Assembly (NCBI GenBank): GCA_000992445.2
Contig: LBUF02000001.1
Span: 30,393 to 94,392, forward strand
Source: Parcubacteria group bacterium GW2011_GWA2_38_13b
GTDB lineage: Bacteria > Patescibacteriota > Minisyncoccia > GWA2-38-13b
Direction: 5' to 3'
Length of the DNA: 64,000 nucleotides
In this document: positions 1-64,000 of the stretch, one piece after another
Layout of the letters: each line of letters begins with the position of its first letter
Position numbering within the stretch: position 1 is the first letter of the stretch
Position numbers and translations under genes: made by a program
The notes under the pieces: model-generated
What the model was told of the DNA's origin: nothing
The model's input: only the letters and a program-made list of their open reading frames with translations
Database searches by the model: none

Positions 1-978
1 ACCACCTTCTTTTATTCGTTCTTCTTTTGTTTTTTTAGCGGATTTTTCTATATATTCGTTAACTTCATCAAAATTTAAAATTTGAGATTTAAGATTTGAG
101 ATTATTTGATTTTCCGGCGCCAGCACAACATAGGTTGCACCAAAAAGCGTGTCGGGTCGCGTGGTAAAAATGTCAATTGAAAATTGAGAATTGTCCCGCC
201 ATTGGGCTGGATCCGCCTTGAGCGAAAAAATTAAAAATTTTATTTCTATTCCCTCCGACCTTCCTATCCATTCCTTTTGCGCTTTTACGGTTCTTTCAGA
301 CCAATCAATTTTTTCATGATCTTTCAATAGGCGTTCGGCATAATCGGTAATTTTGAAAAACCACTGGCTTATTTTTTTTTGAGTTATTTCCGTTCCGCAC
401 CTTTCGCATTTATTGTCTATCGCCATAGCATCCGCGACAACTGTTTCGCATGACGAACACCAATTAACCGGCGCTTCTTTTTTATAAGCAAGGCCTTTTT
501 TAAATAATTGCAAAAACAACCATTGATTCCACTTATAATATTCCGGATGCGTCGTATTTATTTCCCGCGACCAATCAAACATCATTCCCAGCCGGTCCAG
601 CTGTTTATGAAAATTTTTTACATTTTTTTCTATTGTTTCTTTCGGCGCTTTTCCGATTTTTCTGGCATAATTTTCCGAATGTATGCCAAAAGCGTCAAAA
701 CCCATCGGTTCAAAAACATCATTCCCCTTCAACCGCTGAAACCGTCCGTAAATATCCGAGCCCGTATAAGCATAAACATTGCCTACGTGCAAACCTTCGG
801 CCGAAGGATAGGGAAACATCATTAAATTATAAAACGGTTTTTTCGCTTCATCCAAATCCGGTTCATATAAATGCGCCTCTCCCCATCTTTTCTGCCACTT
901 CTTCTCAATCTTCAGAACTTTCTCATTTTTCTCCCTGTTTGGCATATTTTCCATTTTGTTATTATTGATAGTTTCCAT
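1..978 (-). CDS. leuS: Leucyl-tRNA synthetase, N-terminal part (gene runs off the left edge)
   Basis: Reverse-strand translation METINNNKMENMPNREKNEKVLKIEKKWQKRWGE...FYNLMMFPYPSAEGLHVGNVYAYTGSDIYGRFQRLKGNDVFEPMGFDAFGIHSENYA (HIGH-type motif, class I LeuRS). Absent from the ORF track because it is truncated. Confidence 0.93.
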   Translation of the reverse strand, partial: METINNNKMENMPNREKNEKVLKIEKKWQKRWGEAHLYEPDLDEAKKPFYNLMMFPYPSAEGLHVGNVYAYTGSDIYGRFQRLKGNDVFEPMGFDAFGIHSENYARKIGKAPKETIEKNVKNFHKQLDRLGMMFDWSREINTTHPEYYKWNQWLFLQLFKKGLAYKKEAPVNWCSSCETVVADAMAIDNKCERCGTEITQKKISQWFFKITDYAERLLKDHEKIDWSERTVKAQKEWIGRSEGIEIKFLIFSLKADPAQWRDNSQFSIDIFTTRPDTLFGATYVVLAPENQIISNLKSQILNFDEVNEYIEKSAKKTKEERIKEGG

Positions 979-1056
979 ATTTAACACATCACAATATATT
1001 TTTATAATATCGCGAATAAATATTAAAATCAACATAAAAAACTTTATCAAACAATA

Positions 1057-1096
1057 TAAAATCCCTGTTTTTAAACTTAAAAACAGGGATTTTTCT
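1057..1096. terminator. Hairpin terminator downstream of gap
   Basis: AAATCCCTGTTTTTAA-ac-TTAAAAACAGGGATTT followed by T-rich tract. Confidence 0.7.
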
Positions 1097-2255
1097 AATT
1101 TTCTTCCAACTGCCTAAAGGGATCGTAAACCGGCGGCGTTTTTATCAATTTCAGGACCGATGCAGGCATATTAACAACAATATAAGCAACGAGATCAACC
1201 AACCGCAAGGCGTAACCATATTCATTATCGTAATAACCGGTAACGCCATATAGTTTTTTTCCGGCGACATCATCTTCAACGCATTGTATGTCCTTATCAA
1301 TCAAAACGGAAAAAGGCATACCAATCGTATCAAGTGATACGATTGGATCTTCGGCGATAGCCATAAATCCCCGCAATCGATTTTCCATATATTCTTTATA
1401 TACAACAACTAATTCTTCCACGGCAGGATTAGATTTTAATTCAACGGTAAGATATATCACTGATCCAGCGGGCGTATCCACACGAAAACAGATACCATCG
1501 ATTTTTTTAATTTTTGATCTAAGAGAAGGTATAATCAGATGAATAGTGCCAGCGGCTCCGGTTGAAGTTTTAATTATATTTCCTCCGGCGCGACGCGAAC
1601 GACGAAGATCTTTATGCTTTGCATCTACCAGGCGTTGATCGCCGGTAAACGCATGAATTGTTGTCATAAGTCCCTTATTGATACCGTATTTTTCTTCCAA
1701 AGGAAGCAACATAGGCGCCAAAGCGTTTGTAGTACACGATGCATTGGAAATTATATTGTGAACTTCGGGATTATAAATACCTTGATTAACCCCCATAACA
1801 ATATGCGGTATTTCTTTGGCTTCTTCCGTTTTTTTGAAAGGCGCGCTTACTACCACTTTTTTTGCGCCAGCCACCAAATGTTTTTCAGCTTCTTTCCTTC
1901 TAACCGATTCTCCACTGCAATCAACAATAATATCAATATCATATTCTTTCCACGGTAATTTTAACACATCGTTTTCGCCGATTATTTTTATTTCTTTCCC
2001 AAAGACGATAATGTGATTTTCGTCGTATCCCAATATTGCAACATTAGGTTTAAAGGAAAAACTGCGGTTAAAATTTCCGTAATTTGAATCATACATTAAC
2101 GCGTAATAAACATCATACGGTGTCATTGCTCCGCTTGATCCGGCAGCGTTGATTAAAACAATTTCCATATCCGGATATAAATCTTTATTTTCAAAAAACG
2201 CCCTGGTAAATAATCGGCCTATTCGTCCGAAACCGTTAATTGCTATTCTTTTCAT
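1095..2255 (-). CDS. gap: Glyceraldehyde-3-phosphate dehydrogenase
   Basis: MKRIAINGFGRIGRLFTRAFFE..., active site SNASCTTNALAPM. Confidence 0.95.
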   Translation of the reverse strand: MKRIAINGFGRIGRLFTRAFFENKDLYPDMEIVLINAAGSSGAMTPYDVYYALMYDSNYGNFNRSFSFKPNVAILGYDENHIIVFGKEIKIIGENDVLKLPWKEYDIDIIVDCSGESVRRKEAEKHLVAGAKKVVVSAPFKKTEEAKEIPHIVMGVNQGIYNPEVHNIISNASCTTNALAPMLLPLEEKYGINKGLMTTIHAFTGDQRLVDAKHKDLRRSRRAGGNIIKTSTGAAGTIHLIIPSLRSKIKKIDGICFRVDTPAGSVIYLTVELKSNPAVEELVVVYKEYMENRLRGFMAIAEDPIVSLDTIGMPFSVLIDKDIQCVEDDVAGKKLYGVTGYYDNEYGYALRLVDLVAYIVVNMPASVLKLIKTPPVYDPFRQLEEN

Positions 2256-2279
2256 ATTGCCTTCTCCCGTTTATAAAAA

Positions 2280-3119
2280 TTACAAATATTCACATGTATC
2301 GCTTATATGAATATCATGATGATCATTTCTCGGATTGATTATTTGCGCCATAGCATGACGCAATGTTGACTCGCGATATTCCGAAGTAAGTTCCTCCAGT
2401 TTACCCTTATCTTTTTCGCTTATTTTTCCAAAACTGGATAAATATTGGCAAGCGATAATAAGCAAACTAAACCTTCTAACCGTAAGAGCTTCCTGTAAAT
2501 GCCGCGATTCATCATTCAAAAATTTGGCAAGTTTTTCGTAATCAATACCGATTGATCTGTCCCCGAAATCGATTCTTTTCCAACGCAAATTAAGATTCAA
2601 ATCGTAAGGATAATAAAGCTCGTGAACGATGTTTTGCGACATCCTCCCGTCATCCGCATTGGTTATATCCTTATCACATCCCATTTTTATTCCGATCACA
2701 TCAAATGCCATAATAAATTCGTTAAATTCCGCCAGTATTATTCTATCGATATTACCACTCAAATTGACATATTCCCATGGAAAACCGTCTCTGCCATCAA
2801 TCCATTCATACAGATATGATTGCTCGTCGCCATTACTCACCGACCCCAATGGCCTCGTTATATGCGGATACAAATATTTTTGCAACCGGCAAAAATAATC
2901 ATCCATTTTTTTAATAATCAAATGCTTTAAAAACATTCTGTGCCCGGCTCCGGAAAAACTATTATATTCTTTTCTAATCGCCGTTGTCAGCACTTGATTA
3001 GTTTTATATTTCCCTCCTATGCCCGGAAACACATTGCGCACTTGAATAAAAACTTCCGCTTCACTGCCATATCCTCCCGAGCATATCGGAATTATAATTT
3101 CTTCTCTTTTTATTTCCAT
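2280..3119 (-). CDS. Hypothetical protein (279 aa), upstream of gap on the same strand
   Basis: Long ORF with coding-like composition; no family recognised. Confidence 0.6.
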   Translation of the reverse strand: MEIKREEIIIPICSGGYGSEAEVFIQVRNVFPGIGGKYKTNQVLTTAIRKEYNSFSGAGHRMFLKHLIIKKMDDYFCRLQKYLYPHITRPLGSVSNGDEQSYLYEWIDGRDGFPWEYVNLSGNIDRIILAEFNEFIMAFDVIGIKMGCDKDITNADDGRMSQNIVHELYYPYDLNLNLRWKRIDFGDRSIGIDYEKLAKFLNDESRHLQEALTVRRFSLLIIACQYLSSFGKISEKDKGKLEELTSEYRESTLRHAMAQIINPRNDHHDIHISDTCEYL

Positions 3120-3262
3120 AATAATTTCTCTCCTTTTATGATTTCAAAAAACTTATTTATCTTTTCGCTTCATTTTATAATATCAACTAAAACTGACGAT
3201 TTCAAGCGCGCCGATACTCAAATATTGAAAAAAAGTAAAAATAATGGTAAAAATTAGATACT

Positions 3263-3337
3263 GCGGGATTCGTATAATGGCTATTATGTCACCCTTCCAA
3301 GGTGAAGATGCCAGTTCGATTCTGGTATCCCGCTCCA
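3263..3337 (+). tRNA. tRNA-Gly (TCC), CCA encoded
   Basis: Acceptor GCGGGAT/ATCCCGC, anticodon arm TCACC-CTTCCAA-GGTGA, T arm CCAGTTCGATTCTGG, then T-CCA. Confidence 0.92.
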
Positions 3338-3339
3338 AA

Positions 3340-3378
3340 CAAAACCTCTCCCCGCAGTATTGCGGGGAGAGGTTTTGT
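3340..3378. terminator. Bidirectional hairpin terminator between tRNA-Gly and HU gene
   Basis: CAAAACCTCTCCCCGCA-gtat-TGCGGGGAGAGGTTTTG then T-run. Confidence 0.8.
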
Positions 3379-3390
3379 TTTTATACAAAT

Positions 3391-3663
3391 CTATTTAACT
3401 GCCATTTTCAATGATTTTCCGGCTTTGAACTTTGGAACTTTTGTCGCGGCAATTTTTATTTTTTCGCCTGTTTTAGGATTAACGCCCATTCTAGCGGCTC
3501 TTTTGACAACCGAAAAGGTGCCAAAACCAACCAATCTCACTTCATCGCCTTTTGTAAGGGCTTGCGTAACGGCATCCTCAAAATTAGCCACGAATCCAAA
3601 AATCGTTTTTTTTGGACAACCGCATTTGGCGACTATTTTATCAACCAATTGATCTTTTGTCAT
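3391..3663 (-). CDS. hup: HU family DNA-binding protein
   Basis: MTKDQLVDKIVAKCGCPKKTIFGFVANFEDAVTQALTKGDEVRLVGFGTFSVVKRAARMGVNPKTGEKIKI. Confidence 0.93.
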   Translation of the reverse strand: MTKDQLVDKIVAKCGCPKKTIFGFVANFEDAVTQALTKGDEVRLVGFGTFSVVKRAARMGVNPKTGEKIKIAATKVPKFKAGKSLKMAVK

Positions 3664-3668
3664 TTATG

Positions 3669-3763
3669 GAGTAATCGCGAATATACGAATATGCGCAAAT
3701 ATACAAATAAGTAATGAATATTTTATTATCTGCGTATTGCTTTAAAATTCGTATATTTACGAA
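3669..3763. repeat. AT-rich dispersed repeat immediately upstream of HU start
   Basis: GAGTAATCGCGAATATACGAAT...TTTAAAATTCGTATATTTACGAA; second copy at 41875-41956. Confidence 0.75.
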
Positions 3764-3801
3764 TAATTCTGCTAAAATTTATCGACCTTTAATTTATCTT
3801 T

Positions 3802-4602
3802 TTAGATTTCCAAAATAACATCCTTCTCTATTCTTTCAAATTTTTTCACTAAACCGGTATTGTAATCAATATCCATAAAAATTCCGTTTATACAAACCGT
3901 GTCGTTTTCGGAAATTTCAATATTTACCGGTCTTTGGGTTAAAAATTGTTCTATCGCCGATTCTTTATTGACTCCCAAGACAGATTCTTTAACACCGGTC
4001 ATTCCCGCATCCGTCACATAAAAAGTTTTTTTGGGCAAAATACGCGCGTCGCTCGTAGCAATATGGGTATGCGTGCCAATAAGCGCCGATACCCTGCCGT
4101 CAACATAATAACCAAGGGCTACTTTTTCCGCCGTCGCTTCCGCGTGAAAATCAATAATTTTTATTTTTATATCTTCCAAAGCGTCATCCGCTAAAATTTC
4201 GTCCATTTTTCGAAAAGGACAATCCATGTGTTTTTTCATAAACATCCGACCGAGCAAGTTAATCACAAGAATTTTATAAACTCCAACTTCAACAATTTTC
4301 CAGCCGCTACCCGGCGCGCCGGGAGGATAATTCGCCGGTCTTATTATTTTAGCGTCTTTTTGTTCTAAAATATTGGCAATTTCCTGCTTTGCCCAAATAT
4401 GATTGCCACCCGTTAAAAAATCAACTCCTCCGTTTATTATTTCATTATATGAAGCGTTAGTCACCCCCGCGCCATGAGACATATTCTCTCCATTGGCAAT
4501 AACAAAATCAGCGTTATATTTCAATTTTAAATCCGGCAGAACTTTTAGAAGCCCCTGCCGACCCGGTTTCCCCATAATGTCGCCGAAAAATAAAATCTTC
4601 AT
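3802..4602 (-). CDS. YmdB-like metallophosphoesterase (TIGR00282-type)
   Basis: MKILFFGDIMGKPGRQGLLKVLPDLK...GTHTHIATSDARILPKKTFYVTDAGMTG; located next to RNase Y as is common. Confidence 0.88.
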   Translation of the reverse strand: MKILFFGDIMGKPGRQGLLKVLPDLKLKYNADFVIANGENMSHGAGVTNASYNEIINGGVDFLTGGNHIWAKQEIANILEQKDAKIIRPANYPPGAPGSGWKIVEVGVYKILVINLLGRMFMKKHMDCPFRKMDEILADDALEDIKIKIIDFHAEATAEKVALGYYVDGRVSALIGTHTHIATSDARILPKKTFYVTDAGMTGVKESVLGVNKESAIEQFLTQRPVNIEISENDTVCINGIFMDIDYNTGLVKKFERIEKDVILEI

Positions 4603-4830
4603 ACCAATTTTCTCAGCGAAGCAAGTCCGAAGGACGCAGCTGAGATGTTAAGAAAATTGAGCACCCGGCACATATTCCAGCAACGAATATTGATTATTTA
4701 TTGTATGAAGGCGAAGCCGCTTCGCTTTCAAATCATTGTTTGCCAAAATACGTGGTTGGAATATGTGCCAGGTAAAGGTTTTGTAATAAAATTTCGTGCG
4801 CCTTTGGCTTCGAAATTTTGACAAAGCCCT

Positions 4831-6360
4831 TTACTTTGCGTACTCCACCGCCCTTAATTCTCTTATAACATTAACTTTAATCTCTCCGGGATATTTCAAC
4901 TCGTCTTGTATACGATCGGCTATTTCTCGCGCTAATTTTATAGCTCCGAGATCGTCAATTTTATCCGGCGTTACGAAAATTCTTATTTCCCGACCGGCCT
5001 GGATAGCGTACGACTTCTCCACCCCCGCAAAAGAATTGGCTATTTTCTCAAGCTCCTCCAATCGTTTCAAGTAATTTTCCAAGCTATCTTTTCTCGCGCC
5101 TGGCCGCGCCGCGGAAACCGCTTCAGCCGCCGCTACAATATATGATTCCGGCGTACTAAACGGATAATCTTCGTGATGCGATTCCATAGCTCTTACAACT
5201 CCCTGCTCTATGCCGTATTTCTCCAAAATCCTTCTTCCGAGCTCCACGTGCGTTCCTTCTATTTCATGGTCAACGGCCTTTCCGATATCATGCAAAAGCG
5301 CGCCCTTTTTGGCAATTTCAACATTAGCTCCGAGTTCACGCGCTAACATCCCGGCCAAATGAGCGGCTTCAATTGAATGAAGCAAAACATTTTGACCATA
5401 GCTTGTCCGAAAATAAAGACGCCCCAACAAATGCACAATCTGCGCCGGAAACCCGATAATGCCCGTTTCAAATACGGCCGCCTCTCCCATTTCCTGTATT
5501 TTTTGCTTGATTTCCTTGCGCGATTCTTCCACCTTTTCTTCAATTTTTGCCGGCTGTATTCTACCGTCTTTAATTAATTTCTCAATGGTAAATCGGGCTA
5601 TTTCCCTTCTTATCGGATCAAATCCCGAAATTGTAATCGCGCCCGGAGTTTCATCAACGATAATCTCAACACCGGTAGCCCTTTCCAACGCTTTAATATT
5701 TCTGCCTTCGCGTCCGATAATCCTGCCCTTCAATTCATCGCTAGGTATACTTACTATTGATGTCATAATATCAGCGACATTAGAACGAGCATATCTTTGA
5801 ATTGAAAGAGTCATTATATCAAAAGCTCTTTTCTCAATCGTATCAACTTTTTCCTGCTCAAGTTTTTTGATTGTTTTTATAATCTCCTCGCTATAATCCT
5901 TTTTTATGGATTCCAAAAGATTATTCTTCGCTTCCTGCTCGCTCATTTTGGCCATCGTCTCCAGCACTTTCTTTTCGTCTTCGTGCATTTTCGCCAATTC
6001 CGCTTTTATACGCCTTACTTCTTCTATCTTGCGAACCAAATCGATTTTTTCTTTTTCAAAAATTTCGCCTTTTTTGTCTAAAATTTCTTCTTTGCGCGAA
6101 ACCCGTTCCGCTTGCCTTGCAAGCTGCACCATCCTTTCCTTCTCTTCTCTTTTTGCCTCCTCTAAAAATTTTACCGCGCGATCTTTGGCATGAAAAACAA
6201 TGTCTTTCGCTTCGGTCTTGGCGCTTTCCATCATTGTCGTTATTTTTTCCTCAATACTTCCGATCTGCCTTCTAGCGATTGACTGGCGAGCCAAATACCC
6301 CAACATGGAACCGACTGCCAGAGATCCAAAACCTATAACTATAAAAATTAATTGCGGCAT
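4831..6360 (-). CDS. rny: Ribonuclease Y
   Basis: N-terminal TM, long coiled coil, KH domain (GRIIGREGRNIKALE), HD domain (HSIEAAHLAGMLARELG...LLHDIGKAVDHE). Confidence 0.95.
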   Translation of the reverse strand: MPQLIFIVIGFGSLAVGSMLGYLARQSIARRQIGSIEEKITTMMESAKTEAKDIVFHAKDRAVKFLEEAKREEKERMVQLARQAERVSRKEEILDKKGEIFEKEKIDLVRKIEEVRRIKAELAKMHEDEKKVLETMAKMSEQEAKNNLLESIKKDYSEEIIKTIKKLEQEKVDTIEKRAFDIMTLSIQRYARSNVADIMTSIVSIPSDELKGRIIGREGRNIKALERATGVEIIVDETPGAITISGFDPIRREIARFTIEKLIKDGRIQPAKIEEKVEESRKEIKQKIQEMGEAAVFETGIIGFPAQIVHLLGRLYFRTSYGQNVLLHSIEAAHLAGMLARELGANVEIAKKGALLHDIGKAVDHEIEGTHVELGRRILEKYGIEQGVVRAMESHHEDYPFSTPESYIVAAAEAVSAARPGARKDSLENYLKRLEELEKIANSFAGVEKSYAIQAGREIRIFVTPDKIDDLGAIKLAREIADRIQDELKYPGEIKVNVIRELRAVEYAK

Positions 6361-6625
6361 AAATAGAACAATCCCGATTGTTTAATAAGGTAAAAGCGGA
6401 CAACAAATGCTTATTTTTTTTTATTATTTTATTTGTAATAAAAAAATACGCGCACGAAAAAATACGTAAAATACTCGAAAAACTATTCGTATCTTTATAC
6501 CTATTAATGTAATCGGAATGAATTAATAACATATAATGACCTTATGCTAACAGATGAAACAATAATTGTAAATATTCATATTTAGGAAATACTAAAAACA
6601 AAAAAATTCCCTGGTCTAAAGAATA

Positions 6626-6655
6626 AAAAACCACTGATTTCTCAGCGGTTTTTTA
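6626..6655. terminator. Hairpin terminator just outside the left edge of the 6.66-12.4 kb cassette (possibly the original tRNA-Gln terminator)
   Basis: AAAAAACCACTGA-tttc-TCAGCGGTTTTTT. Confidence 0.7.
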
Positions 6656-6666
6656 TTTTTAAATAC

Positions 6667-7026
6667 GAAATTAGCTGTGTCTCCTGAACAAAATCCCGAT
6701 GTGGAATGAATCGTTCCGCCACTGCCTCGCTTCACTCGGCAACACCAAAGAAAAATGTCTCTTGCTTTCTTGATTTGGCGGGGGTGAAATTTTTCTTGAA
6801 AAAGGAAAGGACATTTTTCTTTGGTGCTCTGCCCTCAAGGTCTCGGGCAGGTGGCGGAACAATGCGGACGAAGTTTTGGCAAAACTATTTTTTGGGGAAA
6901 GGATTTGCCAAAACTTCGGCTGATTTGTTTTTGAATTCGGATGTCGCAAATGGAAAAGGAGGGGTTTGGGGAGGAATTTTCCATTTGCTCCTCTTTTTGT
7001 TTTGGGGGAATTCGGGGCGGACAAAA
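6667..7026. repeat. Left terminal inverted repeat of cassette (360 bp)
   Basis: Reverse complement of 12014-12395; by eye identical except one A/G near the outer end and a 22 bp indel. Confidence 0.95.
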
Positions 7027-7033
7027 AAACAGA

Positions 7034-7552
7034 TTACTTAATCCAATAAGACCAAGGCCATTTAAAAATTTCAGACAAAATACCTAATATTATAAATAAA
7101 ATTAAAACAATAATTGGAAACCAAAGAATCTTTGCTGACAATCTTTGCTTATCGCTTGGCACAAAAAGTATGTGAATTAAAATTGCAAAAATAGATAATA
7201 CAGTTGCTAGAGAAACAATCAATAAGATAGCTGATAAAAAAGAGGTCGCTGACTTTACAATACTCACATCAATTATAAGTAACGCAAGTATCGCAGAGAA
7301 TACACCAATAGTTTCAATATTTTTATTTGATTGGTCTACTATTTTTTCATTATACAATTCAATTTTTTCATTGACCTTCACAAGATCGGCTTCTGTATCT
7401 TTAATTTTTTCCCCAAACTTATTTAATATTTCGGGATATAATTTCAATTCTTCTGTCTGTGACATGGATTCTGGAATGACAATCTTTTCCCAATCCTCCT
7501 TAGGTTTGCCTCCAGTTTCAGAATTTGATTTTGGTAAAATTATTTCCTTCAT
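7034..7552 (-). CDS. Predicted coiled-coil plus multi-TM membrane protein, unknown function
   Basis: Hydrophobic segments IETIGVFSAILALLIIDVSIV, FLSAILLIVSLATVLSIFAILIHILFV, ILWFPIIVLILFIILGILSEI. Confidence 0.7.
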   Translation of the reverse strand: MKEIILPKSNSETGGKPKEDWEKIVIPESMSQTEELKLYPEILNKFGEKIKDTEADLVKVNEKIELYNEKIVDQSNKNIETIGVFSAILALLIIDVSIVKSATSFLSAILLIVSLATVLSIFAILIHILFVPSDKQRLSAKILWFPIIVLILFIILGILSEIFKWPWSYWIK

Positions 7553-7554
7553 AT

Positions 7555-8202
7555 TTAAATTATGGTCTTTTCTGCTTCAGTAGTTGCAACAAGAACAAAT
7601 TTTTTCAGAGTTTCTTTACCAAATTCGTTTTTATTTATATCTTCTTGCAAGCTATTTATATCCCTTGTTATGACAACTCCTTCTTTTTTTAGTCCATTTT
7701 TATCATTTGCAAAACCAGTTTCATATAATTGAGAATTATTTGAAATAACTTCGTTAATTTTGGTTTTTTCATTAAGGCGAACAACAATCTCTGTGGGGTT
7801 TAGATTCGATATTTTCGATTTATCAAAAAGAGACTTCATTTCGTCGATGTTAGCTTCCTTGAAATATCTAAATACCACACCTACCCTACCAATAACAACT
7901 GAAAGCTTTTCAATAACATTAAATATTTTATCGTGATTATTTGTTATAAATGCCTTGTCTTTTGAAAAAAAATCAATTCTATTTTTCGAAAGGTTGATAT
8001 TCACCAATGGAGAATTTATGACCACCCTAGGAATTTCAGACGGGGCATTATTAGGAATTCCAATTATTTGTGCACTTAAATCATTACCAAACTGTTCTTT
8101 AATAACCAAAGATGCATTTTCGGGCATACCCTGGAAGTCATTCTTAAAAAATAATCCTAATTGTATTTGTATAAATTGTTTTTCCATAAATTTTATTTCC
8201 AT
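7555..8202 (-). CDS. Hypothetical protein (215 aa), start overlapping the SDH-protease stop
   Basis: ORF overlaps 8193-9224 by about 10 nt (translational coupling geometry). Confidence 0.7.
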   Translation of the reverse strand: MEIKFMEKQFIQIQLGLFFKNDFQGMPENASLVIKEQFGNDLSAQIIGIPNNAPSEIPRVVINSPLVNINLSKNRIDFFSKDKAFITNNHDKIFNVIEKLSVVIGRVGVVFRYFKEANIDEMKSLFDKSKISNLNPTEIVVRLNEKTKINEVISNNSQLYETGFANDKNGLKKEGVVITRDINSLQEDINKNEFGKETLKKFVLVATTEAEKTII

Positions 8203-9224
8203 CCTTGCTCGACGACTCGCATCACAACTTGTTCTTGTGGAACCTGAATCATGCCTTGCAGTGTCTGTTGTGGAACCATTACTTGTTGACGTTTAAATTC
8301 CATTGTTAAGCCATAAGCCTTTGGAAGTTCGGCACTTTCAACAAAAGCAACTTTATATTCTTTCTTGTTTTGACTTGCGTTCATTCCAATTTCATTTTCT
8401 GGATTCCAAACCACTTTTTGTAACTCCATTTCATTGGCATATTCAGAATAAAGTTTAGACATTAAATCGGAAAGTGTTGTATCTGCATAAACTATAGATT
8501 TTACATTCAATTCTTCTTTTGCCTCTTTTCTTCCAATAAAGTATGTATGTGAATAAAGTTTTTCGGTAAACGCTTCAACAATTTTCTCAATTTGATCTTC
8601 CTTCATTGGTTCTTTGTGACTCTTGAGCAATCTTTTCGCTAAAAGACGAATCAAATTATGTGTTCGATTTACATTCCCAAGTGCAAGAGGATGAATTTGT
8701 GGATTTGACTCCATAAATTTATTAAAAATCTTTGTTAGATCTTCATCGCTTTTAATGCCAAATTTATTTTTTGCTAAATCAAAATATGAGATAACATCCT
8801 CAACAGAGATGGGAATTTTATTTTGTGGGTTTGTTGGGTCAGACGGATTAAATACATTTGCTGTTGAAGGATCAATTGGTGAAATTTCTGAAAGATCACT
8901 CATAACTATTTCGTCCGCCCCTAAAGCAATCATTGTTCCCGCACTGTGTGCTTTGTAAGGGACAATAACAGAGAAAGTATCACAATACTCTCGTATCATT
9001 GAAACGAGCCTCCAAGGCACCATAGTGTCCCCGCCTGCGGTATAAAGAAAAAGATCAATTTTAGGCACTTTCGTGCCAATTTTTCGAAGTTGCTCGCTAA
9101 CTATGGGAATAATATCCATAGCAACACGGGCATTTACAGGTCCTTGCCTATCACTTGTTATGTAGGTAATGACCTTTGAACCTCTATTTTCTTCAATTTT
9201 CTTTATGAGTTCTGCTTTTGACAT
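8193..9224 (-). CDS. SDH_sah-type serine protease (ClpP/SppA fold)
   Basis: LFLYTAGGDTMVPWRLVSMIREYCDTFSVIVPYKAHSAGTMIALGADEIVMSDLSEISPIDPS. Confidence 0.82.
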   Translation of the reverse strand: MSKAELIKKIEENRGSKVITYITSDRQGPVNARVAMDIIPIVSEQLRKIGTKVPKIDLFLYTAGGDTMVPWRLVSMIREYCDTFSVIVPYKAHSAGTMIALGADEIVMSDLSEISPIDPSTANVFNPSDPTNPQNKIPISVEDVISYFDLAKNKFGIKSDEDLTKIFNKFMESNPQIHPLALGNVNRTHNLIRLLAKRLLKSHKEPMKEDQIEKIVEAFTEKLYSHTYFIGRKEAKEELNVKSIVYADTTLSDLMSKLYSEYANEMELQKVVWNPENEIGMNASQNKKEYKVAFVESAELPKAYGLTMEFKRQQVMVPQQTLQGMIQVPQEQVVMRVVEQGWK

Positions 9225-9265
9225 ATTAGTATGTTAGCATTTTTAACCCTTAATATCAATGATTT

Positions 9266-10021
9266 TTAATTTATTTTTTGAAACACGAAAAGGTGTTCAT
9301 GCATTATTAACAAAAAATTTGATTCCTTTGATTTCGTAACCCAAAAACCTGTTGCTTTGCAATTAAACTGTCTTTTTATTATGTCCTCTTTTAAAACAAA
9401 ACCTACTTTCAAAAATCTTTCCATGACCTTAAAAGCAAGCGGTTGATACATTTTATTTCTGCGCGTATCTCCCATTAAAATTGCACAGTATTTTCCTTTC
9501 TTTAAAACTCGAAACAATTCTTTAGCGACTTTTTCTATTTCATCAACAAAAGTGTCTATGTCGTGAATACCTGACAAATCTTCTTTAATTTTACCTTTGC
9601 TATATTTTATGATGTCAGCGTAAGGGGGATGAGTTAAAACAAAATCAATTTCATTGTCCTTAATAAAACCCATATCTCTCGCATCACACTTTACCACTCT
9701 CTGTTTTGCTTTGTTATCAACTTCAAATTCAAGAGATTTCCTCGTCCTTTCTAGCGCCTCCTCATTAACATCAATGCAAGTAATGTGGCGATTTAAAATT
9801 TTTGCTTCTATTGCAGTAGTGCCTCCACCGATCATGCAATCGAGCAAGTGATCTTTCTCTTTTGAGTAGCGTAAAATAAGATTACGGGCTACTTCGGGAG
9901 ACCAGTTTCCACGCCAGTCAGAAGTATGTGTTGCCCAATTACCACGACGAGGAAAAGCCCATACTGTTGTACATTCTAGTTCAAATTCATCTGGGTTAAG
10001 TTTCAGCTCTTTTTCAGACAT
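9266..10021 (-). CDS. DNA methyltransferase (amino-MTase class)
   Basis: DCMIGGGTTAIEAKILNRHITCIDVNEEAL (SAM motif) and DFVLTHPPYADIIKYS (catalytic xPPY). Confidence 0.85.
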   Translation of the reverse strand: MSEKELKLNPDEFELECTTVWAFPRRGNWATHTSDWRGNWSPEVARNLILRYSKEKDHLLDCMIGGGTTAIEAKILNRHITCIDVNEEALERTRKSLEFEVDNKAKQRVVKCDARDMGFIKDNEIDFVLTHPPYADIIKYSKGKIKEDLSGIHDIDTFVDEIEKVAKELFRVLKKGKYCAILMGDTRRNKMYQPLAFKVMERFLKVGFVLKEDIIKRQFNCKATGFWVTKSKESNFLLIMHEHLFVFQKIN

Positions 10022-10780
10022 TTAGACAATTTTATATTTTTTAGATTTAACTAATTTAATAGAATCGTAATTATTTTTATCTGTAAACTTATACTGCCAA
10101 ATTAAATACTCATCAACTCTTTTTTCAAAAAACAATAGAAAGACTTCTTTCTTTGTATGTTCTGTCCATTGTCTGTATGGATAATATAATTGTCTAATTA
10201 TTGTGTTTTTTGTAGATGAATTTTTAGCTTCTATTAGAACAATTTTATTTTTTCCTTCATAACCAGCGTCAACTTCTGTCTGGACTCCTTTTGTCTCAAT
10301 TGTGGTATTGCCAATTTTATAACTAAACTCCGGTGTGTACTTTCTTCCTCTAATTGTTAGGACAAGCGAAGGATCGTCCATGAATGTTCTGATAAGACTT
10401 GAAGCATAGGCAAAATCAAGATGTTGCATCTCAGAATTTCCAATTTTTGCCGTGTCTAAATCAAAATCGAGCTTAGTATTATAAATTTCAGCTTCACTTT
10501 TAATTTCAGGAATATCAACATACCCCTCAGCTTTTACAAGAACATATTGACCATTTTTAACTGGCAATAAGACTAACCCGTTTTCTTTCATTATTGCTGG
10601 AACACTTTCTCTCGTATCCATTTTACATAAAATCCGAACCTCTTTTTCTGTTGTACTTTTAAAATTTTGAACTGATTTTTTTATATCTTTTGCAGATAAA
10701 TAAAATGGTGATTTAGAAAAATTATGTTCTATAATTTTATTATCTTTAAATATTTTTATCCAAGAATTATTGTTAGCCAT
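10022..10780 (-). CDS. Putative PD-(D/E)XK restriction endonuclease
   Basis: VQTEVDAGYEGKNKIVLIEAKNSS nuclease-like core; lies between two DNA MTase genes. Confidence 0.68.
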   Translation of the reverse strand: MANNNSWIKIFKDNKIIEHNFSKSPFYLSAKDIKKSVQNFKSTTEKEVRILCKMDTRESVPAIMKENGLVLLPVKNGQYVLVKAEGYVDIPEIKSEAEIYNTKLDFDLDTAKIGNSEMQHLDFAYASSLIRTFMDDPSLVLTIRGRKYTPEFSYKIGNTTIETKGVQTEVDAGYEGKNKIVLIEAKNSSTKNTIIRQLYYPYRQWTEHTKKEVFLLFFEKRVDEYLIWQYKFTDKNNYDSIKLVKSKKYKIV

Positions 10781-10784
10781 AAAT

Positions 10785-11741
10785 TTAATAGTTAGTTACC
10801 AATACCTCTGTAATTTTACCTCTTTTAGAAGCATCGGAGTTAATGGCACGACCTGCTTGTACTTTTGTAATACGGGTACCTTTAATATCGGAATAAATTT
10901 TGTTAATAAATGGCGTGTCGGAATTAGAAAGCATAACAAAACAACCTCGTTTGTGTAATTCTACAAATGAATCTCTTAGTTCAGTTTGCTCTTTATCTAA
11001 AAATCCCTCGCTAGTATATGAAGTAAATGAAGCGGTTTTACTTACGGGGTAATATGGTGGATCAAAATAAACAAAATCTCCTTTTTTGGCTTTTTTAAGC
11101 ACTTCCTTATAATCCTGTTTTTTTATCTCAACATTTTTCAATGCTTTTGATGCTTTTCTAAGATTATTTTCATCACAAATAAGTGGATTTTCATATTTTC
11201 CAAACGGAACATTAAATCCACCTCTGCTATTCACGCGATACATACCATTGAAACATGTTCTGTTTAGGTAAATAAAACGAGAAGCAATATTTAGATCAGG
11301 AAGTTTTTCTGGATTTTGTGCCCTTATTTTTAGAAAATATTCTTTATCTAGCTTATGTTTTTTGAGTGATTTTATTAAATTTTCAACATCATTTTTAATC
11401 ACATTATAAGTAATGACAAGTTCACTGTTTAAATCAGAAAGATAAGCTGTCTCAGGAAGCAGATCGAAGAATACAGCACCTCCACCGACAAATGGTTCAA
11501 AATACTTTCCGCTTTTCGGATCAAATTTTTCTGGCGGATAAAGATTCATTAAGCGAAATTGTGCAAGAAGTTGCCTTTTTCCACCAACCCATTTGACAAA
11601 AGGTTTTGGTTTTTCTGCAATAATACGAGAAGAATCTTCTATGAGATTTTTCTTATCTGCAAGCGAAAAAACTCTGTGAGCATAAATTGCATTTATGTTA
11701 AAAGTTTCTTTAATTTCTAAAATTGCTTGGTCTTTTGTCAT
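10785..11741 (-). CDS. D12 class (Dam/DpnM-like) adenine-specific DNA methyltransferase
   Basis: PFVKWVGGKRQLLAQF, YFEPFVGGGAVFFDLLP, GDFVYFDPPYYPVSKTASFTSY. Confidence 0.92.
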   Translation of the reverse strand: MTKDQAILEIKETFNINAIYAHRVFSLADKKNLIEDSSRIIAEKPKPFVKWVGGKRQLLAQFRLMNLYPPEKFDPKSGKYFEPFVGGGAVFFDLLPETAYLSDLNSELVITYNVIKNDVENLIKSLKKHKLDKEYFLKIRAQNPEKLPDLNIASRFIYLNRTCFNGMYRVNSRGGFNVPFGKYENPLICDENNLRKASKALKNVEIKKQDYKEVLKKAKKGDFVYFDPPYYPVSKTASFTSYTSEGFLDKEQTELRDSFVELHKRGCFVMLSNSDTPFINKIYSDIKGTRITKVQAGRAINSDASKRGKITEVLVTNY

Positions 11742-11745
11742 AGGT

Positions 11746-11958
11746 CTATTTTAGCAATTCATCGCTCGAAACACCAAGAGCTTTGGCAATATTGGAAATA
11801 GTAGAAAGCGTAGGATTTGTCTTTCCATTTTCAATATTACTTATAAAACTTCGGCTAACGCCGAGGTTTCGGACAATATCGCCCTGTGTAATGCCTTTCT
11901 CTGTTCGGATACGCTTTAGGTTCTTGCCCAATTTCGCAAATTCACTTTTCATATCCAC
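11746..11958 (-). CDS. Xre-family HTH regulator (R-M controller-like)
   Basis: LKRIRTEKGITQGDIVRNLGVSRSFISNIENGKTNPTLSTISNIAKALGVSSDELL. Confidence 0.9.
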   Translation of the reverse strand: MDMKSEFAKLGKNLKRIRTEKGITQGDIVRNLGVSRSFISNIENGKTNPTLSTISNIAKALGVSSDELLK

Positions 11959-11974
11959 AGTATAGCATTAACAT

Positions 11975-12008
11975 TTACATTATACACCAATATTATAGTA
12001 TAATGTAA
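11975..12008. promoter_or_regulatory. Candidate operator (C-box-like) upstream of the Xre gene
   Basis: Perfect 11 bp inverted repeat TTACATTATAC-N12-GTATAATGTAA, 17 bp upstream of the Xre start and next to the TIR. Confidence 0.6.
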
Positions 12009-12013
12009 TAGGG

Positions 12014-12395
12014 TTTTGTCCGCCCCGAATTCCCCCAAAACAAAAAGAGGAGCAAATGGAAAATTCCTCCCCAAACCCCTCCTTTTCCATTTGCGACATC
12101 CGAATTCAAAAACAAATCAGCCGAAGTTTTGGCAAATCCTTTCCCCAAAAAATAGTTTTGCCAAAACTTCGTCCGCATTGTTCCGCCACCTGCCCGAGAC
12201 CTTGAGGGCAGAGCACCAAAGAAAAATGTCCTTTCCTTTTTCAAGAAAAATTTCACCCCCGCCAAATCAAGAAAGCAAGAGACATTTTTCTTTGGTGTTG
12301 CCGAGTGAAGCGAGGCAGTGGCGGAACGATTCATTCCACATCGGGATTTTGTTGGTAAAAAGTTCGGATTTTGTTCAGGAGACACAGCCAATTTC
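12014..12395. repeat. Right terminal inverted repeat of cassette (382 bp)
   Basis: Reverse complement of 6667-7026 plus a 22 bp insertion flanked by AACAAAATCC repeats. Confidence 0.95.
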
Positions 12396-12408
12396 TTAAA
12401 TACGAAAT

Positions 12409-12482
12409 TGGCTGGGGGATAGGGATTCGGACCCCAATTAACGGCTTCAAAGGCCGCTGTCCTACCATTAGACGATCCCCCA
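12409..12482 (-). tRNA. tRNA-Gln (TTG), CCA encoded
   Basis: TGGGGGATCGTCTAATGGTAGGACAGCGGCCTTTGAAGCCGTTAATTGGGGTCCGAATCCCTATCCCCCAGCCA. Confidence 0.93.
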
Positions 12483-12493
12483 ATATAACGAAA

Positions 12494-14164
12494 CTACTCC
12501 ACGATTTTCCCTCCAAAAATTTTCAGAGCGGACGAAACCAAATCCTTGGCTCCCTCGCTTATTTTTTGCGATAAAGTTAAGTTCTGATCTAAAACAAATT
12601 TTAATTTTATTTTTTTACCGAACACCTTCTCCAATGCCTCCTCTATTATCAATCTATTTTTCATTTCTTCCAGCCGCTCTTTGTGAAAATTATATTTTAC
12701 GGCAACAATCAAAATATTATTTTCCAATTCCCGCGGCAAAGAAGCTCCCACAAAAGCGAATAAAGAATTATTATGCGACTTAACTTCCTTCAAAACATCA
12801 TCCCAGTGATTTTTAATGCTGTCAATTGTCAATTCGCTATGCGAAGTTTTTTCTTTTATTTCCAGCACCGCTTCGTTTGAAGAAACATCTTTATTCGCGT
12901 TTATTTTATTTTCTTTATCAACGGCGTTAATACGATTATTTTTTATTGACTGCCCCTTTTCTTTCAATGGCATTGCTTTGTCGGCAACGGTTTTGGAATC
13001 GTCTGCCAAAAAATTTCCTTCCAATTCTTCAATAGCCTCCAGCGCCGCCAATTCCAATGCCATTTGCGGCAAAGGAAATTTGCGCAAATCGTCCAGGGCC
13101 TTCACGAATATATTTAAAATACCGATGAAATTTTCCGTCTTCAGTCCGATAGCCTGCGAATACGCCATTTTTTTCTGCGTATCGGTCCACTCGTCAAAAA
13201 ACCGCGCTTCTTTACCCGCTTTTTCCGCATTCAAAACATTATCGCAAAAAACGGAATCGGTTTTGCCCGAAGAACAAACCGCCATAAAAACGAGTTTTCT
13301 CAAATGACTGATCGCGTCCTGCATAAAATGCTGAATATCAATGCCCCTGTCAACCAAATCGTTTATAATCAGAAATGACGCATAACGGTCGCCACTGAAA
13401 ATTACTCCGAAAAAATCAAAAATCATTTTGCTGTCAGCAACGGCCAATATTTTCTGCACGTCTTCAAGTTCAATTTTTTTATCGCCGGAAGCGATAATCT
13501 GCCCCAATAAACTTTCCGCGTCCCTCATGCATCCGTCCGACGCAAGACCGATAAATCTCAACGCTTCTTCGCTGATTTTAGCTTTTTCGGCTTTAGCGAT
13601 TTTTTTAAGACGCTCCGTCAACCTGTCTATTCCCAAACGCTGAAAATCAAATCTTTGACAACGCGAGATAATAGTCAACGGAACTTTGTGAATTTCAGTT
13701 GTCGCCAAAATAAACAAAGCGTGCGCCGGGGGTTCTTCAAGCGTTTTAAGCAAGGCGTTAAACGATTCCTTGGTCAACATATGAACTTCATCAATGATAA
13801 AAACCTTGTACTTGAGCGAAGCGGGAACAAATCTAATACCGTCGCGCAAAGCGCGAATTTCATCTATACCGCGATTTGACGCCGCGTCTATTTCCGCAAT
13901 GTCCATCGCTTCGCCTCTTGCCACCATCCGACACGAACCGCATTTGCCACACGGTTCACCGTTCGCTAAATTTTCGCAATTAAACGCCCGTGCCAATATG
14001 CGGGCAACCGTTGTTTTCCCCGTGCCGCGCGGTCCGGTAAAAAGATAAGCATGGGAAAATTTCCCGCTGGTCAAACCGCCTTTCAAGCTGCCGATAATAT
14101 GATCTTGCCCAACCACTTCGAAAAATAATTGAGGACGATATTTGCGATATAAAACTAAAGACAT
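12494..14164 (-). CDS. dnaX: DNA polymerase III subunit gamma/tau
   Basis: MSLVLYRKYRPQLFFEVVGQDHI...FTGPRGTGKTTVARILARAFNC, Zn cysteines, IDEVHMLTKESFNALLKTLEEPP. Confidence 0.95.
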   Translation of the reverse strand: MSLVLYRKYRPQLFFEVVGQDHIIGSLKGGLTSGKFSHAYLFTGPRGTGKTTVARILARAFNCENLANGEPCGKCGSCRMVARGEAMDIAEIDAASNRGIDEIRALRDGIRFVPASLKYKVFIIDEVHMLTKESFNALLKTLEEPPAHALFILATTEIHKVPLTIISRCQRFDFQRLGIDRLTERLKKIAKAEKAKISEEALRFIGLASDGCMRDAESLLGQIIASGDKKIELEDVQKILAVADSKMIFDFFGVIFSGDRYASFLIINDLVDRGIDIQHFMQDAISHLRKLVFMAVCSSGKTDSVFCDNVLNAEKAGKEARFFDEWTDTQKKMAYSQAIGLKTENFIGILNIFVKALDDLRKFPLPQMALELAALEAIEELEGNFLADDSKTVADKAMPLKEKGQSIKNNRINAVDKENKINANKDVSSNEAVLEIKEKTSHSELTIDSIKNHWDDVLKEVKSHNNSLFAFVGASLPRELENNILIVAVKYNFHKERLEEMKNRLIIEEALEKVFGKKIKLKFVLDQNLTLSQKISEGAKDLVSSALKIFGGKIVE

Positions 14165-14166
14165 AT

Positions 14167-14619
14167 TTAATTACCTTTATTGCGAAACACAATGAATTTA
14201 TACCAGAAAAAATTCCAGAAAAGGGAAAGGACGGTGGCAAAAATTTTTCCTAAATTAAGCCACAGCGTCTCGTTAATACCGAATAACGGATCAAAAAAAT
14301 TAACAAAACAATACACTGCTCCCGTATTTATTCCCATACCCAAAAAAGTGAAAATAACAAATAAAAAACCCTCTTTCGCGGTATTATTTTTTTCGGTTTT
14401 TTTAAATGCCCAGTATTTATTTAAAAAATAACTATTCACCATAGCAATGCCCGTAGCGACTATATTAAAAACAGCTACCGGCCACCCGATTGCTATGCCG
14501 AAAAACCAAACCAGAATATTCAATATGCCGAAATCTATACCCGTATTCAACAAACCAACGGCAACAAAACGAAAAAACTGAAAAATACTTTTATTTTTTA
14601 TTGATAAAATATTTCGCAT
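14167..14619 (-). CDS. GtrA-like family membrane protein
   Basis: FFRFVAVGLLNTGIDFGILNIL... four TM; FIVFRNKG C-terminus. Confidence 0.85.
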   Translation of the reverse strand: MRNILSIKNKSIFQFFRFVAVGLLNTGIDFGILNILVWFFGIAIGWPVAVFNIVATGIAMVNSYFLNKYWAFKKTEKNNTAKEGFLFVIFTFLGMGINTGAVYCFVNFFDPLFGINETLWLNLGKIFATVLSLFWNFFWYKFIVFRNKGN

Positions 14620-14638
14620 AAAGTTTTTGTTAAATTAC

Positions 14639-14729
14639 CTTGAATTACGAAATGTTTAGATTTGAATTTTCGCGCCCCGTCCCGCAGTACTGCGGGACGG
14701 GGCGCGAAGAAAGCATTTTGTAATTCAAG
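14639..14729. terminator. Large nested hairpin with a 40 bp perfect palindromic core
   Basis: TTCGCGCCCCGTCCCGCAGTACTGCGGGACGGGGCGCGAA (14669-14708) inside CTTGAATTACGAAATG/CATTTTGTAATTCAAG arms. Confidence 0.7.
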
Positions 14730-14733
14730 AAAA

Positions 14734-17202
14734 TTAAATCGCCTCTTCTTCTTCAGCGCTTTCCGCCACTTGCGACCGTTCCAGTATTTCTTTCTCCACC
14801 TGTTCTTTCGGCCGGCCATGCATTTTGCGGGAAAACTCTTTTACCAATGAAACGATTTCAGGAACGCCTTTTTCCGGAGAATATGTCTCAATATTAAACG
14901 GTCTGGATATTTTACCGTTGACTAAAATTTTAACGTAAGCGTTAAAATTATCAATATTCAAAAGATCCGTCTCGGAAAACACCGTCTTAAATTGCTTTGC
15001 CATAAATTCGGCGTCTTCGGCTCCGATCCTGAATATCGCCATTGATCCGACATTGCCGAATATGGCATCGCGAATTTTTTCCTGAAGTTGACCGATAAAC
15101 TGATGAGCGACTATCAAATTCAAACGATACTTTCTCGCCTCCGCTAAAATAGACGATATGCTTTCAGTGGTGAAATTTTGAAACTCATCGATATAAAGAT
15201 AGAAATCCTTTCTCTGCTCTTCGGGCATATCAACGCGCGAAAAAGAAGCCAATAAAATTTTACCGACAATAATCATGCCAATCAGGGAAGAATTAATATC
15301 ACCCAACCGCCCCTTGGTCAAATTAACAAGCAAAATTTTTCCCTGATCCATAATATCGCGAAAATTCAATCCGCTTCGCGACTGACCGATAATCAACCGC
15401 ACATATTCATTGTTAATAAAATTGTCAAATTTTGACGTAATGTAAGTGGCGAAATTTTCCAGCGACTGTTCGCCTTTCGCCGCCTCGGCCGACTGCCAAA
15501 ATTCTTTTACCGTAATGTTTGTTTCACGCGAAAGCAAATAATGGCGAAATTCCGAATTGATGAAAATTTTCGGCATTTCCATCAAGGTAAATGGCCCGAT
15601 ATCGGCATTGTCCAATAAAAGCCGCATCGTATTGCGCGTATATTGCTCGTACATCGGTCCGAACGCTTCCGGCAAAGCGGCAAAAAGTTTCTGCACGATA
15701 TTTATCAGTTCGTTGATAATAAAAGTTTTCTGCTCCGGCCGGCTTTGATCATACTCAAACATATTCAAACCGATCGGCAAATCCAAATCCGATGGATTAA
15801 ATAAAATAACATCCTCTATTCTTTCTTTCGGCACGTTTCCTAATATCTTTTCAATAAGATCGCCATGCGGATCAATAACGCAAACTCCCTTTCCCGCTTC
15901 AATATCCCGACGCACCATCTCCTGCATAAGAGCGGATTTTCCCGTACCGGTCTGACCAAGAAGATATAGATGCCGGCGACGATCATCGTTGGCAATCCGA
16001 ACCTCCGTTTCTTCGCCACGAAAAACATTTTTACCGATAATAATACCCTCCTGGGACAAATCAACCGGAGCGGAAGCCGATCTGGCTTTCAGCCATTTTA
16101 TTTTAGGCGTTCCAAGACCGAAAATCGGAAAATGAAAAATACTCGCCAGTTCCTCCGTATTTAAAATCACCCTGTTCTTCGAATCATAATTCCTAAAACT
16201 AAAATCATAAACTATACTTTTCTTGTTGCCTTTGGAAAAATTGAATCCGTTCAAATTCGGATCATCGAACTGGGAAAAGGCATCCCGCAATTGACTCAAT
16301 AATTCATCCGCTCTTTCTTGAGTTGCGGCCGAAGACACCAAACGAACATTAACGCCGAATCCCATTTTACTTGCTTTTTCTTCAATCATTTTAATGATTT
16401 CCTGCTGCATTGGAGTAACGGGTTTTGATTCTTCCGATAATTTGTTTTTTTGCGCATCGCCACCGCTTTTCATCGATTCGAACATTTCTCCGGCTATTTT
16501 TCTGAACGCGCCTTTACCGGCCACGTCTTTCGCTTCATTATAACTTTTCCCTTTTTGCATTTCTCGCGCAATGCCTTGCGCCAGATGACGCCACCGTGAA
16601 TTTTCTTTTTTAAATATAATCTGTACCGCTCCGCCTTCGCCTTCCCGTATTTTCGAAAAAACATTGGAAATTTCTCCTATGGAATCAGATTCCAATCGCT
16701 TATATGTCTTAATGGGAAAAAGATAATCTTTTCTTAAAGACAGCCGCGCGGCCGCTTCACAACCCCGCGGATTAAAAATATTGTAATCTTCTATTTTCTG
16801 CACTTCGCTACTCGGATAAATCCCCTGAATATGCTTAATTACGGATTCCTGCCAATGTTTCGGCGCGGCAATATAAAAATTTATTTCTTTGCCAATTGAA
16901 GCGATTTCCAAACCCAAATAAGAAGGTCCTGAGAAGAAACCCCTTGAAGAATCTTTCGCTCCAATACTCCCCAAAATTGAATAAAGTTGTTCAATCTGGC
17001 CGATAAGCTCCTTGATGTTCTCCGTTTTCTCATCCTTTTGGCTGTCTTTCGGCATTGTAACCAAAAGCAAAGACATATTAAGCGACTTGATGAGCCGCCC
17101 GCGCCGTTGCATTATCTGCATAAATATAACAACACCCAGAAATATAAATAAAACGGGGAATAAATACATAAAAACAGTGAAAATATTGTCTAAAATAAAC
17201 AT
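14734..17202 (-). CDS. TraG/VirB4/HerA-like type IV secretion ATPase family protein
   Basis: LLGQTGTGKSALMQEMVRRDIEAGKGVCVIDPHGDLIEKIL; FYLYIDEFQNFTTESISSILAEARKY; N-terminal TM. Confidence 0.88.
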   Translation of the reverse strand: MFILDNIFTVFMYLFPVLFIFLGVVIFMQIMQRRGRLIKSLNMSLLLVTMPKDSQKDEKTENIKELIGQIEQLYSILGSIGAKDSSRGFFSGPSYLGLEIASIGKEINFYIAAPKHWQESVIKHIQGIYPSSEVQKIEDYNIFNPRGCEAAARLSLRKDYLFPIKTYKRLESDSIGEISNVFSKIREGEGGAVQIIFKKENSRWRHLAQGIAREMQKGKSYNEAKDVAGKGAFRKIAGEMFESMKSGGDAQKNKLSEESKPVTPMQQEIIKMIEEKASKMGFGVNVRLVSSAATQERADELLSQLRDAFSQFDDPNLNGFNFSKGNKKSIVYDFSFRNYDSKNRVILNTEELASIFHFPIFGLGTPKIKWLKARSASAPVDLSQEGIIIGKNVFRGEETEVRIANDDRRRHLYLLGQTGTGKSALMQEMVRRDIEAGKGVCVIDPHGDLIEKILGNVPKERIEDVILFNPSDLDLPIGLNMFEYDQSRPEQKTFIINELINIVQKLFAALPEAFGPMYEQYTRNTMRLLLDNADIGPFTLMEMPKIFINSEFRHYLLSRETNITVKEFWQSAEAAKGEQSLENFATYITSKFDNFINNEYVRLIIGQSRSGLNFRDIMDQGKILLVNLTKGRLGDINSSLIGMIIVGKILLASFSRVDMPEEQRKDFYLYIDEFQNFTTESISSILAEARKYRLNLIVAHQFIGQLQEKIRDAIFGNVGSMAIFRIGAEDAEFMAKQFKTVFSETDLLNIDNFNAYVKILVNGKISRPFNIETYSPEKGVPEIVSLVKEFSRKMHGRPKEQVEKEILERSQVAESAEEEEAI

Positions 17203-17239
17203 GAATTAAAAAAAATAGAAATTAGAAATTTTCACAACC

Positions 17240-18271
17240 TTACCCCGTAAGTCCGATCACAACGCCGACAAAAGCCGTAACGCCGGCAATAATCCAAAAA
17301 CGCATTGTGATTTTCGTCTCCGGCCAACCCACGGCTTCAAAATGATGATGAATTGGGGTGGAATAAAATAATTTTCTGCCCGTTATTTTCTTGTAAAAAA
17401 ATTGAATAATAACCGATAATGTTTCAATAAATAAAATTGACGCGATAAACGGCAAAAGCAAGGCCGTATTGGTAAGCATGGCGATAATTCCCAAAGCGAT
17501 TCCCAAAGACATTGAGCCGGTATCGCCCATAAAAAAACGAGCCGGATATATATTAAACCACAAAAACGCCAAAGTCGCTCCTATTACAATGCCGCAAAAA
17601 GCCGCCAAATCGTATCTGCCCTGACTAAATGCTATAACGCCCAAAGATAAAAAAGCCACAAGTAAAACTCCCCCCAAAAGACCGTCCAAACCGTCGGTTT
17701 CATTGGCGGAAAAAGCGGTCGCGACGATAATAAAAATAAAAGTGGGAACATACCATAATCCTATATTAAAACTTCCTAAAAATGGCACGGAAATTAAATC
17801 CCAATCCAGTTTAAAATAAAACCACCAGGATCCCACCGCGGCAATTATTACATATAAAATTAATTTTCTCTTTACGCTCATTCCCCCGCCATTGGGACCT
17901 TTTTTGAAAATACCCAAAAGATCATCCCCTAAGCCGACAAAAGCGGCGAAAATCATAACCCCGATAGGAAGAAATGTTTCTCCTCTGTTTAAAAAATTCA
18001 AATCCCGAAGAACTATTATGTCAAATCTGGAGAACAACCAAAAAACAAAAGCCAAAACCAAAACTGTTCCCCAAATCAAAATACCGCCCATAGTCGGCGT
18101 TCCCTCTTTCTTTGAATGAAAATTGTGAAAAACCGGCTTATTGCTCCTTATCTGTTTCCCTAAATTATATTTATACAAAAAATGGGAAAGCAAAGGAGTA
18201 AAAGCCATTGCCACGCAAAAACCGACTGTCGCTAAAATCAAAATTCTAGTTATCTCAAATGCCTGCATCAT
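17240..18271 (-). CDS. mraY: Phospho-N-acetylmuramoyl-pentapeptide transferase
   Basis: KKEGTPTMGGILI, ANETDGLDGLLGG, FMGDTGSMSLG, TPIHHHFE. Confidence 0.94.
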   Translation of the reverse strand: MMQAFEITRILILATVGFCVAMAFTPLLSHFLYKYNLGKQIRSNKPVFHNFHSKKEGTPTMGGILIWGTVLVLAFVFWLFSRFDIIVLRDLNFLNRGETFLPIGVMIFAAFVGLGDDLLGIFKKGPNGGGMSVKRKLILYVIIAAVGSWWFYFKLDWDLISVPFLGSFNIGLWYVPTFIFIIVATAFSANETDGLDGLLGGVLLVAFLSLGVIAFSQGRYDLAAFCGIVIGATLAFLWFNIYPARFFMGDTGSMSLGIALGIIAMLTNTALLLPFIASILFIETLSVIIQFFYKKITGRKLFYSTPIHHHFEAVGWPETKITMRFWIIAGVTAFVGVVIGLTG

Positions 18272-18282
18272 ATAAATTTATT

Positions 18283-19296
18283 TTACCACAAATACGCCTT
18301 ATGCACCCAATCAATCAAGGACCGGATCGCAGCAAATCTTTCGCTTGATCCGAGAATAATATAAATTATATTATCTTTTTTAATTGGGTCTTGCTGAATA
18401 ATAATTATATTGCCCTTGGCGCCTTCGGTATAGCCGGTCTTACTGCCGACAATATCGTCAAGAAATGGAATAAGTTTATTGGTATTGATTAAATGATGAT
18501 TGATCAGGCCGGTGGAATCTTTAACATCCGCAACGGGCATAACGGAAATGCGCCAAATTTCAGGATAAGCAACGGATATTTTCATTATTAAATTCGCCAA
18601 ATTTTTAACCGTGGAAAAATTATTTTCATCCTCAAGCCCCGTGGGCGTGGAAAAATGCGTATCGTCAAGCCCCCACTGGCCGGCTTTTTTATTCATTTTT
18701 TCTATAAAAAAATCGCGTGGCGTCTTTAAAATATTATTATCACCGCCGATGCGCGAACCAACCGCTTCGGCGATTACTTCCGCCGCGTCATTGCTTGAAG
18801 CAATCAGCATAATTTTTAATAAATTAACAAAAGATAAACTTTCGCCGACAACCAAACCGCCGCTCTCGCCTTCAGCCATTATATGACTATACTTAACCGA
18901 CGCTTCTTCATTTATATTATTGATACTGTCCAAAAGAACAACTGCTGTCATAAGTTTAGTCAAACTGGCAATGGGTCGTTGTTCATCAATATTTTCCTTA
19001 AATAAAATTTTATTTTTGGCGGGAATTATGGCAACAGCCGCAACCGCGTCCAAAATCGGCTCTTCAATAATCCAATTGCGTATGGGTATATAGTCTGGAT
19101 TATCTTTAGCCGAAGCAAAAAAAACATTTTCCATCACAGGAAGACGGGCTGGCGCGATTGAAGCGCTGAATAATTCATGGGATTCGACGTCTTTCCGCGG
19201 AAATTCCAAAACGCCCGTCAAAACAAGCGAGAGCAACGCGGCGCCTATTACGGCGGCAAAAAGCATTAAAATATTTTTATAAAAAAAGGCGGGCAA
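18283..19296 (-). CDS. D-alanyl-D-alanine carboxypeptidase (peptidase S11)
   Basis: ASLTKLMTA (SxxK), ASSNDAAEV (SxN), GSKTGYTEGA (KTG). Confidence 0.9.
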   Translation of the reverse strand: MPAFFYKNILMLFAAVIGAALLSLVLTGVLEFPRKDVESHELFSASIAPARLPVMENVFFASAKDNPDYIPIRNWIIEEPILDAVAAVAIIPAKNKILFKENIDEQRPIASLTKLMTAVVLLDSINNINEEASVKYSHIMAEGESGGLVVGESLSFVNLLKIMLIASSNDAAEVIAEAVGSRIGGDNNILKTPRDFFIEKMNKKAGQWGLDDTHFSTPTGLEDENNFSTVKNLANLIMKISVAYPEIWRISVMPVADVKDSTGLINHHLINTNKLIPFLDDIVGSKTGYTEGAKGNIIIIQQDPIKKDNIIYIILGSSERFAAIRSLIDWVHKAYLW

Positions 19297-19378
19297 TGGT
19301 TATATACTATTTATTTATAATTTGATATTCTCAAAATTCTATATTCTTTCCCTTTTTCTTAATTCTTCGTTATTACAT

Positions 19379-20329
19379 TTATGAAATTTTCCGCTGCCGC
19401 GTTCTATTTTTTAAATATCGCTTAATGGCTTCTTTTGATGTTAACCAATTCCTGCCCTCTTTATGTGCTTCCAATTTTCCTTGTCTAGCAAGTAAATTTA
19501 AATACTTTGCAGAAAAAGAGGTATTTTTTGATACATCCGTCAATGTTATAAACTTTTCTTGTTTTTGGATCGCAGGCGTAAGATTTTTTAGATAAATATC
19601 AAGCGAGCGTTCTACGGATTGAGCAATAAATTTTACCAACGGTTCATATCCGCCACTATCTGCTTTGTCCAGTACATCATAATATTTTTTACGATCATTC
19701 TTTAATATAATAACTAATGGGTAGCCAGCTTGCATAAGCAGTAAATTCATTGTTAGGCGCGCGGTTCTACCGTTGCCGTCAAAAAACGGATGAATATATA
19801 CTAATTTGTGGTGTAATAAAGCGGAAAGTTCAACAATGTTCATTTTGCTTTTTTGTGAATTGAGCCAAATAATTAAATCACGCATTTTTTGCGGTACCTG
19901 TAATGCATTCGGAGGAATATGTTTTGCTCTGCCAATAATAACATTAGCGTTTCTATATCTCCCAGCCCATTCTTTATCGGTTTCCCGTATAATAATCTGA
20001 TGCAAATTTCGTATTAATATTTCAGAAGTGGTGTGTTTTTTATCTTTATCTATTAGATCATAAAGATATACTAAAGCAGTATGGTGGTCTTTTGCTTCCA
20101 AATGGTCTTTTAAGGGTTTACCTTTTACCGTAATTCCTTCATTGATAATCAAAAAAGTCTCTTTTAAAGTTAGAGAGTTTCCTTCAATCGCGTTTGAATT
20201 ATAAGTCATTTCTATCTGAAATTTTTCTCGTAGTTTTTGTACTGCCGATTTTGGCAGAGGACGAAGTTTATTAAGTTTGGATAGTTTTTCTTCCAAACGA
20301 GTTTTTATGATTAGCGGCAGATAGGTCAT
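19379..20329 (-). CDS. Fic family protein
   Basis: YIHPFFDGNGRTARLTMNLLL Fic motif; inhibitory-type helix TYNSNAIEGNSLTL. Confidence 0.92.
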   Translation of the reverse strand: MTYLPLIIKTRLEEKLSKLNKLRPLPKSAVQKLREKFQIEMTYNSNAIEGNSLTLKETFLIINEGITVKGKPLKDHLEAKDHHTALVYLYDLIDKDKKHTTSEILIRNLHQIIIRETDKEWAGRYRNANVIIGRAKHIPPNALQVPQKMRDLIIWLNSQKSKMNIVELSALLHHKLVYIHPFFDGNGRTARLTMNLLLMQAGYPLVIILKNDRKKYYDVLDKADSGGYEPLVKFIAQSVERSLDIYLKNLTPAIQKQEKFITLTDVSKNTSFSAKYLNLLARQGKLEAHKEGRNWLTSKEAIKRYLKNRTRQRKIS

Positions 20330-20446
20330 ACAAAATGCTTATTATGGTTTAGTTAATTATTTACAGTATACCATATTAAGAAAACGGCTCAACTTTTGCA
20401 AATTTCGCTTAATACTATTGATAAATTAGGTGCCGTGCGTTTGTTG

Positions 20447-20980
20447 TCATACCCGCGATAGATCACCCGCGGGGTGATATTTTTCATACTCCGGCAATTC
20501 TTTTATGTCTTTCAGCCCCAATTTTTTAAGAAAATCCGATGTTATGGAATATATGAAAGACCGGAAATCATTAGGATTATTATCTCTTTTTATAAGACCG
20601 CGTATCAAAAGATTTCTTAAAATAAAAGTGGAATTTACGCCCCGAATATCGTCAATCTGCGCCCGGCTGACAGGCCCCCTGTAAGCGATAATCGCCAATG
20701 TTTCCAAAGCCGCCTGCGACAAATCCTCCTGAATCTCGGATTTTACGAAATCGGACAAAAATTCCGCCGCGTCCGGAGAAGTCACCATTTCCGCGCCGCC
20801 CTCAAATTCCAAAATATTAACGCCGCGGCCTTCGTAATCCCGTTTCAATTCATTGATAATTTTCCGTAATTCAGCATCGTTTATTTTAACCCCCTTTTTG
20901 ATTTTAGCAAAATCAACCGGCTCGCCGGAAAAGAAAAGTAATGCCTCAATAATATTTTTATTATCCAAAATCTTGTTCAT
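20447..20980 (-). CDS. scpB: Segregation and condensation protein B
   Basis: IIEALLFFSGEPVDFAKI...AALETLAIIAYRGPVSRAQIDDIRGVNS. Confidence 0.93.
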   Translation of the reverse strand: MNKILDNKNIIEALLFFSGEPVDFAKIKKGVKINDAELRKIINELKRDYEGRGVNILEFEGGAEMVTSPDAAEFLSDFVKSEIQEDLSQAALETLAIIAYRGPVSRAQIDDIRGVNSTFILRNLLIRGLIKRDNNPNDFRSFIYSITSDFLKKLGLKDIKELPEYEKYHPAGDLSRV

Positions 20981-21697
20981 CTAAATTTTACTTATCGCGA
21001 TTTCGCCGAAAACATCGCATTGTTCCGCTTTTATTATTTTCCGTTTCAAAAGATGAAGCAACGCCAAAAAAGCGACTATAATTTCCAAACGCGATGAACT
21101 TTCGTTCAAAAAACCGCTAAAATTTTTGACACTGCCTCTATTGATTTTTTCCGCGAGATCTTTGATTTTATCTTCCAATTTTATAAGTTCTCGCAATTCT
21201 TTTTGGGGCAAAACTTGCGGTTCGGTAAAAATTTCCTTGAATATCTTGTCAAAATATTTATGCAGAACATTCGCCGTCGCGTTGCGCGGCGGGAAAAAAA
21301 TCGGCCGCAATTTTTTATCCGCGAGACGCGAAAAACTGATCGCTCCGCGCCTGTCCAATTCCTGAATTTTCTTGCCGAGCATTTTGACAATACGGTATTC
21401 TTCCAGACGCCTTGCCAAATCATCGGCATCTTCCAAAACTCCTTCGTCAATTTCAAGAATCGGCAATAATGCCCTTGATTTTATTAAAATCAAGCTGGAA
21501 ATTATAGACAAAAAATTTGCCAATTCTTCGGGACAAACTTCTTTTATATCCTTAAAACAAGAAATGTATTGATCCGTCACTTCCGACAAAGAGACAACGG
21601 TAATTTCCATATTCTTAGCTTCAATGAGCTGAAGAAGAAGATCCAATGGACCTTCAAATTGACTAATCTTAATATGATGATACGCGCTATTATCCAT
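20981..21697 (-). CDS. scpA: Segregation and condensation protein A
   Basis: FEGPLDLLLQLIEAKNMEITVVSLSEVTDQY; adjacent to scpB. Confidence 0.93.
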   Translation of the reverse strand: MDNSAYHHIKISQFEGPLDLLLQLIEAKNMEITVVSLSEVTDQYISCFKDIKEVCPEELANFLSIISSLILIKSRALLPILEIDEGVLEDADDLARRLEEYRIVKMLGKKIQELDRRGAISFSRLADKKLRPIFFPPRNATANVLHKYFDKIFKEIFTEPQVLPQKELRELIKLEDKIKDLAEKINRGSVKNFSGFLNESSSRLEIIVAFLALLHLLKRKIIKAEQCDVFGEIAISKI

Positions 21698-21751
21698 TGA
21701 AAAATAAACAAAAGTAAGTTAATATATTAAAAAATATCAATTGTAAATTTT

Positions 21752-23122
21752 ATGCTAATTCCTCCTTACAAAATAAAATCAGTTGAATCAATAAAAATAA
21801 TTCCGCGCGCCGAACGCGAAAAAAAACTGCGCGAAGCCGGTTTTAATCCTTTTTTATTAAAAGCGCGCGATGTTTATATTGATCTCTTGACCGATTCCGG
21901 AACCGGCGCGATGTCGCAAGAACAATGGGCCGGTATGATGCTCGGCGATGAAAGTTATGCCGGCGCCAAAAGTTTCGAAAGAATGAAAAAATCAATAAAG
22001 GAAATTATGGGGTTTGATTATATTTTACCGACACACCAAGGCAGGGCGGCGGAACATGTTTTAGACGCGATTCTGGTAAAAAATGGCGGCATCGTTCCCG
22101 GCAATAAACATTTTGATACCACTAAAGCCCATATTGAATGGGCCAAAGGAAAAACCATTGACGTTACTATTTCGGAAGCCGATAATTCGTCTGAATATCA
22201 TCCTTTTAAGGGAAACCTGGATATTAAAAAACTTGAAAAAATTATAGCGGAAAATAAAAAAAACATCAGTTATCTCCTTATAACTATAACATGCAACAGC
22301 GTCGGCGGGCAACCGGTTAGTTTAGCTAACATCAAAGCCGTTTCCACGCTCGCCAAGAAAAATAAATTACTTTTATTTTTTGACGCGGCGCGCTACGCGG
22401 AAAATGCTTATTTTATAAAAACGCGGGAAAAAAACTGCGCTCAAAAAACAATAAAAGAAATTATCAAAGAAATGATGGGCTGCGTTGACGGCGTTCTGAT
22501 GAGCGCCAAAAAAGACGCCATCGTCAATATGGGCGGTTTTATCGCGGTGCGTTCAAAAACGCTTTACCAAAAACTTGTTCCCATAAGCATATTATTTGAG
22601 GGTTTTACCAGTTATGGCGGAATGTCGGGGCATGACATTGAAGCGCTGGCGCAAGGACTTTACGAAGGAATAGAAGAAAATTATTTGGCGTATCGCGTCG
22701 GCCAAGTCGCCTATCTCGGCAAAGAATTAAAAAAACGCGGCGTTCCGGTTATTGAACCTTTCGGCGGTCACGCCGTTTACATTGATGCTAAAAAATTTCT
22801 GCCGCGTATTCCGCAAGAACAATTTCCCGGACACTCTCTTTGCTGTGAGATTTATCTTGAAGGCGGAATCCGCGCCGTGGAAATCGGAACATTGCTGGCG
22901 GGCCGTGATCCGGAAACGAAAAGAAATATTTATCCCGCGCTGGAACTCGTCCGGTTGACAATCCCGCGTCGCGTTTATTTCCAGGAACATATTGATTACG
23001 TTATTTCCGTGATTGAAAAGGTTTGGCAAAAACGCGACAAAATCAAAGGACTGAAATTAGTTTACGAACCGCCGATACTCCGGCATTTTCAGGCGCGGCT
23101 GGAACCGATAAAGCATCATTAA
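21752..23122 (+). CDS. tnaA: Tryptophanase (beta-eliminating lyase)
   Basis: LLTDSGTGAMSQEQWAGMMLGDESYAG, LPTHQGRAAE, MSAKKDAIVNMGG, GIRAVEIGTLLAGRDPET; more tryptophanase-like than tyrosine phenol-lyase-like. Confidence 0.85.
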   Translation: MLIPPYKIKSVESIKIIPRAEREKKLREAGFNPFLLKARDVYIDLLTDSGTGAMSQEQWAGMMLGDESYAGAKSFERMKKSIKEIMGFDYILPTHQGRAAEHVLDAILVKNGGIVPGNKHFDTTKAHIEWAKGKTIDVTISEADNSSEYHPFKGNLDIKKLEKIIAENKKNISYLLITITCNSVGGQPVSLANIKAVSTLAKKNKLLLFFDAARYAENAYFIKTREKNCAQKTIKEIIKEMMGCVDGVLMSAKKDAIVNMGGFIAVRSKTLYQKLVPISILFEGFTSYGGMSGHDIEALAQGLYEGIEENYLAYRVGQVAYLGKELKKRGVPVIEPFGGHAVYIDAKKFLPRIPQEQFPGHSLCCEIYLEGGIRAVEIGTLLAGRDPETKRNIYPALELVRLTIPRRVYFQEHIDYVISVIEKVWQKRDKIKGLKLVYEPPILRHFQARLEPIKHH

Positions 23123-23123
23123 A

Positions 23124-23166
23124 AGCCGTAAAATAAAAAGGAACTGCTTTCCTTTATTTCACGGCT
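23124..23166 (+). terminator. Hairpin terminator after tnaA
   Basis: AGCCGTaAAATAAA...TTTATTTcACGGCT. Confidence 0.6.
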
Positions 23167-23235
23167 TACGATAAATTCCAGTGTCCTTAAACATACGAAA
23201 ATAAAAACTGATTAACGCCAGTTTTTTTTTCATTT

Positions 23236-23898
23236 TTAAGATAGGGGTAAAAAATACATTTTCTTTTTTTTATCAAACTTAAATCCCGACCTGCGAGCAG
23301 TAACATCATACCTCATAAACATATTCTTGCTTCTTTCGCCTTCGGCGATATACCAACTGCTATTCTTCGCCCTTATGACATACGCGTTTTTAAATCCGTT
23401 GTCCTTTGCCCAATCAACGCAAATCTTCAAAAGCATTTTGGTCCAATGGAAATAACTTAAATCATTTTGTTCTCCCGACACTCCTTGAATTTGCTTTATA
23501 ATAATAGAATTTTCCAAACCACGATCAAGCCCCAAGTCAAATCCTATGCACGCCAAGGCTTTTTGTTTTATAAAAACTTTTTCTAACCCGGATTTCACCA
23601 AAATAAAACTATACTTAGCGTCATGATAAATACCTTCAAAGTTGCCATATCCGCCGTTATTACTATACACCAAATATACCTCGTAATCGCTGAATTTTAT
23701 TTTATTGTCCGGCTTTAGAAAATTCCGTAAATACGGATGCATATCAATATTATAAACTTTATATTTCTTTATGCTCTTAAAGAACTTGGCGCTGTAATCC
23801 TTTGGTAATTTATATCCGCTCTTTTTCAAAAACATCCTCCTGAAAATATTTTTAAGAACATTCATACCAATCTCCTTGGGAAAATTCCCGAAATTCAA
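23236..23898 (-). CDS. Hypothetical protein (220 aa)
   Basis: Long ORF; no family confidently recognised. Confidence 0.6.
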   Translation of the reverse strand: MNFGNFPKEIGMNVLKNIFRRMFLKKSGYKLPKDYSAKFFKSIKKYKVYNIDMHPYLRNFLKPDNKIKFSDYEVYLVYSNNGGYGNFEGIYHDAKYSFILVKSGLEKVFIKQKALACIGFDLGLDRGLENSIIIKQIQGVSGEQNDLSYFHWTKMLLKICVDWAKDNGFKNAYVIRAKNSSWYIAEGERSKNMFMRYDVTARRSGFKFDKKKKMYFLPLS

Positions 23899-24047
23899 TT
23901 GTCAACGAACGATTATAATATAATAATATTTTTTATCGAAAAAGCAAGACACCATCCCCAATCTCAAGTTTCCATCTACACGGCAATTCAGGTTTTCATA
24001 AATACACAAAGTAAAACCGGCTAACGCCGATTTTACCCGTAAAAAAC

Positions 24048-24455
24048 TCATTTCTCCTCTTGTTCGATTTGGGGATTAAATTTTTTCGCAAAAAAATTCT
24101 TTATTTTTTCAATAATTTCAGCGACAGCATGGCTCGACTTCACGATATAATCATTTGCTCCAAGTTCCAGCCCCCTCTTTATATCCTCGTCTTCGCCAAG
24201 AAGAGTAAGGATGATGACCGGAATGTCTTTGGTGTCCGGTGATTTTTTTAATTCCTCAAGCACTTCAAAACCATATTTTTTCGGAAGAATAAGATCAAGC
24301 AACACAAGATCGGGGTGCTCGGACCGCGCTAATGCCAAACCCGCCTCTCCGTCAAAAGCCTGCAACACCTTAAACCCCGCATCTGTAAGCTCGGCATAAA
24401 GAACTCTGGCAAGTATCTCGTCATCTTCAACTATTATAATTTTTATTTTATTCAT
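24048..24455 (-). CDS. CheY-like response regulator
   Basis: KIIIVEDDEILARVLYAEL...DLVLLDLILPKKYGFEVLEELK...PVIILTLLGEDEDIKRGLELGANDYIVKS. Confidence 0.93.
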   Translation of the reverse strand: MNKIKIIIVEDDEILARVLYAELTDAGFKVLQAFDGEAGLALARSEHPDLVLLDLILPKKYGFEVLEELKKSPDTKDIPVIILTLLGEDEDIKRGLELGANDYIVKSSHAVAEIIEKIKNFFAKKFNPQIEQEEK

Positions 24456-24467
24456 ATATTATTGATA

Positions 24468-26300
24468 CTATTTATGAGCAAACATCTTCAAGGGAATAAG
24501 CCCTACTTTTCCTTGAAGCGATTTTACCGCTAAAGGAAATTCTACATAAAATACGGCACCCCCTCCTTCGTTTGACTCATACCAAATTTTCCCTCCAAGA
24601 AGCTTAACGGCTTCCCTGGCAATGTATAATCCAAGACCCGTGCCGTCCGGCTTCGCCATAACAGCATTTGATGCCCGAAAAAATTTCTCAAAAATACGCG
24701 TTTGCGCTTCTTTCGGTATGCCAATACCGGTGTCGCTGATCACCAAAAGCGCGGAATCTTCTTTGATTTTTAATACTATCTCGACCATTCCTCCTTTGGG
24801 AGTATAATTAATCGCATTGGACAGAATATTCTGAAAAATATAATCGAATAAACTCTTGTCAATAATGGCAATCAATTTTTCCGGATGATTTGTAAAAACA
24901 GAAGTAAGTTTTTTCTTTTCAAAAAGCATACTGCATCCCCTCAAATCATTTTTAATAAATTCTACTAAATCAACCGACTCCGGCACAACGCCAACGCGCC
25001 CAGATTCAATGCGCGAAATACTGAGCAAAAGTTCCACTAAAATATTCAGGCGATCTGCCGATAAACGAATATCCTTAAGATATTTACGCTGTTTCTCCGG
25101 AAGCTTTTCTTTTCTTAAAAAAAGATCAACCGTCCACGAAATACCGGTAAGGGGCGTGCGAAGCTGATGAGAAGCAAGGGAAACAAATTCCGATTTTAAA
25201 CGATCGAGTTCTTTCTCCGTGGCAATATCACGAAAAATATTGATAGCTCCGATAATCTGATCGTTAAATATTATCGGCGACGCAGTAAACGCCACCGGAA
25301 ATCGCGTCCCGTCTTTTCGAATATAATAATAAGCATCAGCGCTGGTAACGACATTTTTTTTACCGACGGTCAAAGTAACCGAAAACTCCCGCTTTTCGCG
25401 CGGCACAAGATCGCCTCTCTCGTCTTCACTGCCAAACGCTTCGTAAAATTTCTTGCCCAAGAATTCTCCGCTACCGCACCCAAACATATTTTCGGCTACA
25501 CCATTCATCATAATTATAGTGCCATCGCGATCTACGGCGATCAAACCATCGCCGATGCTTGATAAAATCGCATCATCCCTTGACTTGGCTTGGGATAAAT
25601 TTTCTCTCTCCATTTGAAGATCCTCAAGGATATTTCTGGTAGCCACCCTGGCATCATCCAATTCTTTCTCCACTTGTTTATGATCGGTAATATCCTCCTC
25701 GGTCGCGACAAATCCGATTAAATTATTATACTTATCGATCATTGGAGATATGTGCGCCAAAGTAAAATATTCTTCCTGATTTTTCCGCCTATTTTTCACT
25801 TCCCCGCAGAATACGTTCCGATCATACTTAATAGTTTGCCAAAGATTCTTATAAAACTCGCCAGACATAAGCGCACCCCATAATCTTGGCGTATTGCCCA
25901 CCATTTCCTGAAAAGTATAACCGGTCATTTTTTCCGCGCCCTTATTGGCATAAAGTATCAATCCATTGCTATCGGTAATGATAATGTGATTACTGGACGA
26001 TTCTATGGCTAATAAATATTTTTCAATATCTGCAGCAAAAAATTCCTTAAGCCTGCGCATTGTAATAAAAAAGAAAACCAAAGACACTGAAACGGTTAAA
26101 AAAACCACGAATAAATCTATGATGCCGACAAACCAACCAATATCTTGCATTTTCGCGCTGTTCGAAGAAAGCGCATTGATGTTGATCGCAATTCTAAAAA
26201 CGTAACTGACATAAAAATGCATTACTACGACTATCAACAACGCTCCGGTGATAATAATCGGCAAAATTATGCTTAATATTTTCCTGATAGGATCAACCAT
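24468..26300 (-). CDS. PAS-domain sensor histidine kinase
   Basis: Two TM, two PAS domains, SLASHQLRTPLTGISW (H box), NILSNAINYTPKGG (N box), DTGIGIP, GTGLGLYI. Start placed at MVDPIRK. Confidence 0.93.
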   Translation of the reverse strand: MVDPIRKILSIILPIIITGALLIVVVMHFYVSYVFRIAININALSSNSAKMQDIGWFVGIIDLFVVFLTVSVSLVFFFITMRRLKEFFAADIEKYLLAIESSSNHIIITDSNGLILYANKGAEKMTGYTFQEMVGNTPRLWGALMSGEFYKNLWQTIKYDRNVFCGEVKNRRKNQEEYFTLAHISPMIDKYNNLIGFVATEEDITDHKQVEKELDDARVATRNILEDLQMERENLSQAKSRDDAILSSIGDGLIAVDRDGTIIMMNGVAENMFGCGSGEFLGKKFYEAFGSEDERGDLVPREKREFSVTLTVGKKNVVTSADAYYYIRKDGTRFPVAFTASPIIFNDQIIGAINIFRDIATEKELDRLKSEFVSLASHQLRTPLTGISWTVDLFLRKEKLPEKQRKYLKDIRLSADRLNILVELLLSISRIESGRVGVVPESVDLVEFIKNDLRGCSMLFEKKKLTSVFTNHPEKLIAIIDKSLFDYIFQNILSNAINYTPKGGMVEIVLKIKEDSALLVISDTGIGIPKEAQTRIFEKFFRASNAVMAKPDGTGLGLYIAREAVKLLGGKIWYESNEGGGAVFYVEFPLAVKSLQGKVGLIPLKMFAHK

Positions 26301-27003
26301 TTTTAACGGGTAAATCGGGATAAAATTGCTCAAACACCATATCTTGCGAAGAAACTCCTTTTTCCGCCAAATATTTGCCGGTAAAATTCACAAAACCGCG
26401 CAGTCCGATAATAAACCAAATTGCCTTATAACGAATATAACCGTTTACCACTTTTTTTAATGCTCTTTCCCGCAATGGACCGAAAATTTCGAACAACTTA
26501 AAACAGGGATACGTCCTTTCCATCCGCTTAAGCTCATCAAGATATACCGCCTCCGATTTATTATTATTTGCATAAATCAGTATAATCCGCTGATTAGAAT
26601 GAATTTCATCGGCAAATCTGATAATACTTAAAAACGGCGTTACTCCAACTCCGCCAACCACAAAAATCAAAGGCAGCACATTGATTTTTGGAATACTCAA
26701 CGACCCGTAAGGACCGGAAAAAACTACCCTTGCTCCCGGCAGCATTTCAACAAGAGTTTTCTTGTACCCGCTTTCACTTATTCTGAAAATTATATTTATT
26801 TCTCCTTTCTTATTTGGAGAAGAAACGATGGAAAACATCCGAGTATTACCCCTGGAATCGGAATATTTCATTTTCGGGATCATCAGCCAAATATATTGCC
26901 CCGCGATAAAACTAAAACTCGCAGGCACTTTAATTGCCGCCTCAAAGGTTCTTTCGGCGACTTTCTTCACGAAAATAATTGTTCCTTCATTGGATAAATT
27001 CAT
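26293..27003 (-). CDS. FAD/NAD(P)-binding oxidoreductase (ferredoxin reductase-like, no 2Fe-2S domain)
   Basis: AGQYIWLMIP, RMFSIVSSP, GARVVFSGPYGSL, LIFVVGGVGVTPFLSII; start chosen at MNLSNEG to avoid overlap with the upstream PAS gene. Confidence 0.87.
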   Translation of the reverse strand: MNLSNEGTIIFVKKVAERTFEAAIKVPASFSFIAGQYIWLMIPKMKYSDSRGNTRMFSIVSSPNKKGEINIIFRISESGYKKTLVEMLPGARVVFSGPYGSLSIPKINVLPLIFVVGGVGVTPFLSIIRFADEIHSNQRIILIYANNNKSEAVYLDELKRMERTYPCFKLFEIFGPLRERALKKVVNGYIRYKAIWFIIGLRGFVNFTGKYLAEKGVSSQDMVFEQFYPDLPVKNG

Positions 27004-27025
27004 CTTGCCGTAAAATATTAAACAG

Positions 27026-27685
27026 CTACTTATTCCGGCCATTATGCGCCAAGTGTTTTCCGTTGCCATTGTCGCCTTTATTTCCATTGGCGCCGTTGCC
27101 ATTTTTAACCTTCTTCTTCAAATTTTTAATCTCATTCTTTAATTCCACCATTTTCAGTTCTCTCCCTATCATAGTTTTATTAATTTTTTCCAACTCTTCT
27201 ATCCGGCCGGCAAGATCTTTTGTTTTTTCCAATATCGTTATTTCTAAAATTTTATTATATTCCATAAATCTTTCTTCAAGATCCTTCCTGGCGGTAATAT
27301 CTTCAATGGCAAGAATTATTAATTGCGCCGAATCTATTTGTATCGCATTAAGAACCATTATTTTTTTTCCGATCATTTCAAAATTATGAATTACCTCGTA
27401 ATTTCTCACTATTTTTTTATCCGGTAAAATCTTTTTCATCAAATTCATCAACTCGGGAATATTCCATTGACCATTCCCCAAATCATAAACAAACAAGCCC
27501 TCGGTTTGTTCCGGTGAAAATAAAAAAGTTTTATAGAAAGTCCGGTTCGCCGAGATGATCCTAAAGTCGGCGTCAAGAATCAAAAACGACTCCCTGGCAA
27601 CATCCGCCAATGCATCCATAAAAAACAAGGCATTACGCCTTGAATTATCATCTGCCATTATTTTTGATTCAAATTCTTTATTCAT
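27026..27685 (-). CDS. PAS-domain protein with coiled coil and Asn/Gly-rich tail
   Basis: LADVARESFLILDADFRIISANRTFYKTF...; tail NGNGANGNKGDNGNGKHLAHNGRNK. Confidence 0.8.
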   Translation of the reverse strand: MNKEFESKIMADDNSRRNALFFMDALADVARESFLILDADFRIISANRTFYKTFLFSPEQTEGLFVYDLGNGQWNIPELMNLMKKILPDKKIVRNYEVIHNFEMIGKKIMVLNAIQIDSAQLIILAIEDITARKDLEERFMEYNKILEITILEKTKDLAGRIEELEKINKTMIGRELKMVELKNEIKNLKKKVKNGNGANGNKGDNGNGKHLAHNGRNK

Positions 27686-28117
27686 ATATTATTTTAATAA
27701 TTATTTATATGAAATGCGCTTTTTAAGAAATCCGGAAGTAAAAAAAACACCGCTCAAATGACAGCGGTCTTCTTGTAATTACTAAAAGAATTGATATCAG
27801 ACACAAAATTATTTTCAATAAATAAAATCGCATACGCGCGCCGAACGCATAATCGCTTATTTTGAAAATATTCCGTAATTTTAAATAATTTCAGTATTTT
27901 CAATCTTGATTGAAATAAAAAAATTAAAATACCAATATTATTTATTATAACACACTGATGTTTTTATGCCAGCAAACAACTTTCAGGGAAATAACGCCAT
28001 AAATTTCCGAAATGCTTTTTCGCATTACGCAGTCTTGCCAAAACGATTTTTTTGTGTAAACTGAAATGAAATATCGTTTTTTGAAAAAATTAAAATAGGA
28101 TAGAAAGGAGATTTTAG

Positions 28118-29065
28118 ATGAAAAAATATGTTATCGCGCTTGGCGGAAACGCCATCATGGGAAATTCTTATGAAAAACAAGTCGAAAGTATCTATGGAAC
28201 ATTAAGTAATCTTACTGATTTACTGGCTGACGCTGAAAATAAAATAGCCGTCACTTACGGAAACGGACCGCAAGTTGGAAACATTTTAATCCAAAATTCC
28301 ACGGCTAAACGATTAACGCCGGAACAGCCGATGTATGCCTGTGTCGCGCAAAGCCAGGGACTGCTTGGTTGTATGATTCAAACGGCGCTTTATAATTTAC
28401 TGCGAAAAAATAACATCCAACGAGATATTTTAGGAACCATTACTTTCATTGAAGTAAATTCCAAAGATCCGGCATTTAATAATCCGACAAAGCCGGTAGG
28501 ACCATTTTACAATAAACTGGAAATACGCGAACTTTTATGCCAAAATAATACTCATATTTTTAAAAAAATCACTGATAAAGTTTGGCGGCGAGCAGTCCCT
28601 TCTCCGGAACCATTGCGGATAATAAATTCGGACGCGATTAAAAACATTTTTGAATCAGGAAATATTCCGATTGTCTGCGGCGGAGGCGGCGTGCCTTTTA
28701 TCAATATTAATGACGAACTAAAGGGAATAGACGCGGTTATAGACAAAGACAAAGCCAGCTCGCTTCTTGCCGATTCTTTAAGCGCCGATATATTGATTAT
28801 TCTTACAAATGAACCGCAAGTGGCTTTAAACTACAAAAAACATAACGAAAAACGACTGGATTATATGAATACTGCAAACGCGAAAAAATATCTTGACGAG
28901 GGCCATTTCGCCGAAGGCAGTATGAAACCGAAAGTGGAAGCGGCAATAAATTTTGTTTCAAAATGTTCAGACCGCAAAGCGCTCATTACAAATTACAACT
29001 GCCTGATCTACGCTCTTCAAAACAAAAACGGAACATGGATTTATGAAATCGGAGAAAAACAATGA
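28118..29065 (+). CDS. arcC: Carbamate kinase
   Basis: MKKYVIALGGNAIMGN, VTYGNGPQVGNILIQN, VCGGGGVPFI, DKDKASSLLADSL, AEGSMKPKVEAAINF. Confidence 0.93.
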   Translation: MKKYVIALGGNAIMGNSYEKQVESIYGTLSNLTDLLADAENKIAVTYGNGPQVGNILIQNSTAKRLTPEQPMYACVAQSQGLLGCMIQTALYNLLRKNNIQRDILGTITFIEVNSKDPAFNNPTKPVGPFYNKLEIRELLCQNNTHIFKKITDKVWRRAVPSPEPLRIINSDAIKNIFESGNIPIVCGGGGVPFININDELKGIDAVIDKDKASSLLADSLSADILIILTNEPQVALNYKKHNEKRLDYMNTANAKKYLDEGHFAEGSMKPKVEAAINFVSKCSDRKALITNYNCLIYALQNKNGTWIYEIGEKQ

Positions 29066-30591
29066 AAAATATAATCTCCATCAAAGATTTGTCAATCGCG
29101 GAAATTGATGAAATAATGAACGGCGCCGAAGATATGCAAAAAATCATAGCCGATCCATTTTTGCTTAAAAAGATAAATTCGCCGTTAAAATCAAAAATTA
29201 CCTTGTTCTTCGCTGAATCGTCCACGAGAACCAGGGGATCTTTCAGCGAAGCGGCCAGGCGGCTTAATTTTGATTGTTATGAAATTTCCGGCGCCGAAGC
29301 AACATCGTTGAGTAAAAAAGAAAGTTTGGCGGATACGGCACGAATGTTCGCGTCAAAAAATCAAGGCGCCGATATTATAGCCGTAAGAACGAATACAGAA
29401 GGAGCGCCGAGATTTATCGCGGAAATATTGGATAAAATGAATTGCGAAACGGCAATAATAAACGCCGGCGACGGAATGAATCAGCATCCAACCCAAGCGC
29501 TTCTAGATTTATTTACAATTTCCAAATATTTCGGGCGAAAGAATATCCCCGATTTAACAATCGGCTTTATGGGCGACCTCGCCTACAGCAGGGTTGCGCA
29601 TTCCGATCTTCTTCTCTTCCGTCTTTTGGGCGTAAAAAAAATACGGCTGGTATCCATGCCCGAGGCGAAAATACAGGCAAAATACAAAGACGGTTTTACG
29701 GAAATTATTGAAAGCGAAGATATTAAAACGCTTTCGGATTGCGACGTTGTTATTGCTTTACGAGTGCAGGAAGAACGATATACCGATCCGATGAAAAGAG
29801 AAACAATAAAGGGAAAATTCCGTATAACTCCGAAAAACATAAATTTATTCAAAAAAGAAGCGATTATTATGCACCCGCTGCCGAATCCTATCAACACGGG
29901 AGAAATAGATCCCTGCTTGTATAATTATAATAAAGGTCCGAAAGTGATAGTCCATGAACAAGCCGCTAACGGCATTCCAATAAGAATGCAAATACTAAAT
30001 AAAAGCTATCAAGAACGTCAATTTAAAAATAATAACCAAACTGCATCAACCGTTGAACTTGAAAAAATCCGCGAAGAATCAGCGAAAGAATGTTTGGAGA
30101 AACAAAGAAATAAAAAAATGGAGTTTTTCAGACCGATTAACCCGGAAACTGGAACAGGAATTATCATAGATCACCTTCCACTCGGACAAGGAATCATCGT
30201 TCAGTCCCTGCTGGAAAAAACTATCGGCAACGACATATTGCCTATTCATACGATCAAAGGAGTATTATCGGGAAAATACGGCAAAAAAGACGTGATAATT
30301 ATAGAAAATAATTGTTTAATTTTAGAAAACAATGACCTACTTGCCACAATTTCGTTAAAGTATGGGGAACGAACTACGCTTCATCTGGTGAAAGACAAAA
30401 TGTATCGAAAATTCAAATTAAACCCGCCAATAATAATAAAAAAACTGCTGGCTTGCCCGAACCCAAATTGTGTAACCAATCATGAACCGGAATCAACAAC
30501 TTGTTTTCATAACAAGTTCCCCGATCTCGGCATCGTGGAATGCGCTTATTGCGAACGCGAATTCCCATCCGAAGATCTTAAACCGATTTAA
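29062..30591 (+). CDS. pyrB: Aspartate carbamoyltransferase catalytic-regulatory fusion
   Basis: Catalytic part FFAESSTRTRGSFSEAA, INAGDGMNQHPTQALLDLFTI, MHPLPNP; C-terminal PyrI-like part with Zn site CPNPNC...CAYCER. Confidence 0.93.
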   Translation: MKNIISIKDLSIAEIDEIMNGAEDMQKIIADPFLLKKINSPLKSKITLFFAESSTRTRGSFSEAARRLNFDCYEISGAEATSLSKKESLADTARMFASKNQGADIIAVRTNTEGAPRFIAEILDKMNCETAIINAGDGMNQHPTQALLDLFTISKYFGRKNIPDLTIGFMGDLAYSRVAHSDLLLFRLLGVKKIRLVSMPEAKIQAKYKDGFTEIIESEDIKTLSDCDVVIALRVQEERYTDPMKRETIKGKFRITPKNINLFKKEAIIMHPLPNPINTGEIDPCLYNYNKGPKVIVHEQAANGIPIRMQILNKSYQERQFKNNNQTASTVELEKIREESAKECLEKQRNKKMEFFRPINPETGTGIIIDHLPLGQGIIVQSLLEKTIGNDILPIHTIKGVLSGKYGKKDVIIIENNCLILENNDLLATISLKYGERTTLHLVKDKMYRKFKLNPPIIIKKLLACPNPNCVTNHEPESTTCFHNKFPDLGIVECAYCEREFPSEDLKPI

Positions 30592-30597
30592 AAAACA

Positions 30598-30630
30598 AAG
30601 GATTGCTTAGAAAGCAATCCTTTTACTATT
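30598..30630. terminator. Bidirectional hairpin terminator between pyrB and korC
   Basis: AAAGGATTGCTT-ag-AAAGCAATCCTTT. Confidence 0.75.
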
Positions 30631-30631
30631 T

Positions 30632-31171
30632 TTAAAAAAGATTATAACCAACCATTAACGCCTGTCGGTTAATTTCGAGAAACTTTCCTTTTCCTTCTTC
30701 TTCTAACTTTTCTTTTAAAGCTGCCAAGGTATTCTCCATACTCACGATGCCCGTGGCTTTAAGATATACTCCCAATAGAATCATGTTCGAAACTTTAGGA
30801 GAATTTAATTTCTCTAAAATCGGCGCAGTATTAACATTTATAATGCGTAAATCTTTTCTTTCGCCACAATCATGATATTTAGTCAAAGAACTATTGATAA
30901 TCACTAAACCATCTCGGCGAACATTTTTAATAAAATCAAAAGATGGTTCATTCATTACTATCAACACATCTGGAGTATTAACAATAGGCGACCCGATTTC
31001 TTCATCGGAAATTACTACCGTACAGGTAGATTTCCCGCCTCTCATTTGCGGCCCATAACTCGGGTAAAAAGTCACATTTTTATTTTCCTTTAAGACGGCG
31101 ACTGCAAAAACTTCTCCCGCAAAAATATTTCCTTGGCCGCCGGCTCCGGCTATAATAATGCTTTTTAACAT
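30632..31171 (-). CDS. korC: 2-oxoacid:ferredoxin oxidoreductase, gamma subunit
   Basis: IIAGAGGQGNIFAGEVFAVA...YGPQMRGGKSTCTVVIS. Confidence 0.9.
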   Translation of the reverse strand: MLKSIIIAGAGGQGNIFAGEVFAVAVLKENKNVTFYPSYGPQMRGGKSTCTVVISDEEIGSPIVNTPDVLIVMNEPSFDFIKNVRRDGLVIINSSLTKYHDCGERKDLRIINVNTAPILEKLNSPKVSNMILLGVYLKATGIVSMENTLAALKEKLEEEGKGKFLEINRQALMVGYNLF

Positions 31172-31192
31172 AAAGCCTCCTTCCAGCGGTCT

Positions 31193-31930
31193 TTATTGCG
31201 GTTCACGAAAAACTTTCAATGGGAAATAGTCAGACATTTTTCTTACATATTCTAACGACTCCAATGGCGTCATTTTCCAATTAGTTGGACAGTTGGAAAG
31301 AAATTCCACGAAAGAAAATCCCCTTCCTTCCACCTGACATTTCAATGCCTTTTCTATCGCTTTACGCGCCTTCATTGTCTCCGCGGGCGAAAATAATGCA
31401 ACTCGCTGAATGAAAACTGGCGCTGATAATGTTTCCAATAATTCACACATTCTAATCGGCACGCCTTCTGATGCTACTCGTCCCAATGGAGTCGTAGTTG
31501 TTTTTGCCCCCAAAAGCGTTGTCGGCGCCCCCTGACCGCCGGTCATACCGTAAATCCCATTATTTATGAAAAATGTCGTTATATTTTCTCCACGATTTGG
31601 AGTATGAATGGCTTCATGCATACCAATCCCCGCCAAATCGCCGTCGCCCTGATAAGTAAAAACAATTTTATCGGGATGCACTCTTTTTAGACCGGTTGCC
31701 ACTGCTTGAGCGCGGCCATGTGGCACAACAATAGCATCCGTATCCCAAAAATTATACATAGTAGAGCAACAACCAACGCCTATAACAGCAATAACCTTTT
31801 CGCGCAAACCCAATGACTCAATTGATTCGGCGATCAATTTATTTATTGTACCGTGATTGCATCCGGCGCAAAAAGTAAATGCGCCGGTTAAAATCTCCGG
31901 CCTTGAAAGGATTTTTTTTTCTTTTAACAT
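31193..31930 (-). CDS. korB: 2-oxoacid:ferredoxin oxidoreductase, beta (TPP) subunit
   Basis: FCAGCNHGTINKLIAES...VIGVGCCSTMYNFWDTDAIVVPHGRAQAVATGLK...YQGDGDLAGIGMHE. Confidence 0.92.
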   Translation of the reverse strand: MLKEKKILSRPEILTGAFTFCAGCNHGTINKLIAESIESLGLREKVIAVIGVGCCSTMYNFWDTDAIVVPHGRAQAVATGLKRVHPDKIVFTYQGDGDLAGIGMHEAIHTPNRGENITTFFINNGIYGMTGGQGAPTTLLGAKTTTTPLGRVASEGVPIRMCELLETLSAPVFIQRVALFSPAETMKARKAIEKALKCQVEGRGFSFVEFLSNCPTNWKMTPLESLEYVRKMSDYFPLKVFREPQ

Positions 31931-32982
31931 AACCCCTTCCTTTCTATTTCCCGTAATATTTCTTCGGGAGCAGGAACTACTCCTCCCATTCTTCCAAAGA
32001 AACTTACTCGCGTATCATCACTAACAGATAATCGCACATCTTCAACCATCTGTCCCGCGCTCATTTCCACAACTAAAAATTTCGTGCTTGGAAAATTACG
32101 CGCCAAATACCTTATTTCATTATGAGGAAACGGCCATAACGATATTAGTCTTATCAAACCAATGTCCAACCCTTTTTCAACCGCCATCTTGATAATAGAT
32201 TTAGCTATGCGACCGCATGTGCCATAAGCCACTACGATAAGTTTTGTTTTAGAATTAATATTAACGTTCTCAAAACGAACTTCTTGCGCCTCAATAGCGC
32301 GATATTTATTCTGCAGAGCTAAATTCATTTTTTCTAACTCAAGCGCCTCAAGATTAAACGGCACGATTTTATTGGGTTTTCGTCCTTTGGCGCCGCTTAA
32401 TGCCCACGGTTTTTCAAATAAAACTGGCGCTTTATCGTAAAGATCTACACCCTCTTTAACCTGTCCAAGCGCGCCGTCTCCGAGAATTATCACCGGAATT
32501 CTCCAACGATCCGCCAACAGAAATGATTCAAAAGTCAAATCATACGCTTCTTGCACCGTGCTTGGCGCTAAAACTATCAAACGATAATCACCATGGCCAC
32601 CGCCCTTTACAATCTGAAAATAATCAGACTGCGCCGGCTGAATATCACCCAGCCCCGGTCCGCCACGCATAATATCCACTATTACGCATGGCAATTCCGC
32701 AAGAGCAATATACGAAATGCACTCCATCTTCAAACTCATTCCCGGACCAGACGACGATGTCATCGCCCGCGCTCCTCCGGCCGCCGCGCCATAAACCATA
32801 TTTATGGCTTCTATTTCCGAAGCGGCCTGAACAAAAACACCGCCCCTTACCGGAAGATGCCTGGCAAGATATTCCAAAATCTCCGTCGCCGGAGTGATCG
32901 GATATCCGGCATAAAAATTCAATCCGGCGCGAATTGCCGCCTCGGCAATCGCCTCATTTCCTTTCATAAAAATTTTACCCAT
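31924..32982 (-). CDS. korA: 2-oxoacid:ferredoxin oxidoreductase, alpha subunit
   Basis: KGNEAIAEAAIRAGLNFYAGYPITPATEILEYLA...TSSSGPGMSLKMECISY; start set at MGKIFMKG. Confidence 0.92.
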   Translation of the reverse strand: MGKIFMKGNEAIAEAAIRAGLNFYAGYPITPATEILEYLARHLPVRGGVFVQAASEIEAINMVYGAAAGGARAMTSSSGPGMSLKMECISYIALAELPCVIVDIMRGGPGLGDIQPAQSDYFQIVKGGGHGDYRLIVLAPSTVQEAYDLTFESFLLADRWRIPVIILGDGALGQVKEGVDLYDKAPVLFEKPWALSGAKGRKPNKIVPFNLEALELEKMNLALQNKYRAIEAQEVRFENVNINSKTKLIVVAYGTCGRIAKSIIKMAVEKGLDIGLIRLISLWPFPHNEIRYLARNFPSTKFLVVEMSAGQMVEDVRLSVSDDTRVSFFGRMGGVVPAPEEILREIERKGLC

Positions 32983-33244
32983 TATCGCCCTCCTTCTCAC
33001 ATTTGCAATCGTCGCAATTTTCGCAATCTCCGATTTGGAACACCTCAATCGCCGCATCGGGACACACGATACCGCAAATCTTGCAAGCGTTGCATTTTTC
33101 CTCCGTATCACTAAAAACAGCGGGACAGAAACCGCAACCATTAGGATGCGGCCCCTTTTTAATCAATTTCTTAGGACAAAATGCTATGCAAAAATCGCAT
33201 CCTTTACAAACTTCAGCATCTATTGCAATTCTTCCTTTTTTCAT
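32975..33244 (-). CDS. korD: 2x[4Fe-4S] ferredoxin subunit of the oxidoreductase
   Basis: CKGCDFCIAFCP and CNACKICGIVCP motifs; overlaps korA start. Confidence 0.9.
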   Translation of the reverse strand: MKKGRIAIDAEVCKGCDFCIAFCPKKLIKKGPHPNGCGFCPAVFSDTEEKCNACKICGIVCPDAAIEVFQIGDCENCDDCKCEKEGDNG

Positions 33245-33414
33245 AAAACATTCCTTTCATAAAAAATATTAGTTTTCAAAGAATCGTAATAGTATACCGC
33301 AAAATAACCATCTTAGCAAGAACAGATACCTTATTTTCAACGCTTGCTCCTGAAAATATAAAATCCCGCTCCGCAATACTGCGAAACGGAATTTTTTATT
33401 ATACTAAACATTCT

Positions 33415-35766
33415 CTACTCGCCCTTAAGTTCTTCTATTTTTTTCTTCAACGCCTCGTTGCCAGGATTTAATTCCAGCACTACTTCCAAATGCTGTATCG
33501 CTTCATCTTTTTTGCCCTGTTTTTCCAAAATCAATGCCAAGGAATAACGCGCGTTGGCATGAAACGGCGACAAATTCAACGCCTGAACAAAATTAATAAT
33601 CGCTTTATCTGAATCGTCCTTATTATAATAAAATCTTCCCAACTGGAAAAAGAATTCCGCCAATTCCGATTGATCTTGCCAAACACCGCGACCCAACGCT
33701 AGAAAATCCCTGAAATAATCTTCCAAAGACGCGATGGCTTCTTCCGCCTTACCCTGATTTTCCAACGCCAAAGCTTCATTCAAATAAACGCCCAAATATT
33801 CTTCTTTCAACGCCCGCGCTTTTTTTAAATTCGTAAACGCCTTATCCATTTTTTCATTATCAATCTTACCGTCAACTGACGCCAAAATCATTTGAACGCG
33901 TCCTAAATTCACATAAAGAAACGGGTTGGTCGGCTCCAGTAAAATAGCTTTATTGAAATAATCTTCCGCCCAAATATAAGAATTTTCCACAACACTCCCC
34001 ATATCACGATAAACAAGACCGCTATTTTCCCATACCGTTACGGAAGTCGGACTGATTTCCGTTGCCCGTTTGGCCGCATTAACCGCCAACGCCACGCTAT
34101 TTTGCAGTTTTTGTCCGTCGCCCGCATCCCCGCCCTTATTCACTTCATTGATCGCCAAACTCAAATGCAAACGGCTCAAAGTCGTAAAATAAACTTCGCG
34201 AAACCCGAAACTTTCCGCGGCTTTAATCAAATACTCACTGCGATTTTCCGCCGTAATATTATCCGCCAAAGCCTTTTTATAATATATCTCGGCGATATAA
34301 ATTCCGGATGACTGCCACCAAAAAGCCAAAACCGCCAGAACAAACATTATAAAAACGCTCAAAAATATAACTGAAAATTCCTGAAATTTTTTAAAATCGA
34401 ATCTGCTTACTTTTATAATGCCCGGCTTGATCTCTCCCCATTCAACAACCGCCAAAGCCATAAAAAACCATAAATAAAAACTCAAAACAACGGAATTTTC
34501 ATATACGATTCCCGCCAAAAACCAAACGCTCGTTCCGATAAAAAATAATAAAAAATAATAATTGCGACGCGCGCCGGGAATAACACCCATGGAAACATCG
34601 GGTAATGGATCGGAATGTTGTTTCTTTAAAAGATAATAGGAAACCAAAAAAAACATTGCGAAAAATGCCACCATCGCCAAAAATCCAAAAATACCAAGCG
34701 AAGAAATATTTTCCAAAAAAGCGGAATGCGATTTCATAAAACGGATATTCCAAAATGGAGACGATAAAAATTCCTCCCCCTTATAAAGATTGAAGTCGTA
34801 CCAAAAATTTCCCGCTCCGGAACCGAAAATCGGATTGGCGAAAAAAGCGTTTGCAATTGTTTTGAGCGATACCGGAAATGCCAATAATACCTCTCGGGAA
34901 ATACTGATAGACAGCAATTTGTGAATATTAAATCCCCAAAAAGCTAAAGATAAAAATGCCATAAGCAAAGGCAAGCTAAGCCAATTGCCCCGTTCACGAA
35001 AAAATCTTCCGGCAATAATAATGCCCAATAAAATCCCGACTCCGACAATAACAATAATCCAAGCTGCCCAAAAATCAATTAGAATCAAATACGCAAAATT
35101 GACAAAAAGCAAAATCCAACACAACCATACCCAACCCTTTTTAACAAAATCGTTATTGGACGAAATCTTTGACAACAAAATCACACTTACCAAAAACACT
35201 GAAATTCCGGCGGAATATACCGCCATTCCCTGTAAGGCAAGTCCCGCGGGAGACACGCCCAAAGAATAAATAAACCCTACAATAACGCTTGACGGAAAAA
35301 ATCTTCCCAAATTAAACAATACAAAAAAAGAAAAAAGCTCTAAAAGCACATTGGAAATTAAAATCAGAGGGATAACCAATGCGGTAATTTTTGTTTTTAT
35401 TGCCCGCTCGCCGCCAAAATTCTGCACAACAAGCCACCAAAAAAGAGAAAACAAAAATATTTCCGCAAAACTTCCTGAAAATCTACCATGAAATCCCAAG
35501 AAAGCGGATAACCGCGCCGGCGCAAAAAAAGAACTGATAAATGAGAAGGATACGAAAGCAACCAAGAACCAATCGATTGGCGTACGCACAATGCGTAATT
35601 CGTTGTTTTTAATAAATTTCCATAAAGTCAGAATTAAAAGCGCGCTAACGGCGAAAAATAACAAAAACAACTTATTAAAAGCGTAAAATTCAAAAGTAAA
35701 CGGCAAGAAAAAAACAGGCAAGGTAAAAACAAGCGCGTAAATTATAAAATTTATTATTTTGATCAT
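33415..35766 (-). CDS. O-antigen ligase/Wzy-like membrane protein with C-terminal TPR repeats
   Basis: About 10 TM segments, then TPR-like repeats (FYYNKDDSDKAIINFVQALNLSPFHANARYSLALILEKQGKKDEAIQHLEVVLELNP). Confidence 0.82.
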   Translation of the reverse strand: MIKIINFIIYALVFTLPVFFLPFTFEFYAFNKLFLLFFAVSALLILTLWKFIKNNELRIVRTPIDWFLVAFVSFSFISSFFAPARLSAFLGFHGRFSGSFAEIFLFSLFWWLVVQNFGGERAIKTKITALVIPLILISNVLLELFSFFVLFNLGRFFPSSVIVGFIYSLGVSPAGLALQGMAVYSAGISVFLVSVILLSKISSNNDFVKKGWVWLCWILLFVNFAYLILIDFWAAWIIVIVGVGILLGIIIAGRFFRERGNWLSLPLLMAFLSLAFWGFNIHKLLSISISREVLLAFPVSLKTIANAFFANPIFGSGAGNFWYDFNLYKGEEFLSSPFWNIRFMKSHSAFLENISSLGIFGFLAMVAFFAMFFLVSYYLLKKQHSDPLPDVSMGVIPGARRNYYFLLFFIGTSVWFLAGIVYENSVVLSFYLWFFMALAVVEWGEIKPGIIKVSRFDFKKFQEFSVIFLSVFIMFVLAVLAFWWQSSGIYIAEIYYKKALADNITAENRSEYLIKAAESFGFREVYFTTLSRLHLSLAINEVNKGGDAGDGQKLQNSVALAVNAAKRATEISPTSVTVWENSGLVYRDMGSVVENSYIWAEDYFNKAILLEPTNPFLYVNLGRVQMILASVDGKIDNEKMDKAFTNLKKARALKEEYLGVYLNEALALENQGKAEEAIASLEDYFRDFLALGRGVWQDQSELAEFFFQLGRFYYNKDDSDKAIINFVQALNLSPFHANARYSLALILEKQGKKDEAIQHLEVVLELNPGNEALKKKIEELKGE

Positions 35767-35845
35767 AAATTTATTATAACTCCTTTTGTCCGATTTGACA
35801 AAGTTCTTATTTCAATCAAAACTGTGGATAACTAATTAATCTTCT

Positions 35846-36568
35846 ATGCGAAAAACTCTTCTGAAAATCATATATCCGTATTATTGCCTTTCGTGCAAAA
35901 ATGAATTAAACGATTCATATCTTTGCCGCGAATGTTTCAGCGCGATTCCTTTGCTCAAAGAACAACTTTGTCCGGCATGCGAAAAACCTTCTCCCTTTGG
36001 CAAAACTCACGCAACTTGCCGGCAAAAAACTCCGCTTTCCGGAGTATTTGTCGCAATGGACTACAAAGAAAAAATTGTCCAACGGTTAATCCATCAATAT
36101 AAATATAAATTTGTTAAAAATTTAGCAGAACCGCTGGCCAATATTCTGATCAAATCGCTCGCGGAACAAAATAAAGAATTATTTTTTAATACAAATACTG
36201 TTATTACCGCCGTCCCCCTACACCCTATCCGCTTGCGTTGGCGCGGATTTAACCAAGCGCAATTCATCGCCCAAAAATTAGCGTCTCGCTTCAATATTCC
36301 GTATGAAAATTTGCTTATCCGTTCAAAAAATAATCCCACGCAAAAAGATATACCCCAAACACCGCTTAGACAAAAAAACATTCAAGGCGTTTTTCGTCTT
36401 AATGACATACCAAACGTAAAATATCAAATCGAAAGTCCGATCAAATCAAACATTGTAATTATTGACGATATTACGACCACCCTTTCCACTTTAAACGAAT
36501 GCGCCACGACCCTTCTACCGCTGAAACCAAAAAACATTTACGCCATCGTCCTTGCGCGCGGACTGTAA
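35846..36568 (+). CDS. ComF-family phosphoribosyltransferase
   Basis: CLSCKNELNDSYLCRECF...CPACEKP; RWRGFNQAQFIAQKLA; NIVIIDDITTTLSTLNE. Confidence 0.88.
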   Translation: MRKTLLKIIYPYYCLSCKNELNDSYLCRECFSAIPLLKEQLCPACEKPSPFGKTHATCRQKTPLSGVFVAMDYKEKIVQRLIHQYKYKFVKNLAEPLANILIKSLAEQNKELFFNTNTVITAVPLHPIRLRWRGFNQAQFIAQKLASRFNIPYENLLIRSKNNPTQKDIPQTPLRQKNIQGVFRLNDIPNVKYQIESPIKSNIVIIDDITTTLSTLNECATTLLPLKPKNIYAIVLARGL

Positions 36569-36594
36569 AAATTATCCGTATTAATTAATAACGA

Positions 36595-36635
36595 CTAAAA
36601 AATACCGCTATTTTTCAATAGCGGTATCGCTTATT
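36595..36635. terminator. Bidirectional hairpin terminator
   Basis: AATACCGCTATT-tttc-AATAGCGGTAT. Confidence 0.7.
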
Positions 36636-36872
36636 TTATTTTCGCATAAATTGCGGAAACTTACTTTTATTAAAATACTTCTTGCCCTCTTTTGACATAA
36701 CCCATCTGTCCGAGACTTCATTTTTTAATGGTTCAATAAAATCTTCGAAATGTTTCATTAAAAGCATTCTCGCTAATTTTCTTAGTTTTTTATTACATAT
36801 TAGCTTATCTTTTTTTTCGCTTTCAGCGAAAGTATTTCCAATAATTTGTTTATGCCTATAACTTCTGCTCAT
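36636..36872 (-). CDS. Small conserved-type hypothetical protein (78 aa, MSRSYRHKQIIGN...)
   Basis: ORF directly downstream of the aminotransferase; start resembles a recurrent small-protein family. Confidence 0.55.
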   Translation of the reverse strand: MSRSYRHKQIIGNTFAESEKKDKLICNKKLRKLARMLLMKHFEDFIEPLKNEVSDRWVMSKEGKKYFNKSKFPQFMRK

Positions 36873-36878
36873 TTCAAT

Positions 36879-38087
36879 TCAACCTCCTAAAACTTCTTTA
36901 AATTTTTCAATAAAAAAATCTATGTGTTCTTTCCCAATCGTCAATGGAGGCGAAATTCGCAAAACATGTTCGTGAGCTTCTTTGCAAAGAATGCCTTTTT
37001 CAATCAACTTGTTTACGTATTTACGCGCTCCGCCGGCCTCCGGGAAAAATTCTATTCCAATGAATAAACCTTTTCCGCGAACTTCTTTAATCAATGGATT
37101 TTTTATCTCTTTCAATTGATTCTTAAAATATTCTCCCAATTCCGCGGAATTTTTTATAAGATTCTCTTTTTCGAGAACATTAAATGTTTCCAATGCAACA
37201 GCAGCGGCCGCGGAATTACCACCAAAAGTACTGCCATCATCTCCTGGCTGCCAAAGCTCCATAATGTCTCTCCGGCCAACCACCAAAGATAAAATAGCAG
37301 GGGTTCCACCGCATAAAGATTTTCCGAGTATAAGCAAATCCGGTTTTATGCCGTTATGCTCATAGCAAAACATTTTTCCGGTTCTACCCAAGCCCGTTTG
37401 AATTTCATCAAGAATTAATAAAATTTTATGTTTGTCGCATAACGCGCGAACATCATTAAGATAGCTCACCGGAGGAATTATTATGCCGCCCTCGCCCTGC
37501 ATTGGTTCCATAAGAACGGCAATGGTATTGGATGTTATGGCCTTTTTAATATTTTTTACATCCCCATAATCAACAGGGATAAATCCCGGCGTATGCGGTC
37601 CGAAATCATTTTTATATTGTTTTTCACTCGAGAACGAAATAACCGTAATTGTTCTACCGTGAAAATTATGATTCATTACGATTATTTCACTTTGATTACG
37701 AGAAACCATTCCCGTCCGATACGCCCACATCCGGGCTGTTTTAATAGCGCTTTCCACCCCTTCGGCTCCGCTATTCTTGGGCAAAATCATTGCATCAAAA
37801 CCCACTAATTCGGATATTGTTTTCCCCAAAAGCGCTAAATATCTATCATAACAAGCTCTCGTTACCAGTCCGGAATTCCTCAATACTTTCCATGTTTCGG
37901 GATGATGATGACCAAGATTTAAAGCTGAATACCCGGCCCAAAAATCAAGGTATTTTTTGCCGTCCATATCCCATATTTCTACGCCCTTACTCTTCGTATC
38001 GTTTAATATAACCGGCAATGTTGAATACGTATGAACCACATATTTATCATACATTTCAGTCCAAAGCTTAGATTTTGACCCCATCAT
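36879..38087 (-). CDS. Class III aminotransferase, ornithine aminotransferase-like
   Basis: VEIWDMDGKKYLDFWAGYSALNLGHHHP, ALMEPMQGEGGII, LILDEIQTGLGRTGKMFCYEHNGIKPDLLILGKSLCGG. Confidence 0.88.
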   Translation of the reverse strand: MMGSKSKLWTEMYDKYVVHTYSTLPVILNDTKSKGVEIWDMDGKKYLDFWAGYSALNLGHHHPETWKVLRNSGLVTRACYDRYLALLGKTISELVGFDAMILPKNSGAEGVESAIKTARMWAYRTGMVSRNQSEIIVMNHNFHGRTITVISFSSEKQYKNDFGPHTPGFIPVDYGDVKNIKKAITSNTIAVLMEPMQGEGGIIIPPVSYLNDVRALCDKHKILLILDEIQTGLGRTGKMFCYEHNGIKPDLLILGKSLCGGTPAILSLVVGRRDIMELWQPGDDGSTFGGNSAAAAVALETFNVLEKENLIKNSAELGEYFKNQLKEIKNPLIKEVRGKGLFIGIEFFPEAGGARKYVNKLIEKGILCKEAHEHVLRISPPLTIGKEHIDFFIEKFKEVLGG

Positions 38088-38235
38088 AACTCAATCCTCC
38101 TTTCGCTCGACTATAATATTTCAAGAAACATTTAATCGCATTTAACGAATAATATATAATACTACTCAATGGCAAAAAAGTAAATTTTTTTTGCATTACA
38201 TTAAGAAAAAAATGGATAAAATAAAAAATACGAAA

Positions 38236-38272
38236 AACATTCTCATTGCAAGCAATGAGAATGTTTTTATTT
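38236..38272. terminator. Strong hairpin terminator
   Basis: AAAAACATTCTCATTGC-aa-GCAATGAGAATGTTTTT. Confidence 0.75.
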
Positions 38273-38300
38273 CAGCGCAGACAAAAATAAGTGATTTTTT

Positions 38301-38367
38301 TCACGCCATCGCTTTTTTGAGTTTCATAAGCGCAATGATCGTTCCGCGCTCCCGTTCGCTTATTTTT
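38301..38367 (-). pseudogene. Duplicated 3' end fragment of V-ATPase subunit D gene
   Basis: 67 bp matching 39721-39787 with 3 differences; encodes the same ISERERGTIIALMKLKKAMA* end. Confidence 0.88.
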
Positions 38368-39073
38368 CTCCCATTATTATTTTATTAGTAATAATGGGAA
38401 TTTCTTTTTTGAAATAATCTTTAACTTCTTTCCAGCTTGCTTTGAAAGAAATTTCAGGCGACGGATCGTTTTCGGCATCATTGAAATATACTATACTTTT
38501 TAGAATATGATGGTAATCATGAGCGGCAGTCGGATATTGGATTTTTAACCGCTTGATCGTTTTTTCCAACGGTTCAATATTTTTAGCGCACCAATAAAGA
38601 TCAAAGAAATCTCTTTTTCGTCCTCTTTGGGATATGGCGATTATTTTCATAACGGCAATATCAATGGGATGAAGAATTTTTAGAGAGCCATATCGGATAA
38701 AGTTTTGTTTGGGAATAAAAAACGGATAAGCGATAAAACTTATTTTCGCTTTGAATAATTCGCCGTAAATTGTGTTTTTTCTTTGAAAATTAATTTTCCA
38801 TTCATTGTTTCCTGAAAAATTATTTAATAATTCCAGATTATCAAAATCCTTTTTTTGCGTAAAAAAATCCAAATCAACCGATTTACGATGTCCGGTTTGC
38901 AGGGCGAGCGCTGTTCCGCCCGCCAAGTACCAATTAGATTTATTAAGCCAAACTTGTTCGGATAAAAAATTAAACGCTTTTTTTGCCGCGCGCGGCAAAA
39001 TATCCAAGTTAGCTTTTATTTGTTCTCCGACAGAAGAAGTGTCCATAGATTTTTTGTTTCCGGTCTTAAGCAC
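38360..39073 (-). CDS. Nucleotidyl transferase AbiEii/AbiGii-type toxin
   Basis: WYLAGGTALALQTGHRKSVDLDFFTQKKDFDNLELL. Confidence 0.87.
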   Translation of the reverse strand: MLKTGNKKSMDTSSVGEQIKANLDILPRAAKKAFNFLSEQVWLNKSNWYLAGGTALALQTGHRKSVDLDFFTQKKDFDNLELLNNFSGNNEWKINFQRKNTIYGELFKAKISFIAYPFFIPKQNFIRYGSLKILHPIDIAVMKIIAISQRGRKRDFFDLYWCAKNIEPLEKTIKRLKIQYPTAAHDYHHILKSIVYFNDAENDPSPEISFKASWKEVKDYFKKEIPIITNKIIMGEK

Positions 39074-39279
39074 CTTGATTTAACAATAATTTTTTTTAAT
39101 AGCTTTTTGTTGTAAAAATTGAAAGCCCATTTTACCTCTTTGTCGTTGCCGAAATCCAAAATTCGCTCAATAATATATTGAGCATGTTTTTTCGTATTTA
39201 TGTTTTTTGGGTTTGTATCCCAAAACAGGGATTGTCGGAATTTTACCCCGTTAGAAATTTTTCGTCTTGGATTATTCAT
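39016..39279 (-). CDS. Putative antitoxin partner (DUF6922-like)
   Basis: SLFWDTNPKNINTKKHAQYIIERILDFGNDKEVKWAFNFYNKKLLKKIIVKSRCLRPETKNLWTLLL; overlaps the AbiEii gene. Confidence 0.75.
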   Translation of the reverse strand: MNNPRRKISNGVKFRQSLFWDTNPKNINTKKHAQYIIERILDFGNDKEVKWAFNFYNKKLLKKIIVKSRCLRPETKNLWTLLLSENK

Positions 39280-39326
39280 TTTTTATTTAGATGTCCCACG
39301 TTTGAATTTATAATTTCTAACGGGGT
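39245..39326. repeat. MITE-like repeat with 15 bp perfect TIR ACCCCGTTAGAAATT
   Basis: ACCCCGTTAGAAATT (39245-39259) and AATTTCTAACGGGGT (39312-39326); related TIR at 61027-61131. Confidence 0.65.
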
Positions 39327-39492
39327 TCATATCCGTATTATATCAAAAATTACCGCCATTAGCAATTGATTGATTCTTGCGCGCCTGCCTGCCGACGGGC
39401 AGGCGAAACTTGCTTTTTTTTTGAATATTCTATTATGAGGGTATAAAGGTCGGCGGATGAAAATTTTAACTCAAGAGTAATTTTATATTTTT

Positions 39493-39609
39493 ATGAAACA
39501 AGAAAAATATTATGTTCCGAGTAATAAAAAATTGCAAAAAGTAGAGAGTATGATGACGAAAAAAGAGAAAATAATATCATCCCTTTTGGAAGAAAAGTTG
39601 GGAAATTAG
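39493..39609 (+). CDS. Possible 38 aa small ORF
   Basis: MKQEKYYVPSNKKLQKVESMMTKKEKIISSLLEEKLGN; no family. Confidence 0.25.
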   Translation: MKQEKYYVPSNKKLQKVESMMTKKEKIISSLLEEKLGN

Positions 39610-39660
39610 AAGAGATTTATAAAGATATTTTCCCCCGATAAATTTTCATTATAGTGATTC

Positions 39661-39698
39661 AAAATAAAACACGACCTTTAAAGGTCGTGTTTTATTTT
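39661..39698. terminator. Perfect palindromic terminator downstream of V-ATPase operon
   Basis: AAAATAAAACACGACCTTTAAAGGTCGTGTTTTATTTT. Confidence 0.75.
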
Positions 39699-39720
39699 GC
39701 CGCATATATATTATTTTTTT

Positions 39721-40365
39721 TCACGCCATCGCTTTTTTGAGTTTCATCAGCGCGATGATCGTTCCGCGTTCCCGTTCGCTTATTTTTGATTCAATGTATT
39801 TTACGGTTTCTTGGGTTCTCGGTATAAGAACATATTCCAGCGCGTTGACGCGGCGGCGGGTTTTTTCTATTTCCTGGCTTAATAATTTTGCCGTATGCTC
39901 AAGCTCGGCGAGTTTAAGTAAATCATTAAAAACTTCCTGAAACGCCAAAATGGAAATATCAAGATCGTGAGTTGTAGAAATCAAACTATACGAAAAATGC
40001 GCTCCGTTTCCGTTATTATTTTCTTCCGGCATTATTTCCTGCCGAAACTGAAATGTCGCGACGCCCATTATATTTTTTTTAACCAGCCGGATATTTAAAT
40101 CTTTTGTTTTTGTCTTAAAAATCGGTTTGATTTTTTCGGTTCCCTGTAGAGCGGAAGCGAAAAGGAAGTGCTTAAAAGTTATTTGAATTTCTCGTTCAAC
40201 TTTTTCGCGAAGTTTTATGACTTCCCGCGTAATCCCCATAAATTCTTTCATCAATCCGTCCCGTTTGTCTTCAAGCAGTTTATGCCCACGCTGAGCGAAT
40301 TTCAGTTTTTTCTTTAACGTAAGAAGCTCCTGGCGAGTTGGATTAACATTTAATAAATTGGCCAA
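39721..40365 (-). CDS. ntpD: V-type ATP synthase subunit D
   Basis: NVNPTRQELLTLKKKLKFAQRGHKLLEDKRDGLM...RRVNALEYVLIPRTQETVKYI. Confidence 0.92.
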   Translation of the reverse strand: MANLLNVNPTRQELLTLKKKLKFAQRGHKLLEDKRDGLMKEFMGITREVIKLREKVEREIQITFKHFLFASALQGTEKIKPIFKTKTKDLNIRLVKKNIMGVATFQFRQEIMPEENNNGNGAHFSYSLISTTHDLDISILAFQEVFNDLLKLAELEHTAKLLSQEIEKTRRRVNALEYVLIPRTQETVKYIESKISERERGTIIALMKLKKAMA

Positions 40366-40469
40366 GTTTTGAAATCCTAAACACTAATATCTAAATTCTA
40401 AACAAATTCAAAATCCTAATTTTTTAAATTCAAAAGTTTTTTATTTTTGGATTTTGATATTTAATATTG

Positions 40470-40503
40470 TTTAGGATTTAGGATTTAGGATTTAGGATTT
40501 AGA
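40470..40503. repeat. Heptanucleotide tandem repeat (TTTAGGA)4+
   Basis: Four perfect units 40470-40497 plus a partial unit, running into the 3' end of the subunit B gene. Confidence 0.9.
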
Positions 40504-41870
40504 TATTTGTTTATATGTTCATCTTTTATCCGTTTTAATTCTTCTCTTGGCAATATGGACAAAAGTTTCCAGCCGATAGCTAAAGTTTCTTCAATGCTCC
40601 TGTTTTCATCATATCCCTGCCGCACAAATTGATCTTCAAATTCTTTGGCGAATTGGACGAATTTTTGATCGGATTCTGAAAGCGCTGATTCTCCCAAAAT
40701 TACGGCGAGTTCCCGTAATTCTTTGCCTCGCGCGTATGAAGCGAATAATTGGTTCGCCCATCCGGAATGGTCTTCGCGAGTTTTACCTTCGCCGATGCCC
40801 TTATCTCTTAAACGGGAAAGACTTGGCAAAACATCAATAGGCGGATAAATTCCTTGCCGATACAATTCTCTCGAAAGAATAATCTGCCCTTCGGTAATAT
40901 ATCCGGTTAAATCCGGTATGGGGTGAGTTTTATCGTCTTCCGGCATCGTTAAAATCGGTATTTGCGTAATTGAACCGCTTCTCCCTTTTATCCTTCCCGC
41001 TCTTTCGTAAATCGTTGCAAGGTCCGTGTAGAGATAGCCCGGGTAACCGCGCCGTCCCGGAATTTCTTTACGGGAAGCGGAAATTTCGCGCAACGCTTCG
41101 CAATAATTGGTCAAATCAGTCAAAACGACAAGCACATGCTGGTTTTTTTCATAAGCCAAATATTCCGCGGTTGTTAAAGCGAGACGAGGTAAAGTAATTC
41201 TTTCTATAACCGGATCATTAGCTAAATTGATAAACAACACCGATCTTGCCAGCGCGCCAGTTTTCTTAAAATCATCGATAAAAAATTGCGCTTCTTCAAA
41301 AGTAATCCCCATGGCACCAAAAACAACGGAGAACTGTTCTCCGGAAGAAGCGGAAGAGATAACCTTGGCTTGCCTTGCTATTTGAGCGGCAACCTGCGAA
41401 TGCGGAAGTCCGGCTCCGGAAAAAATAGGCAGTTTTTGCCCGCGAACAAGAGTGTTTAATCCGTCAATCGCGGAAATTCCGGTTTGAATAAAATCATCAG
41501 GATACGAACGCGAATAAGGATTCAAGGGATTGCCGTTAATATCTAATCGTTTTTCCGGAAGAATATCCGGTCCTTTGTCCTTGGGCGTTCCGGCGCCGTT
41601 AAAAACTCTGCCAAGCATATCTTCCGATACGCCAATATCCATTGTTTTGCCGAGAAAAGTCGCTTTCGCTCCGCTGACATCAACGCCACGCGTTTCTTCA
41701 AACATTTGAACAATCGCTTTATCACGGTCAACTTCCAAAACACGACCTTTGCGTTTTTCTCCGGAAGAAAGTTCCACTTCAACCATTTCTTGATATTTAA
41801 CATCAACCGTTTTTTCCACTACAAGCAATGGTCCCGCAACTTCCGTTATTGTTTTGTATTGTTTTAACAT
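40485..41870 (-). CDS. ntpB: V-type ATP synthase subunit B
   Basis: [21 protein letters not shown]...[19 protein letters not shown]...[26 protein letters not shown]. Confidence 0.94.
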
Positions 41871-41874
41871 TTGA

Positions 41875-41956
41875 GAGTAATCGCGAATATACGAATTTAC
41901 ACAAATATACAAATTAAGTTATTCGTATATTAGTTTAAAATTCGTATATTCGCAAA
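41875..41956. repeat. AT-rich dispersed repeat immediately upstream of V-ATPase B start
   Basis: GAGTAATCGCGAATATACGAAT...TTTAAAATTCGTATATTCGCAAA. Confidence 0.75.
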
Positions 41957-41972
41957 TGGTCCATTTTACGTA

Positions 41973-43691
41973 TCATATTAATTTTTCAATCTCACTTAAA
42001 TTATCTTCTTTGATAAATTTCATTTTCGCGATTTTTACCTGGATGTTTTTATCTATAACATCTTGGATAGTTTTTTCACCCGTAAGCCGACTATCCAAAT
42101 TTTTATGGTATTTTAGTATTGTTTTCAGCATCAAATATTGTTTTTTTAATGACGTATACGTATCAATTTCGTCAAAAGCGCTTTGATGCAAAAAATCTTC
42201 TCTTATAGATTTAGTCGTGTGCAAAACAAGCTGTTCTTTTGACGATAACGCTTCAATTCCCACGAGACGAACAATTTCTTCCAATTCCGCCTCTTTCTGC
42301 AACAATGCCATTGCTTGCGTTTTTAAATCCTGAAAATCCGGCGCTATTTCTTGCGATAAAAATTCTTTTACATCGTCAGAATACAAAGAATAACTTTTGA
42401 GCCAATGTATTGCCGGAAAATGCCGTTTATAAGCAAGGCCGGAATCAAGCCCCCAGAATACTTTTGTTACGCGAAGCGTATTTTGAGTAACCGGCTCCGA
42501 AAGATCTCCGCCTGGAGGCGAAACGGCGCCGACAACCGTTAATGAACCTTGCCGATTATCTTTGCCGAGAGTTTTGACAATTCCGGCTCTTTCATAAAAA
42601 CTCGCCGTTCTTGAACCAAGATACGCCGGATATCCTTCTTCGCCGGGCATTTCTTCCAGCCGGCCGGAAATTTCTCTTAATGCTTCAGCCCAACGGCTGG
42701 TTGAATCGGCCATAAGCGCGACATTGTATCCCATATCGCGATAATATTCGGCGATTGTAATCCCGGTATAAACAGACGCTTCACGCGCCGCCACCGGCAT
42801 ATTGGAAGTATTGGCGATTAAAATCGTCCTTTTCATCAATGGTTCGCCGGACTTGGGATCTTTAAGCTCCGGAAATTCTATCAAGACGTCCGTCATTTCA
42901 TTTCCTCTTTCGCCGCAACCTATAAAAACGATTATATCGGCATCCGCCCATTTCGCCAATTGGTGCTGGACTACCGTTTTCCCCGATCCGAACGGACCCG
43001 GTACGCAAGCGGTCCCGCCTTTGGTTATTGTAAAAAAAGTATCTATCACTCTTTGGCCGGTGATGAGCGGTATTGTCGGGGAAAGTTTTTCTTGTATCGG
43101 TCTCGGACTCCGTATCGGCCATTTTTGCAGCATAGTGATTTTATGTTCCGCGTCGCCGTCTTTAATCATAGCCACAATATCTTCTATTTTGAAATCGCCA
43201 TTTCCAATTTTAGAAATTTTCCCCTTAATTCCCGGCGGCGTCATAATTTTATGTTTGATTAAAATCGTTTCTTGAACTTCCCCTAAAACATCCCCTTCCT
43301 GAACTTCTTCGCCGATTTTCATAATTGCTTTGAATTTCCATATTTTTTCGCGGGAAATAGACGAAACATTGATGCCCCTCGTAATATAAGGAGACTTTGC
43401 GACATTTTCAATAAGATCAAGCGGCCGTTGAACTCCGTCGTAAATAGAACCCATAAGACCCGGACCCAATTCTACGGTTAAAGGAGCGCCGGTTAAATAA
43501 GCCGGATCGCCAGGTCCGATGCCGCTGGTCTCTTCGTAAACCTGAACGGAAACCTTATCTTCCTTGATTTCTATAATTTCGCCGATCAATTCTTCTTTTC
43601 CGATTTTAACCACATCGTACATTCTTGCGCTTTCCATTCCCTCGGCAACGACCAGCGGACCGGAAACTTTAATTATTTTACCCTGTTTCAT
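41973..43691 (-). CDS. ntpA: V-type ATP synthase subunit A
   Basis: [83 protein letters not shown]. Confidence 0.95.
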
Positions 43692-43785
43692 AATGTCGAT
43701 GCTAATATACGAATTGATACTAATTATACTAATAATAATTTCGTATTTGTATTATTAGCATGCATTTGTATATTGATATCACGGT

Positions 43786-44112
43786 TTATTTAAGAATTAA
43801 TTTACTGCCAATCGCCCTCTCTATCATTTTTTCCAAACCGGCGAGCGTAGCGCCAGGCTTTTCGTCGGGAGACGGAAGTGAAATTATCGCCGGCAGAATT
43901 TTATTTTTAAATTTTATTATTTCCGTTTCCAATTTTTTGTGCCAATCGGATGTAATAAAAATCACGGCATAATTATCGTTTCCGTTTTCTTCGTTTCTGA
44001 TTCGCGCCAAAATTTCCTCGCCGTCTTTTTGCGTCTTGATATTAAAAATTTCAATCCCCAAGGACTTTAAAGGAAGAACCGTATTTTCATTTCCAATAAT
44101 GGCAATTTTCAT
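43786..44112 (-). CDS. ntpF: V-type ATP synthase subunit F
   Basis: Small ORF between subunits C and A; MKIAIIGNENTVLPLKSLGIEIFNI...SLPSPDEKPGATLAGLEKMIERAIG. Confidence 0.85.
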   Translation of the reverse strand: MKIAIIGNENTVLPLKSLGIEIFNIKTQKDGEEILARIRNEENGNDNYAVIFITSDWHKKLETEIIKFKNKILPAIISLPSPDEKPGATLAGLEKMIERAIGSKLILK

Positions 44113-44113
44113 A

Positions 44114-45100
44114 TCATATTTTAAGCCGCATTTTAATTTCTTCCATCGGTATATTATTAATCTTTCCTGTCATTATCAGCCGGATATTGACATTCATAAT
44201 TTTTTTCATAATAGCGTAATAAAAAATTATTTCCGGTCCGCTGGATATTTTTTGCACTTCTTCTTTTAAACGGTTTAAAGCGAATAAATCAAGATTTTTT
44301 TCCAAAGACACGATATTATAATTTGAAGAAAATTCTTCCCAAATATTTTCCCATTCTTTAGAAAATTCAATCTGTATTTTAAGAAAATTTATAAAATATT
44401 GTTCTTCCGTTCCCTTGATTGTTTTAAAAAGTTTTTTTATCGGAATGACGCCTCCATTTATCAGTTGTTTTTTTATTTCCTCAATAGTTAAACCGATTTT
44501 TTTCGCGCGAAACACATTTTTTATATTTGAAATATCAATAGCCAATTTATAGAAATCAGTAATAATAGCGTTTTTAATTTCGCAGGAGAGCGCCAGCGCG
44601 CATTGAAAATACTCCCCATCAATCGCCGTCTCAATAGATTTCCATTCATCTCCATTCTCCGCCATTTTTTTGATAATAACGACAACTTTCTGAAACGACC
44701 GATAATCAACAAACATAATTCTTTTTCCCAAAGATTTTTTTATTTTTTCGGGAATTATCGTCCCGAGAACGGAATATTCTTCTTTCTCGAAATCAATGTC
44801 TGATATTTTTTCCTTTACGGCTAATTTTAAATTAAAAAAATCGTCTTCCAAAAAAATCAGCCGGTAGAGAGAACGATCCGCGAATTTTTTTACGAATTTT
44901 TTCAGCTGAACATTATCGCGTTTAATGGCAATCTCGAAATCACCCGCGCCAAGATCAAGCAAATTGTCTTTCAAGTCGGTATCATTCAAAACGCCAAAAG
45001 CCGTTTTTGCTTCCGAAGATTCCAACATTCTGGCAAGATCATTTCGATCAGTGATATTTTTTTCCAAAACCCGGATTAATCCGACGGCATATTCATTCAT
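44114..45100 (-). CDS. ntpC: V-type ATP synthase subunit C
   Basis: Length and position in operon; V-ATPase C/AC39-like helical sequence. Confidence 0.85.
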   Translation of the reverse strand: MNEYAVGLIRVLEKNITDRNDLARMLESSEAKTAFGVLNDTDLKDNLLDLGAGDFEIAIKRDNVQLKKFVKKFADRSLYRLIFLEDDFFNLKLAVKEKISDIDFEKEEYSVLGTIIPEKIKKSLGKRIMFVDYRSFQKVVVIIKKMAENGDEWKSIETAIDGEYFQCALALSCEIKNAIITDFYKLAIDISNIKNVFRAKKIGLTIEEIKKQLINGGVIPIKKLFKTIKGTEEQYFINFLKIQIEFSKEWENIWEEFSSNYNIVSLEKNLDLFALNRLKEEVQKISSGPEIIFYYAIMKKIMNVNIRLIMTGKINNIPMEEIKMRLKI

Positions 45101-45114
45101 AATTCATTTTTATG

Positions 45115-45681
45115 TTATTTAAATAATATTTTTCCGATTTCCACAATCGTTTTTTCCTTAATTTGCCGCATTATCGCTCCCACCGTATTATCTATATCAA
45201 TGGTTTTTGTTTTAAAAATAAATCCGCTTCTTTCATTAAATTTTTCGCTTTTTATTTCGTGCGAAAAATCATTTTTCTTTAACATATCAGAAATTATTTT
45301 CTTATCTTTCTCCGCGCAGTAAATTTGCCCGTTGTTGTTTTGGGGCAGTTTTTCTATTAAATAAGCCATAAGATCGGAATAATATTCTGACGGAGAATTG
45401 ATAATTTTTTGAGCGGTTTTTTCGTAAATTTCGTCGATTATTTTTTGCTTTTCCCGTAAAATTTCGTTTTTCGCGCGAAAATCGGCGTCATTCCGCGCAT
45501 TTTCCAAAAATTTCTCCTTTTTTTTCGCCAACCCTTCTTCAAAACCGCGGCTAAGCGAAATCAATTCCCGCTTAACTTTTTTGGAAAATTCAACAAGCTG
45601 TTTTTGCTTATTTTTATGCGCTGTTTTTATTTCCGCTTCAGCATCGGTTTTTATTTTCTGTAAAATAGCATCAAAAGACAT
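45115..45681 (-). CDS. ntpE: V-type ATP synthase subunit E
   Basis: Charged coiled coil N-terminus, position in operon. Confidence 0.82.
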   Translation of the reverse strand: MSFDAILQKIKTDAEAEIKTAHKNKQKQLVEFSKKVKRELISLSRGFEEGLAKKKEKFLENARNDADFRAKNEILREKQKIIDEIYEKTAQKIINSPSEYYSDLMAYLIEKLPQNNNGQIYCAEKDKKIISDMLKKNDFSHEIKSEKFNERSGFIFKTKTIDIDNTVGAIMRQIKEKTIVEIGKILFK

Positions 45682-45741
45682 AAAAAATTAAAAATTTCAC
45701 CCGCTCAAATTTTTCTTTTGAAAAATTTTGGCGGACAAACA

Positions 45742-46218
45742 TTACCCGATACTTATTCCGTTAATAAGAAGTATAGATGTTAAGAGACCGAGAACGGCGT
45801 ACGTTTCCACCATAGCCGCCAAAATTATCGCCTTCCCCGATTCGCTCGGCTGCTTAACGACTATATTCATTCCGGATACGCATACTTTACCTTGATAGAT
45901 AGCTGAAACAAGTCCGGCTATAGCAATAGGCAAACAAGCAAAAAATAACTGCAACCCAACGGTTGAACTTATTTGCGCTATTTGACCGCCAAGCAATCCG
46001 ACTTTTTGAACAACCATAACGGCAGCAAGAAATCCGTAAATTCCCTGCGTTCCGGGCAAAGCTTCAAGAACCAATATTTTACCGAATTTTTCCGGTTCCT
46101 GCGTCATTATGCCGGCACCGACCTGCCCGGCTTTTCCCACGCCTATCATAGAACCTATCCCGGAAGCTATTACGGCTATCGCGGCGCCCGCGATTACATA
46201 AACTAAACCTAAAGTCAT
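45742..46218 (-). CDS. ntpK: V-type ATP synthase subunit K (duplicated proteolipid)
   Basis: Four TM; LPGTQGIYGF, YQGKV and AMVETYAVLG motifs. Confidence 0.94.
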   Translation of the reverse strand: MTLGLVYVIAGAAIAVIASGIGSMIGVGKAGQVGAGIMTQEPEKFGKILVLEALPGTQGIYGFLAAVMVVQKVGLLGGQIAQISSTVGLQLFFACLPIAIAGLVSAIYQGKVCVSGMNIVVKQPSESGKAIILAAMVETYAVLGLLTSILLINGISIG

Positions 46219-46233
46219 ATTTTTTAATTAAAC

Positions 46234-46261
46234 CCTAAATCCTAAATCCTAAATCCTAAAT
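46234..46261. repeat. Heptanucleotide tandem repeat (CCTAAAT)4
   Basis: Four perfect units between the K and I genes; reverse complement of the repeat at 40470. Confidence 0.9.
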
Positions 46262-46309
46262 TTTTTTACAGGATTTATATTCAGTTTGTTAAGGATTATT
46301 ATTTATTTT

Positions 46310-48316
46310 TTAACTTATAATTCTAATATAATTATTTTTTCTTGTAAATGGCTTAAATCTTCTTCCGCCCCCTTCCATAAATTTAGGAAAAAATTCAACA
46401 TATTGCAATCTGCCGGAATGAATGAACGCGCCCAAAACATTGATAACGATATTGAATAAATGACCGCCAACCAAAACCAACCCCGCTACAATCCACCCCA
46501 TCCAGCCGAACGGCGCCATATCTTTGAAAATCATAGCGATTAAATTGATAACCATTGCTATAATACCTGTGGCAAGACCGAGCGCCAGTAAACGTGAATA
46601 TGATAATACATCGCCCAAATAACTTACAAGCCCGTATAAACTGATAACTCCTATACCGAATTTTAATAAAATATTTTTTTTCGCTCTTCCTTGAGTCAAA
46701 ACTATCGCTCCAAGACCGGCGAAAAGAATGTATCTTGCAATGACTGCCATACTTGGCAATAACGCGAGTTTGTCGGCTACCAGCCAAAACATTATCCCTG
46801 CAAGCAAGAAATCCCACACGGCATAATCCATAAGCGCTTTTTTCCAGTCGCCTTTTTTAAAATGCCACCATACCGCGACAAAAATTCCAAACCATATTTG
46901 TATTATTCCCATAATAAAAGCAAGAAACATTACTCCCATTGGGTTTGCCATCGGGTCTATTACTTGAATTTTAACGAAAAAATTTTTCAAAGCGCCGAAC
47001 GAATCCGGAAAATCTTTGGGCACTACGCCGAACCAGCCCCCGAAAAGCGCTCCCATTATTATTGTGGCAATACTGCCCAGCATCAGGACTTTAAACAGTT
47101 TTTGTTTTTCTTTCGGAATTTTCAAGAATTTTATCATAAACCAGCAAAGCGTCAAAAGAACAATGCCATATCCGGCGTCCGTAAGGGCGAACGCGAAAAA
47201 AATCGTGAAAAATGGCGCTAAAAACGGCGTTGGGTCCGGTTCGTTGGGAAGAGGCAAGCCATAAATGTCCGTCACCACTTCATAAGGTTCAAAAAATTTA
47301 TTTTTAATGATTACCGGCTGTTGTTCCCGCGCGCTTATTTTAAGCTGGCTAACGGCGAAGTGCGGCGTTATTTCGGCAATGGCTTTTTCCAACGCATTTA
47401 TATTTTTTTCTTCAATCCAGCCGTCCAATGAAAATAGATAATGCGTAGCGGATATTTTTTCGCGATTGGCTTCCTTCTCGGTCTGCCACGCGATATAATC
47501 CATAGCCGCATAAATATTTTTCAATTCATCTTTCGCAATCAATTCCAATATTTGCCGATAATCGAGGATGTTTTGCCGCGATTTTTCCATTTTTTCTTCA
47601 AGTTCTTTTATGGAATCTTTCGAAATTTTATCGGAATACGGCAAATCCGCTTCTCTAAAATTGAATACTGAAAATACTTCCCGCATTGATTTTTCATAAA
47701 CTGCGGGAAATATCACGATTATTTTCCTTTCCCTTGAAGCATCGCTTACGGTTCTTAAAAAAAATATTTTTCCAGCCACTTTTTTTACTTTTTTATAAAA
47801 ATTTTTCTTGCTTTTTAAATTAATAAAAATACTGCTTGGCAAAATACCAAGCAGTATTTTATGATTTTTCAGCGAAGTCGCGTCTTGCGGCGCAAAATTC
47901 AAATTTTCCCATCCGTAAAGCAGCTTTAATTTCCCCTGCGCATCATCTATCGTACTTTCGTCTTGATTTATTTTTTCCTGAAACCCCAAAACGGTTTCAA
48001 CGGTTTTTTGCCAACCGGATCCCTGAATTATGTTTTCCAATTCCCTTTTAGACAGTACAATCGAAGGATTAAACATTGTTTCCATCTTTTCTTTCAACCC
48101 CTTTTTGATTTTATCGTACGGCAAAAGAAAATTAAAAGCGGCTTTAAGACGCTTGGTGTCATAAACGAAATCTTGCTCTTTTTTCTCGACAGAAGCAGAA
48201 AAATCAATTTTAACTTCTGAAATTTCCATTACGCCTTTCTCCTGCAAAAAATCCAGGATTTTTTCCTTGGAATCTTTATCAGCGGTAATATTGATTTTAA
48301 CAAGAGGTATAAGCAT
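46310..48316 (-). CDS. ntpI: V-type ATP synthase subunit I
   Basis: Soluble N-terminal half plus C-terminal multi-TM half: FAFALTDAGYGIVLL, YLGDVLSYSRLLALGLATGIIAMVIN. Confidence 0.93.
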   Translation of the reverse strand: MLIPLVKINITADKDSKEKILDFLQEKGVMEISEVKIDFSASVEKKEQDFVYDTKRLKAAFNFLLPYDKIKKGLKEKMETMFNPSIVLSKRELENIIQGSGWQKTVETVLGFQEKINQDESTIDDAQGKLKLLYGWENLNFAPQDATSLKNHKILLGILPSSIFINLKSKKNFYKKVKKVAGKIFFLRTVSDASRERKIIVIFPAVYEKSMREVFSVFNFREADLPYSDKISKDSIKELEEKMEKSRQNILDYRQILELIAKDELKNIYAAMDYIAWQTEKEANREKISATHYLFSLDGWIEEKNINALEKAIAEITPHFAVSQLKISAREQQPVIIKNKFFEPYEVVTDIYGLPLPNEPDPTPFLAPFFTIFFAFALTDAGYGIVLLTLCWFMIKFLKIPKEKQKLFKVLMLGSIATIIMGALFGGWFGVVPKDFPDSFGALKNFFVKIQVIDPMANPMGVMFLAFIMGIIQIWFGIFVAVWWHFKKGDWKKALMDYAVWDFLLAGIMFWLVADKLALLPSMAVIARYILFAGLGAIVLTQGRAKKNILLKFGIGVISLYGLVSYLGDVLSYSRLLALGLATGIIAMVINLIAMIFKDMAPFGWMGWIVAGLVLVGGHLFNIVINVLGAFIHSGRLQYVEFFPKFMEGGGRRFKPFTRKNNYIRIIS

Positions 48317-48325
48317 TTATTAACT

Positions 48326-48655
48326 TTATTGTGTAATGACCTTCTCCATTAAAAATTTTACGGCTTTTTCCGAATTTTCTTCAGCCGTTTTTTTTATTTT
48401 CGAAAGCATATTTTCGATTTTGACGCGCGCCTCATTTTTAATTCTATCCATTTCCGGGCTTAAATCGTTCTCTGCGGTTTTATTTTTTTCGCGAAAATAA
48501 TCGGCCACCTTTTCTTTATCTGCGATATATTGCTTTTCCGCCATTTCTATTTCCTTTTCATCCGCTTGTTTTGCGTTCTCAATTTCCGCCAAAGCGTTTT
48601 CTTCGGCTTCTTTGATTATTTGAATAATATTTTTTTCTTCAGTTAAGTTTACCAT
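48326..48655 (-). CDS. V-type ATP synthase peripheral stalk (G/H-like) subunit
   Basis: Short coiled-coil ORF at the start of the operon. Confidence 0.72.
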   Translation of the reverse strand: MVNLTEEKNIIQIIKEAEENALAEIENAKQADEKEIEMAEKQYIADKEKVADYFREKNKTAENDLSPEMDRIKNEARVKIENMLSKIKKTAEENSEKAVKFLMEKVITQ

Positions 48656-48950
48656 AAATTATAACTGCGATTAACGCATTAAAATTACACGCGACAATAC
48701 GACAGCAATTACACTGTTTCTTATACCAATTATTGTAATCGCATACGCCAAAAAGTCAATAAAACTTCGCATCACAACATCAAATACCGTATTGACCGGA
48801 AATTGAACATATTTCATACGCGATTATTGACAAAAATTTCATTTAGATTATAATATTATTTTAATGTTACTTTAAAAATTAAATAAAAAAAATAGTTGTT
48901 TTAAGATTAAATTCATTTAATTCATTTACTGCGGAAAGGAAAGGATAGAA

Positions 48951-50315
48951 ATGAAAACATCTCACTGGTATATTTTTTTAATGACTTTATTGAATATTGG
49001 GATTATATATCTTGTATTTAATAAATCAGTAGAACCGAATCAAGCTATGGCTACGGCGGCCTTGATGAATCTAATTTTAGGAACCGCTTTTTTTTGGCAA
49101 ATACGCTTGGGTTTCGCTTGCGGAGCAGTAGCTCTTTTGCTTGGCGCGGGAATTATTGATTACCATAAATTACCGGAATATTTTAACTGTGAAATATTTA
49201 TATTCTTGGCGGCGATGATGACTATTATGGGGTTTTTGGAGCATAGAGGATTTTTTAAAATCCTTACGGTAAAATTGACAAATATGATAAAGAGTCCATC
49301 GCTAATCCTCCTTTACCTTATGATTTTTGCCGCTTTCTCGGCGGCGATAGTTGACGAGGTAACTTCAATTATCTTCATCAATGCCATTGCTTTTAAAATA
49401 ATAAGGCGGTATCGCCTAAATCCGGCATCAATCATAATGATGTTAGTGTTCACAACTAATATTGGAAGTATGGCTCTGCCGTTAGGAAACCCCGTATCAT
49501 TAATTATTGCCTTTAAGGCAAAATTAGATATCTATGATTTCTTCGTACACGCCTTGCCGATATTCGCGATCAATTTGGCCGTTGTCGTTCCGGTTTGCCG
49601 TTATTGGTTATTCCGAAACGATTTCAATGAATTAAAGAAATGGCCAAAAACTATGATTGAAACGGGCGATGATAAACTTTTCAGTAAAAAATTTTTAAGT
49701 TCCTGGATATTATTGGGAGGAACGCTTTTGGGCCTTGCCGTAAGCCCTTTGTTGGAAAAAATACTAGACCTTGATAAAAACATACTATTAATGGCCATAC
49801 CTCTCGCGGGGATGACAGCGGTTGTTTTTATGGAAGGGAAAAACGCGAAAAATATAGTGCAAAATAATGTTGATTGGTGGACGTTATTCTTTTTCGCGGC
49901 GCTGTTTATTGTCGTCGGGGCTATGAGTCAAGTAAATTTAATGGAGACATTAAGCAAAAAAATGCTTGTTGTTCCGTTAAGATATTTACCGTTTATAATT
50001 ACAGGATCTTCGGCCATATTAAGCGGATTTTTGGATAATATTATAGCCGTAAGCGTATTTGTGCCAATGATAAAAAACATGCAAACCGCGCTGGGAATTG
50101 CCGTGAATCATCTTTGGTGGAGCTTGCTTTTCGGTTCCACTCTCGGCGGTAATTTAACGATAATCGGCTCAACCGCCAATATTGTGGCGATAAGCCAAGC
50201 AGAAAAAGCCGGAATAATAGAAGATGGAATTCACTTTGGAGTGTGGTTGAAGAAAGGGGTTATTATAGTTATAATAACCTTAATAGTGAGTTCAACTGCT
50301 AACTATTTCATTTAG
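48951..50315 (+). CDS. ArsB/NhaD superfamily ion transporter
   Basis: About 11 TM; AAFSAAIVDEVTSIIFINAI, TTNIGSMALPLGNPVSLII, GFLDNIIAVSVFVPMI, GGNLTIIGSTANIVAI. Confidence 0.85.
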   Translation: MKTSHWYIFLMTLLNIGIIYLVFNKSVEPNQAMATAALMNLILGTAFFWQIRLGFACGAVALLLGAGIIDYHKLPEYFNCEIFIFLAAMMTIMGFLEHRGFFKILTVKLTNMIKSPSLILLYLMIFAAFSAAIVDEVTSIIFINAIAFKIIRRYRLNPASIIMMLVFTTNIGSMALPLGNPVSLIIAFKAKLDIYDFFVHALPIFAINLAVVVPVCRYWLFRNDFNELKKWPKTMIETGDDKLFSKKFLSSWILLGGTLLGLAVSPLLEKILDLDKNILLMAIPLAGMTAVVFMEGKNAKNIVQNNVDWWTLFFFAALFIVVGAMSQVNLMETLSKKMLVVPLRYLPFIITGSSAILSGFLDNIIAVSVFVPMIKNMQTALGIAVNHLWWSLLFGSTLGGNLTIIGSTANIVAISQAEKAGIIEDGIHFGVWLKKGVIIVIITLIVSSTANYFI

Positions 50316-50325
50316 TTACAAAACA

Positions 50326-50358
50326 AATCCCGTTGAAGCATAAGCTCAACGGGATTTT
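50326..50358 (+). terminator. Hairpin terminator
   Basis: AAATCCCGTTGAaGC-ataa-GCtCAACGGGATTT + T-run. Confidence 0.75.
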
Positions 50359-50372
50359 TAATTTATTCAATC

Positions 50373-50762
50373 TTAATTATGCGGCACTGACCATCTATGC
50401 GGAATACCGCTTGGCGTATGACAGATACCGCATTTATCCGTCATGTGGTTCAGACGGTCTTTATGGCATTTTATACATTTCTCTTTTGGCACTTCCGCGG
50501 GACGGCTCACGAATCTCGGGTCCAAAAATACGGTTTTGCCGATTCTTCTCATCTTGCCCATTATCGTATCCTTGTGGCAATCCACGCATTTGGCTTTTCC
50601 GTAATGCGCTGACTTTACAAACCCGACAACGGCCGGCTCCATTATATGGCAACCTCCGCACATTAACGGATTTTCCGAAACATAGTTCAATGCCTTGGGA
50701 ACAATAAACAGACCGGCGGCAAAACTAATTATTACCAAAAATGCAATAACTATTTTCCCCAT
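50373..50762 (-). CDS. Membrane-anchored tetraheme c-type cytochrome (NapC/NirT/NrfH-like)
   Basis: N-terminal TM and CGGCH, CVDCH, CIKCH, CGICH. Confidence 0.88.
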   Translation of the reverse strand: MGKIVIAFLVIISFAAGLFIVPKALNYVSENPLMCGGCHIMEPAVVGFVKSAHYGKAKCVDCHKDTIMGKMRRIGKTVFLDPRFVSRPAEVPKEKCIKCHKDRLNHMTDKCGICHTPSGIPHRWSVPHN

Positions 50763-50764
50763 AA

Positions 50765-51742
50765 TCAATCTCCCGGATGACAAATTATGCAACTCGGTAT
50801 TCCGCCTTCTTTGGCTCTTTTTGCAATTTCATAAGGATATTTTCCTAACCTGCCTTCGGATTTATGTTCAATGGCATGCATTGCTTCTTCGTCTCGGCGC
50901 ACATGGCATCGCGAACATACAAATTTATTTGGATCCTTAATGTCAGGATGCTGGACATCGTGCATTCCTTGCGGCATATGACAAGTAACACAAACCGGAG
51001 TATGAGCGTTTTCTTCAAAATTCTTCTGCCAGTTCTCTGAAGAACCGTTCCATTGCCATTTATTGCCTTCCGATTTATAAGTCAACCCGTGGCGCGTATT
51101 ATTCAAGTATTTTTCCATCTGCGGATGCCGATTACCGGAATGACATTTTCCGCAAGCTTCGGGTCTGCGCGCTTCTTCCAAAGAAAATTTATGCATCACA
51201 TGGCATGTGTTGCATTTAAATTCTATTTGATGGCAAGACGCGCAATCTTTTTTTATATTGATAAACTTTCCGTCTTTATCAAGGTTGATATGATTTTGAA
51301 GCCCGCTATTCCATGCTTTTCCATGTTTGCTTTTAATAAATTCATCATTTTGTTTTTTATGACACTTTGCGCAAACTCTCGGCGGGACAACATTAATAAC
51401 ATTTTTCATATCGCATTTTGAATCATCAATTCCCCTGATTTTCGCGACTTCCGCAATCTCTCCCCTGATTGTTTCGTCAATGTTAATATGACACTCATCA
51501 CAACCAACTCCCTTAAAAGCATGCTTGCTCTGACGCCAATTCTGAAAAACAAACGGGGTATATTTTTGCTCGTGGCAATCAAGACAAACTTTCATTCCCT
51601 CGGTTATCACTACTCTTTCTTCGGGATCAGCAAGACGATGAAACGTTTCTGATTGCCAACAAATATAAAAAACAGCGCCAAACATCGCCATCAAAAAGAC
51701 AGCGAGAATATAATATCTTTTTTCCATTTTCACCCCCTCCAT
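50765..51742 (-). CDS. Nine-heme c-type cytochrome, membrane anchored or exported
   Basis: CLDCH, CDECH, CAKCH, CASCH, CNTCH, CGKCH, CVTCH, CSRCH, CIICH; N-terminal TM. Confidence 0.92.
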   Translation of the reverse strand: MEGVKMEKRYYILAVFLMAMFGAVFYICWQSETFHRLADPEERVVITEGMKVCLDCHEQKYTPFVFQNWRQSKHAFKGVGCDECHINIDETIRGEIAEVAKIRGIDDSKCDMKNVINVVPPRVCAKCHKKQNDEFIKSKHGKAWNSGLQNHINLDKDGKFINIKKDCASCHQIEFKCNTCHVMHKFSLEEARRPEACGKCHSGNRHPQMEKYLNNTRHGLTYKSEGNKWQWNGSSENWQKNFEENAHTPVCVTCHMPQGMHDVQHPDIKDPNKFVCSRCHVRRDEEAMHAIEHKSEGRLGKYPYEIAKRAKEGGIPSCIICHPGD

Positions 51743-51795
51743 TTTTCTTTAAAAATTAAAGTTGAAAACGAAGAATTTTTAACTAGAAAAATGAG

Positions 51796-51909
51796 AGCCC
51801 CGTACCAATTCAACAACCTTACCTTACATAATCTACGAATAAAGCCGTTAGGCGATTCGCTCTCAAATTTTCATCTACAATTTACTTGCCCCGAAATTGG
51901 TATGGGGCT
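51796..51909. promoter_or_regulatory. Structured intergenic region between cytochrome b and nine-heme cytochrome genes
   Basis: AGCCCCGTACCAATT (51796-51810) / AATTGGTATGGGGCT (51895-51909), 14/15; overlapping GAGAGC/GCTCTC pair. Confidence 0.4.
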
Positions 51910-51921
51910 TTATCCTTTTCG

Positions 51922-52980
51922 TTAAACCAGCGCCTCTAAAACCGTAAATAGCATACAAACTACCATCAAAATTGTCCCGCATGTAAAAGCGATAATGCGA
52001 ACAACGTTGAGAGGAATAAACATTTCCATAATGGTCTGAATGAAAGGCCACAAAGTCATTACCGCGAAAATTCCCATTGTTGACAAAATACCGACTTGAA
52101 ACGGCACAAGTTTCAAAAAATGAAACATTGGAAAAAAATACCATTCCGGCTTAATGTGTTCAGGGGTTAAAAACGGATTTGCCGGTTCTCCTAATGTTGG
52201 CGGAAAAAAATAAACTATCGCGACAAAAGAGAAAACCAATACCCAAAGAATTTTATATTCATTAAAGATATGGTTCGGCACTAATGAATAATAACTTTTT
52301 TCTGTTCTACCAGTATAAGAAATACCATGTTCTCTTGCCAATAAAAGATGCGCCATTATCAATGGCGTTAAAACCAATAATGGTAAAATCATCACATGCA
52401 AAAGGAAAAATCTCGGCATTGTGTACAAATTTATCTCCGTACCGCCAAGCATCAATCGCTTTATGAACGGTCCAATAACAGGGGTCGCGGCGGCAATATT
52501 AGTTCCAACCTGCGTTGCCCAATAACTTAATTGGTCTCCGACTAACGCATAGCCAGTGAACCCTAAACCCAAAGTCGTGAAAAAAAGCAACATTCCGCAA
52601 ACCCAGATAAGTTCCCGCGGCCTACGATACGACTCGGTGAAAAACACGCGCAACATATGTAAAAATAAGCTTACAATCATAATGTTCGCGCCGAGCTGAT
52701 GGACTCCACGAATATAATTTAAAACCGGAAATTCATAAGTAATATTCCGGATTGAAATATATGTAGCCGATAATCCATTAGCCAATTCTCCGGAATAATT
52801 CATATAATAAGCGCCAAGAATAAGTCCGGTCACGAACTGGATAAAAAAACAAATCATCGGAATTCCGCCGAGCGCGAAAAAAAATTCACGTGCCAAAGCC
52901 GTCGGCACTTTTTCGTCAATCTTGTCTTTTAATTCTCCCGGGGTTATGCCGATTCGCTCTTTTAAAAAATTCCTAATCAT
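51922..52980 (-). CDS. Cytochrome b of a bc-type complex (full-length)
   Basis: Histidine-bearing helices GVHQLGANIMIVSLFLHMLRVFF and MPRFFLLHVMILPLLVLTPLIMAHLLL; PEWYFFP Qo motif. Confidence 0.94.
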   Translation of the reverse strand: MIRNFLKERIGITPGELKDKIDEKVPTALAREFFFALGGIPMICFFIQFVTGLILGAYYMNYSGELANGLSATYISIRNITYEFPVLNYIRGVHQLGANIMIVSLFLHMLRVFFTESYRRPRELIWVCGMLLFFTTLGLGFTGYALVGDQLSYWATQVGTNIAAATPVIGPFIKRLMLGGTEINLYTMPRFFLLHVMILPLLVLTPLIMAHLLLAREHGISYTGRTEKSYYSLVPNHIFNEYKILWVLVFSFVAIVYFFPPTLGEPANPFLTPEHIKPEWYFFPMFHFLKLVPFQVGILSTMGIFAVMTLWPFIQTIMEMFIPLNVVRIIAFTCGTILMVVCMLFTVLEALV

Positions 52981-53495
52981 AACCCCTCCCCTCTAAAATA
53001 TTGCTCAGGTTGCCATGTCGGTTCCCTAAAGCTTATATAAACCAATCCATCTTTTATTTCTACAGGGTATTGATCCAGTGACTTTTCCGGCGGTCCGCTT
53101 TCTACGCTCCCGTCAGCCGCGAAAACCGCGGTATGACACGGACAAAGAAATTTACCCCGCTCTTTTTCCCAAAAAACCTGACATCCCAAATGAGTGCAAA
53201 CCAAAGAAAATGCCTGAATATTTCCGCCATTATTAATTAAAATGGCTTTTCTATTATTCGCTTTATCTTCAAAAATAATTGAAGCCCCAACTTGATTTAT
53301 TTCCGTTATTGGCGCCGCGTAAACTTTACGGTAAACATACGGCTCCCCAAACCATCCCGAAGGCATTAACGATTTAAGTAATTGACTCGCTATCGCCCCG
53401 GTAGCTCCGGCGCTTATAATCAAACCAAAGCCAACCAAGATTCGTTGAAAAAATCCGCGCCTCGTAATGCCTTTTTCCTCTGATTTATTTTCCAA
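52977..53495 (-). CDS. Rieske [2Fe-2S] protein
   Basis: CTHLGCQVFWEKERGKFLCPCHTAVF; N-terminal twin-Arg-like TRRGFFQ then TM; overlaps cytochrome b start. Confidence 0.94.
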   Translation of the reverse strand: MENKSEEKGITRRGFFQRILVGFGLIISAGATGAIASQLLKSLMPSGWFGEPYVYRKVYAAPITEINQVGASIIFEDKANNRKAILINNGGNIQAFSLVCTHLGCQVFWEKERGKFLCPCHTAVFAADGSVESGPPEKSLDQYPVEIKDGLVYISFREPTWQPEQYFRGEGL

Positions 53496-53606
53496 ATTTC
53501 ACCCCTTTTTTGAAATTTTCAAGGAAACAAATTCAATATATTGTATTATATGACCGAAAAAATGTCAATTATTTTGCTTTAATTTTAACTGAAATTACGA
53601 CAAAAT

Positions 53607-53640
53607 TAAAAGCGGGCAAATTATCTTGCCCGCCTGCTAA
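53607..53640. terminator. Hairpin terminator
   Basis: GCGGGCAA-attatc-TTGCCCGC. Confidence 0.65.
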
Positions 53641-53665
53641 ATTTTAATATGCTTCCTCCACTGTA

Positions 53666-54340
53666 TTACTGCAAAGTCAACGACAACCACTTTCCACTAT
53701 GGCACTTTCCACATATAATGCCGCCATAACCAGGACCGGCATCATCTTCCCATGGGAATGTTAGAAATTCACCGTACGGACCCTTGTCCCCACGATGGAT
53801 ATAACCATGGCATGTCGCGCATGCCATAACATTTTTATTAACTCCGTCAAAATAGAAATCTGCCTGCATTTCTGCAAGTGTCGTCATCACATCTTGCAGA
53901 ACTACCGGTGTCCTTGTCGCCCTTTGACTAATTAAAGAAGCCGTAATCTCCATACCGATTGGATGGCCATAATGGCCATTGTGGTCCACGAATACATAAC
54001 TCATTGATGCATGCGTTTTCCAGTTTGATCCGCCGTGACATTTTAAACACACCCTACTACTCGGTGTATTATAAATTGACGGCGTTGATAAAAGCGTCCA
54101 TGAACTATAATTCTGCCAATCCGTTGTTACATCAAGTTCATCCGATCCGATGTACAACCATGGGGAACCAGGAAAAATTATTTTAGAGTCTTGATTCCCG
54201 CTGTGTTCAACATTATGACATTCCCCGCATACTGTAGGGTTGTGCGTTGCGGAGTAATTATGCCCCGCTATAACCGAAGAACTGACCATAAATCCGGCAA
54301 ATGCCAATATAAACATCGTCAACATTGCTTTTCTAAACAT
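53666..54340 (-). CDS. Exported tetraheme c-type cytochrome
   Basis: Signal peptide; CGECH, CLKCH, CATCH, CGKCH. Confidence 0.9.
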   Translation of the reverse strand: MFRKAMLTMFILAFAGFMVSSSVIAGHNYSATHNPTVCGECHNVEHSGNQDSKIIFPGSPWLYIGSDELDVTTDWQNYSSWTLLSTPSIYNTPSSRVCLKCHGGSNWKTHASMSYVFVDHNGHYGHPIGMEITASLISQRATRTPVVLQDVMTTLAEMQADFYFDGVNKNVMACATCHGYIHRGDKGPYGEFLTFPWEDDAGPGYGGIICGKCHSGKWLSLTLQ

Positions 54341-54457
54341 ACTCTTTTTGCCTCCTTCCTGCTCTGCAAATTTTCAAAAAACCAAATCACAATGTCCTTA
54401 ATGCCATCTTATCATTGGTCAAAAATTTGTCAAGTATTCGGTCACTTTTTATAGTCG

Positions 54458-55864
54458 CTATTTGCCACTTAACTGTCCGTAGGCAAAAACCATCACCTTG
54501 CCGTGATCAATAATTTTCCCTGCCACTTTTTCCGTTCCACCGCCCTGACAAATAATCCAAACCAGATATTCAACTTTAAAATCAGGTGAAACAAATTGCC
54601 CAAAATGTTCAATATTCGCTTCAATAGTATCAATGACAATCTTATACGGCCTAACCATATTGGGCATCTTCCCGCCGACCAAATCATTTTTTACGGATTC
54701 GCCGCCCCAAACGGAATGTGGCAAGCAAGCCAAATTTCCCAATGCCTTTTCTTTCCCCCATTTCATTTGGGAGAAAAATTTTATGTACGGCCGCGATTTA
54801 ATGTCAACCGCTCCCTTGGTTATTCCTTTCATTGTAATACCCGCGTCCAACGCGTATATATCCCCGTTGGGCGCGATAGCGATATCCACGACTTCCTCAA
54901 AACAAACAAGATCCGTCCCACGAATTCCGTATTGATCCAAAAATTTTCCGGCAGGATCAAACTTTAAAATACGGGCGCCGCGCTCTTCGGAAATATAAAT
55001 ATTCCCATTACTATCAACATCAACATCAGACGGCTGACACAATAAGACATCTTCACTTTTTTTCTTCTTTTCGTGATCCGCCTTAATCGCTTCGGCGGAA
55101 AACGGCACGGGGTTTTGGATGCCCTTTTTTGCCAGAATTTTTTCATCACCGGTTTCTATGAATTTTTTCCATATATTTTCCGGCATCCCGATAACGGATA
55201 AAACTTCCCCCGTTTCTTTATTCAAAACAAAAACGCTTTCCGGAGAGTCCTGATTCAGGTTCCGTTGAAGTCCGGTATCAACGACATACAATTTCTCACC
55301 GCTAACCTTTATTCTCATAGGGGTGAAAACGCAATCAATTTTTCTTTCCAAATTAAACTCCAAGTCAAAAACCATAATTTCTTGCCGCGCCGGATAGGAT
55401 AAATAAATCAACTTACCATCCGTATCCATTCCGTAAGCGCCATCAAAATTATCATCCTTAAACCCTTTTATTTCCCGCAGTTCCGGCTTCTTGCCGCCGA
55501 AATCATAAACCCAAACACTTTTACGTTCTTGATCCAAAATAAAAGTTTTGCCCTCAATTACGGCAATATCTATTGGCGTATCAATGCATGGATCCAGCTC
55601 CTGCTTTTCGCCCAATAGAACATCAAGCCATTTTCCTTTTACTGCAGCAAACTGAGAGCGCCCCAATAACTCATAAAGGAGTTGCCAATTCTGCTCTTTG
55701 TTTATCGGCGAATTCCTGCTCTTTTGTTTATGAGGATAAAATTGGTATTCCGTTTGCTTAACAACTTCCTCCTTTTTCTTGCCAAAACTATCGGAAGTGT
55801 TAACTGCCGACATTATAAAAAATGCCGACAAAAAAATCAAAATCATTCTTTTTATCACAATCAT
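54458..55864 (-). CDS. Exported NHL-repeat/beta-propeller-like protein
   Basis: Signal peptide; repeats such as PSDVDVDSNGNIYISEERGARILKFDPAGKFLDQYG and VDIAIAPNGDIYALDAG. Confidence 0.8.
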   Translation of the reverse strand: MIVIKRMILIFLSAFFIMSAVNTSDSFGKKKEEVVKQTEYQFYPHKQKSRNSPINKEQNWQLLYELLGRSQFAAVKGKWLDVLLGEKQELDPCIDTPIDIAVIEGKTFILDQERKSVWVYDFGGKKPELREIKGFKDDNFDGAYGMDTDGKLIYLSYPARQEIMVFDLEFNLERKIDCVFTPMRIKVSGEKLYVVDTGLQRNLNQDSPESVFVLNKETGEVLSVIGMPENIWKKFIETGDEKILAKKGIQNPVPFSAEAIKADHEKKKKSEDVLLCQPSDVDVDSNGNIYISEERGARILKFDPAGKFLDQYGIRGTDLVCFEEVVDIAIAPNGDIYALDAGITMKGITKGAVDIKSRPYIKFFSQMKWGKEKALGNLACLPHSVWGGESVKNDLVGGKMPNMVRPYKIVIDTIEANIEHFGQFVSPDFKVEYLVWIICQGGGTEKVAGKIIDHGKVMVFAYGQLSGK

Positions 55865-55894
55865 TACCGTTCTCCTTTCTAATTAAACGCGCTG

Positions 55895-58003
55895 TCAAAA
55901 TTTTCTGGAAATATAAAATTTTACCAATAGTCCGTCATTTTCCGTTGATCTGGCGCCCGTAACATATTCTTCAAATGCCTGACGGGCAAAAAGATCAACT
56001 GTCCATCTTCTGAGTTTATAGGACACGCCATTAAAAAGGGACAAAACTTTTCTATCAGTATCTCCTATGGCAGACGCGTCGTAAGACACTCCGGAAGCAA
56101 CCTTCATTTTACGCGTTTCATATAAAACATTAAAAGCGTTGCTTAAAAGAGTATAATCATTGCCTGATTCTTTGTTATATTTTATGGAAGTCCTGTTGTT
56201 AGACAACGATACTTTCAACCCTTCTATGAATGGCAACGGAACCGATAAGGAGGATTTAAAAGTCAACCTTTGAAAAGGATAAAGCTCTTGCGTATTTTCT
56301 TCCAGTTCAATACTTGATTCTCTCTCAATATTCCACCATTGCTCAAAAATGTTTCGCGATCTAATCCCAATAATATAACTCGCTCCAGGGTTCAAGAATA
56401 TATTTTCTTCAGTTAAACCAATCGGACCGTTCGCTTCCTGATTAAGGATAAAAAAACGAACATACGGTTCCATCAAACCGTCTAACAAACTAACTCCCAA
56501 AGAAACGGTATGGCTTGACTCAATAATATCGCCAAGCGGATTTTTATTTTTATAATCCACGAATACCGCCTCTCCATTCAATATACTTGTCCCAACAATT
56601 CTTTCTATGTAAGTTTTCGGTCCCGCCCGATAAACGCGATAATCTATCCCTTCTAAATAATGCACTACTCCAGAAAGATCAAAAACTTCAACGGATTCAA
56701 TTTGGACATTCTCATATTTTAAAGCTATCGGAGAATATCCTGAAAGAATGCGCGATTCGCCTTTTATAAAAGATTCGCCATCTCCCGATCTCGCGATATC
56801 ATTAAACTCAAAAGCATATCCGCTGGAAAATTTACCTCTCCACGGTATTACTTTCGTGTAATCGGTTTTTCCCCTGATGCCCGTAAGCAATGACTCATAG
56901 TTGGACAAAGAAAGTTTTGATAAAATTCCTTCCAACTCACTAGACAAGCTTGTCCCTAATTGATGAGAAAAACCGATTCTAATTTCCATCAAATTCTCTT
57001 CCGTCTGAAAAAAACCAGACTCATTTTGCTCCTTATCGTTGACGTTACTATAATCTCTGGTTATTCTCTCAACATCAAATTTCAAAAATGCGTCAAGCGT
57101 CTGAAGTTTGTCTTGTAAAATCCAATAATTTACATCCTGCCCAAACTTCATATTCAAATACTCATTAATGCCACTCTGCGAATTTAAGCTTACCCTGGTT
57201 TTTGTCCGCAAGTTATCATCCAAAAATTTCCCGAAAAGAGATCCGTGAGAATATGAATTTAAAGACTGCGCTTCATAACCTTCGCCGCCAAAAACAAATT
57301 CTCTCTCGTATTGAGTAATTCCGGAACTGAAATTAAGCTTAAATATATCCCATTCTTTCTTAGTGTCAGCTTCAAATGTTTTCCACCCTTCTTTGAAAAA
57401 AGAATTAAACTCATTGAACATATTTTCCGATTCCCTGCTGGAATATTTGAAATTGAAATTTATGGGCCACCCCATCACTTCCTCGCCCATCCGAAAACCG
57501 GCTCCAGCCCTAAACATATCCATAAGATATATTGAAGAAGGCGTATGCTCATATTCCTTGTACTGCTTTTCCGTAAAGAAAGAACCGGAATAGGGAGTGC
57601 CGCTTAAAAATTCCCCGCGGAATTTATAATCAGTCAAAAGTCCCTTACTCGGATAATCAGCTCCTCCTTGTTCAAAAACAACGCCAAAACCAAAATTAAG
57701 TTTCAAGAATCTCGGACGAAGAATAAACATATTGTCTTCAATCCTTAATTCTTCGGTAAAAAACCTATAACGGCTTTCTCCATCTTTGCCGTCATAAGAA
57801 CTCTGACGCGATTCTTCCATGAAACGAAAACCGAATTCACCAGTCGGCCGCTCAAAGAAAAGGAAATTATTGTAATCCCATATCGGATGCATTTCTTCCG
57901 CATAAACAATACTGCGGGAAAAACAAAACAAAACGATAAATCCAACTAAAAACAGCAGTTTCTTGATCATTTCATTCCCCTTTATATTATATTTTGTTTT
58001 CAA
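55895..58003 (-). CDS. Predicted outer-membrane beta-barrel (porin-like) protein
   Basis: Signal peptide MIKKLLFLVGFIVLFCFSRSIVYA; alternating amphipathic strands throughout; C-terminal LLVKFYISRKF (terminal aromatic signature). Confidence 0.75.
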   Translation of the reverse strand: MKTKYNIKGNEMIKKLLFLVGFIVLFCFSRSIVYAEEMHPIWDYNNFLFFERPTGEFGFRFMEESRQSSYDGKDGESRYRFFTEELRIEDNMFILRPRFLKLNFGFGVVFEQGGADYPSKGLLTDYKFRGEFLSGTPYSGSFFTEKQYKEYEHTPSSIYLMDMFRAGAGFRMGEEVMGWPINFNFKYSSRESENMFNEFNSFFKEGWKTFEADTKKEWDIFKLNFSSGITQYEREFVFGGEGYEAQSLNSYSHGSLFGKFLDDNLRTKTRVSLNSQSGINEYLNMKFGQDVNYWILQDKLQTLDAFLKFDVERITRDYSNVNDKEQNESGFFQTEENLMEIRIGFSHQLGTSLSSELEGILSKLSLSNYESLLTGIRGKTDYTKVIPWRGKFSSGYAFEFNDIARSGDGESFIKGESRILSGYSPIALKYENVQIESVEVFDLSGVVHYLEGIDYRVYRAGPKTYIERIVGTSILNGEAVFVDYKNKNPLGDIIESSHTVSLGVSLLDGLMEPYVRFFILNQEANGPIGLTEENIFLNPGASYIIGIRSRNIFEQWWNIERESSIELEENTQELYPFQRLTFKSSLSVPLPFIEGLKVSLSNNRTSIKYNKESGNDYTLLSNAFNVLYETRKMKVASGVSYDASAIGDTDRKVLSLFNGVSYKLRRWTVDLFARQAFEEYVTGARSTENDGLLVKFYISRKF

Positions 58004-58202
58004 AATAACTATCTGTAAGATTTACAGATTCTGAAATAAATTCGAAATAATATTTATTTAATTTGAACTTATTTCAAAATCCTTATTACGCTATTTTTCT
58101 AAACTTTCTTGCCCGCCGTATCCGCCAGCTGACGGAGGAGGTGGGTTTCAAAATCTATTTTTCGCGAGATAGAGTTGGACCCTACCTCGCGAATTTTTAT
58201 TT

Positions 58203-59189
58203 TTACTTTTTGCCGTGTATAACTGCCTTATGACAGGAAATACATAACGGCATTTTATACATCGATGTCAAAAAATCTTTTTTAGGATTATCCGGTTTAA
58301 TGGATTCGGGACCGTGACACTCGAGACAAACCTTCGTCACGCCGCCTTCAATCAAGATATTGCTTCCATCTCCGGAAAAATTATGACACTTCTTGCATTC
58401 CGGCTTTTCAAAAGGAGGATGCTTGCGCCATCTGGCATAATCTTTGGCAATTTCATTCTGACTTACTTGCGTATCTCCTTTTTCCAAATGCTTCATATGA
58501 ATGTCTTTTTTGTGGCACATCACGCATTTTGGCATCCCGTACATCATTTTTAAATCCATTTTCAGATTTTTCTTTTCCGGATCATATTTATGACACTGCG
58601 TACAAACTTCTTTTTCCGGCGCTTTCAAAAGATGGTCTTCGTCGCTGGAATGCGGATTATGGCAGGTAACGCACGCGCCAATCTCCGATCCCTTGCCCTG
58701 AATAAATTTGGAACGATTGCTAAATTCCGGATGGCACACTAAACAAATGCCAACCGCCCGTTCTCTCATTAAAGCTTTCTCTTTGGATTGATGAGGCGTA
58801 TGGCATATATCACATTTGCCTAAAAATACCGGCAAATTAACTCCCTTCTTTTGATAATCGTTTTTTTTGTGGCACTTAAAACAAAGCGTATCAATCCGAC
58901 CGGATGCCAACGCGGAAATCGCGCCGCCTTCTCCGTCATGACAAACAACGCATTCCCCATTTTCCCATGGCGAATGTTTGCTCTGCCATTTCGCCGCTTC
59001 CGTTTTTTTTACTTCCTCGACTATTTCACTCATACTTCTTTTGGAAACCGGATTTTTATCGACCGTCAATTCTACCTCGCTCGGCACACCATCAATAAAA
59101 AACCTTAAACATCCTTTCTTTTCAATCTGTCGGCAACCAAAAGAACCGAGCAGAATGAAAATAACGAACAACTGCAATATTCTGCTCAT
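58203..59189 (-). CDS. Decaheme c-type cytochrome, putative lipoprotein
   Basis: Signal with LLGSFGC lipobox-like end; CVVCH, CFKCH, CDICH, CLVCH, CVTCH, CTQCH, CVMCH, CKKCH, CLECH, CISCH. Confidence 0.92.
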   Translation of the reverse strand: MSRILQLFVIFILLGSFGCRQIEKKGCLRFFIDGVPSEVELTVDKNPVSKRSMSEIVEEVKKTEAAKWQSKHSPWENGECVVCHDGEGGAISALASGRIDTLCFKCHKKNDYQKKGVNLPVFLGKCDICHTPHQSKEKALMRERAVGICLVCHPEFSNRSKFIQGKGSEIGACVTCHNPHSSDEDHLLKAPEKEVCTQCHKYDPEKKNLKMDLKMMYGMPKCVMCHKKDIHMKHLEKGDTQVSQNEIAKDYARWRKHPPFEKPECKKCHNFSGDGSNILIEGGVTKVCLECHGPESIKPDNPKKDFLTSMYKMPLCISCHKAVIHGKK

Positions 59190-59361
59190 AACCCCCCCCT
59201 TTTTTTTTGAATACTTGAATAATCGAAAAAATAAATAATCAAAGAACTTTTAACATTACATATTATCTTATAATACAAGTTTTGTCAAGAAAATTTGACT
59301 AATTTTCCGTCATTTTTTTGATACATAAAAAGGCGTAATTTTCATTACGCCCGTTCATTCC

Positions 59362-60066
59362 TTAATCTGCCCCGAAAAATTTCATTCTTCCCGCCATAAT
59401 ATCTGTTAGATCTTCCGTTTTTCCCTTATCACAATACAGAATTTCTATTTTTTGCGAAATTTTCTTCCCGTCGGGAGAAAATTCTGTAATGCCCAACACA
59501 ATACCGTATTTTCCTCGAACGATTTCGGAACTAATAATTTTTATTTTCCGATAAAAATCTTCGGTTAATCCCGCCCTCTTCTTGCCAATATCCGCTCCAA
59601 TGTCCTTGTTGAGCGCCGTCAATTCTTTTCTTTTGGCAATTACATTCTGATCGGAATCAATAATGCCATGGTACTTACCGTAAGCATCTGTTAATTCCTT
59701 GCTAGACATTAATTCCTGAAATTTAGTTTCAACAGCCTTAATTTCTTCAGTGTTACCGCCACCCCTTATTTTTTCCGTGTTTTCCCACGCCTCCAAAAGC
59801 GGTTTGATTTTTTCTTTTAATTCCGCAGCTTCAAGAGTATTGCGCGCTTCCCCTTCTGCTTTCTTTAATTCTTCTTGTAAAACCGCAAAACCCTTTTCTT
59901 CGGCAAGTTTTTTACCATAATCAACAATCTGTTGATTTATAGCATCTAGTCCGGCTTCGTTCATATTTACAAGGCCAATCTTCATCTTTTCGTGTCCTTC
60001 GCATCCGACAAAAACTGTAATCAATATAAAAAATGTCGCTAAAATCGCCATTATTTTCATATTCAA
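59362..60066 (-). CDS. Putative Skp/OmpH-like periplasmic chaperone lipoprotein
   Basis: FVGCEGHEKMKIGLVNMNEAG...helical middle...GKYGIVLGITEF...IEILYCDKGKTEDLTDIMAGRMK. Confidence 0.55.
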   Translation of the reverse strand: MNMKIMAILATFFILITVFVGCEGHEKMKIGLVNMNEAGLDAINQQIVDYGKKLAEEKGFAVLQEELKKAEGEARNTLEAAELKEKIKPLLEAWENTEKIRGGGNTEEIKAVETKFQELMSSKELTDAYGKYHGIIDSDQNVIAKRKELTALNKDIGADIGKKRAGLTEDFYRKIKIISSEIVRGKYGIVLGITEFSPDGKKISQKIEILYCDKGKTEDLTDIMAGRMKFFGAD

Positions 60067-60078
60067 TCCCTTTCTATA

Positions 60079-60939
60079 TTATTCGCTTAATTTGTATAAA
60101 TTATATCCGGAATCGGCTATAAATTCGGCAAAATCATTATGAACCCGAACGATGACTTTACTTCGAATGTCCTGCAATTTTTTCAAAATAATATCATTTT
60201 TTTTCTGATTTTTTATCTTTTCAAAAAGCTCATCCTGTCCCTTGCTAAAATCTTCGTAATATTTTTTTATTTCGGCAGGAATGACTTGCGCTTTTCCTTC
60301 CGCCACCTTTGATATTTCCTCAAAAGCTCTTTTTGCGAAAGCGCGTTGTAAAAATCGCTTTTCAACATACGAAAAATCCATCCCCAACTCTTCGGTTGCA
60401 GTCAGGATTATTTTTCGGACATCTTTTTTCCGCGCAGAACAACTTTCATCGGGAAAAAATAGCTCAACGAGAAGAAAATCCTTCCAATTCTCGATAAGTT
60501 TCTTCAAATCATTTCCGTCTCCCTCGCCGATTTTGCCCAATGCTATGATTTTTTTAAAAAAATCATCCATATGTCCGGACCAAATATACAACACATCTCC
60601 GAATTCACCACCAACCCATTCATCCCGTTTTTCCACCCATAAACCGAAATTTCGGTTTATGGAAGAAATATTTTTCTCCAATTCTTCCAAACCGACTTTA
60701 GCCAACAATATTTCGTCAATAAAACTTTCCAAATCATTCCTACTCCTGAATCCCTTAAAAAGCGGCGGCAAACAATCAACTTCCCGGAATTTCTCCTCTG
60801 CCTTTAAATCAAATGATTTTATAATTTCTTTGTTATTTATTTCAACCACAATACAGTCAACAATCGTTGCTGATCCGACCAATCTTGCGGGAATAATAAT
60901 GACAGCGCATAAAATCAAAAAAGCGATAAAATTTTTCAT
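60079..60939 (-). CDS. Putative SurA N-terminal domain-like exported protein
   Basis: Signal peptide; ATIVDCIVVEINNKEIIKSFDLKAEEKF near N-term, IPAEIKKYYEDFSKG and LQDIRSKVIVRV near C-term. Confidence 0.55.
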   Translation of the reverse strand: MKNFIAFLILCAVIIIPARLVGSATIVDCIVVEINNKEIIKSFDLKAEEKFREVDCLPPLFKGFRSRNDLESFIDEILLAKVGLEELEKNISSINRNFGLWVEKRDEWVGGEFGDVLYIWSGHMDDFFKKIIALGKIGEGDGNDLKKLIENWKDFLLVELFFPDESCSARKKDVRKIILTATEELGMDFSYVEKRFLQRAFAKRAFEEISKVAEGKAQVIPAEIKKYYEDFSKGQDELFEKIKNQKKNDIILKKLQDIRSKVIVRVHNDFAEFIADSGYNLYKLSE

Positions 60940-61026
60940 TTAATTCCTCCTATTTATTTAATTTTCGTATTTCAAAAAACTTCTATTTTTAACTATTTAT
61001 TATAATTGAAGATTAGGAAAAAGTCA

Positions 61027-61131
61027 ACCCAGTTAGAAGTTTTTGACTATTTTTTCGGTAATACATATTTATAACTATTCGATTTGTAAAATAATTTTGT
61101 ATAATATTTTTTTGAAAACTTCTAACGGGGT
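61027..61131. repeat. MITE-like repeat with ACCC(A/C)GTTAGAAGTTTT TIR
   Basis: 61027-61043 vs 61115-61131 inverted, one mismatch; possible 4 bp TCAA duplication. Confidence 0.6.
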
Positions 61132-61215
61132 CAATGAAAATTACTAAAATTCGTCGAATTTTCCGACATTTTTTTCAATATAAAAACCCGCCTATAATAA
61201 GACGGGTCTATAAAA

Positions 61216-64000
61216 TTATTTTAAAACTGCTTCGATTTCACGCCTTTCTTCATTGCGAAGAAATACAATAAAAATCTTGTCCCCAATCTTTAACGAACGG
61301 AGGGTGTCGGCGAAACCACGCAAATCTTTAATGTCTTCCTTGTTTATTTTTACTATTATATCGCCTACTTGAAGCCCCGCTTCAACGGCTAAAGATTCTG
61401 ATTTTACGCCTGCCAACCTATAACCAATCCCATGGTAAGTAAAATCCGGGATTGTCCCCAGACTTACTTTTATTTTTTCTTGAGGTTTTTTAGATCTAAT
61501 TTCTTCCACATTTATTGTCGCGGCTAAATTACGCTTTATTAACCCCTTTATGGCTTCTTCGGTAAATCTGGCTACCTTAACAAGCCCATTGAAATTAATT
61601 TTATCAACCGTATCAATCGGACTATGATAACTTAAATCCGTTCCCGAAAAAATCTGAATTGCCGGAATACCCGCTTCATGAAACGACTTTTGATCCGATG
61701 AATCCAAATCCATCGTGATAAAATCAATTTTCAATGAAACGGCAAGGGATGATTTTTCCAATATTTCTTTCCATTCTTTGGCGGATTGGGCGCCGATTAT
61801 TAATACCTTATCGTTTTCAATTTGCCCAACCGTATCCAAATTTATCATTGCTGCGCACTTTTCGCCAAAATTCATATGCGACGCGTAATGTTTTGATCCT
61901 ATTCTTCCCGCTTCTTCTCCGGAAAAAGCAACAAAAACAATATTGCGTTCCGGTTGAAAATTTTGATTTATCAAACTCCTCGCAACTTCCAGTAAAACCG
62001 CTACTCCGCTCGCGTTATCATTGGCGCCCGGATGAATCTTCCCCTTATATTTTTCGTCTTTAACGACAATCTCGCCGCGGCCTAAATGATCATAATGAGC
62101 GCCGATCACGATATTTTCCACGCTGTTTTTACCCGGTATCATTCCTACTATATTATCTACCGTATAGGTCTTCCCGGTATTTACGCAAGTCCACGCGAAT
62201 GGCTGAAAATAATCATAATAACCGACTGGTTTAAGCCCAATTTTATGAAACTGATCCGCGATAAATTTACCGGCCCTATAAATACCTTGCGTGCCAAGTC
62301 CCCTACCTTCCAATTCTTCGGAAGCGAGATATTGAACGACTTTCTCCATTCTTATTTCGGCTTCTTCGCGAATTGAAATTGATAACGGCGAGTTTACTGC
62401 CGGCCATTGACCCTTGAAAACATTCGTCGGTTCATTTCCGGTAAAAGCAAGGTAACTGTATTTATTGTAATGAGAGAGTTTTCTGCCCAGCCCCGACATT
62501 GCGGACGCATTATCCGTTGCAAGCCAACCCAAGGCATTTGAATTATTTGACGGATGGCGCGCCATAACCACAACCGAATGCCGGTCGCGGTTTAATTCGG
62601 TGCCGCCGATGCGCACACATTGATTGTCACCAGTAAAATCATAACCAACCAGCGCTTGATTAATTTCTGGACGAAAACGATTCTCCCATCCGAACAACCA
62701 AACGGCGCGATTACTTGGCAATTCTTTCAACTCATTATCAAATTTTATTTCCAATCGCCAGCTCTTCGCCAATTCGCGATAACCATTTTTAACCGATTCT
62801 GACGCAACAGCAGGCAATACTGCCAACGCTCGTTCAGCGCCAAAAATTTGGCTTATAGCCGGCGGTATTTCATTGCGATCGAGCATCCGAAATACATCAA
62901 ATTCCGGATCAATATCCAAACGCGTTGGCTTCGCGGGTAAAGTAATTTCTAAATTATAATTTTTAGAATCAATCTCTATATCGGTTCTATAAACATCCGC
63001 GCTATTCTCCATATAAACGGCAGTCGGTACTTTTAACCGATAAGATGCCGCGTCTTGAATTTGTTCAATAACAGCTGAAAGCAGATATTTATCGCCTTGC
63101 TGTTTCGCGGATACATCGCGCATTCTTAATGAGGGCGCGCCTGTTCTTTCTATCCATTGCTCAAATATCCATTTCAAATTTTGCCCGCTTGTTTCGCTGA
63201 AAACTTTTTCAATGTCATTAAAAGAAGCGCGTTTGAAAACATATTCTTGGTAAAATCGGCGCAAAGAGTTGAAAAAAACTTCATCGCCAACTTGCCGGCG
63301 AAGCATATGAAAAAACATCAATGTCTTTCCGTAACCAACAACTTCCGTAGCCGCGTTATTCCGTGAATTAAATTGCGAAATTGGAAAATCTTTATTACCG
63401 CTCACATAATCTTTATATTTCTGCAATGTTGAACGGCGATATTCAATCGCCTCGCCATTCTGCTCTTTCAAAAAATGATCGGCCAAATAAGCCGTCAAGC
63501 CCTCGCACCAATTACCTTTATCGCTGTCAACAAATATGCCGTTTCCCCACCAATTATGAAGAATTTCGTGAGGGTATGATGTATAAATAATAAAAGGCAA
63601 ATTGATAATCTGCGAACCTAATAAAGTAAACGATGGCATACCGTATCCCGTTTCCCAAAAATTCTCCACAAGGGCAAATTTTTTGTAAGGATACGGACCT
63701 AAAAGTTTACTGTATATTTCCAAATATTGCGCGGTCGCATCCAAATATTTCTGCGCGAGTTCTTTGTTGGGCTTGCGCAAAAAAACCATCGCGTTCACAT
63801 CACCCGCGACTTGATTATATTCAATAAATTTAGCGGCTATTAGATAAATTTCTTCCTGCGGCTCATCTATCGTCCATTTGTCCAGCTGGAAGTCGGCTTG
63901 AAAATCCGTACCAGTACAATGTTTTATGCGCAATCCTTGGCTTACGCTAGACCATCCGATTGGTAATTTAACCTCCATATTAAATGTTATTAATCCGTCA
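61216..64000 (-). CDS. M1 aminopeptidase-like + M28 peptidase + PDZ fusion protein (5' end beyond window)
   Basis: HEILHNWWGN...E (M1 HExxH); GAHYDHLGRGE, GANDNASGVAVLLEVAR, FSGEEAGRIGSKHYA (M28); PDZ GYRLAGVKSESLAVEAGLQVGDIIVKIN; frame open to the window end. Confidence 0.88.
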   Translation of the reverse strand, partial: DGLITFNMEVKLPIGWSSVSQGLRIKHCTGTDFQADFQLDKWTIDEPQEEIYLIAAKFIEYNQVAGDVNAMVFLRKPNKELAQKYLDATAQYLEIYSKLLGPYPYKKFALVENFWETGYGMPSFTLLGSQIINLPFIIYTSYPHEILHNWWGNGIFVDSDKGNWCEGLTAYLADHFLKEQNGEAIEYRRSTLQKYKDYVSGNKDFPISQFNSRNNAATEVVGYGKTLMFFHMLRRQVGDEVFFNSLRRFYQEYVFKRASFNDIEKVFSETSGQNLKWIFEQWIERTGAPSLRMRDVSAKQQGDKYLLSAVIEQIQDAASYRLKVPTAVYMENSADVYRTDIEIDSKNYNLEITLPAKPTRLDIDPEFDVFRMLDRNEIPPAISQIFGAERALAVLPAVASESVKNGYRELAKSWRLEIKFDNELKELPSNRAVWLFGWENRFRPEINQALVGYDFTGDNQCVRIGGTELNRDRHSVVVMARHPSNNSNALGWLATDNASAMSGLGRKLSHYNKYSYLAFTGNEPTNVFKGQWPAVNSPLSISIREEAEIRMEKVVQYLASEELEGRGLGTQGIYRAGKFIADQFHKIGLKPVGYYDYFQPFAWTCVNTGKTYTVDNIVGMIPGKNSVENIVIGAHYDHLGRGEIVVKDEKYKGKIHPGANDNASGVAVLLEVARSLINQNFQPERNIVFVAFSGEEAGRIGSKHYASHMNFGEKCAAMINLDTVGQIENDKVLIIGAQSAKEWKEILEKSSLAVSLKIDFITMDLDSSDQKSFHEAGIPAIQIFSGTDLSYHSPIDTVDKINFNGLVKVARFTEEAIKGLIKRNLAATINVEEIRSKKPQEKIKVSLGTIPDFTYHGIGYRLAGVKSESLAVEAGLQVGDIIVKINKEDIKDLRGFADTLRSLKIGDKIFIVFLRNEERREIEAVLK

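Follow-up and report, generated by a model that had tools for sequence, protein, structure and literature searches.

A candidate porin-cytochrome-type conduit beside a bc-type complex, with a cassette conserved in two CPR families

In other bacteria, wires made of a porin and haem proteins push electrons out of the cell. CPR bacteria, to our knowledge, are generally described as having neither an outer membrane nor respiration. An island of cytochrome genes at positions 50373-60939 of the window (the whole stretch of 64,000 nucleotides that was analysed) raises the question of whether a CPR cell could nevertheless encode such a wire. The best reading, which we regard as an even call, is a new porin-cytochrome-type conduit, non-homologous to those known, located beside a bc-type complex in a supposedly monoderm lineage.

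All ten ORFs of the island were found on the minus strand, as originally predicted, although that prediction counted nine genes while listing ten. The four cytochromes contained 4 + 9 + 4 + 10 = 27 CXXCH motifs, the total first reported, compared with a mean of 0.02-0.08 in shuffled versions of each protein. Pfam likewise backed the earlier multihaem cytochrome, cytochrome b, Rieske and NHL propeller assignments. Promoter and terminator patterns suggest three units, namely an orphan pair (59362..60066 and 60079..60939), a cassette of decahaem lipoprotein, barrel candidate, NHL propeller and 4-haem cytochrome, and a Rieske, cytochrome b, 9-haem and NrfH-like module. These patterns, which come from a consensus scan only, comprise minus-strand terminator-like hairpins in the gap between the lipoprotein and decahaem genes (59331..59352, a 9-pair stem, then a T run), 3′ of the 4-haem gene (53610..53635, 11-pair stem) and at the close of the island (50325..50357, 13-pair stem), and a promoter-like TTGACA-17-TACAAT at 53568-53540, after the second hairpin. 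The orphan pair had been labelled Skp-like and SurA_N-like, and neither name was supported. No Pfam or NCBIfam model reached its cut-off on the predicted lipoprotein (59362..60066), and its similarity to E. coli Skp was not significant; the exported protein (60079..60939) matched no family in Pfam or NCBIfam and was not significantly similar to E. coli SurA.

The decahaem c-type cytochrome (58203..59189, 10 CXXCH) is DmsE/MtrA-like. Its best PDB match was 6r2q chain A (E 1.1e-12), which we take to be the MtrA of the MtrCAB structure; the molecule label in the copy used says otherwise. Despite this match, the score against TIGR03508 (MtrA/DmsE decahaem family, NCBIfam) was 95.8 bits, under the curated cut-off of 192.2. 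The signal sequence ended in a lipobox-like ..GSFGC, in line with the lipoprotein that had been proposed, so that the protein, with its CXXCH motifs, would represent the redox-active lipoprotein described for such systems (PMC6148476), its lipidation being predicted. The exported 4-haem cytochrome (53666..54340, 4 CXXCH) and the decahaem would both qualify as the exported multihaem c-type cytochrome (PMC6148476), with motifs kept in a second lineage, Ca. Azambacteria.

The four cassette genes recurred there within 6 kb, at 40-53% identity. The barrel homologue was full-length and 40% identical, and the propeller homologue (48%) directly followed the barrel gene. The 4-haem homologue was 53% identical with 4/4 motifs aligned, and the decahaem was 41% identical to a 7-haem protein with a lipobox-like ..VNGC, 7/7 motifs being aligned. 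LeuRS was 55% identical between the two carriers, and the average amino acid identity (AAI) between such lineages is 47-50% (PMC5220378); the cassette identities are about what such a divergence would give. The cassette is real and conserved, in a second CPR family. Because no cytochrome b was detected in the Azambacteria carrier, the bc-type complex is tied to the cassette by neighbourhood only. The decahaem-barrel-propeller-4-haem cassette appears as a self-contained conduit module common to Azambacteria, and the bc-type module as a separate neighbour, so far in this genome only.

The candidate outer-membrane β-barrel (55895..57970) carries a signal peptide. Its start is more likely ATG 57970, preceded by AAAGGGG, than TTG 58003, which shortens the protein from the 702 residues first given to 691; the C-terminal aromatic residue of the original description stands as a phenylalanine, present in both homologues. 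The protein had no match in Pfam, NCBIfam or the PDB, MtrB/PioB porins included, as the earlier remark that no MtrB was recognisable had anticipated. The structure prediction proposed earlier was run with AlphaFold2 on a two-sequence alignment; it gave an uninformative pLDDT of 27 and was not used in fold searches. Indirect backing for a barrel topology came from the alternation test. The homologue pair scored 0.295 (z 3.8), a value reached by 0/2000 shuffles and lying inside the range set by pairs of E. coli outer-membrane barrels (fimD/elfC 0.309, fepA/cirA 0.244), whereas the NHL, LeuRS and 4-haem pairs scored −0.009, −0.057 and 0.066. We infer a barrel fold from these sequence features. 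Searches of viral contigs, named genome contigs and plasmids returned the Azambacteria copy only, and the gene was present in 2/387 genomes of the class; the barrel of another genome, G276, had no detectable relation to it. The adjacent gene (54458..55864) encodes an exported NHL-repeat β-propeller (PF01436, E 5e-8).

The strongest alternative is that the 691-residue protein is a β-rich envelope or S-layer scaffold and that no trans-membrane conduit exists. The cytochromes would then form a cell-surface or periplasm-like chain in which the bc-type complex feeds the 9-haem protein and a NO reductase, roughly as proposed by Castelle et al. (PMC5220378). Some proteins that are not barrels, elfG, cusB and fimH among them, also scored high in the alternation test, in agreement with a scaffold. 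In single-family searches of the two carriers, Omp85/BamA (PF01103) had no match at E up to 1, with 8/14 control genomes matched; on gene content, neither carrier would possess the Omp85/BamA expected of a diderm envelope with BAM. Castelle et al. likewise reported no LPS genes, without lpxC or kdsA, and an unclear envelope (PMC5220378). A scaffold does not readily account for alternation in the outer-membrane range unmatched by any shuffle, for the shared C-terminal phenylalanine, or for the tight cassette with an MtrA-like decahaem, and we consider it a minority possibility, though a serious one.

The same single-family searches detected no CcsA/CcmC/CcmF (profile search), ResB, WWD motif or UbiA prenyltransferase in either carrier. 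One missing gene is possible at ~95% genome completeness; the same gaps arising by chance in two carriers are less likely. The genome search suggested by the original prediction for haem c maturation, a quinone pathway and BamA thus came back empty for every family sought. These results fall in part under the outcomes named beforehand as refuting a conduit, which were a genome with no haem c maturation or quinone pathway and a non-barrel fold of the 702-residue protein. It is conceivable that an episymbiont exports barrel and cytochromes to a host bearing BAM and Ccm, where the conduit would act in the outer membrane or periplasm and couple the two metabolisms. Such export would explain the missing Omp85, cytochrome c maturation genes and UbiA. 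However, no secretion route into a host was identified for these Sec-type signal peptides, the predicted lipoprotein decahaem would be anchored to the producing cell, and the idea is purely speculative; we regard it as improbable. More broadly, a second membrane in some Paceibacteria (CPR), the cell's own or a host's, holding a conduit of a new barrel-cytochrome family assembled without BamA, its c-type haems being put in place by maturation machinery yet to be discovered, is a tentative proposal that we would place well short of even.

The neighbouring module begins with a Rieske [2Fe-2S] protein (52977..53495; PF00355, E 4e-11), with CTHLGC at 100 and CPCH at 118. Cytochrome b of the bc/b6f type (51922..52980; PF13631 4e-43, PF00033 3e-39) has PEWY at residue 278. 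Its best NCBIfam matches were cytochrome b6 (184 bits) and Geobacter ExtP (182 bits), and the PDB match was cytochrome b6 (1e-37). The PEWY motif and both cluster-binding motifs point to a bc/b6f-type complex. The 9-haem protein (50765..51742) is related to HAO-type enzymes over their N-terminal part (PF13447 5e-18). Its gene overlaps by 28 bases that of an NrfH/NapC-like membrane-anchored 4-haem cytochrome (50373..50792), which scored 58 bits against TIGR03153 NrfH, below cut-off.

The published reading takes the 9-haem protein for a hydroxylamine oxidoreductase and assigns the island to respiration of nitrogen compounds. The similarity to the HAO family (6h5l, E 3e-21; 1fgj, E 5e-15) and the overlapping NrfH/NapC-like partner gene are in its favour. 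In HAO, Asp267 and His268 are catalytic and Tyr467 is cross-linking. In the island protein His268 is kept, but the Asp267 position is Arg, the alignment does not extend past HAO residue 316 and so misses Tyr334 and Tyr467, and the length is 325 residues versus about 550. We rejected HAO identity on these grounds; the published reading also leaves the barrel cassette unexplained, and we hold it to be a poor prospect.

The genome (875 kb, Paceibacteria, CPR), whose CPR placement the original prediction had missed, almost certainly belongs to Ca. Parcunitrobacter nitroensis of Castelle et al. 2017 (PMC5220378), described as 0.88 Mb with ~38% GC and a 16S with insertions of length similar to those here. 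Its respiratory island, as here, combines V/A ATPase, 9-haem 'HAO', PetAB, decahaem, two tetrahaems, SDH/FRD, 3b hydrogenase and gyrA; fumarate reductase and the V/A-type ATPase lie on the island's contig. An assembly or binning artefact placing a piece of a diderm genome in a CPR bin might fit the undetected assembly machinery and a slightly atypical tetranucleotide use (rank 3/57 among 10.5-kb pieces), but it is largely refuted and very improbable, given CPR flanks (gyrA, LeuRS) on a 181-kb contig, composition close to the contig's (per-window z ≤ 1.2), an independent Azambacteria contig with the cassette between other CPR genes, and read mapping of almost certainly this scaffold by Castelle et al. 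(PMC5220378).

Returning to the conduit, its working definition for Geobacter comprises a periplasmic multihaem cytochrome, an integral β-barrel and a redox lipoprotein (PMC6148476), and by gene content the island set would fit all three parts, the barrel as a candidate. Like MtrCAB/DmsEF of Shewanella, the island has a decahaem related to MtrA/DmsE adjoining a barrel candidate; it differs in that the decahaem is a predicted lipoprotein below the DmsE cut-off, the barrel has no MtrB/PioB match, and there is no large MtrC-type surface cytochrome. As in the Geobacter Omb-Oma-Omc/Ext systems, the gene content is that of a conduit, with a barrel candidate, and the cytochrome b resembles ExtP; in contrast, no sequence relation was found for the barrel, the cassette has an NHL propeller, and the CPR host has no detectable Omp85 or Ccm/Ccs. 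Geobacter conduits share no homology among themselves (PMC6148476). FeGenie reported porin-cytochrome operons in CPR MAGs from acid mine drainage, but these were Geobacteraceae-type hits, given in one sentence without analysis (PMC12153355).

We propose that the island would carry electrons out of the CPR cell, or into it. The cytochrome b/Rieske pair would oxidise quinol at its Qo site and hand electrons to the exported multihaem cytochromes (4-haem protein, NrfH-like/9-haem pair), from which they would reach the decahaem lipoprotein, in or on the ~690-residue β-barrel; the propeller may act as a docking or structural component. Intact motifs for Qo (PEWY) and the Rieske cluster argue for such a conduit, as do the 27 haem motifs, the MtrA-like decahaem, the barrel-like alternation, the cassette of the second family, the ExtP-like cytochrome b, and the fumarate reductase and V/A-type ATPase on the contig. 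The 7 haems of the Azambacteria cytochrome and the lack of cytochrome b there count against it. Along with the barrel fold, we infer that a second membrane exists and that some system not yet recognised attaches the haem, as well as the electron direction and the final acceptor; route, membrane and direction are unproven. The original conduit prediction survives as the best available reading, weakened by the missing maturation, UbiA and Omp85 genes and by a bc link of neighbourhood alone.

Most of the redox genes were reported previously: the 2017 paper lists the 9-haem protein as HAO, PetAB, the decahaem and two tetrahaems (PMC5220378). The terms 'outer membrane' and 'barrel' are absent from its text and the genes are not treated as a conduit, so that the barrel and conduit reading is not in that paper. 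With a porin-cytochrome-like cassette conserved across two CPR families, two questions would come within reach of direct tests. One is whether a second membrane exists in some CPR cells, the other by what means these cells load dozens of CXXCH motifs with haem when they lack Ccm and Ccs. Part of the published nitrogen-respiration story would shift towards extracellular electron transfer.

The ten ORFs at 50373-60939 all lay on the minus strand, as the original prediction had it. The multihaem cytochromes, the cytochrome b, the Rieske protein and the NHL propeller were each recognised by Pfam, and the 27 CXXCH motifs claimed for the island were recovered as 4, 9, 4 and 10 in the four cytochromes (0.02-0.08 in shuffled versions of the same proteins). 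The SurA_N-like and Skp-like labels of the two upstream proteins were not upheld, neither protein having a Pfam family above the cut-off. Consensus matches to promoter-like sites (61027, 59288 and 53568) and to minus-strand terminator-like hairpins (59352-59331, 53635-53610 and 50357-50325) suggest three putative transcription units. The first consists of the two orphan exported proteins, the second of the decahaem, barrel, NHL propeller and 4-haem genes, and the third of the Rieske, cytochrome b, 9-haem and NrfH-like genes.

The barrel ORF was present, but its start is better placed at the ATG at 57970, preceded by AAAGGGG, than at the position first given, which yields a 691-residue candidate (55895-57970, minus strand). 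This protein matched no Pfam family above the cut-off and no PDB entry, in agreement with the claim that the locus has no recognisable MtrB or OmbB. AlphaFold, run with an alignment of just two sequences, returned no informative fold. Hydrophobic alternation was scored as well, with 20 E. coli outer-membrane barrels as positives and about 54 other proteins as negatives; with a hydrophobicity scale and a score of our own choice, set without a held-out check, the candidate reached 0.159, a value equalled or exceeded by 11 of the 20 positives and by 3 negatives. Averaged over the two aligned barrel homologues, alternation rose to 0.295 (z 3.8; 0 of 2000 shuffles), which is inside the range of outer-membrane reference pairs (0.10-0.31) and above that of three non-barrel pairs (-0.06 to 0.07). 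Short of proof, these statistics support a barrel fold for the candidate.

The closest barrel homologue was carried by Ca. Azambacteria RIFCSPLOWO2_01_FULL_46_26, in which all four genes of the second unit occur together again, with identities of 41% for the decahaem protein (whose homologue has 7 haems), 40% for the barrel, 48% for the propeller and 53% for the 4-haem protein. The haem motifs aligned in 7 of 7 cases for the 7-haem homologue and in 4 of 4 for the 4-haem protein. The gene order differs from that in the window: the 4-haem gene lies upstream of the 7-haem gene, while the propeller gene is followed by one for a class-I cytochrome c (15935-16306 in piece L006). On the opposite side, the cassette is adjoined by a DUF411 protein (piece L007, 1965-2408, minus strand). 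The barrel was present in 2 of 387 genomes of the class to which the source genome belongs, which this carrier marks as a Parcubacteria class (Paceibacteria in GTDB), and Paired_CXXCH in 4 of 387; among 381 genomes sampled from the phylum, the 4-haem protein was found in the window's own genome only. A contig of G276, another Paceibacteria genome, starts (L029, 203-3243, plus strand) with a DmsE-family decahaem protein (215 bits, above the cut-off), followed by a 669-residue barrel-like protein ending in KAF and then by an indoleamine dioxygenase. The composition of this region is atypical, so it may have been acquired horizontally, or the end of the contig may be chimeric.

The best solved relative of the decahaem protein was 6r2q chain A (E 1.1e-12), which carries an unrelated molecule name in the PDB copy and is presumably MtrA. 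The 9-haem protein aligned with the N-terminal half of enzymes of the hydroxylamine oxidoreductase (HAO) type. HAO activity is unsupported, because the position of HAO Asp267 is occupied by Arg and the similarity ends at HAO residue 316. The Qo motif was kept in the cytochrome b and the cluster motifs in the Rieske protein. The NCBIfam neighbours of the cytochrome b (51922-52980, minus strand) were b6 and Geobacter ExtP, and its second pair of candidate haem-ligand histidines, H195/H211, is separated by 15 residues, whereas the cytochrome b6 aligned to it has 14. Searches for cytochrome b were positive in the window's genome and found none in Azambacteria or G276; the bc link is therefore local.

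The source genome comprises 875 kb in 21 contigs (estimated 95% complete; about 38% GC), within the 0.5-1.2 Mb spanned by sampled members of its class, and the island lies on a 181-kb contig. Its 16S gene has roughly 480 extra bases, and the alignment shows two or more insertions, each about 160 nt long. The V/A ATPase, 9-haem protein, PetAB, decahaem protein, two tetrahaems, fumarate reductase, 3b hydrogenase and gyrA are co-located. Size, GC, 16S insertions and redox gene co-location agree with Ca. Parcunitrobacter nitroensis (PMC5220378), and from these feature matches, rather than from an accession, we infer that the two are the same genome. That paper already describes the cytochromes of the island; the barrel, the propeller as a partner and a conduit do not appear there. 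On the same contig, the [FeFe]-hydrogenase maturases HydG and HydE (piece L009, 4606-7051, minus strand), with scores exceeding the cut-offs, were observed near the fumarate reductase, and a compositional outlier of this contig (window about 7109-12108; z 4.6, GC 0.325) spans a DNA methylase and related genes.

By gene content, the predicted cassette would qualify as an outer-membrane conduit under a published working definition (PMC6148476). Since the known Geobacter conduits share no homology among themselves (PMC6148476), unlikeness to MtrB is not evidence against this reading. A 2025 survey mentions, without analysis, porin-cytochrome operons in CPR MAGs (PMC12153355), which weakens any claim to first sight. 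The genome search for cytochrome c maturation, quinone synthesis and BamA went against the original prediction: at permissive thresholds, for which most control genomes were positive, Omp85, Cytochrom_C_asm (CcsA/CcmC/CcmF), ResB and UbiA were not found in either carrier of the barrel. A nucleotide pattern encoding the WWD motif, with one mismatch allowed, gave no match either. Highly diverged forms of these genes, or their location in the 5% of the genome that is missing, could possibly account for these absences. The main interest lies in a contradiction: the cassette would encode an outer-membrane conduit, yet its lineage has no BamA, no haem-c maturation and no quinone prenyltransferase that could be detected.

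Follow-up and report, generated by a model that had tools for sequence, protein, structure and literature searches.

In the present study, we analysed a window of 64,000 nucleotides (G000:C1:30393-94392) on a 180,918-bp contig of a Parcubacteria group genome, in which ten intact ORFs, all read leftward on the minus strand, fill positions 50373-60939 (Table 1). This island encodes a cytochrome b, a Rieske protein, four multihaem cytochromes c, an NHL-repeat protein, a probable barrel, and two secreted proteins, and the CXXCH motifs of the four cytochromes c number 4, 9, 4, and 10 when counted from the 50373 side. Pfam matches were obtained for the cytochrome b (PF00033/PF13631/PF00032), the Rieske protein (PF00355), and the multihaem cytochromes c, and Pfam and NCBIfam together assign the cytochrome b, the Rieske protein, an NrfH/NapC-like tetrahaem, an HAO-related multihaem, the NHL protein, and a doubled-CXXCH cytochrome. 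The sequence-only reading of this DNA had claimed the presence of respiratory and outer-membrane genes; the respiratory part is borne out by the Pfam matches and CXXCH counts, while the outer-membrane part stays at the level of a probable assignment, given that the 702-aa protein had no family match and no Omp85 was detected.

Table 1. Features of the island and its edges. Positions are those of the window; G009 is a second genome of the same class.
Feature	Position	Strand	Remarks
Bidirectional-terminator-like palindrome CCCGTTGA..TCAACGGG and T run	50316..50372	.	gap between convergent NhaD and island
Tetrahaem NrfH/NapC-like membrane-anchored cytochrome c, 139 aa, 4 CXXCH	50373..50792	-	TIGR03153 9e-16, under cut-off
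Nonahaem cytochrome related to HAO N-terminal half, 325 aa, 9 CXXCH	50765..51742	-	'HAO' of Castelle et al. (2017)
Cytochrome b, b6 and subunit-IV fused type, 352 aa	51922..52980	-	four conserved His (94, 108, 195, 211), PEWY motif
Rieske [2Fe-2S] protein, 172 aa	52977..53495	-	RR Tat-like N-terminus, CTHLGC/CPCH motifs
Secreted tetrahaem cytochrome c, 224 aa	53666..54340	-	52% identical to G009 protein
Secreted NHL-repeat/beta-propeller protein, 468 aa	54458..55864	-	47% identical to G009 protein
Probable outer-membrane beta-barrel, MtrB-sized, 702 aa, likely start 57970	55895..58003	-	signal peptide; 39% identical to G009 protein
Decahaem lipoprotein, MtrA/DmsE-like, 328 aa, 10 CXXCH, lipobox LLGSFGC	58203..59189	-	39% identical to 7-haem lipoprotein of G009
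Small helical lipoprotein, 234 aa	59362..60066	-	Skp/OmpH-like by eye only
Secreted helical protein, 286 aa	60079..60939	-	SurA-N-like by eye only
Genome-wide inverted-repeat element (CCCAGTTAGAA...TTCTAACGGGG)	61028..61130	.	island right edge

The island is flanked by V/A-ATPase genes and NhaD on the left and by an M1/M28 peptidase gene on the right, as had been described earlier. The left edge was an ordinary terminator-like gap and the right edge a single copy of a genome-wide repeat. The motif CCC[A/C]GTTAGAA, previously noted on both sides of the island, was indeed located at 39246/39315 and 61028/61120 (4 observed vs 0.04 expected). Across the genome, nine contigs, among them the 16S contig C11, carry 22 copies in total against 0 for the reversed control, so that the motif marks the genome and not the island. 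In the inverted-repeat elements at 39246-39325 and 61028-61130, the arms (ACCCCGTTAGAA...TTCTAACGGGGT) are conserved, whereas the AT-rich interiors of ~50-90 bp are unrelated to one another. A MITE acting as mobiliser of the island was rejected, since the arms are kept and the interiors are not, and an element spread over the whole genome has no link to the island. A 73-nt stretch also occurs at both 38295-38367 and 39715-39787 with 96% identity, at the 3' end of a V-ATPase D-like gene and the end of a nucleotidyltransferase-like gene, respectively, and we read it as a recent partial duplication.

Regarding the Rieske/cytochrome b unit, the cytochrome b has the four haem-ligand histidines and a PEWY-type Qo motif, and a Rieske gene with CTHLGC/CPCH motifs adjoins it. 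His 94, 108, 195, and 211 as well as KPEWY were invariant across 5 sequences, and the second histidine pair has one residue more in between than in the Omnitrophota sequences. The cytochrome b and its counterparts in Omnitrophota and Poribacteria share 40% identity, and the gene order of Rieske, cytochrome b, and HAO-related multihaem cytochrome is common to the island and the loci of both groups. Neither group was accepted as a recent donor, in view of this identity of only 40% and a GC content of 53-66% at their loci. Uniqueness of the cytochrome b within the class was ruled out by the 14 of 383 class genomes that encode some cytochrome b, all remote from that of the island. In G261, cytochrome b matches on contigs C7 and C9 carry 5 and 8 in-frame TGA codons, respectively, and look like mitochondrial contamination of that genome.

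In the surface half of the island, the decahaem lipoprotein matched TIGR03508 (MtrA/DmsE family) at 2.8e-27 and 95.8 bits, under the cut-off of 192.2, and chain 6r2q_A at 1e-12, or at 2e-15 with a two-sequence profile. This chain is a 333-aa multihaem protein, though its PDB label reads 'Cystathionine beta-synthase', and we take 6R2Q to be the MtrCAB complex. The decahaem gene adjoins the 702-aa ORF, the product of which, with its signal peptide, Cys-free mature part, 15% aromatic residues, and terminal Phe, is compatible with a barrel. The porins of MtrAB/Pcc conduits are outer-membrane beta-barrels of 18-28 strands. Searches of Pfam, NCBIfam, and the PDB returned no family or sequence match for the 702-aa protein, its single-sequence AlphaFold model gave a pLDDT of 29 and no usable fold, and its strand amphipathicity was weak (z 1.8 and 1.4). 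Judged from its sequence, this protein is a probable outer-membrane beta-barrel. Its identification as MtrB by profile comparison with the MtrB-like ORF of another genome, G272, was dropped because no match was obtained. In G272 itself, the start of a Patescibacteria contig (C9, L059:203-3243) holds a separate decahaem gene of the DmsE/MtrA type with a 669-aa MtrB-like neighbour, a pair that could be a mis-join. SurA and Skp identities for the last two island genes were also discarded, with no family match for these genes and low model confidence for the 286-aa protein, and both products are kept as unassigned secreted proteins of helical type. The module composed of the tetrahaem, NHL, barrel, and decahaem proteins looks like an Mtr/Pcc-type electron conduit because the decahaem lipoprotein resembles MtrA/DmsE.

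The host genome (G000) comprises 874,952 bp in 21 contigs, with a completeness of 94.95% and contamination of 0.15%, and a search for relatives returned 92 other genomes of 0.5-1.2 Mb, all of the same class as the host, in which small genomes of 0.4-1.2 Mb are numerous. Its 16S gene spans 2,012 bp against a 1,533-position model, which leaves ~480 extra bases, and inserted stretches are seen in the sequence. The contig encodes GyrA, LeuS, DnaX, MraY, and ScpAB, with LeuS at the edge of the window (about 4-912) and running on into the contig. The host thus shows the small genome, small-genome class, and 16S insertions of Patescibacteria (CPR), and the 875-kb genome, its class, the expanded 16S, the housekeeping genes on the contig, and the repeats common to the 16S contig support the earlier view that the chromosome is Patescibacteria-like; the phylum name follows from the match to a published genome (PMC5220378). 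In the usual model, Patescibacteria are fermenting epibionts with a single membrane.

A respiratory chain of this kind has been published. Castelle et al. (2017; PMC5220378) described 'Candidatus Parcunitrobacter nitroensis' (0.884 Mb, 37.8% GC), with a single scaffold, the assembly of which was checked by paired reads, encoding a V/A-ATPase, a 9-haem 'HAO', PetAB, SDH/FRD, a 3b hydrogenase, gyrA, one decahaem cytochrome, and two tetrahaem cytochromes; ribosomal proteins L30 and L1 were reported as absent. The present contig resembles that scaffold in carrying the ATPase together with PetAB, a fumarate reductase, a fumarase, two hydrogenases, and gyrA, and the two genomes also agree in GC content, nearly in size, and in their cytochromes of 9, 10, 4, and 4 haems. 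The host is very probably 'Candidatus Parcunitrobacter nitroensis' or an extremely close genome. Genes for a malic enzyme and HydE/HydG-like radical enzymes also occur on the contig beside those for the fumarate reductase and fumarase, and both hydrogenases are of the NiFe type (L036:2719-17099, L034:11253-13167). The respiratory finding is, therefore, already known and represents a published exception to the fermenting, single-membrane model. In the portions of the same report covered here (PMC5220378), the surface half appears as cytochromes only, with no mention of the barrel/outer-membrane or NHL genes of the cluster, of cytochrome c maturation, or of the module in another Patescibacterium. 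No Mtr-type conduit in Patescibacteria was found in the titles, abstracts, and passages covered of the open-licence literature, which is weak evidence of novelty. The present analysis adds to that report a conduit-like module with a second case of it, and the observation that the machinery for its assembly is missing.

The second occurrence was found by a class-wide search of 383 genomes for the decahaem family, which led to G009, a member of another order than the host and the sole genome of that order in the set. In G009, genes for a tetrahaem, a 7-haem lipoprotein, a probable barrel, and an NHL protein lie together and adjoin LeuS, with HisS, LepB, and MurD nearby. The module proteins of the two genomes are 39-52% identical (Table 1), near or somewhat under the values for LeuS (54-57%) and for LeuS, HisS, and LepB together (52-57%). 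No cytochrome b of the island type was detected in G009 in the search of the 383 class genomes. In a phylum-wide sample of 379 genomes, no further case of the barrel turned up; this sample was evidently without G009, so that rare cases can escape it.

Proteins for haem attachment and barrel assembly were sought in both genomes. In a profile search, PF01578 (CcsA/CcmC/CcmF) was absent from G000 and G009, and neither has a recognisable haem-handling protein of the CcsA/CcmC/CcmF type; this family exceeded the cut-off in only 1 of the 383 class genomes, and the control was positive in 9 of 14 genomes. Omp85 (PF01103) was absent from G000, G009 was listed without a match, and the family was detected in 3 of 353 genomes, all in one family of the class. 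Omp85 domains lie in ORFs of about 1000-1136 aa in G194, G286, and G293. The BAM machinery of MtrAB/Pcc hosts was, thus, not found in G000 or G009, which are 94-95% complete, and lipid A/LPS genes were not found in 'Candidatus Parcunitrobacter nitroensis' according to its published account (PMC5220378). The absent 5-6% of each genome could hide one gene; a loss of the same kind in both by chance is unlikely. The missing machinery may reflect proteins too divergent to be detected, a route not yet described, provision by a partner cell, or a module that does not function.

Non-function would follow if the genes were an inherited relic or dormant cargo, with cytochromes and a barrel that are no longer, or never were, matured because the cell is without machinery for haem attachment and barrel insertion. 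The failure to detect PF01578 and Omp85 in G000 and G009 speaks for this explanation; however, no ORF of the block is broken, no CXXCH motif has been lost, and the retention of half of the block in G009 at 39-52% identity implies selection, and we regard a relic as unlikely. A further explanation, an assembly or binning chimera in which the block would derive from a different low-GC bacterium of the same groundwater, could draw on the missing maturation genes, the repeat element at the right edge, and a tetranucleotide distance of 0.156 for the island, the largest among the tested segments (host 0.086-0.150). The TETRA correlation of the island falls inside the host range and its GC content of 0.389 matches that of host segments (0.357-0.400), whereas the Omnitrophota and Poribacteria relatives differ in GC content as well as in their cytochrome b. 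The terminator-like gap on the left is ordinary, the paired-read check of the scaffold has been published (PMC5220378), and the presence of the module in a second Patescibacterium beside its own LeuS argues against a chimera. With the genome-wide repeats added to these points, the earlier expectation that the contig is not a simple chimera was upheld, and a chimeric origin is very improbable.

Another interpretation takes up the proposal of Castelle et al. (2017; PMC5220378), who put forward nitrogen-based respiration conditionally and regarded the 9-haem protein as a putative HAO; this nonahaem protein would then act as a hydroxylamine oxidoreductase that feeds both a bc1-type chain and an NO reductase, and the surface genes would be incidental. 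Besides that proposal, matches of the nonahaem protein to solved chains of the HAO family (6h5l, 3e-21; 1fgj, 5e-15) are consistent with this interpretation. However, the alignment ends at approximately residue 287 of 517 or 316 of 546 in the solved chains, namely, in the N-terminal half, and the 325-aa protein is not a full-length octahaem HAO. The C-terminal part of HAO, which is missing here, carries the catalytic cross-linking tyrosine. The nonahaem protein also holds the position of a Rieske/cytochrome b partner, as in Omnitrophota and Poribacteria. Because only the N-terminal half of HAO is matched and this gene order is shared, we tentatively assign the nonahaem protein to the Rieske/cytochrome b complex as a subunit, comparable to the HAO-like subunit of Kuste4569-4574 in Kuenenia (PMC12954380), and do not regard it as a hydroxylamine-oxidising enzyme; we consider the hydroxylamine oxidoreductase proposal to be quite unlikely.

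We favour, with modest confidence, the interpretation that the island is native to a Patescibacterium and encodes two linked electron-transfer units, one for the oxidation of quinol and the other for the subsequent export of electrons through the envelope. The Rieske/cytochrome b complex, the NrfH-like tetrahaem, and the HAO-related nonahaem would oxidise quinol, and the tetrahaem, NHL propeller, barrel, and MtrA-like decahaem would form a surface module that would carry electrons across the envelope to an acceptor outside the cell or to a partner cell. We infer the fold of the barrel candidate and the direction of electron flow, as well as the maturation and working state of the island proteins. 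A broader proposition, which we hold tentatively and with considerable doubt, is that certain Patescibacteria that have neither LPS nor BAM assemble an MtrAB-like surface conduit with ~27 c-type haems through unrecognised haem attachment and barrel insertion, and thereby respire outward or exchange electrons directly with a host cell. With a conduit-like module present in a second order, it becomes testable whether the envelope of these cells breaks the rule or whether electrons are exchanged directly with partner cells. The concrete gap is that 27 haem motifs are encoded without a recognised haem-attachment system, and that a related module occurs in a second near-complete genome that is likewise without it.

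In comparison with the MtrAB/MtoAB/PioAB and Pcc conduits, the island resembles them in encoding an MtrA/DmsE-like decahaem beside a secreted, Cys-free protein of ~700 aa ending in Phe. It differs in that its decahaem is a lipoprotein under the DmsE family cut-off, its barrel candidate matches none of the known MtrB families, NHL and tetrahaem partners are added, and the host is without Omp85 or LPS genes. Regarding the other unit, the island has a fused cytochrome b/subunit IV and a short HAO-related protein, and no NAD(P) oxidoreductase subunit, in contrast to Kuste4569-4574 of Kuenenia (PMC12954380), but both systems encode a b6-type cytochrome b, a Rieske protein, and an HAO-related multihaem cytochrome together.
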